Source: Acetobacteraceae bacterium
GTDB taxonomy: Bacteria > Pseudomonadota > Alphaproteobacteria > Acetobacterales > Acetobacteraceae
DNA: 45,891 nt
Reading direction: 5' to 3'
NCBI GenBank assembly: GCA_003164455.1
Contig: PLTJ01000064.1
Span: 1-45,891 of the forward strand
Positions within the stretch are counted from its first letter, which is position 1, and each line of letters starts with the position of its first letter. The position numbers and the translations under genes are program-made. Of the stretch, positions 1 to 45,891 are shown in pieces. Under the pieces are notes generated by a model. That model made no database searches, had not been told where the DNA came from, and saw nothing but the letters and a program-made list of their open reading frames with translations.

Positions 1-8
1 TGATTTCG

Positions 9-25
9 TTGGCGACCCCAGCAGG
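9..25. repeat. Distal att direct repeat (duplicate of the tRNA-Arg 3' end)
   Basis: Identical to 15854-15870. Confidence 0.88.
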
Positions 26-86
26 CTGGTAGCCTATTCGATACCATACTGTTTTTACGAAATTTCTAACTCGCTGGCGGGCTGAC

Positions 87-189
87 GGGTCCCGAGCCGG
101 GTCCCGGATTTCGGTCGCGCGTTGCGGACTCGAACTAAATTAAATCCGGGACCCGAGCCGGGACCCAAGGCAGGCTCCGGGTGGGACCC
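87..189. repeat. Cluster of five GGGWCCC heptamers (87-93, 99-105, 148-154, 160-166, 183-189); candidate integrase arm-type sites
   Basis: Two occurrences of GGGWCCCGAGCCGGGWCCC plus one extra heptamer near the left end; the same motif occurs near the right end. Confidence 0.55.
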
Positions 190-333
190 GCACGGCCAGC
201 TCGGCGGCGCCACCCTCACCTTACCCAATCCGTAGACAACCTACCACCGCCCGAGCCGCCGGCCCTGCTCAGGCGGCCAAGTCTCGCGCCCGAAGACCGA
301 ATGTGCGTGTTACTCATATTTTGCGTTTTACCC

Positions 334-362
334 TTGTTTTCCCGTTTTTCCTGTGGCACAAT
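334..362 (+). promoter_or_regulatory. Candidate sigma70-like promoter (TTGTTT-17-CACAAT)
   Basis: AT-rich stretch just upstream of the ATG at 384 in an otherwise GC-rich region. Confidence 0.3.
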
Positions 363-383
363 GAAAATGGAAGGGGTGTGCGA

Positions 384-1007
384 ATGAGCCGCTACGAACG
401 CCGATCGCCTGCCCAAGTGCTCGCCGACGCTGGCCTGATTACCGATACCGAGATGGCGGCGGCCGGGGTGTGGGGGGCCGACGCTCACGCCGCGGACTCG
501 ACCCCCACTCACTACGGCATGCGCCTGGCCGTCCGGGCAGCCGGCATCCGGGCCAGTGTGGACGCGCATTCGACGATGCATGTCGCGATGCTACGGCACC
601 GGCGGTTCGAGCGAGGTGCCGCCGCCATCTCCGCAGCGTGCGGCGAGATTTGCGGCCAAGACGCTGCGGCAAGGCTGCTGGAATATCTCGACGGCGGATG
701 GACGCCCAACGCCCTATCCAAGAAACGGAAGGACGCGGGCTTGCGCGCTCCTGACCCCAAGACCATCCGCCGCCAGCTATCCGACGCCATCCGGGCGTTG
801 GCCACTGCCTGCCCCGAACTGGCCGGCATCGAACAATGCGCCGCCGATCGGGCGGACGCCGCTGCACAATTCGAAACCGAAACTCTCTTAGCTTTAGGAC
901 CCGTCCATGCACAAAGCCTGGACCCTCACCGACGCCACCAGCGTGTGGACTGTCTCGACGGCAAGCGACCCCGCGGAGGTGAAGCAACACGTGCGCATCC
1001 TGCGTGA
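384..1007 (+). CDS. Hypothetical protein
   Basis: ORF track frame 303..1007, likely start MSRYERR at 384; first gene of a + strand operon. Confidence 0.55.
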   Translation: MSRYERRSPAQVLADAGLITDTEMAAAGVWGADAHAADSTPTHYGMRLAVRAAGIRASVDAHSTMHVAMLRHRRFERGAAAISAACGEICGQDAAARLLEYLDGGWTPNALSKKRKDAGLRAPDPKTIRRQLSDAIRALATACPELAGIEQCAADRADAAAQFETETLLALGPVHAQSLDPHRRHQRVDCLDGKRPRGGEATRAHPA

Positions 1008-1518
1008 AAGCGGTCTGTTGCCGTCAGCGCGGACACGGATGACCGATGGCATCGCTGCCCGGTTCATTGTTGGCATGCTCTGCGGGAAGACGCATGCCAA
1101 TGCACCAGAGGCAACGCTTCGGGCACTGCGCGCGACGCTTACCCAATTCGACGGCCCCGATCTTCCGGCGCCGTTCAGGCTCGGCGAGACGCTTGGCGAG
1201 GTGCTGACCAAGCTCATCTTCCAAGGGCGACGCACCCACCCTCGGCCCCTGACGGTGGTGCTGCTCGGCATCAACGCCGATGGCAGCGGCCCGGCCCTTA
1301 CCATCGGCCGTGAAACCGGGCCGGACGAAAATTGGGGCTTCACCAACCCCGGCGAACCGATCCCCGATGAGGTGTCAGAAAGCGGCCGTCTCATCTATCC
1401 CATATATCTCTCGCGCGCGCTGGACGGCAACGTGATCAATGCCCTCCTGTCGATGGTGAGCGAAACGGTTTCGGAACTGCCGCCAGCGGCACAGCACGGT
1501 CTTATTGCCGCGTCCTGA
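907..1518 (+). CDS. Hypothetical protein
   Basis: 203-aa ORF with balanced composition; overlaps the 3' end of the preceding ORF. Confidence 0.6.
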   Translation: MHKAWTLTDATSVWTVSTASDPAEVKQHVRILRESGLLPSARTRMTDGIAARFIVGMLCGKTHANAPEATLRALRATLTQFDGPDLPAPFRLGETLGEVLTKLIFQGRRTHPRPLTVVLLGINADGSGPALTIGRETGPDENWGFTNPGEPIPDEVSESGRLIYPIYLSRALDGNVINALLSMVSETVSELPPAAQHGLIAAS

Positions 1519-1581
1519 CACAAAACAACCCCCGGCGGCATTTTGCTGCGCTGCCAATTTTTCGCAAATAGAGATGAATAC

Positions 1582-1935
1582 ATGAATGCGACTTATGAAA
1601 GCCGCCAAACCGGCAGGCTGGCCTACGACACAACTTTGAAACGGGCGCTAAGAGCCCTGGCGCTCCCCTACGGTGAACGAATCTATCTGGACGGCAAGGC
1701 GTTCTTGTTCGCCTCCGAATTCGTGCCGCTATGGGAGCGCCAGGGCGACGGGCCGCCTGTCCCCGCGGACCCGGCCCAGCGGATGCCAATGGCAGGCAGC
1801 ACCGACCGGTATTTCTACGACGCGTCCATGACCGATCGAGACGCCAATGCCGCCGCGTATGCCGCGCTGACGGACTGGCGCCTGCCTGTTCCGGACCCTG
1901 CGGATGTGCTGCGCGTCGTCTGCCGCTCACACTGA
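1582..1935 (+). CDS. Hypothetical protein
   Basis: ORF with likely start MNATYES at 1582. Confidence 0.55.
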   Translation: MNATYESRQTGRLAYDTTLKRALRALALPYGERIYLDGKAFLFASEFVPLWERQGDGPPVPADPAQRMPMAGSTDRYFYDASMTDRDANAAAYAALTDWRLPVPDPADVLRVVCRSH

Positions 1936-1988
1936 ACAACGAAACGCCCGCCGGCGCATCGCGCCAGCGGCATTCAGACGAGGTATCC

Positions 1989-2198
1989 ATGACAGCGAAG
2001 TTCCGCCCTCAGATAATCCTCTGCACGCTCACTGAGAAAACGGACCAGCAAGGCCGCCGGTTCTTCACGGGTAGACTCGGCCACTTGCGGGTTGCGATCG
2101 TGCCGAACCGGGACGCCCGCGAAGGCGTCCCGTCTCATGTCATGTTTGCCACCGAAACCGACGCCACGCGCGATCTGGCGGCGGAGGCGGCATCATGA
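1989..2198 (+). CDS. Small hypothetical phage-type protein
   Basis: MTAKFRPQIILCTLTEKTDQQGRRFFTGRLGHLRVAIV...; ATGA overlap with the next gene at 2195. Confidence 0.6.
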   Translation: MTAKFRPQIILCTLTEKTDQQGRRFFTGRLGHLRVAIVPNRDAREGVPSHVMFATETDATRDLAAEAAS

Positions 2199-4537
2199 AC
2201 CCAAACCACCCTGTCACCATCTCCGTATTCGACGACTCGCGGCATGGCCACGGCCAAGGGGTGCCGACAACTTGGGCCGCACTGGTGAAGCGGCTGGCGG
2301 AGCACCGTGAAGGTGAGAAGGACGGCAGCAACTTCGTCCCCGCCCGGTTCCACCCTGAACCCGCCAAACAAGGTGGCGGGGTCCGCCGCACAAAGGCCCG
2401 CCTGGTCGCGCGCACGGCGGTTGCCTTGGACATCGAGATGAACAAGGGAACCGGCGAAATACCGCTTGCCTTCGCCGATGCCGTCGCCGCGGTGCAGCGC
2501 AGAGGGTGGGCAGGTGTGCTCTATACCTCGTTCAACCACACCGCCGAACTGCCCCGCTATCGGATCGTGCTGCCCATCACAAGCGAGGTTGGCCACGACC
2601 TGCCGGCTCCAGAGGTTGTCGCCGAGGAGTTGGGGCTTACTGGCGTTCTGGACGCCACCAAACTTGGCGCTGCCAGCGTCTTCTATGCCCCGCGCACGAC
2701 GCCCGACGCACGGGCCAAGCACAGGGCTGAAGAAGTCAGCGGCGAGCCTATCGACGCTGACTGGCTTGCTACGAAGGCCGGCGAGTTGAAAGCGCGGCAG
2801 GACGCCGCGAAGGCGGAACTGAAGCGGCAGCACCAGGAAGAGGCTCGCCAGCGGCGCGAAGCCCGCAACGCCGCAGGGATTGACCCGGGATGGTCGCTGA
2901 TCGCGCAAGTGCGAGCCCATCTCGACCTTAGGGAAGAGTTGATCGGGCACGGATATGAGCCGCGCGAAAATGGGCGATACCTATTCCCGGGTTCTGACAC
3001 TGGCGTTGCCGGGGTGCAAATCCTTGACGGTGACGACGGGGTGCAGCGGGCTTACAGCCACCATGCAAACGATCCGCTCGCGCCTGGCAATCTGCCGACC
3101 GGATATGCGAAGGCGCTGGACGTGGTGGACGTGATCGCTGTTCTTGACCACGGGGGCGATCAGAAGAAAGCGCTGCACACGCTGGCGCAACGGTTCGGCA
3201 TCAGCGAGCCGCGGGCATCGGCGCAAGATGAGTTCACGGCACGGGAGCCGGCCGGCAAGAATGGCAAGCCCGGCCTGCTGACGCTCGACGATCTGGAAGC
3301 ACAGCCAGACCCGACATGGTTGGTAGACAAGCTGATCCCAGAGCGAAGTTTCGGGATCGTGGGCGGCCCGGCCAAGAGCGGGAAGACTTTCTTAGCCCTT
3401 TCGGCAGGGGCGCATATTGCAGCCGGGCTGCCGTGGTTCGGCCACGACGTAAAGCAGGGAGGCGTCGTCTATATCTGCGGCGAAGGTGCTGGTGGGCTGA
3501 AATTCCGCATGCGGGCCTTAGGAGCGCACCACGGGATACCCCGCAGCATCCCGTTTTGGGTGCTGCCGCGGGCGGTCAAATTCAGCGACAAGCAGGCCGT
3601 GCAGGAGCTTGCCGCGCAGGTCCGCGAGGTGGCAGGCGAGACGCCGATCCGGCTTGTCGTCATCGACACGCTGGCCCGCGCCATGCCGGGGACCGATGAG
3701 AACTCGGCTGGCGAGGTTGGGTCTGTCATCGCCGCGTGTGACTGGCTGAAGGAAGAGCTGGGATGCACCGTTATGCCGATTGCGCACACGGGCAAGGACG
3801 TAGAACGAGGGTTGCGGGGCAGTAGCGCGATCGACGGCGCGGTGGACTTCGAACTTCTGGCGTCCCGAAAGAACGACATCCCCGGCGAGGATATCGTTAC
3901 GCTTACCACCCGCTTTCAGAAGGACGCAGAAGAGGCACCGCCGATCGTTTTCGATCTCCGCCAGGTCGAGGTTGCGCCCGGCAAAACGTCGCTTGTGCCG
4001 GTTCTGCGCCTCGGCGGTCAGCCGAAGAGCGACAAGCTGACACCGCAGCAGCGGGCAGCCTTCACGGTGCTGGAAGACTTGCGCAGCGACAGCAACGCCG
4101 AGGCGATCGAAGAGACGGCTTGGCGTCAAACGTGTGTGGACGGGCGGCGGGTGTCCGGCTCCGAAAGCCCGAAAACGCGCCGAGAGGCGTTCAACACCGC
4201 GTTCGCCGGGCTTGTTCGCGCTGGGCGGGTTATGGCGGAAGGCGGGAAGGTTTGGCTGCCAATCTCGGATGAGTTCCCGGCAGCCAAGGCGGAATTGGCG
4301 GAATTGGGGCGGAATTCCGCCTCCTCCGCCACGGCACGACCGGGGGATACGGCGGAGGAGGCGGAGAGTCCTGTAAGGACTCCGCCCTCCGCCGCCCCGG
4401 ACGCCCAACTTAAAATTACTATCCCCCGTGCACGGCAAGCTTCTGCTCCGCGTCCCGCCGAGTTTGATCTAGCCGGGTGGGTGCCCGGCCGAAGTAAGGC
4501 GGAAGATGCCCGGGCACTTCGGGCAATGATGCAGTGA
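2195..4537 (+). CDS. Primase-like / RepA-type AAA ATPase (helicase) fusion, replication protein
   Basis: N-terminal region with VALDIE...YTSFNHTAELPRYRIVLPI; C-terminal Walker A GGPAKSGKTF and Walker B-like RLVVIDTLA, then MPIAHTGKDVERGLRGSSAI typical of RepA/AAA_25 proteins. Confidence 0.82.
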   Translation: MNPNHPVTISVFDDSRHGHGQGVPTTWAALVKRLAEHREGEKDGSNFVPARFHPEPAKQGGGVRRTKARLVARTAVALDIEMNKGTGEIPLAFADAVAAVQRRGWAGVLYTSFNHTAELPRYRIVLPITSEVGHDLPAPEVVAEELGLTGVLDATKLGAASVFYAPRTTPDARAKHRAEEVSGEPIDADWLATKAGELKARQDAAKAELKRQHQEEARQRREARNAAGIDPGWSLIAQVRAHLDLREELIGHGYEPRENGRYLFPGSDTGVAGVQILDGDDGVQRAYSHHANDPLAPGNLPTGYAKALDVVDVIAVLDHGGDQKKALHTLAQRFGISEPRASAQDEFTAREPAGKNGKPGLLTLDDLEAQPDPTWLVDKLIPERSFGIVGGPAKSGKTFLALSAGAHIAAGLPWFGHDVKQGGVVYICGEGAGGLKFRMRALGAHHGIPRSIPFWVLPRAVKFSDKQAVQELAAQVREVAGETPIRLVVIDTLARAMPGTDENSAGEVGSVIAACDWLKEELGCTVMPIAHTGKDVERGLRGSSAIDGAVDFELLASRKNDIPGEDIVTLTTRFQKDAEEAPPIVFDLRQVEVAPGKTSLVPVLRLGGQPKSDKLTPQQRAAFTVLEDLRSDSNAEAIEETAWRQTCVDGRRVSGSESPKTRREAFNTAFAGLVRAGRVMAEGGKVWLPISDEFPAAKAELAELGRNSASSATARPGDTAEEAESPVRTPPSAAPDAQLKITIPRARQASAPRPAEFDLAGWVPGRSKAEDARALRAMMQ

Positions 4538-4604
4538 AGGCCGCACCGCGGCACCGAACCAACGCCGCGCGCGCCGGCCGATGCGCGCACCTCAAGGAAA
4601 CACC

Positions 4605-4805
4605 ATGAACGACCGACCACCTAACCCGCTGACCCGGGCAACTTACGCCCTGGCCGATGCCATACTTGCGCGCAACGTCGCTAAGGTCCGCGCCACCAAG
4701 GGCCGCCACGTGCCGCCTGAAGAGTCGGCGCGCATTGACGCCGAGGTTGCAGCGTGCCGCCGCGGCGTCGAAGCGGCGCAAGCAACGAAGGCGCAGCCGC
4801 TATGA
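4605..4805 (+). CDS. Small hypothetical protein
   Basis: MNDRPPNPLTRATYALADAILARN...; in operon, overlaps next start. Confidence 0.5.
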   Translation: MNDRPPNPLTRATYALADAILARNVAKVRATKGRHVPPEESARIDAEVAACRRGVEAAQATKAQPL

Positions 4806-4972
4806 GCGGCAGCGTGCGCGACCTGCCCGCCGATGAATACGAGCGGCGCCTGGCCGAGTTGACCCACCCGGCGCCGACCCCGGCACCGGTGCCGCAACTG
4901 CCCAAGCATGCTCGGGAAATGACCGGCGCGGAATTTGACGCCGCCGTGCGCGACCTTGCGACCAACCAATAA
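4802..4972 (+). CDS. Small hypothetical protein
   Basis: MSGSVRDLPADEYERRLAELTH...; ATGA overlap with the preceding ORF. Confidence 0.5.
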   Translation: MSGSVRDLPADEYERRLAELTHPAPTPAPVPQLPKHAREMTGAEFDAAVRDLATNQ

Positions 4973-4982
4973 GAGAGCCGAC

Positions 4983-5546
4983 ATGGACCTTCCCAACTCC
5001 AAAGCTAGCCCCTCCGAACTGGCCGCCTTCCTGCGTGACCACCGCGGCGCCATCAATGCCGTCAAGGAACACGCGGATGGGCTCCGCAGCCGCGCCGTCG
5101 CACACTGCCGACTTCCTGAAGCGGCGACGGCGCTTGCGGCCGAATGGCGTAATTTGCAAGCCGCCATGACCACCGCGAAACGCGACCCCACGCAGCTCAC
5201 CGGCGCGCAGGCGGAGGAAGCGCTCGTCGCTCAGTTCCGCGTCGCACTGACGGCGGCTGAGCGCATGGGCTGGTATACCGAGATGACGGCTGAGTGCTGG
5301 AAAGCCGGGCTCGAACAGGAGCGCGTGCGCGGCATCGCTGCTGTTGCATCGGCTGCCGTGGCGCCCGCATTCGACGCCCGCGGCTTCATCACTGTCTTGG
5401 CGCGGCGGGGCATCGCGCTTGGCACCGATGGTGGCAAGATCACTGCCAGCCCCGGGCACCTGCTGACCGGCGCGGACCGTGCTGTCCTGCACGCGCACCG
5501 CACCGAAACCCTGGCCGCGCTGGCGGCTGGCGCGGAGGTGTTCTGA
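4983..5546 (+). CDS. Hypothetical protein
   Basis: MDLPNSKASPSELAAFLRDHRG...; tight operon spacing. Confidence 0.55.
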   Translation: MDLPNSKASPSELAAFLRDHRGAINAVKEHADGLRSRAVAHCRLPEAATALAAEWRNLQAAMTTAKRDPTQLTGAQAEEALVAQFRVALTAAERMGWYTEMTAECWKAGLEQERVRGIAAVASAAVAPAFDARGFITVLARRGIALGTDGGKITASPGHLLTGADRAVLHAHRTETLAALAAGAEVF

Positions 5547-5547
5547 G

Positions 5548-5856
5548 ATGGCAGTCGGGATGGTGGCGCCGTTCGCCCCAAGCGGTAACGGTGTCGGCGT
5601 GGCGATGCCCGCTAGCACCGCCAGCGTGAGCGCAACGCTGCCGGCCAGCGGCGAAAGCGTTCTGTTCTTCAACAGCACCGCTTCGATCGCCTTCGTGCGC
5701 ACGGACGCAGGGCCAGCAACACCCGCCGATACGCCAATCCCCGCCGGCGGGCGGCTCTTGATGGAAGCCGGCCCGTATGTGTCCGCCGTGTCCTGCGTGC
5801 TCGCAAGCGGTTCGGGCACCGTATATGCCTCGCCTGGCGCTGGCTCGACTTACTGA
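5548..5856 (+). CDS. Hypothetical small Ala/Gly/Ser/Thr-rich protein, possibly virion-associated
   Basis: MAVGMVAPFAPSGNGVGVAMPASTASVSATLPASGESVLFFNSTASIAFVRT...; beta-rich composition like small phage head-surface proteins (inference). Confidence 0.5.
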   Translation: MAVGMVAPFAPSGNGVGVAMPASTASVSATLPASGESVLFFNSTASIAFVRTDAGPATPADTPIPAGGRLLMEAGPYVSAVSCVLASGSGTVYASPGAGSTY

Positions 5857-5857
5857 G

Positions 5858-6442
5858 ATGCCAATCAAACCAGATAAGGCGGCGGCCCACGGGCCGCCTA
5901 CCGCTCGCCCGAAAACGGGCCGCCCGTGCGTTTGCTGCAACCATCCGGACCGGGAAATCATCGACCACGCGCTGATTGCGGGCGAACCGTTGCCAAGCAT
6001 TTCGTCCACTTTTGGCATAACGCCGAAATCCTTGATGCGCCACCGCTGCAACCATATCCCAACCCCCGCGATGGCAGCGGGGGCGGCGGAGCGCGCTGCT
6101 GAGGAAGGCCAGCGCGGCGCCTCGCTGGTGGACAGCGCAGCGGATTTACGAGACAAGGCCCTTTCGTTGCTCGCCCAAGCCGAAAAGGCGGGCGACTTGA
6201 AGGTCGCGCTCATAGGTGTGCGCGAAGCGGCGCGATGCCTTGAACTGATGGCGAAGCTGACGGGCGAGATTGACGACTCCGCCCGCCTCAACATTGTCGT
6301 GGCGCCGGTGCTGGTAGAATTGCAGACCGTCATTCTCGGCGCCTTGGCCGGGTTCCCCGCGGCGCGGGCGGCCGTGATTGCGGCCCTTGCGCATGTGACC
6401 GGCGGGCCACTCACGATCGAGCATATGCCGGCCGGGCCTTGA
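5858..6442 (+). CDS. DNA-binding protein, possible terminase small subunit-like
   Basis: GRPCVCCNHPDREIIDHALIAGEPLPSISSTFGITPKSLMRHRCNH: Cys/His cluster plus HTH-like segment; upstream of the large terminase genes. Confidence 0.45.
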   Translation: MPIKPDKAAAHGPPTARPKTGRPCVCCNHPDREIIDHALIAGEPLPSISSTFGITPKSLMRHRCNHIPTPAMAAGAAERAAEEGQRGASLVDSAADLRDKALSLLAQAEKAGDLKVALIGVREAARCLELMAKLTGEIDDSARLNIVVAPVLVELQTVILGALAGFPAARAAVIAALAHVTGGPLTIEHMPAGP

Positions 6443-6526
6443 GGGCGCTACGCGGCGGCGGTGCGGGCGGTGCGGGCGGCGCTGTCGCGCGCCGGCCGGG
6501 CCGCCTGTAGCCTGCGTAGCCGCCCG

Positions 6527-7300
6527 CTACGCCGACCGGATTACCTCGCCAACCAACGCAGCGTGGCGGGCGGCTTCCGTGTCGCCTCGCTTGGCTGTCT
6601 CGCACTCAAGGCCGAGCCTTGCCAGCGTCCGGCGCACTGCCGTTGCCGTCCACGCACCGCCGCGCGGTGCTTGCGCGCCGATCGTGTTCAGTTCCCGCGC
6701 GATGGCGTTCAGGCTCAGGTCGGGCAGCCGCGCTTGAACCTCGGCAATAAGATCGGCAGCGGCTTGCGCCGCGATGTCCGCAACCTCTTGCCGTTTGGCG
6801 CCGCCCGCCGCCCCGAACCGGCGCGCATCATCTGCCGCGTGGCGGTGCCCGCGATCACCGCCGAGGGTCTTACCGCGCGCCTTGGCCGCGGCAAGCGCCG
6901 CTTTTGTCCGCTCGCTGATAAGCCCGGCTTCCAACTGCGCCACCTCTTTCATCACGTTGAGCAGGAAGGCGCCCATCGCGCCTTTGCTGGCCGGGATATC
7001 GCAGAACTCAACTGCCACGCCGGAACTCAGCACCGCATCCGTAAAGTGGCGATTGCGTGCCAGGCGATCGAGCTTCGCGACAAGCAGCGTGGCGCCCATG
7101 ACGCGGCAGCGGTCAAGAGCTTTGCGGAGCACCGGCCGGTCAACCTTCCGCCCGCTTTCAACTTCCACCATGACCGGCAACAACAGCTTGTCGCCTTCAC
7201 GTAGGAAACCCCGGATTGCTGCCTCTTGGGCTTCAAGGCCCAAGCCGCTCTTGCCCTGCTTGTCCGTCGAGACGCGAGCATAGCCGACGTAATTGGTCAT
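6527..7300 (-). CDS. Serine recombinase (resolvase/invertase family)
   Basis: YVGYARVSTDKQGKSGLGLEAQ, VAKLDRLARN, C-terminal recombinase-type helix region; likely start MTNYVGY at 7300. Confidence 0.9.
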   Translation of the reverse strand: MTNYVGYARVSTDKQGKSGLGLEAQEAAIRGFLREGDKLLLPVMVEVESGRKVDRPVLRKALDRCRVMGATLLVAKLDRLARNRHFTDAVLSSGVAVEFCDIPASKGAMGAFLLNVMKEVAQLEAGLISERTKAALAAAKARGKTLGGDRGHRHAADDARRFGAAGGAKRQEVADIAAQAAADLIAEVQARLPDLSLNAIARELNTIGAQAPRGGAWTATAVRRTLARLGLECETAKRGDTEAARHAALVGEVIRSA

Positions 7301-7368
7301 GGTGACGGGCCTCCGGTGTCGGCGCATTCCGCGCCTGCAATGGGTGTTTGCTCGCCTTCGGGGGCATT

Positions 7369-7402
7369 GTCAATACCTTCAACGTTCATAGAAGGTATTG
7401 AC
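7369..7402. promoter_or_regulatory. Perfect palindrome GTCAATACCTTC-N10-GAAGGTATTGAC upstream of the serine recombinase; candidate recombination site or operator
   Basis: 12-bp perfect arms with 10-bp spacer, read directly. Confidence 0.6.
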
Positions 7403-7681
7403 ACATCGCCTCACCCTCGCCCGGCTCGTTGGCGTGCGCCGCCGTTGCCGCTGTTTGCCTGCCATGCGTTTCGAGCAAGTTGCAACTCTCAACTGCACAC
7501 TTTGTGAATTCTTGTAGCCTGCGAAGGGACATGCTCGCCAACTTCACGAAGCCGAGAGAACGCCGCTTGACCACCACGCGCGATTGGGAGTCAAGTCGCG
7601 CTTGTCGGAACGATCCGGCGGACGAGCGCCACGCCGGCAAGCGCGGCGCCCGTCCTGACCCAAGCCACGATGAGGGACACC

Positions 7682-7876
7682 ATGGCCAAGGCTTCCGCCG
7701 TTCATACCACTTCCCTGCTGTTCCGTCAGTTCCGCCAGCGTGCCCGCATCGAAGGTGGCGGGTGGCTCAAGCGTGTGATGGACCTCTGCGGTGTGAGCGA
7801 GCTGGACCAGTTGACCAATGCGCAAATGCGCGGCGCCTTGGCCATGCGGCCGATCCGCGATCCGTGGGCCGCGTAA
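7682..7876 (+). CDS. Small hypothetical protein with C-terminal LTNAQMRGALAMRPIRDPWAA motif
   Basis: MAKASAVHTTSLLFRQFRQRARIEGGG...; C-terminal motif recurs at 9968. Confidence 0.55.
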   Translation: MAKASAVHTTSLLFRQFRQRARIEGGGWLKRVMDLCGVSELDQLTNAQMRGALAMRPIRDPWAA

Positions 7877-7904
7877 ACTCTGCCTCATAGCTGACGACTG
7901 CTCC

Positions 7905-7929
7905 AAGGGCCGCTGCGACAGCGGCCCTT
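7905..7929 (+). terminator. Perfect 11-bp hairpin with 3-nt loop, terminator-like
   Basis: AAGGGCCGCTG-CGA-CAGCGGCCCTT; no strong T tract. Confidence 0.45.
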
Positions 7930-8246
7930 AGTGTGTCTGCCACACCGGCAGCGTGGCGCGTCATCGCCGATGCTGCGCGCGGCAGGAAGGTTGCCGAGTG
8001 GCCACCTGGCGCGGCAGCCCCGCAGAGTCCGCTACAGCCGCCCGCGCGTGGACGGGTGCAACCATACCGCCCAACGCTTGCGCCGCCACACAGCCGCAGC
8101 AGCGCAGCGGCGCAAGGCGTGCCGGGCGGGCGTGGCGAGCCTGAGAAACACCCCCCCCCTATACCCTCGAGCAGCACCGGGGCCATGCGACCTACGCGCC
8201 CCACACGCGCACCGAAATTCAGACTTTCGAATGAACAGGAACGAAT

Positions 8247-9056
8247 GTGACCAGGCCCACCCTCCCGGCCGGCAGCACGCTGCGGCAAGCGGCGTCCGCC
8301 ATGCTGCACAGTCTCGACCCGGCGGCATTCGCCCGGGATGCACTCAGCTTCACCCTTGATCCCTGGCAAAGCGATCTTGTGCGCAAGATGGCCAGCGGCG
8401 AGGCCAAACGCGCCATCACCGTATGCTCTCGCCAGTCTGGCAAGAGCACCACGGCAGCGGTGCTGGCGGCTCACACTGCGGCATATCATCCGGGCAGCCT
8501 GACGGTGCTCCTGGCTCCAACTTTGCGCCAGTCCACGGAGCTCTATGCGAAGTCTGCTGCCTTCCTGCGCATGGTGCCGGGCATCAAGCTCGCGCAGGAC
8601 TCCGCCACGGCGTGCAAGCTCACGAACGGCAGCCGCATAGTCAGTCTACCGGGGGAAGCCGCCGGCATCCGAGGTTTCAGCGCGCCGGCCCTGGTAGTCG
8701 TGGACGAAGCGGCGTTCGTCCCGGAGGATGGTGGGCTATTCGACGCCGTGCTGCCGATGCTGGCGGTGAGCAACGGTTCGCTGTTGCTGCTGAGCACGCC
8801 CAACGGCCGGCAAGGGTTCTTCTACGACGTGTGGGAGGACCCGGGCGACGATTGGTTACGCATTGGTGTGCCGTGGCAGCAATGCCCCCGGATCACGCCC
8901 GAATTCATCGAGGAACAGCGCCGCATCAACGGCCCCCGATACGTTGCGGTGGAATTCGAATTGGCCTTCGCAGAGGCTTCCGGCCAGTGGTTCGATGATG
9001 CCGCCATAACCGCGATCATTGACCCGAACTTGCCGCGCCTCTCGCTCGCTTTCTAG
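8247..9056 (+). CDS. Terminase large subunit, ATPase domain only
   Basis: Walker A-like CSRQSGKST, Walker B ALVVVDEAAF, LLLLSTPNGRQGFFYDVW; stop at 9056 before any nuclease domain; GTG start. Confidence 0.85.
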   Translation: MTRPTLPAGSTLRQAASAMLHSLDPAAFARDALSFTLDPWQSDLVRKMASGEAKRAITVCSRQSGKSTTAAVLAAHTAAYHPGSLTVLLAPTLRQSTELYAKSAAFLRMVPGIKLAQDSATACKLTNGSRIVSLPGEAAGIRGFSAPALVVVDEAAFVPEDGGLFDAVLPMLAVSNGSLLLLSTPNGRQGFFYDVWEDPGDDWLRIGVPWQQCPRITPEFIEEQRRINGPRYVAVEFELAFAEASGQWFDDAAITAIIDPNLPRLSLAF

Positions 9057-9073
9057 CAAACAGGAACACCCCC

Positions 9074-9856
9074 ATGGGCATCGCCACACTTCATGCCGAG
9101 GCGGAGGCGCGCGCTTCCGCCCGCGCGGCTATCAACCAACTTCTTCCCCGGCCGGACCCGGGCATGCAATCATCGTTCGAAGAGACAGCCGGGACCCCCA
9201 CCGGCTACGTCCTGGCCGTGGACTTGGGCCAGGCCCGCGACTGGTCCGCCGTGGTGGTCAATGAGCGGGTTGAAGCCGATCGCATCGAATACCAGCGCAG
9301 CAAGTTTGGCCCGGTGCCAAAGGAAGCCCGCCGGCGGCCGATGATCCGGCACAACCTCGTGCGACTGCACCGCTACCCGCTGGGCACCTCATATCCGGAC
9401 GTGTGCAGATCGCTGCGCGAGGCGATGCAGCAATTGCCACCGATGCGCGACGCGCCCGAATTGATCGTTGACGGGACCGGAGTTGGTATCGCCGTGGTGG
9501 ATCAAATGCGGGAGCTTGGCCTTCAGCCTCGCGCGGTCACGATCACCGGCGGGTTCAACGAAAGCGGCACCTATCAGAATAAGCGAGTTGCCAAGAAAAT
9601 ACTGGCGAGTCTGATGGACGCCGTTCTGAGCGAGCACCGGCTGAAGGTGCCGAGTGCGGACCCGCTGGCGCAAGTTCTGACGGCAGAGCTTCGCGCCTTC
9701 ACGGTCCGCATCACCTCCGCCGGGTCGGAGCAGTTCGCCGCGCTGCGCGAAAAGGACCACGACGATTTGGTCCTGGCTGCGGCGCTTGCGGTGTGGGCCG
9801 CGGAAAAGAGGGCGCAGCCTGCGAGGTGGGTGCCCGGGGGCATTTTCACTCGCTAG
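9074..9856 (+). CDS. Terminase large subunit, RNase H-like nuclease domain as a separate ORF
   Basis: LAVDLGQARDWSAVVV, ELIVDGTGVGIAVVDQM, KDHDDLVLAAALAVWAAEK. Confidence 0.8.
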   Translation: MGIATLHAEAEARASARAAINQLLPRPDPGMQSSFEETAGTPTGYVLAVDLGQARDWSAVVVNERVEADRIEYQRSKFGPVPKEARRRPMIRHNLVRLHRYPLGTSYPDVCRSLREAMQQLPPMRDAPELIVDGTGVGIAVVDQMRELGLQPRAVTITGGFNESGTYQNKRVAKKILASLMDAVLSEHRLKVPSADPLAQVLTAELRAFTVRITSAGSEQFAALREKDHDDLVLAAALAVWAAEKRAQPARWVPGGIFTR

Positions 9857-9890
9857 GCCGGCCTGCGTCTTGTCTCGCTGGAGCGTGAAT

Positions 9891-9968
9891 GAGTCGGACG
9901 AACTGACCAGCGCGCGGATCATGGCGGCACTGGCCATGCGGCCAGTCCGCGCCCCCTGGGCCGCGTAG
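9891..9968 (+). repeat. Diverged copy of 7799-7876 (second ALAMRP[I/V]RxPWAA coding segment)
   Basis: Gapless alignment by eye, about 70% identity over 78 bp. Confidence 0.6.
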
Positions 9969-9977
9969 CGTCGCCTA

Positions 9978-9994
9978 CCCCCGACAGCCGGGGG
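9978..9994 (+). terminator. Hairpin after the terminase module (CCCCCG-ACAGC-CGGGGG)
   Basis: Perfect 6-bp GC stem; no T tract. Confidence 0.3.
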
Positions 9995-10128
9995 CGGCCC
10001 GTAAAACGAGCGTCACTGCCCCCGATACGCGGCACGAAACGCGCGGTGCCAACGTTGGCAGCGGCGGTGCCGCTTCGGCCCTGGTCCCGGTAGGCGAAAC
10101 CGGCTAAGGCTCTAATTTAAGAAAACAT

Positions 10129-10158
10129 TTGACTCTTTGGCGTTAATCGTGCTAACTA
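10129..10158 (+). promoter_or_regulatory. Candidate promoter of the cargo operon (TTGACT-18-TAACTA)
   Basis: AT-rich sigma70-like boxes just upstream of the cargo ORFs. Confidence 0.45.
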
Positions 10159-10180
10159 TGACTCATCCTCGAGTGCCCAT

Positions 10181-11117
10181 GTGTCTGCCGTTCCGAACTG
10201 GCGCCGCCTGACGCGAGTGCCAACCTTACCGCCGCCGCTGACGACAGCACCTGATAGTCTACCTTGGGCTGAGACGCGTGCCCATTTGACATCCGTGTTT
10301 CTGAGGCTCAACCTGAAGTGTCATGCGTGGGAGACGATCTTTGCCGCCGGGAAGGACTGTAAAAAAACGGCTACCGACCGCGGAGTCGGCGGTGCCGTGG
10401 CTCGCGGAGAGCGTTCGATTGACAGCCTTCGCAACCGATACGGCTACGCTTGCGGTAAAGGATTGGCAAACCCTGATCGGGTCCCCGCCCGCTCTCGTTC
10501 AAAATATGCGAGAAGTGCAAGTTCTTCGTCAGGAAAGCGGGGCTGTTCCCGGCGAACCGGATACGACTCTTGTCATGGCAATACAGCCAACTCGCGCAGA
10601 CATCGCGCTCACTCCGGTACTTCGTAGTCCTAACTCTGCCCCGAAAACCTTGGGTAACCTCAAAGATGCCTTAACCAAGTTGCAAAATTATTTCCTAAAT
10701 TGGCTCGGAGACTGGAATAGCATAACACGCCTAGCGATTGGAGCAACAATTCTTGTTCCCACCAAGACGGAAGCGGAATCTCGCGATATTTTATTTTCTA
10801 AGATTCAATCTTTTTCCGCGGGTGGCGACATCGTTGAGTTTGGACTACAAATCAATCGTCCGAGACTTTCTAAAACGATAGGGCAATTGCGTATCAATCG
10901 CCTAACGAACTGGCAGACAGTTCAATACTATGCAATGGGGATAACAAATCAGGGACAAGCCTTGGCCTCCCCGTTCCCTTCGTTGGCCGCTCAGTGCATC
11001 ATTGATGTTAACACTCCGCAGGCAACCCTTCCCTTGTCACCGACTCTAATTAAACAGCTCTTGTCTGAGATGGCCGACATGACAATCGAAATTGCTGCGA
11101 AGGGAGATGTCTCATGA
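10181..11117 (+). CDS. Cargo gene 1, unknown function; possibly one gene read across an A7 tract (frames 10181.. and 10323..11117)
   Basis: 264-aa ORF 10323..11117; protein-like N-terminal sequence in another frame from the GTG at 10181, joined at A7 (10361-10367). Confidence 0.55.
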
Positions 11118-11740
11118 CGCCAAGACTGCTTGCGCTGGTTATGCCCATTGCCACCGTGGCGACTTTGTCTGTCACCTATCAAGCAAGCGACACGGGATCA
11201 GCTTTAGCCTTTCCCGTAGCGACAGGAAGCAACAAAAATGGCGTGTCGTTCGATCCCAATAGTATTTTTCCAGCCGGCACGCTGCTCAGTCCGCTTGCCC
11301 GGCGTTCAGAAACGATAGGAAACTTTGGTGAGCTTATGTTTAACGGCGCGGTCTTGGCCTCGTTGATCGAACTCGTTGATAGCGACGATCCAATCGCAGA
11401 GGCTTCGGACCTGATTGAGCGCCACGGCGACAAAGCATATTCAGCGATTTGGACAGCTCTAACGGATGATCGATTTACGAAGGTACGCCGGGAATTCATT
11501 GAGTCGATATCCGAGCTACCGCCAGCAAAAGGTGATGCCAAGGATATAATTTTAAACTCAGCACTACACTCCTCGCTTCCGGGTGATCGCACTGTTGCGG
11601 CATCCGCACTAGGTAATATTGGGACATCTTATGCGCTTGCCGCGTTGTCCGCCCGACAGAAGGTGGAGACTAATCGTGTGGTACGAATGACGATCGAAGC
11701 CCACTTGGCACGGGCCAGCCGTGTGGCGGCGGCCGTCTGA
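11114..11740 (+). CDS. Cargo gene 2, unknown function; N-terminal hydrophobic segment, helical HEAT-like C-terminal part (inference)
   Basis: ATGA overlap with cargo gene 1; repeated helical segments ...AASALGNIGTSYALAALSARQK... Confidence 0.65.
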   Translation: MTPRLLALVMPIATVATLSVTYQASDTGSALAFPVATGSNKNGVSFDPNSIFPAGTLLSPLARRSETIGNFGELMFNGAVLASLIELVDSDDPIAEASDLIERHGDKAYSAIWTALTDDRFTKVRREFIESISELPPAKGDAKDIILNSALHSSLPGDRTVAASALGNIGTSYALAALSARQKVETNRVVRMTIEAHLARASRVAAAV

Positions 11741-11745
11741 AGTGA

Positions 11746-12327
11746 ATGGCAATGCTGCTTAGGTTGGTCAAGAGTGACATATGGGCCGATCTGGACTTCC
11801 GTACCGGATCGGATGCTCGGAATTTTCCCGCGCAACCTCTTGAACAGATATTTTCAATTGGTGGGACTTCCGTATGGCAAGTGAATAATCAGGAAGAGAT
11901 CGTTGATACGTTGGCTATTTCTTCGCTCGGGCGGTCGACCATAAAAGACTTAGGATATATAACATTTGATGAGGCCGCCCTACTTGCAATAGGAATAAAA
12001 ATTGTGAAAACACCCGGACGGACGGTTGATACAATTGTCAATGACCGGCATCGAGATTTGAAAATAGCGAAGGCTGGCCATATTCTTGATCTTGCGCGCC
12101 TTGCCGCAAGCGCAAATTTTGGGAGTGCGCCAGCAGGCGATCTATTGGACGTTATAGCTGAAATCTTTCAGTCTGGCCGTATTGATAAGTTGAAATTCAG
12201 GCAAAATCAGAAGCTCCCGAGCAAAGATGCTTATGACAAGGATTCTGCACTTCTACACTGGCTATTCGGACAATCGCATCTTTCCTTTATCCGCACATCT
12301 CATTCGGTTCCTCCTGCTCCAACCTGA
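11746..12327 (+). CDS. Cargo gene 3, unknown function
   Basis: 193-aa ORF 5 bp after cargo gene 2, lower GC than surroundings. Confidence 0.65.
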   Translation: MAMLLRLVKSDIWADLDFRTGSDARNFPAQPLEQIFSIGGTSVWQVNNQEEIVDTLAISSLGRSTIKDLGYITFDEAALLAIGIKIVKTPGRTVDTIVNDRHRDLKIAKAGHILDLARLAASANFGSAPAGDLLDVIAEIFQSGRIDKLKFRQNQKLPSKDAYDKDSALLHWLFGQSHLSFIRTSHSVPPAPT

Positions 12328-12346
12328 GGGAAGCGAGGGACAGTTC

Positions 12347-12790
12347 CTACTGACGCGAGCAGCCGCTATCGGCGCCAACCGCCGGGACCGCTCCGCGAAA
12401 GGCAGCCCCGCAGCAGCACGGGAGGCCCGGCCGGCGCAAGACAGGCCCATGCCACCTCCCGGGTGAGGGCGGCACTATTACCGCGCCCCCGCCCGCGACG
12501 GCTTCGAGGGCGGCCGCCGCATCACCACGAACCCCCGCCCGCTCCACGTAGCGCACCAGCACATCGGCTGTGATCGCGACCATTGGCTCGGACGCCACCC
12601 GGTAGGGCCGGCCACGCTCATCGAAGCGGAGGGCGTAGGACAAGGCACCCGACGATATCCTCTCGCGTGGCAGGGTGCAGGGGTTCATCCACAAGCGACT
12701 GAAATTGCTTGCCGACCGTAGGTGAAGCGCCCTTTTGGGTCGCCCCGCTACGGGCGATCCCGTCAGGGTAAGGCGTGCGCCATGATGCAA
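12347..12790 (-). CDS. Possible hypothetical protein
   Basis: Internal segment SSGALSYALRFDERGRPYRVASEPMVAITADVLVRYVERAGV looks protein-like; the ends look spurious. Confidence 0.3.
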   Translation of the reverse strand: MHHGARLTLTGSPVAGRPKRALHLRSASNFSRLWMNPCTLPRERISSGALSYALRFDERGRPYRVASEPMVAITADVLVRYVERAGVRGDAAAALEAVAGGGAVIVPPSPGRWHGPVLRRPGLPCCCGAAFRGAVPAVGADSGCSRQ

Positions 12791-12962
12791 CGGGGCTTTC
12801 GGCTCAGAGGGCGGTCACCTGCCTTCCGGCAGGGCCATCGCCACGCTTCGAGAACTCAGACTGTTGCGGAGCAACGGGAATCGTGACCATCATTCCCTCG
12901 GAAGGATTTGCCGAGATTTCGACTAGGAAATCCCGGCTGATGTCAATGCACTGACGGAGGAA

Positions 12963-13418
12963 ATGATGAAAATCAGAAACTTTGACCGTTACGGAAAATT
13001 GTTGAGCGTTTCTCAAACGGAGCGAGATTATAACGACAATCGCCCGAGCTTGCCCACATTAGATACTATGGTCCCAAAGTTTTCTTCTCCTGTCGAAAGA
13101 ATAATTACTATCGCAATTATAGCGCTGTTGCCGGTGCTTTGTGGCGCTGCCTACCTATTTTGGTATCTTCATTACACGATGCATTGGCACCCGGCGGTAT
13201 CGGGGCTTGCTGCCACTGTCCCCGTCGCGGTTGCCGGTGTGCTTATCTGGTATTCGCGTGTTTTTAGGATTATATATTTCAGTTTATTTACAATCGCTGT
13301 GACTTTCGTGGTTTTTATTTTTGCTAAAGCCGCATTCGATGTCGTATGGGCCGGGTTCGCTGCGGCGGCGGCTTTCATTGCTGGGGCCATCTTTGTCTGG
13401 TTTTTGGTTCGAAATTAG
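12963..13418 (+). CDS. Small multi-pass membrane protein, unknown function
   Basis: Several predicted hydrophobic helices (IITIAIIALLPVLCGAAYLFWYL, FRIIYFSLFTIAVTFVVFIFA, AFIAGAIFVWFLV). Confidence 0.65.
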   Translation: MMKIRNFDRYGKLLSVSQTERDYNDNRPSLPTLDTMVPKFSSPVERIITIAIIALLPVLCGAAYLFWYLHYTMHWHPAVSGLAATVPVAVAGVLIWYSRVFRIIYFSLFTIAVTFVVFIFAKAAFDVVWAGFAAAAAFIAGAIFVWFLVRN

Positions 13419-13579
13419 CGTCCGTCCGGAAACAAGTTGAACCGCAGGAATCGGATGTGATCGGCGCCCCCTGGCGGCCGGCCCTGATCTCCGTGGGGGG
13501 CGGAACCGCGATTTGTGATCTACGTGCCCGGGATGGCGGCGCTGTCTTTGGCGTCGCGTTCCGCCATAGACTGCCGGGC

Positions 13580-13752
13580 ATGTGCAACCTCTACGCCATG
13601 ACCCGGAACCGGGACGCCATCAGGCGGGCACCGCGGCGGCGCTGGACCTGCAACGGCCCTTCCCGGCGGAGGGCTTGGCGATCATGGCGACGGGGCAGCC
13701 TAAAGGGCGAGCCGGTCCCGCTAGTAAACTTATCGGCCAGCGCGGCTGTTAG
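13580..13752 (+). pseudogene. Internally deleted SRAP (SOS response-associated peptidase)-like fossil
   Basis: MCNLYAMTRNRDAIRR in one frame, then TAAALDLQRPFPAEGLAIMATG in the next frame; the central region is missing. Confidence 0.5.
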
Positions 13753-14336
13753 GGTCCGGCCTGGACTCGCGCCAAAGCTTCTCGTTTCATGGTCTCGAAC
13801 TCCTCTTGGGATATCGCCCCGTCCGTGCGGAGTTTCCAAAGACGCTCGATCACGCTGGAGACCGGCTCGGTCGGATTAGCCGCGGGAGGTGGCGCAGAGA
13901 CTTTGGGTTGGCGGCTCGCACCAACCATCTCCATAATAAGTGTGCAAGCTGACCGAAACCGGGCCGCCTGAGAGCGCGAGTTCAGGCTGATGCAATTTGG
14001 AGCCTTGCTAGGGTCGGAGCCCTTATTGGTCGACCAATAGCTCTTCTCCACGTTCTGCATGCCGCCGGCTGATATCTCGAAATAGCCTGTCAGCAAGTGG
14101 AACTTCACTTCGACAGTCGCAACGTTGGTATAGGGAACCTGAAAGGCGTTTGAGCCAAAAATCTGCCCGGTCATGAAACCCGATTTTAGAATTAGCACCC
14201 GACGATCCGTGCACACCAGCGCCTCTTTCCAGGCGCCTTTGAGCTGTATCTCCACAGTTTCTCCTGCAAGCAGGAGCTCCCGCAGTTTCTTGTCTAGCCC
14301 GCCCGGCAACTCGTCGATCAGGTTCTGTGGCATCAT
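13749..14336 (-). CDS. PH-like plus C-terminal SHOCT-like domain protein
   Basis: ALVCTDRRVLILKSGFMTGQIFGSNAFQVPYTNVATVEVK and VIERLWKLRTDGAISQEEFETMKREAL. Confidence 0.65.
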   Translation of the reverse strand: MMPQNLIDELPGGLDKKLRELLLAGETVEIQLKGAWKEALVCTDRRVLILKSGFMTGQIFGSNAFQVPYTNVATVEVKFHLLTGYFEISAGGMQNVEKSYWSTNKGSDPSKAPNCISLNSRSQAARFRSACTLIMEMVGASRQPKVSAPPPAANPTEPVSSVIERLWKLRTDGAISQEEFETMKREALARVQAGP

Positions 14337-14447
14337 TTCCTCAGTCCCGTTCGCAAAACGATACTCGCCCGCATCGGAAACGTCAAACCTACTCGACGAA
14401 GCCTGCCTATCCCGGCCCAGGTGCGTCGTAGACGCGATCAGGGGCCG

Positions 14448-15680
14448 CTACTTCCTCGGCAGTTTCAGCAGCTCCGCGGCCGGCGGCATGCCCTCCATGA
14501 GCAGCCCCGCCCACTCGGCAGCAATCTCGCGGCGGCGGGTCATGTGCTGCGCCCGGTTGTATGCGCGCTCGACCTGATCCTTGATTACGTGCGCCAGCAT
14601 CAGGTCGATGACAGCCCGGTCCACCGGGCGCCTCTCGTTCATGACGCTGCTGAACGTCGCACGCCAGCCGTGGGCAGTCTGGTGGCCGTGGTAGCCGGCC
14701 CGATTCAGTAGGTAGCCGATGGCGTTCTCAGACAGCGGCTTGCGCGGGTTGCTCCAATTCGGGAACGGGATCGGCCCTTCGCCGGTGAGGGTCCGCACGG
14801 CCAACAGCGCGTCCACCGCTTGCGGGGCCAGCGGCACCACATGGTCGGGTGTCTCCCCTGCCCGCTCCGTCTTGACCTTCATCCTGGCCGCCGGGATCGT
14901 CCAAACGGGATCGGCGGCCGTCAGGTCGCCAAACTCGCCCCACGTCGCCCCGCGGATATCGCCCGGCCGCACGGCGGTTAGGGCCAGCAGACGCAGCGCC
15001 AGCCGGGTGACGGGGTGCGCTGGGACCGCCTCGGCTGCCCGCAGCACGGCCCTGGCCTCTTCCAGGGTCGCCACAGCCGCCCGCCGGCCGATCGGGATGA
15101 CAGGCGCCAACTGGCGGCGGAGGCTCGTCACGGGGTTGCCATCCGCGTAACCGAGGGCAACGGCACGATCCATGATCGCGCTGATACGCTGCCGCAGCCG
15201 GTGCGCCCGTTCGGCCGCTCCGCGCTCCGCCACCCGTTGCAGCACGGCGAGCACGGCCGGCGCCTTGATCTCGCCAACCGGCACCTTACCCAAGTCGGGG
15301 AACACCTCTTCCCTCAGGCTGGCCAGCACGTCCTGCGCGTGGTGCGGCTTCCACAGACGTTGCGTCGATTCGTGCCAGGCAAGCGCCTCATCCTCAAACG
15401 TCCGGACCGGCGGCGGTGGCGGTTCGGGCTCCGCCGGGTCATGCCCGGCCACAACGGCATCTTGGGCGGCATCGCGCGCACGCCGGGCAGCCGCAAGGCC
15501 CATGTCGGGATACGTGCCGAGGGTCACGACACGCTCGACGCCCTTCCGCATGTAGCGCCAGCGCCACGACCGGGAGCCGGTCGGGAACACGACCAGGTAT
15601 AGGCCGCCGTTGTCCGGCAGCTTGATCCGCTTTGACCCCGGCTTGGTCTGCCTGATGCGAGTATCCGTCAGCCCCGTCAT
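14448..15680 (-). CDS. int: Tyrosine-type site-specific integrase (P4-like, N-terminal arm-binding domain)
   Basis: LPDNGGLYLVVFPTGSRSWRWRYMRKGVERVVTLGTYPDMGLAAAR; TAVRPGDIRGATW; TAHGWRATFSS; catalytic Tyr region LAHVIKDQVERAYNRA; adjacent to tRNA-Arg. Confidence 0.93.
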   Translation of the reverse strand: MTGLTDTRIRQTKPGSKRIKLPDNGGLYLVVFPTGSRSWRWRYMRKGVERVVTLGTYPDMGLAAARRARDAAQDAVVAGHDPAEPEPPPPPVRTFEDEALAWHESTQRLWKPHHAQDVLASLREEVFPDLGKVPVGEIKAPAVLAVLQRVAERGAAERAHRLRQRISAIMDRAVALGYADGNPVTSLRRQLAPVIPIGRRAAVATLEEARAVLRAAEAVPAHPVTRLALRLLALTAVRPGDIRGATWGEFGDLTAADPVWTIPAARMKVKTERAGETPDHVVPLAPQAVDALLAVRTLTGEGPIPFPNWSNPRKPLSENAIGYLLNRAGYHGHQTAHGWRATFSSVMNERRPVDRAVIDLMLAHVIKDQVERAYNRAQHMTRRREIAAEWAGLLMEGMPPAAELLKLPRK

Positions 15681-15704
15681 GCCCCTGCCCTCTCTCCGAA
15701 TGCC

Positions 15705-15740
15705 GGGACCCGACCCTAGCTTGGGTCCCGGGTGGGTCCC
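15705..15740. repeat. Cluster of three GGGWCCC heptamers (15705-15711, 15723-15729, 15734-15740) between the int start and the att core
   Basis: Same heptamer as the left-end cluster, upstream of the integrase start codon. Confidence 0.55.
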
Positions 15741-15853
15741 GGATCACTATCGGCTGACCCCGGGCCTCTTGGCAACTCCTCGGGCCTTGTAATGTGTTAA
15801 CTTGCTGATTTTTCGTGATTGTAGGACCTCTTGGGCACCCCCCGGAACGCCCC

Positions 15854-15870
15854 TTGGCGACCCCAGCAGG
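15854..15870. repeat. tRNA-proximal att direct repeat, overlapping the tRNA 3' end
   Basis: Identical to 9-25. Confidence 0.88.
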
Positions 15871-16155
15871 ACTCGAACCTGCGACCTACCGCTTAGCATC
15901 CCACTTCGGCTTCCGCCGCCGCCCTGCGGGCGTTCGTGGTCTGGACCATCCCTTCGCCATGGGCCGACGTGGCCGACAGGCGCCTGCCGTCTGGTCTCTA
16001 CACCTTCCCGGCCGAGGTCGGGCTTGGCTCGGGATTGCCAGCTCCCGTGCGGGCACAGGGTTCCCCGAGTTTGACAGGTTCTACCTCCGCCGTTTCCGGC
16101 GGCGCACTCCTACTCCTTCCGAAGGCGGTTGCTCTATCCGCTGAGCTATGGGGCC
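15855..16155 (-). tRNA. tRNA-Arg(UCU), interrupted by a group I intron
   Basis: Exons 16122-16155 and 15855-15896 (complement) join into a 76-nt cloverleaf: GGCCCCA/TGGGGTC acceptor, ACCGC-CTTCTAA-GCGGT anticodon arm, GCAGG-TTCGAGT-CCTGC T arm, encoded CCA. Confidence 0.92.
15897..16121 (-). ncRNA. Group I intron in the tRNA anticodon loop (Azoarcus/Agrobacterium tRNA-type)
   Basis: Conserved core GTCAAACTCGGGGAACCC, GAGCCAAGCCCGACCTCGG, GAAGGTGTAGAGACCAGACGGCA, GGCGAAGGGATGGTCCAG; U-G splice-site pairing possible (CUU with GAG); terminal G. Confidence 0.9.
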
Positions 16156-16202
16156 GTAAGGGAGCGATACTAATGCGGCCGCGGCCGCCCCACCATCCCC
16201 GC

Positions 16203-16514
16203 TCAGTGCGTCCAGTTTTCCGGCCGGCCGAAGCGGAAATTGTCGGCATAGGCCTTGGGACGGAAGCGGCTGTTCTGCGGCAGCTCGATATCATTGGCGA
16301 GACCGCCCTTCTCGGCATAGGCGACCGCCTCCTCTCGGGTATCGAAGCGCAGGCGCACCTGGGTCTGGGTGTCGGCGCTGCCGCTCCAGCCCATCAGCGG
16401 GTCGGCGCGGCGGGCCTCGGCGGGTTCGAAGTCGAGGATCCACGCGTCGCAGCCGGCCATGCCGGACTGCATGGCCGTTTTGGGCTGCCGATAGATGCGG
16501 GCGCGATTCGTCAT
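16203..16514 (-). CDS. Complex I accessory subunit, NDUFS4 / 18 kDa-like (ETC complex I family)
   Basis: RIYRQPKTAMQSGMAGCDAWILDFEP...PLMGWSGSADTQTQVRLRFDTREEAVAYAEK...FRFGRPENWTH. Confidence 0.9.
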   Translation of the reverse strand: MTNRARIYRQPKTAMQSGMAGCDAWILDFEPAEARRADPLMGWSGSADTQTQVRLRFDTREEAVAYAEKGGLANDIELPQNSRFRPKAYADNFRFGRPENWTH

Positions 16515-16579
16515 GGCGTGGCTCTCCCCCGTTCGGGCAGGTTCCTGTACCCGAGGCCGAAGGGTGGCGTCAAACCCGC

Positions 16580-17452
16580 TCAGCGCAGGCCGGCACGCTC
16601 CTGTGCCACCCGGGCCAGCACGCTCCAGTCGGCATCGCCCCGGCCCAGGGCCATGGCGGTGAGCAAGCCGTCATGGGCCAGGCCGGCCAGTGGCATCGGC
16701 ACCGCCAAGGCGTCGGCCGCGGCCAGTACCAGGCGCAGATCCTTCAGCCCGAGGCTCGCCTTGAACAGTCCCGCCTCGTCGCGCCCCTCGGCGATCATCC
16801 CGCCGTAGTTGGCATAGACCGGCGACTGGAACAGGTTGTTCACCGCGTCGATGAAATCCTGCGGCGGGATGTCCGCCTTGCGCATCAGGGCAACGGCCTC
16901 GCCAAGCGTCTCGATCATGGCGGCGAGGAGGAAATTGTTGCCCAGCTTCACCAGGTTGGCGCGCCAGGGTTCGTCGCCGAATTCCGAAATGCCGCGGCCC
17001 ATCGCCTCCAGCAGCGGGCGCACCCGGGCGCGTTGCCCCGCCTCACCGGCCAGCAGAATCCACAGCTTGCCGGCGGCGGCGGCATCGGGGCGGCCGAACA
17101 CCGGGGCGGCCAGGTAGGCGCGGCCGCGTTCGGCGTGCATGGCGGCCATCCGGCGCGCCGTGGCGATGCTGATGGTGCTCATGGCGACATGGACGGCCCC
17201 CGCGCCAAGCCCATCCAGCAAACCGCCCTGCACCACCGCCTCCAGGGCGTCATCGTCGGCCAGCATGGTCAACACCGCTTCGGCGCCTTCCAACGCGGTG
17301 CGCAGATCGCCGGCGAGCCGCGGGGGCCGGTCGGCGAAGGCGTCGAGCGGCTTCGGGCTGCGGTTGAAGACCGTCATCTCGTGGCCGGCCCTGGCGAGGT
17401 TGACCGCCATCGGCAGGCCCATGGCTCCGAGGCCGATAAACGTCACTTTCAT
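16580..17452 (-). CDS. NAD-binding 3-hydroxyisobutyrate dehydrogenase-family oxidoreductase
   Basis: MKVTFIGLGAMGLPMAVNLARAGHEMTVFNRSP... Confidence 0.88.
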   Translation of the reverse strand: MKVTFIGLGAMGLPMAVNLARAGHEMTVFNRSPKPLDAFADRPPRLAGDLRTALEGAEAVLTMLADDDALEAVVQGGLLDGLGAGAVHVAMSTISIATARRMAAMHAERGRAYLAAPVFGRPDAAAAGKLWILLAGEAGQRARVRPLLEAMGRGISEFGDEPWRANLVKLGNNFLLAAMIETLGEAVALMRKADIPPQDFIDAVNNLFQSPVYANYGGMIAEGRDEAGLFKASLGLKDLRLVLAAADALAVPMPLAGLAHDGLLTAMALGRGDADWSVLARVAQERAGLR

Positions 17453-17549
17453 GCGGCATCTCCTGGCATCATGGGGTTGCATCTTTTCTGTTTTATCCGG
17501 TCCGGTCGATCACCATCTTTCGCCCATTGCGCAACCGGAGCACCCGATC

Positions 17550-18248
17550 ATGATCGAACGCAGGCCGTTCGCGACCCTGGGCGGCAATGACCACGGCTGG
17601 CTCAAAACCAGGCACCATTTCTCCTTCGCTGACTACCGGGACCCCGCCCGCATGGGCTGGGGCGGTCTGCGCGTGTGGAACGATGACGAAATCGCCGCCG
17701 GTAGCGGCTTTGCCACCCACCCGCATGCCGACATGGAAATCATCACCTACGTGCGCGCCGGCGCGATCACCCATCGGGACTCGATGGGCAACCAGGGCCG
17801 CACCGAAGCCGGCGACGTGCAGGTGATGTCGGCCGGATCGGGCGTTCGCCACTCCGAATACAACATGGAAGCGGCGACTGCCCTGATTTTCCAGATCTGG
17901 ATCCATCCGGCCGTCAAGGGCGGCGCGCCATTCTGGGGCGCCAAGCCGTTCCCCAGGGCGGACCGATCGGGCCGGTTCGTCACGCTGGCCAGCGGCGATG
18001 CCGCCGACACCGACGCCCTGCCGATCCGCGCCGATGCCCGCGTGCTGGGCGCGACAGTGAAAGCCGGCGAACACGTCACCATCGCGCTGGACCCCAGGCG
18101 TCACGCCTATCTGGTGGTCGCCAGCGGCGCGATCGAGGCCGGCGGCGTGCGCATCGCGGCGCGCGACGGCGCGGCGATCACCGATGTCGCCAGCCTCGCC
18201 ATCGTCGCCCTGGAGGACGCCGAAATCGTCCTGGTCGATGCCGCCTGA
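17550..18248 (+). CDS. Pirin family protein
   Basis: TRHHFSFADYRDPARMGWGGLRVWNDDEIAAGSGFATHPHADMEIITYV...GDVQVMSAGSGVRHSEYN. Confidence 0.92.
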   Translation: MIERRPFATLGGNDHGWLKTRHHFSFADYRDPARMGWGGLRVWNDDEIAAGSGFATHPHADMEIITYVRAGAITHRDSMGNQGRTEAGDVQVMSAGSGVRHSEYNMEAATALIFQIWIHPAVKGGAPFWGAKPFPRADRSGRFVTLASGDAADTDALPIRADARVLGATVKAGEHVTIALDPRRHAYLVVASGAIEAGGVRIAARDGAAITDVASLAIVALEDAEIVLVDAA

Positions 18249-18479
18249 CCGTGCCAATGGCCATGGGATGTCGCGGCCGGGTTGGCGAGAGGCGGGCTCT
18301 GTCGATGCCCCTGGTGAAGCAAGCAGCACCAGTGGAGCCGAAAACCGGCGCCCTGGGGCCGGCCGCAGGCCCCGGATGCTGCAATATCGTTGACCGAAGG
18401 CTGTCTTAATTATATGTAAACCAAGAACGGCGACCGTACGACAAATGTCGGATAATGATTCATTTCCGTTTCCTGAGGG

Positions 18480-21400
18480 GTGAAGTCGATGTCTGTCAAG
18501 ACGGCCCAGCAGCCTTTCATGAAGCTGACCGACCCCGCGCTCGATACTGACAACAACGCGTGGCAACCGGACGTCGTCCCGGCGCTACAGATGCTTGACG
18601 GCTGGTGGAGCCAGTTCGGCACCATCGGCGGCTTTGGCTTTGACGCGTTCTCTTCCGTTCTTCCCAGCGGCACGGGCGGCTCCACGCGAGGCACTGGATC
18701 GGGGGCAACTGGGGCCACGTCCAAAACCGGCGGCACGACAGGCTCGACCACGACCCTGTCATGGATCTCCACACTGAACGATGCCGTGATCAAAGCTGAC
18801 ATGACAGCGGCAGATGTTGACGGTACCGTCAGCGAAACCGGGATGGCCCAACTGTTCAGCGATCTCGGTGCCGAGCTGACCGCCGACAAGTCAACCCTGT
18901 CGGCCAGCCAGCTCGCTGACCTCAAGACGATTGCCGCCGACCTCAACGTCGGTGAGACGGCATCGTCCTATGTGACCTACATCACCGATGCGCTGATCGA
19001 CGGCAATGCCGCCAATGCCAAATGGACCGGCGGGGCCGCCTCGACCACCACCCTCGGCAACCTCGCTGTCGGCGCCAGCGCCACGCACGTGGATGAACTC
19101 GACGACAAATGGTTCCTGGGCACCGACCTGCCGAGTTCCAGCGTGAACATGATCGGCGATGGGACTTTCACCGTGTCCTACTCGGCGGTACCCAGCCCGG
19201 TGTTCGGCGCGAGTGGCCCGAGCATGAACGACATCAACCAAGGTTATCTCGGCGACTGCTACCTGATGGCGTCATTGGCCGAAGTTGCCTATCAGGATCC
19301 GTCGGCCATCGAGTCGATGATCATAAATAATGGCAACAATACCTATGGTGTCCGGTTCTTCGTCAACGGCAGCGCGGACTACGTCACGGTCAACGATTCT
19401 CTCGCCGACGGCGGAACGATCTTCAACAGCGCGACCGACATTTGGGGAGACCTGATCGAGAAAGCCTATGCCCAAATCCAGGCAAGCGGCGTCATCACCG
19501 GGAATACTTATAATTTCGGCAACTCCTATTCGACCATTGGTAATGGTGGCGCACCGGAATATGCCCTGGAGGAAATAACCGACGCGTCAGCCATCACTGA
19601 TTTCAATGCCGGCCGCGCGTCGTGGAGCGAAGATGTCTACAATGACGACTTGAATACCCAGTCAACCGGCTCCGGGTTGACGACGGCATCCGTGTTGGCA
19701 ACCTTGGTCGCCGACCTTGGCAAAGGGTATGACGAGGTTCTGTCTTCCTCCACCAACGCCACCGACAGCAGCGGCATGACCACGCTGGTGGCCGATCACG
19801 CCCTGTCGGTCTATGGCTACGACAGCACGACCGGCGATCTCGAGATCCGCAACCCGTGGGGTACCGATCCCGGGCAATACTGGGACACGACGTTCGAGGT
19901 CAGCCTGACCACCCTTCTCGCCGATGGCGATACCATCAGCGTCGCCGACGTGCCATCTTCCCCAGGATCGGTTGTCACCGGAGCCTTGGTATCCGCTGCC
20001 GCCGGGTTGCAGGCGAACGCCGCGGTGACGTCGTTCTCCATCACGGACAGCATGGCCAATGTGAGCGCGGCCTTCGCGAGCCTGGCCACCGATACCAAAC
20101 TCACATCGATTACGCTGACCGACAGCAGCACGCCGGCGCTGACTCTGACCGCGGCGCAATACACCGCCGACGCCAGCGTTCTCGCCAAGATCACCAGCAA
20201 CTACAATCTGACGGTGACCGGCGCCCTGGCGTCAGCCGCCGCCGGATTGCAGGCGAACGCCGCGGTGGCGTCGTTCTCCATCTCGGACAGCATGGCCGAT
20301 GTGAGCGCGGCTTTCACGGGCCTGGCCACCGATACCAAGCTCACGTCGATTACGCTGACCGACACCAGCACACCAGCGCTGACCCTGACCGCGGTGCAAT
20401 ACACCGCCGATACCGGCGTTCTCGCCAAGATCACCAGCAACTACAATCTGATGGTGACCGGTGCCCTGGCGTCAGCCGCCGCCGGATTGCAGGCCAACAC
20501 GGATGTCATCGCGTTTTCCCTGTCGGATAGCGCCAGCAATGTGAACGCGGCCTTCGCCGGCCTGGCCACCGATACCAAGCTCACATCGATTACGTTGACC
20601 GACACCAACACACCGACGCTGACCCTGACCGCGGCGCAATACACCGCCGATACCGGCGTTCTCGTCAAGATCGCCAGCAACTACAATCTGATCGTGAATG
20701 GTGCCTTGGTGTCAGCCGTCGCCGGATTGCAGGCCAACACGCATGTCATCGCGTTTTCCGTTTCGGATAGCTCGACCGATGTGGCGAGCTCAATCGCCGC
20801 GCTGAATGGCGATACGAAACTTGCGTCGATCACCGTAACCGACAGCAATCCTCTGTCGATCACCTATGCCCAATTGACCGGCGACACGACCGCATTGAGC
20901 AAGCTGCCGAGCCCCTACAAGGTGTCTGTGAGTGGTGTCAGCGCCGCGAACGCCGGGGCTGTGCAGGCCAACACGCATGTCGCGTCGTTCACGGTGTCCG
21001 ACACCGCGGCCGATGTCACGGCGGCGCTGTCTTCGCTGGATGGCGACAGCAAACTGTCGGCGCTGACCGTCAGTGGAACGACCTCGGCGAACACGCTCAA
21101 TCTGACCGGATCGGATGTGGCGGCAACGATCAATCTGAATGGCAACACGGCCAGTGTCAGTGCCGGCCTGACCGCACCCAGCCTGACCTTCATCGGCACA
21201 CCCGATGCCATCACGCTGGGGACGGGCGCCAGCACCATCGATTACACCCTGGCATCCAGCAGTGGAATCGAGACCATCGCCAACTTCCAATACGGCCTGG
21301 ACCTGCTCGATATCAGCCTGAACGGTGCCGCCAGCAGTCTGCTGAAAGCAGCTAACACCAAGCTGAATGGTCAGAACGCCATCTCAATCTACAGCAGTGC

Positions 21401-21509
21401 CGATCCAACGCACGGCGTCGTTCTGGCCGGCGTCAGCAGCAGCATGACCGCCGCCAACCTGCTGACCAGCCACCTCGTGTTCAGCAATGGGAACGCTCTG
21501 ATCAGCTGA
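18480..21509 (+). CDS. Calpain family (C2) cysteine protease with C-terminal tandem repeats
   Basis: Catalytic motifs NDINQGYLGDCYLMASLAE (Cys), DHALSVYGYD (His), EIRNPWG (Asn); then ~80-aa repeats. Confidence 0.82.
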   Translation: MKSMSVKTAQQPFMKLTDPALDTDNNAWQPDVVPALQMLDGWWSQFGTIGGFGFDAFSSVLPSGTGGSTRGTGSGATGATSKTGGTTGSTTTLSWISTLNDAVIKADMTAADVDGTVSETGMAQLFSDLGAELTADKSTLSASQLADLKTIAADLNVGETASSYVTYITDALIDGNAANAKWTGGAASTTTLGNLAVGASATHVDELDDKWFLGTDLPSSSVNMIGDGTFTVSYSAVPSPVFGASGPSMNDINQGYLGDCYLMASLAEVAYQDPSAIESMIINNGNNTYGVRFFVNGSADYVTVNDSLADGGTIFNSATDIWGDLIEKAYAQIQASGVITGNTYNFGNSYSTIGNGGAPEYALEEITDASAITDFNAGRASWSEDVYNDDLNTQSTGSGLTTASVLATLVADLGKGYDEVLSSSTNATDSSGMTTLVADHALSVYGYDSTTGDLEIRNPWGTDPGQYWDTTFEVSLTTLLADGDTISVADVPSSPGSVVTGALVSAAAGLQANAAVTSFSITDSMANVSAAFASLATDTKLTSITLTDSSTPALTLTAAQYTADASVLAKITSNYNLTVTGALASAAAGLQANAAVASFSISDSMADVSAAFTGLATDTKLTSITLTDTSTPALTLTAVQYTADTGVLAKITSNYNLMVTGALASAAAGLQANTDVIAFSLSDSASNVNAAFAGLATDTKLTSITLTDTNTPTLTLTAAQYTADTGVLVKIASNYNLIVNGALVSAVAGLQANTHVIAFSVSDSSTDVASSIAALNGDTKLASITVTDSNPLSITYAQLTGDTTALSKLPSPYKVSVSGVSAANAGAVQANTHVASFTVSDTAADVTAALSSLDGDSKLSALTVSGTTSANTLNLTGSDVAATINLNGNTASVSAGLTAPSLTFIGTPDAITLGTGASTIDYTLASSSGIETIANFQYGLDLLDISLNGAASSLLKAANTKLNGQNAISIYSSADPTHGVVLAGVSSSMTAANLLTSHLVFSNGNALIS
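19974..20930 (+). repeat. 240-bp in-frame tandem repeats within the calpain-like gene (three close units plus a diverged fourth)
   Basis: Units begin at ~19974, 20214, 20454, 20694; first three exactly 240 bp apart and highly similar. Confidence 0.9.
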
Positions 21510-21748
21510 CGCCGGTCATTGGGAGAACAGCCGCGAGGCGAACGCGGCGCTGAAAAACCTGCTGGCCGGACAGGACGGACGCGCGGGCACCGAGGAAAAC
21601 GTTCGGACGCAAATAACCGTGTGTCCCCTGGAATGGCTGTCCCCTCCCCCCCCGACAACGGCTACAGTGCCCCCAATTCAGGTCATTCACTGCTGCCCCG
21701 GACCTGTCAGGCGCCGGTGAAACACCGGGAAGTGAAAGTGCGCATCCA

Positions 21749-23686
21749 ATGACAATTCTGACGGTCGGGGCTGGAGGCGCGTTCCAGACCATCGCCTCGG
21801 CGGTCGCCGTCTCGCAGGATGGCGACACGATCGACGTCGCTGCCGGTACCTACACCAACGACTTCCTCGTCTTCAGCGACAGTATCACGTTGCAGGCGGT
21901 CGGCGGCATGGTGGTGATCAACGCCACCGTGCCGCCGCCGGACGAAATGGCGATCATCACGGAAGGCGCGACCGACGCGAACGTCACCATCAGCGGCTTC
22001 GAGCTGACCGGCGCGGCGATATCCTCTGATGAGGGCAATAACGGCGCCGGCATCCGCTACCAGGGCGGCAACCTGACGCTGACCAACGACTATATCTACG
22101 ACAACCAGGAAGGCGTCCTCGCCGGCACGCCGCCAGTCGCGGGGACCGGCACGATCTCCATCAGCAACAGCGAATTCGCCGATAACGGCGCGGGCGATGG
22201 CTACAGCCACAACATCTACGTCAACAACGTCGCCCTGCTGGAGATCACCAACAGCCTCTTCACCGGTGCCGTGGTCGGCCACGAGATCAAGAGCCGCGCG
22301 GTGGACACCATCATCACCGACAACGTCATCGCCGGCGGCCCAACCGGCTCCGACAGCTACAGCATCGACCTGCCCAATGGCGGCGATGCCACCGTTACCG
22401 GCAACGTCATCGAGAAGGGACCGGACTCGCAGAATCCCTATTTCATCTCCTATGGCGAGGAAGGGGTGACGAACCCGGGCACGAGCGTCACCATCTCGAA
22501 CAATACCATCCTCAACGACTTCGGCAGCAACGCGGTCGTCGTGAAGAACGACAGCACGACCACCATCGCGTTCAGCGGCAACGCGGTGTACGGGCTGACC
22601 TCGGGCCAGCTGATCAGCGGCCCCGGGACCGCCAGTGGCACGACGAACCTGACCACCGAACCGGCGGTAGACTATACGGCGCCGTGGTCGGCCGCCGCCA
22701 CGCCGCCGCTGGACTGGGCGGCGTGCTTCGCGACGGGCACCCGCATCACCACCCCGCGCGGCGCCTGCGCGGTGGAACGGCTGGCCGTCGGCGATCCGGT
22801 GCTGACGGCGGAAGGTCGCGCCGTGCCCGTCACCTGGATCGGCCATCGCGGCGTTTCATGCGAGCGCCATCCGCGCCCGCACGACGTCTGGCCGGTGTGC
22901 ATCCACGCCGGCGCCTTCGGCGACGGTCTGCCGCAGCGCGACCTCACCCTGTCACCCGACCATGCCGTGTTCATCGACGGCGTGCTGGTCCCCATCCGTT
23001 ACCTCGTGAACGGCTGCACCATCGCGCAGGTGCCGGTGAAGGCCATCACCTATTGGCATGTCGAACTGCCCACCCATGACGTTCTGCTGGCCGAGGGCCT
23101 GCCCGCCGAGAGCTATCTCGACACCGGCAACCGCGGCGCCTTCGCGGGCGGCAACGAGCCGCCCATGCTGCACCCGGACTTCGCCCTGCGGATCTGGGAG
23201 GCGCGGGCCTGTGCGAAGCTGGTGGTCGACGGACCCGAACTGGTAGCGGCGCGAAGCTGGCTGCTGGCCCGCGCCGAAACACTCGGTCATCGCACGACGC
23301 GCGCGCCCGCGCTGCGGCTGCGTACCGATGCCGGCACCGTGGCAGCCCAGGCCGACGGCCTCCGCCACCGGTTTGACCTGCCGCCGGGAACGCAGGGCCT
23401 GCGACTGCAATCGCGGGCCGGCGTGCCCGCGCAGATGGACCCCGAGAGCATGGATTGCCGCTCTCTCGGGGTCGCTGTCCGCGCTCTTGCGCTGGACGGC
23501 GTCGCGCTCGCCCTCACCGACACCCGGCTCGGGCCCGGCTGGCACGCGGCCGAGCCGGGCTGGCGCTGGACCGACGGCGACGCCACCATCGCCGCCGGGA
23601 GCGCGCGCACCCTGGAGATCGAACTCGCCATGGGCGCGCTCTACTGGGACGACGACGCGGCGGATGGGCTTATCCGCGCGGCGTGA
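21749..23686 (+). CDS. Parallel beta-helix repeat protein with C-terminal Hint domain
   Basis: Pectate lyase-like repeats (ISISNSEFADNGAG, LEITNSLFTGAVV) then ACFATGTRITTPRGACAVERLAVGDPVLTAEG...LTLSPDHAVFIDGVLVPIRYLVNG. Confidence 0.85.
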   Translation: MTILTVGAGGAFQTIASAVAVSQDGDTIDVAAGTYTNDFLVFSDSITLQAVGGMVVINATVPPPDEMAIITEGATDANVTISGFELTGAAISSDEGNNGAGIRYQGGNLTLTNDYIYDNQEGVLAGTPPVAGTGTISISNSEFADNGAGDGYSHNIYVNNVALLEITNSLFTGAVVGHEIKSRAVDTIITDNVIAGGPTGSDSYSIDLPNGGDATVTGNVIEKGPDSQNPYFISYGEEGVTNPGTSVTISNNTILNDFGSNAVVVKNDSTTTIAFSGNAVYGLTSGQLISGPGTASGTTNLTTEPAVDYTAPWSAAATPPLDWAACFATGTRITTPRGACAVERLAVGDPVLTAEGRAVPVTWIGHRGVSCERHPRPHDVWPVCIHAGAFGDGLPQRDLTLSPDHAVFIDGVLVPIRYLVNGCTIAQVPVKAITYWHVELPTHDVLLAEGLPAESYLDTGNRGAFAGGNEPPMLHPDFALRIWEARACAKLVVDGPELVAARSWLLARAETLGHRTTRAPALRLRTDAGTVAAQADGLRHRFDLPPGTQGLRLQSRAGVPAQMDPESMDCRSLGVAVRALALDGVALALTDTRLGPGWHAAEPGWRWTDGDATIAAGSARTLEIELAMGALYWDDDAADGLIRAA

Positions 23687-23691
23687 AAAGG

Positions 23692-24585
23692 TCAGTCGTC
23701 GTCGCGGACGGTCTTCAGGATCGCCGCCATGCGCTCGACCAGTTCGCTGCCCACCTCGGTCATCGGGCTCTTCGAATAGCCGCAGTCGCGCCCCAGCAGT
23801 TTGGCTGCCGCCTTCATGCGGGCGGGGAACTGCGGCCCGCGAACGATTTTCCACAGCGGGTAGAGGCGGTTCTGGATCTTCAGCGCCTCCGCGTGACGAC
23901 CGGTGCCGGTCAGGTCCCACATCTTCACGCACAGGCGGGGGAACAATGACAGGATGGCCGAGATCGCCCCGTCGGCACCGGCCGCGAAGCAGGAGTAGAT
24001 CATCTCGTCGGTGGCGGCGAAAACCATGCCGCGATCGCCGCACATGACCTTCATGTCGTACATCGCCATGATGCCGCCGACGCTTTGCTTGACCCCGATG
24101 ACGTTCTTGATGTCAAGCAGCCGCGAGAATAGCTCCGACGACACTTCGTTCTGCGGGATCACGTTGTAGATGATGATCGGCAGGTCGACCGCCTCGGAGA
24201 TGGCGCGGTAGAACTTCTCGTTGCCGTTATCGTCGGGAACCAGAACGTTGTAGAAAGTCGGCGTCACCATCAACGCATCGGCGCCGGCCGCCTTCGCCCG
24301 CAACGCAGTGGCGATCGCCGCCTGGGTCGAGCACCGAGCCACGCCGGAGACGACGGGAATGCCCTTCTTGTTCTCTTCGCGTATGACGCCGATCAACTGA
24401 ACGAGTTCATCGTCCGAGAGGGCGGCATTCTCGCCCGTGCTGCCTCCCGGGCTGATGCAATGGATCCCGGCGTCGAGGAGATAGCGAACTTCTCTCCGGT
24501 ACAGGCCGGTGTCGATCTTCTCGTCCTCGGTAAAAGTCGTCAGGACGGGGGGCGTGATGCCCCTGAAGCCTTCGCCCTTCTTCAT
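23692..24585 (-). CDS. Dihydrodipicolinate synthase family aldolase
   Basis: GITPPVLTTFTEDEKIDTGLYRREVRYLLDAGIHCISPGGSTGENAALSDDE. Confidence 0.88.
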   Translation of the reverse strand: MKKGEGFRGITPPVLTTFTEDEKIDTGLYRREVRYLLDAGIHCISPGGSTGENAALSDDELVQLIGVIREENKKGIPVVSGVARCSTQAAIATALRAKAAGADALMVTPTFYNVLVPDDNGNEKFYRAISEAVDLPIIIYNVIPQNEVSSELFSRLLDIKNVIGVKQSVGGIMAMYDMKVMCGDRGMVFAATDEMIYSCFAAGADGAISAILSLFPRLCVKMWDLTGTGRHAEALKIQNRLYPLWKIVRGPQFPARMKAAAKLLGRDCGYSKSPMTEVGSELVERMAAILKTVRDDD

Positions 24586-24706
24586 CGATTGACTTCCTTC
24601 TTCGTTCGTCGCGGCGACCGCCGCTCACCACACCTGACCGTGCAGGCGCGGTGGGCGGGCGGCCGCCGCTTCCGTTCGATGACCGGCGGTTACCGGCCGT
24701 TGCGGC

Positions 24707-25627
24707 TTACAGCAGACCGAAAGTGACCATCGCCTTGCGAACCTCGGCGATTTCTTCCGGCGTGCCGGGCGTCAGCGGCCGGCGCGGAATGCCCGCGTTG
24801 ACACCCAGCAGCTTCATGGCGTCCTTCCACAGCGGAGCCGGGTTCGTCCGTCCGTTCTGCCCCATGATCTTCAGCAGCGGATAGAGCTTACGCTGCATGG
24901 CGGCCGCTTCGGCGATCTTGCCGGCCAGGAAGGTCTCGATCATCTTGCGGACGTAAGGCCCGACCGCATGCGAGGCTCCCGAGATCACGCCGCCGATCCG
25001 GGCGTCGCCGCCCTGAGCGTAGGCTTCCAGGATCATCGTGTCGTCGCCGTTGTAGATGATGAAGCTTTCCGGCGTCGCGTTGAGGAACCCGGTGATCTGT
25101 TTCGGATTCAGTTCCGCCTCTTCCTTGACGCCGACGACGTTGGGGAATTTGGCGAGCGCCCCGAGGGTCGCCGGATCGATATTGACGCCGGTGAAGATCG
25201 GAATGTTGTAGACCAGGATATCCAGGGCCGGCACCGCTTTCGCGATCTCGGCGTAGTGAGCATAGAGTTCCTGTTGCGCCGGCTTCGTATAGTACGGGGC
25301 AACGATCATGGCGGTTTCGAAGCCCATCTCCAGGGCCTTCTTCGCCAGGGCGATCGTCTCCATGGTCGAGGCGCAGCCGACGCCGGCGACCAGCGGAACC
25401 CGCCCGCCGACCGCTGCCTTCACGGTCTCGAAAATGGCCACGCGCTCAGCGAACAGCTGCGTGTGGAACTCGCCCGTGGTGCCGCTGAGGACCAGCGAAT
25501 CGGCCATCTTGTTGTCGATCAGATAGGTCGCCAGGCTCTTCAGTGCGGCGTGGTCCACGCTCTGGTCGGCAGCATAGGGCGTAAGAATAGGCACTAGGAT
25601 CCGGCCGTACTTGGTTTTGTCAAACAT
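24707..25627 (-). CDS. Dihydrodipicolinate synthase family protein (second copy)
   Basis: GRILVPILTPYAADQSVDHAALKSLATYLIDNKMADSLVLSGTTGEFHTQ. Confidence 0.88.
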   Translation of the reverse strand: MFDKTKYGRILVPILTPYAADQSVDHAALKSLATYLIDNKMADSLVLSGTTGEFHTQLFAERVAIFETVKAAVGGRVPLVAGVGCASTMETIALAKKALEMGFETAMIVAPYYTKPAQQELYAHYAEIAKAVPALDILVYNIPIFTGVNIDPATLGALAKFPNVVGVKEEAELNPKQITGFLNATPESFIIYNGDDTMILEAYAQGGDARIGGVISGASHAVGPYVRKMIETFLAGKIAEAAAMQRKLYPLLKIMGQNGRTNPAPLWKDAMKLLGVNAGIPRRPLTPGTPEEIAEVRKAMVTFGLL

Positions 25628-25688
25628 ATCTCTCTCCTTGTCGAATTAAGGGCACGCTGGGTTGGGATTACTGCGTTCAGTTGTGCAT

Positions 25689-27032
25689 TCAGTCAGCCGA
25701 ACCTTCCAGGTCTGCCATCTCCAGGTCGAGCGGCTTCCCGGATCTCTCGCGCATCGACGCCACGCATCCGATCGTGATCAGGCAGCCAACCAGCAGGAAC
25801 ACGGAGATGATCCACGATTTCCCGCCGGACTGCGTGAGCAGCCAAGTGCCGATCAGGGGCGTCAGTCCGCCGATGATGTTGGCGAACTGGAAGCCGAGCG
25901 AGATGCCGGTGTAGCGGACGCCGGTAGGGAACGCCTCGGAGAAGAAGGCCGGCTCCACCGCGAACATCACCCCGTTGCCAAAGGCGAAGGTGAATGCGAC
26001 GGCACACACGAACAAGGGATAGCTGCCGGTATCGGTCAGCCAGAACATCGGAAAAGCCATTACCGCCGCCACACAGGCACCGAACATGAAGACCGGTCGC
26101 CGGCCGACCCGGTCGGACATATAGCCGGCCAAGGGCACCGAGATCATGTCCACGACGCTTGCGGCGAGGATCACATAGAGAACCTGGGTGGAGTTGTAGC
26201 CGATGTTGCGCGTCGCGTAGGACAGCAGGAAGCCGATCACCAGCCAGCCCAGGATGATCTCACCGGTGCGCACACCCATCGCGAGAAGCACGGCCCGCTT
26301 GCCGTTGCGGAGAATATCCAGGACCGGCGCAACCCGCTTGGCACCCTTGCGCGCCAGCTCCCTGAACAGCGGCGTTTCGTTGATGTGATTGCGGATATAG
26401 AGCCCGACCGCCAGGACAACGATGCTGGCCAGGAACGGGATTCGCCAGCCGCCCGCGAGCAGACTGTCGCGCGGGATCACGGCGAAGATGAGAGCGGAGG
26501 TAAACAGCCCGACGACGTTGCCGAGTTGTACGAAGGTACCATAGAAGCCGCGTCTGTTCGCCGGCGCGTACTCGATAACCATCGCCGCCGCACCGCCCCA
26601 CTCGCCGCCGAGGGCGAATCCTTGCAGGAGCCGGAGAACGATCACGATGACGGGCGCCCAGAAGCCGATCGTGGCGTAGCCCGGCACCAGGCCCATCGCG
26701 AAGGTGGACAGGCCCATGACGAGCAGCGCGAGGATCAGCATTTTCTTGCGGCCGTTGCGATCGCCGTAGTGGCCGAACAGAACCGCGCCGATCGGGCGGG
26801 TCGTGAACGGAATCGCCAGCGTGGCGTAAGCCGCCATGAGACCGTAGATGGGTGACAGCGTGGGGAAGAACAACTGCGGGAAAACCAGCGCCGCGGCCGT
26901 GCCATAAATAAAGAAGTCGTAGAACTCGATCGTCGTGCCGATCATGCTCGACCCGACGACGACGGCGAGGCTGGTTTCGGGTGGTTCGGTCTCAGGCGGG
27001 GAAGCTCCGCCAGCGGCCATCGGGGCATTCAT
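25689..27032 (-). CDS. MFS transporter, MHS-like
   Basis: VVGSSMIGTTIEFYDFFIYGTAAALVFPQLFFP...FGHYGDRNGRKKML. Confidence 0.92.
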   Translation of the reverse strand: MNAPMAAGGASPPETEPPETSLAVVVGSSMIGTTIEFYDFFIYGTAAALVFPQLFFPTLSPIYGLMAAYATLAIPFTTRPIGAVLFGHYGDRNGRKKMLILALLVMGLSTFAMGLVPGYATIGFWAPVIVIVLRLLQGFALGGEWGGAAAMVIEYAPANRRGFYGTFVQLGNVVGLFTSALIFAVIPRDSLLAGGWRIPFLASIVVLAVGLYIRNHINETPLFRELARKGAKRVAPVLDILRNGKRAVLLAMGVRTGEIILGWLVIGFLLSYATRNIGYNSTQVLYVILAASVVDMISVPLAGYMSDRVGRRPVFMFGACVAAVMAFPMFWLTDTGSYPLFVCAVAFTFAFGNGVMFAVEPAFFSEAFPTGVRYTGISLGFQFANIIGGLTPLIGTWLLTQSGGKSWIISVFLLVGCLITIGCVASMRERSGKPLDLEMADLEGSAD

Positions 27033-27413
27033 GTTCGCTCTCCCAAGAATTCCTGTTCGGATTGTCGCGCTGGGGCCAGGGTGTTGGTGGCGCCGCCCCT
27101 GTTCGGGTGTTCGGATCGGAGGGTTCTATATTGCGGCATCGTTACGTCCGCGAGCGTATGGCGGGGGCCGGGACTTCGGCCGGAGACACTCGTGGCGCCG
27201 GGTGTCGTTGCAACGGACCTGTTCACGGCATCCTTACCTGAAAGCACGGTCTCTTGTTTACGACCCGGCGGCAGTCCCGTCAATCAGTCTGTCATCCCGC
27301 AATATGGATCATCAGAGCAGATTCCACTTTATCAGCGCTAGATTGTCCCTCTACGCTCCCGAAAAACGGGACGCGATTCCACAATGCCATCCATTTATTG
27401 GCGAGGAGTGACC

Positions 27414-27497
27414 ATGACCAGCACCATCGGACGCACCGCGCGCCGCGGTCTGCTGCGGAACACTGCCTGGTTGACAGCGCTCGGCGCGGCCGGCTGA
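27414..27497 (+). pseudogene. Orphan signal-peptide-like ORF (truncated secreted-protein gene)
   Basis: MTSTIGRTARRGLLRNTAWLTALGAAG* preceded by GAGGAG; stops after the signal peptide. Confidence 0.4.
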
Positions 27498-27539
27498 TAC
27501 TGAGCCTTTCCGTCCTGCATAAGCCAAGGTTCCGCCAAC

Positions 27540-28550
27540 ATGCTCATCGACTGCCACGGACACACCAGTGCGCCGCAACGCCTCTGGGCCTATCGCGCGC
27601 TGTTGCTCGCCAGCCGTGGCGTCGATGGGCCAAGTCAGCTCAATTTCACCGACGACGAAATCCGCCACGCCTTGATGACCCCGGAGAGCGGCCCGCTCGG
27701 GCATGTCCCCTCGCTCGACGCCCACGGGATTGACCTGCAGCTCCTGTCGCCGCGCCCGAACCACCTGATGCACAGCGAGCAGCCCGAAAAGATCATCCAC
27801 TGGTTCGTCGAAGCCGAGCACGACCTGATCCATCGCCAGGTGCAGCTTTTCCCTGGCCGGTTCCGCGGCGTCGCGGCCCTGCCGCAATGCGCCGGCGCGC
27901 CGATCGAAAATGCCCTGCCCGAACTCGAACGCTGCGTCCGCCGTCTCGGCTTCGTCGGCTGTCTGCTCAACCCGGACCCCTACGAAAACGGCGGCCGCGG
28001 TGAGGCCCCGCCGCTTGGCGAGCGCTACTGGTATCCACTCTACGAAAAGCTCTGCGAGCTTGACGTTCCGGCGCACATACACGCCACCACCTCGCGCTCG
28101 CCGCGCGTCGGCTACAGCCTGCATATGATCAACGAGGAATCGATCGCGATCCTTGGCCTGCTCAACTCCGACGTGTTGCGCGATTTCCCGACACTGAATC
28201 TGATCATCTCGCATGGTGGTGGTGCGATCCCCTATCAGCTCGGCCGCTTCGACGCCGATTCGCTGCGCCATGGCGCCACCCGTTTCCGCGACCGCCTGCG
28301 CGGTCTTTACTTCGACACGGTGATCTACAATCGCGCTTCGATCGAGATGCTGATCAAGACCGTCGGCGCCGATCGCTGCCTGTTCGGCGAGGAATGCCCG
28401 GGGATCGGCGCCGTCGTCGACCCGGAGACGGGACGGCAGGTGGACGAACTCCGCCCGGTCGTGGACAGCCTGGACTTCCTCTCCGCCGCCGAGCGTCAGA
28501 TGATCCTGGAAGGCAACGCGCGGCGAGTCTTTGGGCTGGGTGAAATCTGA
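27540..28550 (+). CDS. Amidohydrolase family protein (4-oxalomesaconate hydratase / ACMSD-like)
   Basis: MLIDCHGHTSAPQRLW...LNLIISHGGGAIPYQLGRF...CLFGEECPG. Confidence 0.82.
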   Translation: MLIDCHGHTSAPQRLWAYRALLLASRGVDGPSQLNFTDDEIRHALMTPESGPLGHVPSLDAHGIDLQLLSPRPNHLMHSEQPEKIIHWFVEAEHDLIHRQVQLFPGRFRGVAALPQCAGAPIENALPELERCVRRLGFVGCLLNPDPYENGGRGEAPPLGERYWYPLYEKLCELDVPAHIHATTSRSPRVGYSLHMINEESIAILGLLNSDVLRDFPTLNLIISHGGGAIPYQLGRFDADSLRHGATRFRDRLRGLYFDTVIYNRASIEMLIKTVGADRCLFGEECPGIGAVVDPETGRQVDELRPVVDSLDFLSAAERQMILEGNARRVFGLGEI

Positions 28551-28613
28551 CGGGCCACTCTTGCCTGGCGTCCCGAGTTACGGTAACATATTCTGTTTTT
28601 TGGGACGCTCCAT

Positions 28614-29423
28614 TTGCCTCGTGATACACCTGCCGAGTCAGCCCGCGCCGAAAGCAGCCTGAAGTCGCTTGCCAAGGTCGTGCGCGTGCTTGACGTGTTT
28701 TCCACCGTCGATCGCGCCTTGTCGCTCGCGGACATAGGCCAACGCACCGGTTTTCCCAAAAGCACGGCGCATCGCCTGCTCGCCGCGATGCGTGAGGCCG
28801 GGTTGCTGGACCAGGATCGCGAGCGCGACCGCTACCGGCTCGGGATGAAGTTGTTCGAACTTGGCAATATCGTGCTCGCCAACATGGACCTGCACCGCGA
28901 GGCACGTCCCTTCGTCGACGCGCTGACGCGCCAGAGCGGCCAGGCCGTGCATCTCGCCGTGTTCGACGGTCACCGGGCGCTTGTCATTCATCGCGCCGAT
29001 GCCTCGCCCGAGAAGGGCCAGCCGACCGCATTGATCGAACAGGCGCCGGTCCATTGTACCAGCGTCGGCAAGGCGATCCTTGCCTTCCAGTCGGCAGCGA
29101 CCATCGACCGCGTGATCTCGGTGGGGCTGATACGCTTCACCGACGCCACGATCACCGATCCGGAGCTGCTGCGCGTGGAGCTCGACGCGGTACGAGAGCG
29201 CGGCTATGCCCTCGACGAGGGCGAGCACCAGCCCGGTGTGCGCTGTGTGGCCGCGCCAATCCGCGACCAGAGCGGCCGTGTCGTCGCCGGGATCAGCATC
29301 ACCGGGCCATTCTGGCGCCTGCCGCTCAGCGAGGTCGAAGGCCTGGCGAAAGTGGCGATCCACTACGCGAACGCCATTTCACTCGCTGTCGGCTACCGTC
29401 CCGCCCAGAGCGCGATCGCTTGA
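28614..29423 (+). CDS. IclR family transcriptional regulator
   Basis: LKSLAKVVRVLDVFSTVDRALSLADIGQRTGFPKSTAHRLLAAMREAGLL; TTG start in the track. Confidence 0.9.
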   Translation: MPRDTPAESARAESSLKSLAKVVRVLDVFSTVDRALSLADIGQRTGFPKSTAHRLLAAMREAGLLDQDRERDRYRLGMKLFELGNIVLANMDLHREARPFVDALTRQSGQAVHLAVFDGHRALVIHRADASPEKGQPTALIEQAPVHCTSVGKAILAFQSAATIDRVISVGLIRFTDATITDPELLRVELDAVRERGYALDEGEHQPGVRCVAAPIRDQSGRVVAGISITGPFWRLPLSEVEGLAKVAIHYANAISLAVGYRPAQSAIA

Positions 29424-29440
29424 GGCGCAATCGTCGGAAA

Positions 29441-29474
29441 GCGTGAGCGCTTCGTTTGTCAGAAGCGCTCACGC
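29441..29474. terminator. Bidirectional terminator-like perfect 13-bp inverted repeat
   Basis: GCGTGAGCGCTTC-GTTTGTCA-GAAGCGCTCACGC between convergent genes. Confidence 0.6.
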
Positions 29475-29487
29475 TCCCTGCGTCTGG

Positions 29488-29757
29488 TCAGGCGGCGATG
29501 CCGAGATAGGCGTTCTTGACGCTCTCATCTGCCGCGAGCGTCCTGGCGTCGCCTTCCGCCACGACCCGTCCGGATGCCAGCACATAAGCCCGGTGCGAAA
29601 CAGCAAGCGCCATCCACGCATTCTGCTCTACCGGCAACACCGCGGTGCCGCGCGCGTTGATGTCCGCCAGTTTGGCGAAAACCTGGTCGACCAGCATCGG
29701 CGCCAACCCAAGCGACGGCTCGTCAAGCATGAGCAGCCGTGGGCGACTCATCAGCGC
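29488..29757 (-). pseudogene. livF-like C-terminal fragment (branched-chain amino acid ABC ATPase remnant)
   Basis: ALMSRPRLLMLDEPSLGLAPMLVDQVFAKLADINARGTAVLPVEQNAWMALAVSHRAYVLASGRVVAEGDA; no Walker A. Confidence 0.75.
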
Positions 29758-30065
29758 GCCAGCAGCACAACCAGGATCAGCGGATACTGGGCGTAGATCC
29801 TGGCGCCGAACATCGCGACGGTTGCATTGCCGAGCGGTCCGGAAAACCCCAGCGACTGCGGCCCCCAGATCAGCACGACGGAATTCTCCAGCACCATGCC
29901 GAGGCTGAGGGTCGCCACGATCGCGGAAAGCTGTGATGCGTTGCGCACGGGCCGATATTTCACCAGCAGGACCGCGCCGGTGGCATCGTCCAGACGCACG
30001 CGGAACACCCAGGGATTGTTCTGCTGCGTCACCACCACACCGGAGGCCCCGGCGAGCGCTCTCAA
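29751..30065 (-). pseudogene. livH-like permease fragment
   Basis: YRPVRNASQLSAIVATLSLGMVLENSVVLIWGPQSLGFSGPLGNATVAMF; truncated. Confidence 0.6.
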
Positions 30066-30687
30066 AGCCGGTCAGCCGCCAGCCGCCCCGTGAGAACATT
30101 TACGGCCTCGTAAAGATAATACGAGCCCCAGATCAGTTCGTGCCGTGTCGCGCGGCCGACATGCGGGTTGTAGCAACCCTCGATCAGCATGCCCGCCCTC
30201 GCGCATCCGCCGGCACAACCGGGGTCAGATAGCGCGACACCAACGTCTCGACGGTTCGGCGGGCCACCTCGCGCAGTTGCCCTGCCTCGCGCGACGACAC
30301 ATACGGGGCGAGCTTCAACAGGCCGGCGACGGCGATCGCGCTCGCCGAACTGTCGCGCAGGTCGTCCGCGGGAGTCTCGAAGTCCCAGGCGACGATCTCA
30401 TCCCCGGGGGCGCGCGCCATCCACCACGCCGCGGCGCGCCAGGCCGCCTGCAGGATCCCTGGTTCCTCCGGAAAGCAGCGTGCGCCGGCCGCGAAGGCCA
30501 GGATGGCCCAGGCCTGGGCGCGCACCCAGGTGGCGTTCGCGTGCAGGCCCTTGTGCGTGTAGCGCCGCACGAGTTCTTCCGAGTCCGGATCGGCAGTATC
30601 CGGCCAGCCCAGGCCAAGCTGCGCCGAACTGGACAGAATCCGCCGATCGAACAAATCCAGCGCCGCCTCGATGGTGCGATGCGTCAT
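30062..30687 (-). pseudogene. Glycoside hydrolase family 88-like fragment, frameshifted
   Basis: ATWVRAQAWAILAFAAG...VAWDFETPADDLRDSSASAIAVAGLLKLAP; C-terminus MLIEGCYNPHVGRATRHELIWGSYYLYEAVNVLTG lies in another frame; N-terminal catalytic part absent. Confidence 0.65.
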
Positions 30688-30694
30688 GGCGCCA

Positions 30695-32134
30695 CTACGC
30701 CGCGTCATTGAGCATCTTGCCGGGGTTCATGATCCCGAGCGGATCAAGCGCCTGTTTGATCGTGCGCATGACCGCCACGGCCGGTCCGTGCTCCACATCA
30801 AGCAGATCGCGCCGGTGCAGGCCGATGCCGTGCTCGGCGGTGCAGGTGCCGCCGAACCGGATGGCACGTTCCCCGGTGCGCCGGGCCAGGTCCTCGGCGC
30901 GGCGAACCTCCTCGGGATCGTCCGGATCGAACATGATGCCGAGATGGAAGCCGCCGTCGCCGACATGCCCGACGATGGGGGCAATCATCTTGGTCTGCGC
31001 GATATCGGCCTCGGTCTCGAGGATGCAGTCGGAGAGCGCGGAAATCGGCACGCAGGCGTCGGTGCCCATGTTCTTCTTCCCCGGCGCGTAGGCCAAGCAG
31101 GCGTAGTAGTTGTCATGGCGGGCCTTCCACAGCCGGCTGCGGTCCTCCGGTTGTTCGGCGAAACGAAAGCCCGCCCCGCCGCCCTCCGCGCACAGGACCT
31201 GCATGGTCTCGACCTGATCGCGAACGGCCACCGGGCTGCCGTGGAATTCGAGAAACAGGGTGGGCTTGGGCTCGAATTCGTTCAACTTGGCGTAGCGGAT
31301 ACAGGTGAGCATCTGCAGCGCGTTCATCAGTTCCACCCGCGCCAGCGGCACGCCGAATTGCAGCGCGGTCACCACCGTCTCGATGGCCCCGCGCAAGGTC
31401 TCGAACTGGCACACCGCCGCGGTGATGGTTTCCGGCAGCCCGTACAGGCGGAGCTGAACCTCGGTGATCAGCCCGAGCGTGCCTTCGCTGCCGACGAACA
31501 ATCGGGTGAGATCGAGACCGGCCGCCGATTTCCGCGCCCGCCCGCCGGTGTGAATGAGACGTCCGTCGGCGGTGACGACCGTCAGGCCCAACACATTCCG
31601 CCGCATCGTGCCGTAGCGCACCGCCATGGTGCCGGAGGCCCGCGTCGCGGCCATCCCGGCCAGGGTTGCTTCCGCGCCGGGGTCGACCGGAAAGAACAAA
31701 CCGTGCGAACGCACATCGGTATTGAGTTGCTGCCAGGTGACACCGGCCTGCACCCGGCAATCCAGCGCGGTCGGCGAGACGTCGAGAATCCGGTTCATGG
31801 TGGAGAAGTCGACGCAGACCCCGCCATGGACAGCGGCGACATGACCTTCGAGCGAGGTGCCGGCGCCGAAGCCGACGATCGGCACCACCGCATCGCGGCA
31901 GATCGTCACGATCGCGGCGACTTCCTCGTTCGTCGCCGGGAACACGACGGCATCCGGCATGCCGACCGTCGGCAGCCCCTCGCCATGGCTGTGATGGTCC
32001 CGCATGGCCTGGCCGGTCGAAAACCGCTCACCCAGCAACGCGCGCAACGGCTCGAATACCGCCTTCGCTCCGGCACATCCGACGTCTGGCCTATCCGGCA
32101 TCGGGACAAATCCCTGATCAATCGCTAGTTCCAT
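30695..32134 (-). CDS. FAD-linked oxidase (GlcD / D-lactate dehydrogenase family)
   Basis: VVFPATNEEVAAIVTICRDAVVPIVGFGAGTSLEGHVAAVHGGVCVDFSTMNRIL. Confidence 0.92.
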   Translation of the reverse strand: MELAIDQGFVPMPDRPDVGCAGAKAVFEPLRALLGERFSTGQAMRDHHSHGEGLPTVGMPDAVVFPATNEEVAAIVTICRDAVVPIVGFGAGTSLEGHVAAVHGGVCVDFSTMNRILDVSPTALDCRVQAGVTWQQLNTDVRSHGLFFPVDPGAEATLAGMAATRASGTMAVRYGTMRRNVLGLTVVTADGRLIHTGGRARKSAAGLDLTRLFVGSEGTLGLITEVQLRLYGLPETITAAVCQFETLRGAIETVVTALQFGVPLARVELMNALQMLTCIRYAKLNEFEPKPTLFLEFHGSPVAVRDQVETMQVLCAEGGGAGFRFAEQPEDRSRLWKARHDNYYACLAYAPGKKNMGTDACVPISALSDCILETEADIAQTKMIAPIVGHVGDGGFHLGIMFDPDDPEEVRRAEDLARRTGERAIRFGGTCTAEHGIGLHRRDLLDVEHGPAVAVMRTIKQALDPLGIMNPGKMLNDAA

Positions 32135-32261
32135 TATTCGGAACGGTATCCCGACTTACGTTGGCGGTCAAGACGGGCTGAGCGGCGTATGCGCCGCCGG
32201 GGCCGTCACCACCGAGCCGCCATCACCCCGGTCCCCCATCACGCCGCAAAACGGCGCAGCT

Positions 32262-32960
32262 TCACCTTCGAGGTTGCAGAGTCGCTTCGGCGTGGGACAA
32301 GGAGAATTGCAGCCGGTAAAGACCGCGGACGATATCAGCGCCGGCGCCGCTCGCGATGAGTTGGGCCTGACCGACAATGCCCGCCCGGAGGTCCCGGGCG
32401 ACACTTTCCTCAACCGTTTCGACCAGGAGAATCCAGTCGGCCGACGCGTCCACTCCCCCGCGCAGTTTCGTCTCCGCGGTGTTGGTTCCCCCCGCCGGCA
32501 GACGCCCGTGCAGCAGATGGGCGCCGCACACACCCGGCACCGCGATCAGCCCAGGCAGGATCTGGGTCTCACAGACCGACTGGAGCGCCACACCATCCGT
32601 GGCCCGGATCTGGATCGCTTCCATCCACGCGCCCTCTCCACGGCCCAGGCTGACGACGACGTCGCAGACCGTGCGCGAGGTGTCGTGAAAATGTGCCACG
32701 ACGCGCCGAGTCCACGGGGTCGGATCGTTCAGCCTTGCGAGATAGGAGGCGGACTCGAGGGTCTCGGGCCGCTCCGTTTCGTAGAAGTTGAAGTATTTTG
32801 GCCGCCCATCGACCGCTACGTATCGGCGCCCCCGCAGAAAGCCGGGCAGACCGACTCTCTCGGGGATATGTTCGCTCACATGCCAGGCGACGAAGTCAGA
32901 TTCAGCCTCCGGGTCGATGCCGTTCCAGATGGCCAGGACGCCTTGCCCGAAAAGTGCCAT
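32262..32960 (-). CDS. Hypothetical protein, possibly EthD-like / ferredoxin-like fold
   Basis: VLAIWNGIDPEAESDFVAWHVSEHIPERVGLPGFLRGRRYVAVDGRPKYFNFYE. Confidence 0.7.
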   Translation of the reverse strand: MALFGQGVLAIWNGIDPEAESDFVAWHVSEHIPERVGLPGFLRGRRYVAVDGRPKYFNFYETERPETLESASYLARLNDPTPWTRRVVAHFHDTSRTVCDVVVSLGRGEGAWMEAIQIRATDGVALQSVCETQILPGLIAVPGVCGAHLLHGRLPAGGTNTAETKLRGGVDASADWILLVETVEESVARDLRAGIVGQAQLIASGAGADIVRGLYRLQFSLSHAEATLQPRR

Positions 32961-33075
32961 TGCACGTAGCCCTCCGTGTTACGCTCGCGTGTCGCTCGCG
33001 ATGTTGTCGCAGGCAGCTGCCGAAATCCGGCAAGCGGCAGGGTACTGGAGCAATGCCAGCCTGTCCGGAATCGCT

Positions 33076-33540
33076 CTAGGGCTCGGCGTGCAGTTTCTTG
33101 GCCCAGCGCATCACATGCTCGCCAACGGCCACCGTCTCGTTATGCTGGTTGACCGCCTCGACCTTCGCGATGCTGCGGCCACGCTGTTTGTCGACCTGGG
33201 CCACGGTGTAGTGCACGGTGACGGTATCCCCGAGTCTGACCGGTTTGAGGAAGCGGATTTTGTCGTAGCCAGAGGAGACGGGGAAATCGCTCAGCCCCTC
33301 CTTGTGGATGACATGGGCGATGCTGATCGTCGAGGCCGTGGACATGAAGCCGACGATCAGCGCCCCGTGAGCGATGCGTCCGCCCAGGTTGGAGTGTTCC
33401 CGCATATACTGGTCATTGACATGGGTGTCGCTGAAATCGCCGGTGATGCCGGCGAACAGCGAGACCTCCGTTTCGCCTACGGTCTTGGCAAACGTGTAGT
33501 GCTGGCCAACCTCGACGAAGTCCAAACCGGAATTTGCCAT
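33076..33540 (-). CDS. MaoC-like dehydratase
   Basis: VGQHYTFAKTVGETEVSLFAGITGDFSDTHVNDQYM. Confidence 0.88.
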   Translation of the reverse strand: MANSGLDFVEVGQHYTFAKTVGETEVSLFAGITGDFSDTHVNDQYMREHSNLGGRIAHGALIVGFMSTASTISIAHVIHKEGLSDFPVSSGYDKIRFLKPVRLGDTVTVHYTVAQVDKQRGRSIAKVEAVNQHNETVAVGEHVMRWAKKLHAEP

Positions 33541-33624
33541 TTTTTCCCTGCCCTGCGGGACGTGTGGTTGCTGCCCAACAGACCGGCTTCGCGAGACCAT
33601 TGACACGATGAACGTCGGACTGTT

Positions 33625-33640
33625 ATGTAAGCGGTTACAG
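33625..33640. promoter_or_regulatory. LacI-type operator-like palindrome ATGTAAGCGGTTACAG
   Basis: Near-perfect palindrome with central CG between divergent genes. Confidence 0.5.
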
Positions 33641-33739
33641 CATGTTTGGCCGTGCGTCAAGAGCCGGTCTGGCGTTGTCGGAATCCGACCGTTCCGTGGC
33701 GCCGGCGACGATCGGTTACGACAACAGGGAGGGTATCCG

Positions 33740-34699
33740 ATGGCTATCGGGCACGTCGAAGCTCAGGCCGCTGATCCAATGGTGGTGTCGAGCCCGCAAT
33801 TGCGGGTGGGAGTTGTCGGCGCTGGCGCCTGGGCCGGGGAGATTCATGTTCCAGTCCTATGCGCGCATCCCGGCGTGTCCCTGGTTGGAATCTGGAACCA
33901 CAACCCGCAACGGGCAAAGGCATTGGCCGAAGCGTACTCGACGACGGCGTTCGACAGTTATGATGCGATGCTGGAGGCGGTCGACGTGGTCAGCTTCGCG
34001 GTGCCACCGGACGCACAGCCAGCCCTCGCCCAAAAAGCAGCCCTCTCCGGACGACACTTGTTGCTGGAAAAGCCCATCGCCTTCTCACTGGCCGATGGCG
34101 AGGCTTTGGTCGATTTCATCGCCAAAGCGAACGTGGCATCGATCGTGTTCTTCACGCGGCGCTTCGAGGCGGAAGTGGCGAAAGAACTGGCCGCAATTGC
34201 CGAAGCGCGGAACTGGCAAGGCGCCACGGCCCGGTTTTTTTCGGGGGCCATGCTCCCGGGCACACCTTATACGAATTCGGTCTGGCGACAGCGGAGAGGG
34301 GCGCTCTGGGACATCGGACCCCACGCGCTATCCGTTCTATTGCCGATACTCGGGAACGTCGTTGCCGTGGAAGCGAAACGGCAAGAGCCGAAAATCACGC
34401 TCTTGCGGCTCACTCATGTCAACGGCGGCCAGTCGGATGTGGCCCTGAGTTTCCATGCTGAGCCCGCCGCGCAAGGCGAGAGCTATTGTTTCCGCTCGGG
34501 CAGCCAGACCGCGACGGTGGACGTTCGGCCGGCACGGCGCCGGGGCGCCTTCCACCATGCCGTTGACGCGCTCATTACGGCGGCGAAGACAGGGGCGCCG
34601 CATAGTTGCGATGTGCGATTCGGCTTACGCGTTCTGCAAATCCTGGTCGCGGCGGAAAGCAGCCTGCAGCGGGGAGTTGCGGTGCCGGTCGTTGCTTGA
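33740..34699 (+). CDS. Gfo/Idh/MocA family oxidoreductase
   Basis: LRVGVVGAGAWAGEIHVPVLCAHPGVSLVGIWNHNPQRAKALAEAY...LLLEKPIAFS. Confidence 0.88.
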   Translation: MAIGHVEAQAADPMVVSSPQLRVGVVGAGAWAGEIHVPVLCAHPGVSLVGIWNHNPQRAKALAEAYSTTAFDSYDAMLEAVDVVSFAVPPDAQPALAQKAALSGRHLLLEKPIAFSLADGEALVDFIAKANVASIVFFTRRFEAEVAKELAAIAEARNWQGATARFFSGAMLPGTPYTNSVWRQRRGALWDIGPHALSVLLPILGNVVAVEAKRQEPKITLLRLTHVNGGQSDVALSFHAEPAAQGESYCFRSGSQTATVDVRPARRRGAFHHAVDALITAAKTGAPHSCDVRFGLRVLQILVAAESSLQRGVAVPVVA

Positions 34700-34736
34700 A
34701 CGCGTCCGGTGAACCCTGTGAAGTTCGCTTTCTCCC

Positions 34737-35696
34737 TCAGGCGTACCGGGATTCGATCCCTCTGACCATGGCGGCGAGCGTCTGCAGGGTCGGAGTCGGA
34801 ACGCCGTGTACCTCGCCCAGCCGGATCACGCTGCCGTAGATCGCGTCCAGCTCGCTCGGCCGGCGAGCCAGGATGTCACGGCACATGCTGGTCCTGTTAT
34901 CCGCGGCGCCGCTGCCGACGATTGTGTCGAACAGGCCGAATCGCTCCGCTGTTGGCAAGATCACGCCTGACGCGGCGGCAACTGCCGCCGCTTCGTCCAT
35001 GGCGCGGCGTGCCGTCGCGGCCAGTTCCGGGATCGCCAGTACCTCCCCGATGCTCAGATCCGTGATCCCGCTGCTCGCCGAGAGGGCCACGTTCATCAGC
35101 AGCTTGCGCCATTTATGGTGCATGATGTCGTCGCTCGCCTCGACCGGCAGTCCGTGCAAGGTGAACAGCGCGGCGAGGTTTCCGGCTCGTTTGGATACGC
35201 CGCCGCCCATTTCCCCGATCAGGGTCGGCAGTTTTGCGTAGCTCCGCACGACGCCAGGCGCCTCCAGGGTGGCGCCTTGCGCGGTCAAGCCACCCAGCAC
35301 GACCTCATTGCCGAGGATCGCAGCGATGGCTTGCTCATTGCCAAGACCATTCTGAAAGGAGATTGCCACTGTACCGCGTGCCGCGGCCCCTTCGAACAGA
35401 GGCAAAACCGCAGCGGCGACGGTCGGCGTGTGCTGCGCCTTGCATTGGAAGAGCACGACATCGGCGGGTAAGATGCTGGCGACATCGGTGGTTGCGTTCA
35501 CCACGATGGTGCGACCCCCGCCTTCGCCGAGCATCACCAGCCCATGATCGCGGATGGCGTCCACATGGGACTGGCGACGGGCCAGCAAGGTGACATTCAA
35601 TCCGCCCTCTGCCAGCAGGCCGCCGAAAAGGCAGCCCATCGCTCCGGCACCTGCGACGACGACATGGAGGGTACGCGGCATGTCTTCAGGTGCCAC
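34737..35696 (-). CDS. 2-dehydropantoate 2-reductase family (ApbA/PanE-like)
   Basis: LHVVVAGAGAMGCLFGGLLAEGGLNVTLLARRQSHVDAIRDHGL. Confidence 0.88.
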   Translation of the reverse strand: MAPEDMPRTLHVVVAGAGAMGCLFGGLLAEGGLNVTLLARRQSHVDAIRDHGLVMLGEGGGRTIVVNATTDVASILPADVVLFQCKAQHTPTVAAAVLPLFEGAAARGTVAISFQNGLGNEQAIAAILGNEVVLGGLTAQGATLEAPGVVRSYAKLPTLIGEMGGGVSKRAGNLAALFTLHGLPVEASDDIMHHKWRKLLMNVALSASSGITDLSIGEVLAIPELAATARRAMDEAAAVAAASGVILPTAERFGLFDTIVGSGAADNRTSMCRDILARRPSELDAIYGSVIRLGEVHGVPTPTLQTLAAMVRGIESRYA

Positions 35697-35699
35697 GAA

Positions 35700-37298
35700 T
35701 CAGGTCGGAACGAATTGCCTGCGCGGGACGCGCGCTTGACTGGAAAGGCGCTTCATGTCGTCGAGAAGTCCCATCGGCTCGGGTGCAAACAGGCGTGCGT
35801 CCATCGTCTTCATTGTCCGCGACACGGCGGGGCGGAAGGCCATGCGGTCCAGCACATCGCGCTGCACATCAACGCCGGGGGCCACCTCCGTCAACTCCAA
35901 CATGCCGTTCACGGCACGAAATACGCAACGCTCCGTCACGAATAGCGCGCTCCGGCCTTCCTCCTGCGCGAACGCAGAGTTGTAGCAAACCTGCTCGATA
36001 TGCTCGACGAACTTGCTGTGCCGTCCCTCGCTGATGATACGCAGTCGGCCACCCTCGCACGCTACCTGCAGACCGCCAGCGGTGAACGTGCCACTGAACA
36101 CGACTTTCCGAGCGTTCTGACTGATATTGATGAAACCGCCGATGCCGACGATTCTGGACCCGAAGCGGCTGACATTCACGTTCCCCGCCGGGTCGACCTC
36201 CGCCGCCGACAGGAAAGCCACGTCCAGTCCGCCACCGTCGTAGAAGTCGAACTGATAAGGCTCGTCCACCATGGCATCATAGTTCTCGGCGGCCCCCGAA
36301 TCGCGGCCGGTCAGCGGAGCGCCGCCAATGAAACCTTGCTCGTTCGTGAGTACGATCAGGTCGAGGATCTCCTCCTCTGCTGCAATGGTGGAGATGCCGG
36401 TGCTGATCCCCGCGCCCAGATTGCAAACCGCACCCGGCACCAGCTCCATCGCGGCTCGCCGGGCGATGATCTTGCGGTGATCGAACGGCATACAGCGCAT
36501 GCCGTTCAGCGGCACGCGTAGCTCGCCGGCATAGCTCGGGCTGTAGTTCGTGTGGTAGGTCTGCCGCTGCTCTGGATCGACCACGACGTAGTCGACCAGA
36601 ATGCCGGGAATCTTGACCAGCTTCTGCGGCAACGTGCCACGCCGGGCCAGCCGCTTGACCTGCACCACCACCGCCGCACCCTGGCGGCGAGCGGCCTGTG
36701 CCGAGGAGATCATCTCCCCCGGAATGGCCTCCTGCTCCATCGTGATGTTGCCATCCTCGTCAGCGGTGGTGCCACGCAGCAGGACAACGTCCAACGCAAA
36801 CGGCTTGAAGCGCAGCCACTCCTTGCCGTCGATCTCCATTAACGCAATCAGGTCCTCGCGGGCACTCGGGCTCTGGCGCGCGCCGCCATGGCGCGGGTCA
36901 ACGAAACTGTGCAACCCAGTGCGGGTGATCAGCCCTGGCCGGCCGGCAGCCATGTCGCGCATGATCTGCGCCATCACGCCCTGCGGCAGCGTATAGGATT
37001 CGATCTTGTCCTGCATCGCGAGGTCGCTCAGCACTGGCGAATCGACCAGCGCGCTGGTGATGCTGCGGCGGAGCATGCCGGCGTGGGCAAATCGCGCGGC
37101 CCCCTTGGCGGCGTGGTCGCCCAGCCCGACGACATGGATCAGGCACAGGTCGCGCGGCGTCCCGGAAGTCAGGAATCGCTGCTCGATCGCTTCAAGGATT
37201 GCCTCGGGAATCGCGTGGCCGCCCCCGGAGCCGCTGACTAGGACGCTGTCACCGGTCTGCACGAGTTCGGCTGCTTGGCGAGCGCTGAGTAGTTGCAT
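35700..37298 (-). CDS. Acyl-CoA:acetate/3-ketoacid CoA transferase, fused alpha-beta
   Basis: MQLLSARQAAELVQTGDSVLVSGSGGGHAIPEAILEAIEQRF...CNLGAGISTGISTIAAEE. Confidence 0.87.
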   Translation of the reverse strand: MQLLSARQAAELVQTGDSVLVSGSGGGHAIPEAILEAIEQRFLTSGTPRDLCLIHVVGLGDHAAKGAARFAHAGMLRRSITSALVDSPVLSDLAMQDKIESYTLPQGVMAQIMRDMAAGRPGLITRTGLHSFVDPRHGGARQSPSAREDLIALMEIDGKEWLRFKPFALDVVLLRGTTADEDGNITMEQEAIPGEMISSAQAARRQGAAVVVQVKRLARRGTLPQKLVKIPGILVDYVVVDPEQRQTYHTNYSPSYAGELRVPLNGMRCMPFDHRKIIARRAAMELVPGAVCNLGAGISTGISTIAAEEEILDLIVLTNEQGFIGGAPLTGRDSGAAENYDAMVDEPYQFDFYDGGGLDVAFLSAAEVDPAGNVNVSRFGSRIVGIGGFINISQNARKVVFSGTFTAGGLQVACEGGRLRIISEGRHSKFVEHIEQVCYNSAFAQEEGRSALFVTERCVFRAVNGMLELTEVAPGVDVQRDVLDRMAFRPAVSRTMKTMDARLFAPEPMGLLDDMKRLSSQARVPRRQFVPT

Positions 37299-37367
37299 TG
37301 TGTCGGCTTCCTCGGACCCTGCCTGGTGCGAGCGCAGATCGGCCTTCAACGGCACGCCGCGCAGCGC

Positions 37368-37383
37368 ATGTAACCGGATACAT
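37368..37383. promoter_or_regulatory. LacI-type operator-like site ATGTAACCGGATACAT (site A)
   Basis: Identical 16-mer at 37515; palindromic except one symmetric position pair. Confidence 0.65.
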
Positions 37384-37514
37384 ACGGGCCCGGGCCTTGC
37401 AGTGTCAAACGCCGGTCCGGTCCGGTCGGAAGTTCCGAATTCGAGCGGATGCCGTCGATTCCAAACCGCATCACGGGGTCGCACGCGATAGCCCTTGCGA
37501 ACCCGGTCGCAATC

Positions 37515-37530
37515 ATGTAACCGGATACAT
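37515..37530. promoter_or_regulatory. LacI-type operator-like site ATGTAACCGGATACAT (site B)
   Basis: Identical to 37368-37383. Confidence 0.65.
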
Positions 37531-37630
37531 AAGGACGCGATTGACCGGCCAGAACGGTCTTCGGAGGAAGCGGCATGCAGCAGACGGGAGACGACGTTCC
37601 TTGGCACCGACCGCACGCGGCGAGCCTGGC

Positions 37631-38464
37631 ATGACCGCGGATAATCCAGCGCCTCCCAGCGACCGCCGCCAGCGCAAAGGCATGGGCTACAGCGGCAACT
37701 GGACACTTCGACTACTTCGGCCGATCCTGCCGGCGCTCGTTTTCGTCGGGCTGATTGTGGCCTGGTGGCTCGCAGTTGCGTTGCTCAATATCCCTGTCTA
37801 CCTGCTGCCGCCGCCCCAGGACGTGCTGCCCCGGCTGTTCGCTGCGCGCCAGAGCCTCTGGATCAACAGTCTGGTCACGGTGGAGGAGATCGTCCTGGGC
37901 TTCGCCCTGTCGGTCATCACAGCCATACCGCTTGGCCTGCTGATCGCACTGTCGCCCACGGCGAAGCGCATGCTCTACCCCTTGCTCGTTTTCATTCAGT
38001 TGGTTCCCAAGATCGCAATTGCGCCCTTGTTCGTCGTCTGGATCGGCTTCGGCCCGACGTCGAAGGTGATGCTCACATTGCTGCTCACTTTCTTTCCTCT
38101 GTTGCTTGCCAGCATCGCCGGTTTCCAGATCCTCGACCAACGGTTCCTCTACCTGACCCGATCGATGGGTGCGACCGTCTGGCAGACCTTCCGCTACCTG
38201 CGCTTCCCTTCTGCGCTACCGGTCATCTTTGGCGGCCTGAAGACCTCAGCGACGATCGCCGCCACGGCTGCGATCGTCGCTGAGTTCGTCGGCGCCAACA
38301 AGGGGCTGGGCTACGTGCTGCTGCAAGCCACCGGAACACTCGATACGACACTTGTGTTTGCAGTCCTGTTCCTTCTGACGATCATCGGGCTGGCGCTGAA
38401 CAGCGTGGTCGAAGTCCTCGAATATCTGATGTCGCCCTGGCGCCGCCGGCGCGACGTGAACTGA
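37631..38464 (+). CDS. NitT/TauT-family ABC transporter permease
   Basis: LLPPPQDVLPRLFAARQSLWINSLVTVEEIVLGFALSVITAIPLGLLIALSP. Confidence 0.9.
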   Translation: MTADNPAPPSDRRQRKGMGYSGNWTLRLLRPILPALVFVGLIVAWWLAVALLNIPVYLLPPPQDVLPRLFAARQSLWINSLVTVEEIVLGFALSVITAIPLGLLIALSPTAKRMLYPLLVFIQLVPKIAIAPLFVVWIGFGPTSKVMLTLLLTFFPLLLASIAGFQILDQRFLYLTRSMGATVWQTFRYLRFPSALPVIFGGLKTSATIAATAAIVAEFVGANKGLGYVLLQATGTLDTTLVFAVLFLLTIIGLALNSVVEVLEYLMSPWRRRRDVN

Positions 38465-38515
38465 ACCGTGTCTCTGCAACGCCTTAGACAAATCACAAGG
38501 AAACTGGAGGAGACA

Positions 38516-39565
38516 ATGACCGAAGGAAGATTGAGGACCCAGCGCGGCCGCGGCTGGCTGGCAGATGCGGTGGTGCTGCCTGTGCTCGCCGCAGCCATCA
38601 TGGGGACGCTCGCCGCCCCGGCCGCCGCCAAGGATCTTTATCCTGTCACTTTCCAACTCAACTATCCGGCGGCAGGCTTCAATGCCGGATTCGAATTGGC
38701 GGTACAGAACGGGCTTTACAGGGATGCCGGGCTGGACGTCAAAATTGAGCAAGGCAACGGTTCGCAAATCACCGCGCAGCTCGTTGCCGGCGGCAAGAGC
38801 GACATTGCCTTTGCCGATTCCGCGCCGGTGATGAAGCTTGTTTCGCAGGGCGCGAAGATCAAGGTTCTGGCGACTATTTTGCAAGGCAACCCGAACCAGG
38901 TGACGGCGCTGAAGAAGACCGGCCTGAAATCGGTTGCCGACATCAAAGGCCGGTCGGTGGCGCTGCCGAACGGCGGCTCTCAGGCAGCGATGTTCCCGCT
39001 TGTGCTGGCAGCGAACGGCCTGAAGGAATCCGATGTGCAACTTGTCAACATGCCACCGGAGTCGATGGTTGCGTCCCTTCTGCAGGGCAGGGTGGAAGTG
39101 ATTCTGGGCTCGATCGACAATTTCGCCATCGCGCTGAAATCCTTCGGCGCCGAGACGACCGACTTCCCGTTCATTGACAATGGCGCGCCGACGGTGTCGA
39201 CCTCCATCATCGCTTCCGAAAGCTTCCTCGCGGCGCATCCGGATATCGCCAGGGCGTTCGTCGCTGCGAGCCTGAAGGGCTGGAAGGCCGCCGTGGATAA
39301 TCCGACCGCCGCGGTTGCCGCCATGATGGCCATGTTTCCCGATGCCTCCGAGAAGCTCGCGCCGGCCCAGCTTGACGCCACAAAATTCCTGATGTGCGTC
39401 AACCACGCGAAGTACGTCGGCAAAGCGGAGCCCGCGCAATGGGCCGACACAGTTCGGATTCTGAGCGCGATCGACATCCTTCCTGCCAGCATTCCAGCTT
39501 CCGCCTACTACACCTACGACTATTTGCCGCCGGACTCGGAGTTGAGCCCATGTCCACTCAAGTGA
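38516..39565 (+). CDS. NMT1/TauA-like ABC substrate-binding protein
   Basis: VTFQLNYPAAGFNAGFELAVQNGLYRDAGLDVKIEQGNGSQITAQLVAGGKSDIAFAD. Confidence 0.9.
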   Translation: MTEGRLRTQRGRGWLADAVVLPVLAAAIMGTLAAPAAAKDLYPVTFQLNYPAAGFNAGFELAVQNGLYRDAGLDVKIEQGNGSQITAQLVAGGKSDIAFADSAPVMKLVSQGAKIKVLATILQGNPNQVTALKKTGLKSVADIKGRSVALPNGGSQAAMFPLVLAANGLKESDVQLVNMPPESMVASLLQGRVEVILGSIDNFAIALKSFGAETTDFPFIDNGAPTVSTSIIASESFLAAHPDIARAFVAASLKGWKAAVDNPTAAVAAMMAMFPDASEKLAPAQLDATKFLMCVNHAKYVGKAEPAQWADTVRILSAIDILPASIPASAYYTYDYLPPDSELSPCPLK

Positions 39566-39576
39566 TCTGACGAAAG

Positions 39577-40404
39577 ATGCGAAGCACGGTGACGACAGGG
39601 AACAGCGGCCTGCGTCTGGCGGCGACACGCGGTGTCCGGATCGAGATCGACGGCATCAACAAGGTCTACGGCGAAGGGACAGGGTACGCGTTCGAAGCCC
39701 TTCGCCCGACCACCGTCGACATCCGACCCGGCGAATTCGTTTCTGTCGTGGGACCGAGCGGATGCGGCAAAAGCACGCTGATGCTGATCGTCGCCGGCTT
39801 GCTGCGGGCCTCGCAGGGCACGGTTCTGGTGGACGATAAGCCGTTGTCGGGGCCACTCATCGACGTCGGCATCGCCTTTCAGGACCACCTCCTGCTCGAC
39901 TTCCGCACGGCGGAGGACAACGTTCTTCTGCCGGCCGTCATTCGCCGCTTGCCGCTCGCGCCGATTCGCGAGCGGACCCGGGAGCTGTTTGAGCGCCTCG
40001 GGCTGACGAAGGCGACGAACCGTTATCCGCACGAACTGTCTGGCGGCATGCGCCAGCGCGTGTCCTTGGCCCGCGCGCTGGTATTGCAACCGTCGGTGCT
40101 GCTGATGGACGAGCCCTTCGGTGCACTGGATGCGCTGACGCGGGTTCAGGTACGCCATGACCTCGAGCAGTTGTGGATGACGGAGCAACCAACGGTGCTG
40201 TTCATCACCCATAGCGTCGAGGAAGCGGTCGGGCTATCCGACCGGGTCCTGGTGATGGCGCCATCACCCGGCCAGGTCGTCGAGGAGTTGCGGATCGACC
40301 TTCCCCGACCTCGTCCGGTGGCGCTGGGTGAAAAGCCTGCTCTCGCCGCATATTCGAAGCGTATCTATGACCATTTTGCGCGGCTTGGGGTCATTCGTCG
40401 TTGA
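39577..40404 (+). CDS. NitT/TauT-family ABC transporter ATP-binding protein
   Basis: Walker A VGPSGCGKSTLM, signature LSGGMRQRVSLARALV, Walker B LLMDEPFGALDALT. Confidence 0.95.
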   Translation: MRSTVTTGNSGLRLAATRGVRIEIDGINKVYGEGTGYAFEALRPTTVDIRPGEFVSVVGPSGCGKSTLMLIVAGLLRASQGTVLVDDKPLSGPLIDVGIAFQDHLLLDFRTAEDNVLLPAVIRRLPLAPIRERTRELFERLGLTKATNRYPHELSGGMRQRVSLARALVLQPSVLLMDEPFGALDALTRVQVRHDLEQLWMTEQPTVLFITHSVEEAVGLSDRVLVMAPSPGQVVEELRIDLPRPRPVALGEKPALAAYSKRIYDHFARLGVIRR

Positions 40405-40444
40405 GCGGGCGGGTTTTCCCAGGCTTGGGGTGCCGGCCGACCTG

Positions 40445-40461
40445 ATGACCGGTCCGGTCAT
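40445..40461. promoter_or_regulatory. Perfect 8-1-8 palindrome ATGACCGG-T-CCGGTCAT upstream of the lacI-family gene
   Basis: Read directly. Confidence 0.45.
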
Positions 40462-40484
40462 GGGGGACACTTGGACTGGGGGAG

Positions 40485-41612
40485 TTGATGCGTAAGATGG
40501 ATCGTCGAAAATCCCAACCAGCATCCCCGATTCCGCCGACCAACGTTGGCCTGCGCGATGTTGCGAAAGCCGCCGGTGTCTCGACGGCGACGGTGTCCCG
40601 GGCGATGAACATGCCTGAGGTTGTCTCGGTGGAGCTGCGGGAACGCATTGCCACTGCCATCCGGGATCTTGGTTGGGTGCCGCATGGTGCCGCGCGCGCG
40701 TTGGCGACACGGCGCAGTGGCGCGATCGGGGCGGTGTTCCCGACCTTGTCCCATGGTGACTTCGCGCGCGCAGCGGAGGGCCTGCAAGGGGAACTGACGG
40801 CGCACGGCTACACCTTGCTGCTGGGATGCTCGCAATACGACCTGGCTCAGGAGTACCAACTCGTCCGCCAGTTTGTCGAAGGCGGCGTGGATGCGATTGC
40901 ATTGGTGGGAACCACGCACCAGACAGAACTGACCGAGTTGTTGACACGGCGCCGGGTGCCCTATGTCAACACTTTCAACTACGACCCCTTGCAGCAGGTT
41001 GATTGCATCGGGCCGGACAATCGGAAAGCCATGCGAGCCTTGGCCAATCACCTGATCGCGCAAGGGCATCGGAGGTTTGGGGTGATTGCTCAGTCCGTTC
41101 AGAATAACGATCGTGCGGCAGCGCGCCTGCAGGGCATACGGGACGCGCTCGCCGAAGCCGGGTTGTCCATCCGGCCGAACCATTTCACGGAAGGTCGATG
41201 GAGCATCGCCGAGGGACGCGCCTTGTTCAGCACCATCATCGCCCGCAATCCCTGGCCCACCGCCATCATCTGCGGCAACGCCTTCCTTGCTGTCGGCGCG
41301 GTACTGGAGGCGCTCAGCCGCAACATCAAGTTGCCAGGCGACCTGTCCATCGTGGGATATGACGACGTCGAGATCATGCGGGAGTTGCCGGTGCCGATTA
41401 CCACGCTCAGGGTGCGAAGCGATGACGTTGGGCGAAGGGCGGCGAACTATCTGATCGCGGCGCTCAATGGTCGGCGGACCGATATCGCGCTTGAGTGTGA
41501 CGTCGAAATAGTGGAACGACTTTCTTCTGGCCCGCCTCGCCGGCGACTGGCGGCAGGGCAGCACAAGGCTTTTGTATCGGGCGACGAGGGTCCGAAACGT
41601 CGCGAGCTGTAG
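40485..41612 (+). CDS. LacI family transcriptional regulator
   Basis: TNVGLRDVAKAAGVSTATVSRAMNMPEVVSVELRERIATAIRDLGWVPHGAARAL. Confidence 0.95.
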   Translation: MMRKMDRRKSQPASPIPPTNVGLRDVAKAAGVSTATVSRAMNMPEVVSVELRERIATAIRDLGWVPHGAARALATRRSGAIGAVFPTLSHGDFARAAEGLQGELTAHGYTLLLGCSQYDLAQEYQLVRQFVEGGVDAIALVGTTHQTELTELLTRRRVPYVNTFNYDPLQQVDCIGPDNRKAMRALANHLIAQGHRRFGVIAQSVQNNDRAAARLQGIRDALAEAGLSIRPNHFTEGRWSIAEGRALFSTIIARNPWPTAIICGNAFLAVGAVLEALSRNIKLPGDLSIVGYDDVEIMRELPVPITTLRVRSDDVGRRAANYLIAALNGRRTDIALECDVEIVERLSSGPPRRRLAAGQHKAFVSGDEGPKRREL

Positions 41613-41852
41613 GCAAGTCGCGGCGATGGCGCCGGCTCATCAGTGTCCGCGGGAAATGCATGTTTCTTGAACCAACATATCTGACGGCAATGCACATGTT
41701 TTTCCGCAAAGGTACGATGGACGATCACCGCGTACAAAGGGGCAGCACGAACTGGCCGATTGCACCGCCCGGGCCGGTCTGCTAGAGAATCAACGAGAGC
41801 CCGACTGGGCCAGGAGGAGAGGAACGATGGCAAAGCGCTCGGTTGCACCGTA

Positions 41853-42599
41853 ATGAAACAGTGCGGCACTGCCCTCGTCACCGGGGCCGGCAACGGCATC
41901 GGTCTGGCAACCGCCCGGGCTCTCGCTGCTTCCGGCTACTCCGTCGCTCTCGCCAGTCTCGAGGCCGACGCGCCGCCGCTGACCGATGCAATGCGTTATT
42001 ATCAGGCCGATATCGCCCAGATCGGTGAGCACGCGGTGTTGCTGGCGCGGATAGTCGCCGACCTCGGTCCCCTCACCTGCCTGGTCAACAGCGCCGGTGT
42101 TACGTCGCTGAAGCGGGGCGACATGCTCGGACTTTCGCCAGAGAGCTTCGATCGCCTGCTGGGCATCAATCTCCGCGGAACCTTCTTTCTGACGCAAGCC
42201 GTAGCCCGGCACATGCTGGATTGCCGGCCAGCAGCCAACGTGCCACGTACCATCATCACGATCGGATCGGCCAACGCCGAGATCGTCGGAGAGAACCGGG
42301 CCGACTACTGCATGGCCAAGGCGGCATTGGCGATGATGAGCAAACTGTTCGCCGCCCGTCTGGCCAGTGCCGGCATTGCGGTGTTCGAGATAAGGCCTGG
42401 CATCATCCACACCGCCATGACCTTGCCGGCCGCCGCGCGCTACGACCAGTTCATCGCTGACGGCGGTGTACCGATGAACCGCTGGGGCGAACCAGACGAT
42501 GTTGCCGCGACGGTCGTCACGCTGGCCCGCGGCGACATCCCGTACGCCACCGGAATCCACCTGGATATAGGCGGCGGCATGCAACTGCATCGCGTCTAG
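41853..42599 (+). CDS. Short-chain dehydrogenase/reductase (SDR)
   Basis: GTALVTGAGNGIGLATARALAASGYSVALASLE...CLVNSAGV...YCMAKAAL. Confidence 0.93.
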   Translation: MKQCGTALVTGAGNGIGLATARALAASGYSVALASLEADAPPLTDAMRYYQADIAQIGEHAVLLARIVADLGPLTCLVNSAGVTSLKRGDMLGLSPESFDRLLGINLRGTFFLTQAVARHMLDCRPAANVPRTIITIGSANAEIVGENRADYCMAKAALAMMSKLFAARLASAGIAVFEIRPGIIHTAMTLPAAARYDQFIADGGVPMNRWGEPDDVAATVVTLARGDIPYATGIHLDIGGGMQLHRV

Positions 42600-42625
42600 C
42601 CCGCACGCGCAACGAGGAAGGAACC

Positions 42626-44542
42626 ATGGACAGCAGTACGGGTGCAATGTCAGCCGCCATTCCTCCGACTTCGACGAGCCAATCCGAGGCGGCATCCCTG
42701 TTTGTGGAATGGGGCAGAGCCGGCCTGATCCTCACCTCGATCGTGCACCTGGTCGAGCATGTGATGGCTGTCATTCTGGCCATTGATGTCCTGGTCGTTT
42801 TCGGTTCCGTGGTCTTCCGCTACTTTCTTCACAATCCGATCAACTGGGCCGAAGAAGTGGCCAGCGCTCTGATGGGGATGTTGGTTTTTCTCGGTGCCGG
42901 AACTGTTCTGGCTCGAGGCAAACATTCCGGTTTGGAATCTGCGCGCCAGTTGTTTCCGCATCGCTGGCATCAGACGTTGATCCAACTTTGCCACTGGATC
43001 ATTGTCGCGGTGGCAGCAGGGCTCGTTTTTGCGTCTATCCAATTGGCGATCCTCTCGGCCGGCGAGATCACGCCGCTCGGGTTGCCGCAATGGATCTTCA
43101 TCTACCCTCCCATCGTCGGCAGTTGCTTTTTGTTGGTCGTTGCGATGGCCAGAGCGGTTGCCGGTCCCAGACGAACAGTCTGCTGGACGCTGGCCGCAAG
43201 CCTTTGTTTGTCGATCGCGGTTTGGGCGTGGAACACATACGCACCCGACTACGGAATGACGTCGGCCATGCTGATCGGGATCACCGCCATCCTGCCTTTG
43301 GTTATCGGCGTTCCCATCGCATTTTCCCTGGCGTTCTCCGCGCTGGTCTATTTCCTGACCAATCCGTCATTGAACATATCCATCTACTCACAGCAGCTTA
43401 TCGCCGGCTGCGGCCACTTTGTTCTTCTCGCCATTCCTTTCTTCATCCTGGCCGGTCTGGCCATGGAGGCCAATGGGATGTCGATTCGTCTTATCGAACT
43501 TTTGCTGCGTATGATGGGCAGAACGCGGGGCGGGCTGAATATCATCATCGTGGTTGCCTCCGCGTTCTTTTCCGGCATTTCCGGATCCAAGAATGCAGAC
43601 ATTGCAGCGGTCGGTCCGGTGATAATGCCGGCGGTGCGGAGGACCGGGCAGGATCCGAACGACGCGGCCGGCCTGCTGGCGGCTACCGCGATAATGTCTG
43701 AGACTATTCCGCCCTGTATCAACATTATTGTTTTTGGCTTTGTCGCGAACGTCTCGATCGGCGGCCTATTTGTTGCCGGGCTTGTGCCGGCGGGCGTGCT
43801 CGCCCTGACGCTTATTGCGGTAGTCGTCTACTTTGGTAAACGGATCAACCCGGCTGAAGCCTTCGACCAGAACAAGCCGCTGATGCCTTTGATCGGCGGC
43901 GCAATGGTCGGCCTCATCATGATTTTGATGATCGGGCGCGGAGTCATGATCGGGGTGGCCACCTCAACCGAGATCTCCGCTTTCGCTGTGGTGTACGCTT
44001 TCGTCGTCGGGTCCCTGGCGTTTCGGGAACTGACCGTCAAATCGACGATAAGGCTGTTCGTTCAATCGGCCGCGACCACAAGCTCCATCCTCTTCATCGT
44101 GGCTGCGGCTTCAGCATTGGCCTATTCGCTCACGATCGAGCAAATTCCCCAGAACTTGTCGATCGATCTCATCGCGTTTGGCCGAGACTACGGCAGCGTC
44201 ATGTTCCTGCTTGCTTCATCGGTCATGATGATTTTCTTCGGTTCGATATTGGAAGGGGCTCCCGCTCTGATCATTTTCGCTCCGCTTCTGACTCCAGTCG
44301 CTGCCAGGTTGGGCATTGACCCACTGCATTTCGGTATCGTGACGGTCGTGGCGATGGGGGTGGGGCTCTGCTCCCCTCCGCTGGGAGTGGGTCTCTATAC
44401 CACCTGTGCAGTCACTCAGACCGATATAAAAGATGTGTCTCGATCGATGATGAAATATCTTGCCGTGCTTCTTATCGGACTATTATTGCTGATTCTTGTA
44501 CCAGGTTTTTCTCTGTGGTTGCCCCGGCGATGGGGTCTCTAG
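42626..44542 (+). CDS. TRAP transporter fused permease (DctQ-DctM)
   Basis: N-terminal DctQ (FRYFLHNPINWAEEVASALMGMLVFLGAG) and DctM (LAIPFFILAGLAMEANGMSIRLIELL..ISGSKNADIAAVGPVIMPA). Confidence 0.92.
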   Translation: MDSSTGAMSAAIPPTSTSQSEAASLFVEWGRAGLILTSIVHLVEHVMAVILAIDVLVVFGSVVFRYFLHNPINWAEEVASALMGMLVFLGAGTVLARGKHSGLESARQLFPHRWHQTLIQLCHWIIVAVAAGLVFASIQLAILSAGEITPLGLPQWIFIYPPIVGSCFLLVVAMARAVAGPRRTVCWTLAASLCLSIAVWAWNTYAPDYGMTSAMLIGITAILPLVIGVPIAFSLAFSALVYFLTNPSLNISIYSQQLIAGCGHFVLLAIPFFILAGLAMEANGMSIRLIELLLRMMGRTRGGLNIIIVVASAFFSGISGSKNADIAAVGPVIMPAVRRTGQDPNDAAGLLAATAIMSETIPPCINIIVFGFVANVSIGGLFVAGLVPAGVLALTLIAVVVYFGKRINPAEAFDQNKPLMPLIGGAMVGLIMILMIGRGVMIGVATSTEISAFAVVYAFVVGSLAFRELTVKSTIRLFVQSAATTSSILFIVAAASALAYSLTIEQIPQNLSIDLIAFGRDYGSVMFLLASSVMMIFFGSILEGAPALIIFAPLLTPVAARLGIDPLHFGIVTVVAMGVGLCSPPLGVGLYTTCAVTQTDIKDVSRSMMKYLAVLLIGLLLLILVPGFSLWLPRRWGL

Positions 44543-44603
44543 AGATCATGAGTCGCTGTTTCGCCAATGTGGCCAAAGGTCACTTCAATGGAGGAGAAGG
44601 TCA

Positions 44604-45638
44604 ATGAACGGGTTCATAAGCTCTCGCCGCAATTTTCTGATGGGGGCAGCCACCGCGGCCGGCTCGCTTTGTGCGCCAGCCCTTGCGTTTGGTCAGTCCG
44701 TCAAGCCGATCCGTCTCCGCGTCTCGTCCAGCCTGACGACCGACGAATTTTCGGAGCACTATGTCTGGTTTCGGCGTTTCGCCGATAACCTGCAAGCGTC
44801 CGTCGGCGAGCGGATCAAGCTCGATTACTTCCCGAACGGCCAGTTGGGCGCCGAGAATGACGTCGCTCAGCAGGTAAAGACGGGAACCGTCGACATCATG
44901 ATCAGCGGCTCGTCTTATTGGGCGACGGTGGTGCCGGAAGTCGGCATGCTCGACCTGGGCTACCTGTTCGACAGCTACGACCAGCAAAAGAGGCATCTGC
45001 ATGGCGCTGTCGGCAAGCGGTTGGCGCAAGTGGTTTATGACCGTAGCAAGGTCACCATTCTCGGCTGGACGTCCACGTTTGGTGCCCGCAATATCTACAC
45101 CAAGAAGCCCGTTGCCTCGCTGGCTGACGTCAAGAATGTCAAGATCCGTGTGCTGCCTGCGCCGACCTTCATTCAGACGATCGAAGCGATGGGTGCCATA
45201 CCCACCCCGATAGCGATGAATGAGCTTTACACTGCCCTGCAGACCGGCATCGTTGACGGCTTCGAGCAAAACGCCGGCACCGTGCTGGGCATGAAGCTCT
45301 ACGAGACGACCAAGAACTGTTACCTCTCCGAGCACATGTTCCTGCCGATATCGGCTGCGGCAAGCCCGCGTGTCATATCGACAATGCCGGCCGATTTGCT
45401 GCCTGCCTTCCTGCAGGCGGCGCAGGAAGCATCCGTTTACCAGTACGCCGAGACGCCAGCCAAAGTCCAAAAAGCGACGGATGAACTGGTGAAGCTCGGT
45501 GTCAAGTACTCCCCGATGACACCTGGCGATCGCAAGGCAGTGCGGCAGGAAGTGACCCGCAAGGTATGGGACCCGTTCACTGACAAATATCCGCTGACCA
45601 AGCCGCTTATAGCGGAAATCGACAACGACCGGACTTGA
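44604..45638 (+). CDS. TRAP transporter substrate-binding protein (DctP family), Tat-like signal
   Basis: SSRRNFLMGAATAAGSLCAPALAFG; KLDYFPNGQLGAENDVAQQVKTGTVDIMI. Confidence 0.92.
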   Translation: MNGFISSRRNFLMGAATAAGSLCAPALAFGQSVKPIRLRVSSSLTTDEFSEHYVWFRRFADNLQASVGERIKLDYFPNGQLGAENDVAQQVKTGTVDIMISGSSYWATVVPEVGMLDLGYLFDSYDQQKRHLHGAVGKRLAQVVYDRSKVTILGWTSTFGARNIYTKKPVASLADVKNVKIRVLPAPTFIQTIEAMGAIPTPIAMNELYTALQTGIVDGFEQNAGTVLGMKLYETTKNCYLSEHMFLPISAAASPRVISTMPADLLPAFLQAAQEASVYQYAETPAKVQKATDELVKLGVKYSPMTPGDRKAVRQEVTRKVWDPFTDKYPLTKPLIAEIDNDRT

Positions 45639-45720
45639 ACCTGCATTCCGACTTTGGTCCCTGGATCTCGGTCAAACCCATCGTCGGTTGGGTACAAATC
45701 GGCTGCTTTTGAACGCGAAC

Positions 45721-45792
45721 GAGGGGCGGGAATGGTCGCCCCTCAGGAAAGGGGGCTTGGCGTGGGTGCCAAGCGCCAGGAACGCCTGGCGC
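45721..45792. terminator. Three consecutive hairpins downstream of the TRAP operon
   Basis: GAGGGGCG/CGCCCCTC (45721-45744), GCTTGGC/GCCAAGC (45755-45774), GCGCCAGG/CCTGGCGC (45773-45792). Confidence 0.5.
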
Positions 45793-45845
45793 CGACGCAG
45801 AACGCCGAAGTCCGACAGCCCGCTCGCTAAGTATCTGATATCGCG

Positions 45846-45891
45846 TGGTGGGCGCAGCAGGGCTTGAACTTGCGGCCCGCTGATTAAGAGT
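45846..45891 (-). tRNA. 3' portion of a tRNA-Lys(CUU)-like sequence, truncated by the window edge; possibly a remnant
   Basis: Complement reads ACTCTTAATCAGCGGGCCGCAAGTTCAAGCCCTGCTGCGCCCACCA; one A-C mismatch in the T stem. Confidence 0.6.

Follow-up and report, generated by a model that had tools for sequence, protein, structure and literature searches.

A calpain-family protease with an 80-residue repeat tail in an Acetobacteraceae genome, and relatives encoded beside type I secretion genes

Calpains are best known from animal cells and are seen as intracellular, Ca2+-controlled enzymes. The locus studied here raises the question of what a calpain-like protein with a long repeat tail is in a bacterium, and on which side of the membrane it works. 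The window, that is the whole stretch of DNA analysed, comprises 45,891 nucleotides of an Acetobacteraceae contig (PLTJ01000064.1), and a sequence-only reading had proposed that the open reading frame at 18480-21509 encodes a calpain-family protease exported by a type I secretion system (T1SS). Their bacterial counterparts have hardly been characterised. In the survey of Rawlings (2015) bacterial calpain homologues, including Tpr of Porphyromonas gingivalis, were rare, patchy in distribution and varied in architecture, and Tpr was the only one with biochemistry (PMC4631099).

The frame at 18480-21509 (+ strand) was a real gene. It was open and protein-like, its GC content by codon position (0.53/0.53/0.78) followed a gene-like pattern, and full-length homologues were 51-63% identical. 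The start at 18480 fared less well. Because a likely ribosome-binding site, GAGGGG (18475..18480, + strand, as read from the sequence), lies 8 nt before the ATG at 18489, and because several relatives start with MSIK, MSIR or MSMT at the aligned position, this ATG is probably the start rather than the GTG at 18480. The gene would then span 18489..21509 and encode 1006 aa, instead of 1009 aa from the GTG. Residue numbers are counted from GTG 18480 throughout.

Peptidase_C2 was the sole Pfam family recognised in the protein (E 2.8e-15, 56.6 bits, cut-off 23.8). By Pfam, PDB profile match and fold, the Peptidase_C2/CysPc core covers aa 239-490 (19194..19949, + strand). Human m-calpain was matched by phmmer at 3.4e-6, and a profile built on 22 relatives gave a match at 1.7e-18 whose alignment takes in the Cys, the His and the Asn region. 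The motif QGYLGDC holds the oxyanion-hole glutamine Gln254 (19239..19241) and the nucleophile Cys260 (19257..19259), the only cysteine of the protein; DHALSVYGYD holds the catalytic His440 (19797..19799) and RNPWG the catalytic Asn458 (19851..19853), all on the + strand. The three motifs are where the sequence-only reading had placed a calpain-like triad. The four residues stand in calpain order and context in the alignment with m-calpain, and they were invariant in 14 homologues and in 22 more diverse ones.

Structure prediction of residues ~200-520 had been proposed as a check on the papain-like core. An AlphaFold2 model of aa 87-499, built from 22 sequences (pLDDT 85.5, pTM 0.86), showed a calpain fold and left the papain-like reading standing. 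All 38 PDB fold matches with E<=0.001 in Foldseek were calpain structures, the best being 2p0r (2.9e-12). The TM-scores to calpain cores were moderate (mostly 0.4-0.6, with an rmsd of about 5-8 Å), which is expected because of the ~20% identity and the extra domain. The assignment as a calpain-family (C2) protease, as first read from the sequence, is thus supported by sequence, catalytic residues and predicted fold. The window calpain would presumably be proteolytically active.

The Q/C/H/N set and the CysPc core are shared, in sequence and fold, with the cores of human calpain-2, calpain-3 and calpain-9. In contrast to these, the window protein has a large non-calpain tail and its own N-terminal module, and Pfam recognised neither a C2L nor a penta-EF-hand domain behind its core. 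It also differs in the calcium ligands. In calpain-2, site 1 is formed by Ile89, Gly91, Asp96 and Glu175, and site 2 by Glu292, Asp299, Gln319 and Glu323 (PMC4631099). In the alignment to calpain-2, Gly246 and Asp251 of site 1 were kept and Asp320 replaced Glu175, whereas the site 2 ligands were not retained. A fully conserved site 1, which we had considered, was withdrawn, as the Asp320 position varies among relatives. Since site 1 appears only partly kept and site 2 lost, Ca2+ dependence of the window calpain cannot be assumed.

In front of the core lies a conserved module of four helices (aa 92-235; 18753..19184, + strand), which all close relatives have. In the model two short paired strands lie between helices, and the topology, read off the DSSP string, resembles an EF-hand arrangement. 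No relatives of the module were found by Pfam or by sequence matching against the PDB. As the sequence-only reading had noted, a standard signal peptide is lacking: no hydrophobic segment was found within the first 72 aa, where the best 12-residue Kyte-Doolittle mean was 1.05.

The tail behind the core (aa 502-882; 19983..21125, + strand) consists of four units of 78-80 aa, starting at aa 502, 582, 662 and 742, and a degenerate partial unit (823-882). Tandem Repeats Finder reported a period of 240 bp with 3.2 copies and 88% match, and identity among copies 1-3 was 81-90% at the DNA level and 75-86% at the protein level. As relatives carry arrays of two to nine units, comparison of the sequences indicates that the 80-aa array expands and contracts. 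The model of the tail showed strand-helix coils forming an alpha/beta solenoid, with a pLDDT of about 90-95 in the repeats. The earlier description was right about the ~80-aa tandem repeats, but its beta-rich region is a separate end of ~130 aa, modelled with low confidence, and not the repeats, which are alpha/beta.

Alternating strand/helix coils are also found in LRR-like solenoids such as NLRP proteins and ribonuclease inhibitor, which were the top, non-significant Foldseek matches of the tail. Unlike these, the window tail has its coils grouped in 80-aa units and no LRR sequence motif was found in it; kinship was rejected (TM-scores about 0.14, E 1.6e-3 and worse) and none is claimed. The NCBIfam model CcmE was likewise rejected for the repeats, at 16.7 bits against a cut-off of 152.

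The last ~130 residues form a C-terminal module (aa 881-1009; 21120..21506, + strand) that was beta-rich in a low-confidence model and is proposed to act in export. The module is not confined to calpains. It also ends a repeat protein of locus L088 and an unrelated, non-calpain protein of 1407 aa beside TolC- and HlyD-type genes (L089). At L089 (5335-15852) and L107 we observed an operon-like set of OEP (TolC-type), HlyD and HlyD/M50-like genes together with this 1407-aa repeat protein, adjoining an open frame of 3799 aa.

The window protein has several features in common with type I substrates such as RTX proteins and serralysins (PMC3034196): it lacks a signal peptide, is poor in cysteines and has modular repeats and a C-terminal module, and HlyB/HlyD genes adjoin its relatives. 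It differs from them in that an array of GGxGxDxUx nonapeptides was absent (one isolated match was found at aa 50) and in that its C-terminal module is not detectably related to that of serralysins. No significant sequence match was found between the module and solved serralysin-type C-termini or T1SS substrates in the PDB, serralysin appeared for the tail model only at a Foldseek E of about 1, and the comparison with the end of the calpain of L013 gave a weak hhalign match (34 columns, E 0.041, probability 1.3%). Kinship with serralysins was therefore not established. As no Pfam or NCBIfam domain was recognised in the tail either, the likeness of the tail to type I-secreted repeat tails, on which the sequence-only reading had relied, turned out to be a weak argument.

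Stronger evidence for export came from gene order in relatives. Six relatives, which represent at least four lineages (Xanthobacteraceae, Hyphomicrobiales), have a calpain gene with the N-terminal module and the protease core that is immediately followed by HlyB-type and HlyD-type genes; these are all six loci of this clade that extend far enough downstream, L126 ending too early. At L008, L010 and L011 the three genes follow each other on the same strand, 12-158 bp apart; their HlyB-type products scored 958-997 bits against TIGR01846 (cut-off 725.6) and their HlyD-type products 321-327 bits against TIGR01843 (cut-off 208.7). The same order was found at L124, L125 and L127, with roughly 420-525 bp before HlyB; these three are close kin (cores 90-93% identical) and were counted as one lineage. 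Because the genomes of L008, L010 and L011 hold only two, one and three strong HlyB genes, three chance calpain-HlyB neighbours are very unlikely.

The linked calpains also have their last 45 residues in common (L008-L011 z 7.9, L008-L124 z 5.8, L011-L124 z 3.2). For the first two pairs none of 2000 shuffles scored as high. This comparison covers the operon calpains whose C-terminus was read; that of L010 is obscured by Ns. The same 45-residue end follows tails that range from an end of ~90 aa to several Ig-like domains, and it fits a C-terminal export signal. T1SS export of the operon-clade calpains is accordingly a well supported prediction from gene order and shared ends, and an operon with a type I pump suggests that a bacterial calpain would be used outside the cell, not inside as in animals.

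For the window calpain itself the case is different. The window genes that were scanned included no T1SS gene, and none was found beside the homologues that share the window's tail (L003, L005, L063-L067). Near L065 and L066, ABC genes fell into one cluster with T1SS genes, but MsbA-type exporters were their best matches and they were not counted. In whole-genome searches T1SS-type genes of the window genome were found on other contigs: contig C472 ends with a HlyB-like gene (508 bits) and the first part of a HlyD-like gene, and contig C86 opens with the remainder of a HlyD-like gene, an arrangement at the contig ends that suggests a single operon. The HlyB-like protein shared only 32-34% identity with the operon HlyBs and did not reach the TIGR01846 cut-off. 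Compared with the ends of the operon-linked calpains, the C-terminus of the window protein showed no resemblance (z about 0); its C-terminal module is a putative export signal. Because the window calpain lies outside the operon clade, the HlyB-like gene is unlinked and the C-terminal module is different, we infer T1SS export of this protein rather than read it off the locus. The search for linked T1SS genes that had been suggested thus succeeded in six relatives but not in the 45.9-kb window contig, and the proposed type I secretion is better supported for these relatives, where the calpain gene precedes HlyB/HlyD, than for the window protein.

The combination of N-terminal module and core is rare. 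It was found in 19 of 398 genomes of the window's family at 1e-10, in some only weakly, and in a class-level search in one of 385 genomes, the window's own; a search of 399 genomes from the family to which L008 belongs gave 9 with a match at 1e-20. Module and core are joined to 80-aa-repeat tails in Acetobacteraceae and Rhodospirillales MAGs and to He_PIG tails in Magnetospirillum (L006), Xanthobacteraceae (L008) and Rhizobiales (L011), while the tail contains Calx-beta and an NF038122 metalloprotease in L009, Big_13/Big_6 in L013, Calx-beta and RCC1 in L072 and Hint_2 in L075 and L076. In the core tree the He_PIG-tailed L006 nests inside the 80-aa-repeat clade with a support of 97/98, which shows, by computation on these sequences, that tails have been exchanged between calpain cores.

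Other C2 proteins were met in the same searches. One frame at L009 (9731-13699) unites two protease domains, the calpain C2 core and the NF038122-type HExxH metalloprotease, with Calx-beta repeats between them. Giant calpain proteins of 2299-2394 aa were found at L070-L073; that of L072 (2331 aa) joins a C2 core to Calx-beta and RCC1-like repeats. A second calpain clade in the family of L008 (L128-L131, about 1260-1340 aa) has a conserved end, ...QVATLAPPQHA, and is not linked to HlyB/HlyD. At L068 the C2 match is broken by one in-frame TAA, from a broken gene or a sequencing error. Carriage of the calpain by phages or plasmids was rejected: no match was found in the phages or viral contigs searched, and there was one distant match to a Calothrix plasmid (31%).

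We consider it fairly probable that the window encodes a modular extracellular C2 cysteine protease, type I-exported and with an exchangeable tail. The chain would lack a Sec signal and be exported from its C-terminal end by a T1SS. Folding outside the cell, Cys260, His440 and Asn458 would form a papain-like active site together with Gln254. The four-helix module would belong to the protease unit, perhaps regulating or stabilising the core, and the 80-aa alpha/beta solenoid may space the protease from, or attach it to, a surface or target. We counted the single cysteine, the acidic core and the missing N-terminal hydrophobic stretch for this type I export, as well as the HlyB-like and HlyD-like genes of the window's own genome and the C-terminal module that it shares with the 1407-aa protein of L089. 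A more far-reaching version is a dedicated alphaproteobacterial calpain export system, in which a protease unit has its own HlyB/HlyD operon, tails of solenoid, Ig-like, Calx-beta (with a second metalloprotease) or Hint type are swapped to retarget the calpain extracellularly and Hint partners release it from the surface; we regard this as tentative and would sooner doubt than adopt it.

The gene next to the calpain bears on a different explanation. At 21749..23686 (+ strand), 239 bp downstream of the calpain gene, lies a gene whose product begins with a beta-helix-like part and carries a Hint_2 domain (aa 326-459). Hint domains are generally self-cleaving. The exported protein might use its calpain core as a maturation protease on its own chain or on a partner in cis, together with the Hint_2 neighbour, and not to digest foreign protein. 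The Hint_2 gene has the same direction and is one of only five in the genome; a single ORF unites C2 and Hint_2 in L075 and L076, and the two parts occupy adjoining ORFs in L068 and L074. However, a 100/100 split sets the fused forms apart as a distant C2 clade, different genes follow the calpain in the close relatives L003 and L005, the surroundings of L063-L067 yielded no clustered Hint_2-like gene, and the two window genes are separated by those 239 bp. We hold this maturation role to be unlikely. The Hint_2 protein as a functional partner of the calpain is possible; because of the fusions elsewhere the link is plausible, but close homologues lack such a neighbour.

It is also conceivable, and in our judgement quite unlikely, that the protein serves as a protease-like adhesin or scaffold in the cytosol or periplasm, unexported or taking another surface route, and that its C2 core controls some process inside the cell, like the calpains of animals. 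The window with no linked T1SS, the protein with no signal peptide and the tail with no recognised secretion domain would agree with this, and cyanobacterial calpains have been described as cytosolic (PMC9380684). Against it stand the operon linkage in six relatives and the extracellular-type domains (He_PIG, Calx-beta, Big_13) in the relatives' tails. An effector directed at eukaryotic or bacterial neighbours would account for the patchy distribution (19/398 in the family, 1/385 in the class) and the tail exchange, both typical of interaction proteins. Yet no translocation domain, immunity-like gene or T3SS, T4SS or T6SS marker was found among the window genes scanned and the hosts are environmental MAGs, so that we give the effector very little credence.

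The protease family is known, and what the window holds is a new architecture of it. A calpain of Gloeobacter with HemolysinCabind repeats was suggested to be secreted by a non-Sec route (PMC4631099); its repeats are N-terminal, whereas the window calpain has a C-terminal tail without RTX. The present clade resembles the bacterial calpains surveyed by Rawlings (2015) in its rarity, patchy occurrence and variety of domains, and differs from them in that relatives of the window calpain have a dedicated HlyB/HlyD operon. We found no paper tying calpains to a T1SS operon, and neither the T1SS-linked clade nor the tail exchange was found described in the literature searched, outside which most subscription journals lie. 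The linkage of a calpain clade to a type I pump of its own points to a likely place of action for bacterial calpains and offers a direct genetic test, and the tail exchange bears on how the calpain domain gained such different partners across life. Of the Hint_2 (PF13403) proteins of Acetobacteraceae, one adjoins the window gene and others are fused to C2 in L075 and L076; a Hint domain is absent from the window calpain.

To the left of the calpain gene the window contains a phage- or satellite-like element (2195-15680) with a primase/helicase-like protein (2195-4537), a piece of a terminase large subunit (8247-9056) and a phage-type integrase (14448-15680, - strand); no capsid or tail protein was matched among the ten proteins scanned. 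To the right, 23692-29423 and 34737-45638 hold ordinary metabolic genes, including two DHDPS paralogues, a sugar transporter, an amidohydrolase, an IclR regulator, a CoA transferase and NMT1-type and TRAP transporters.
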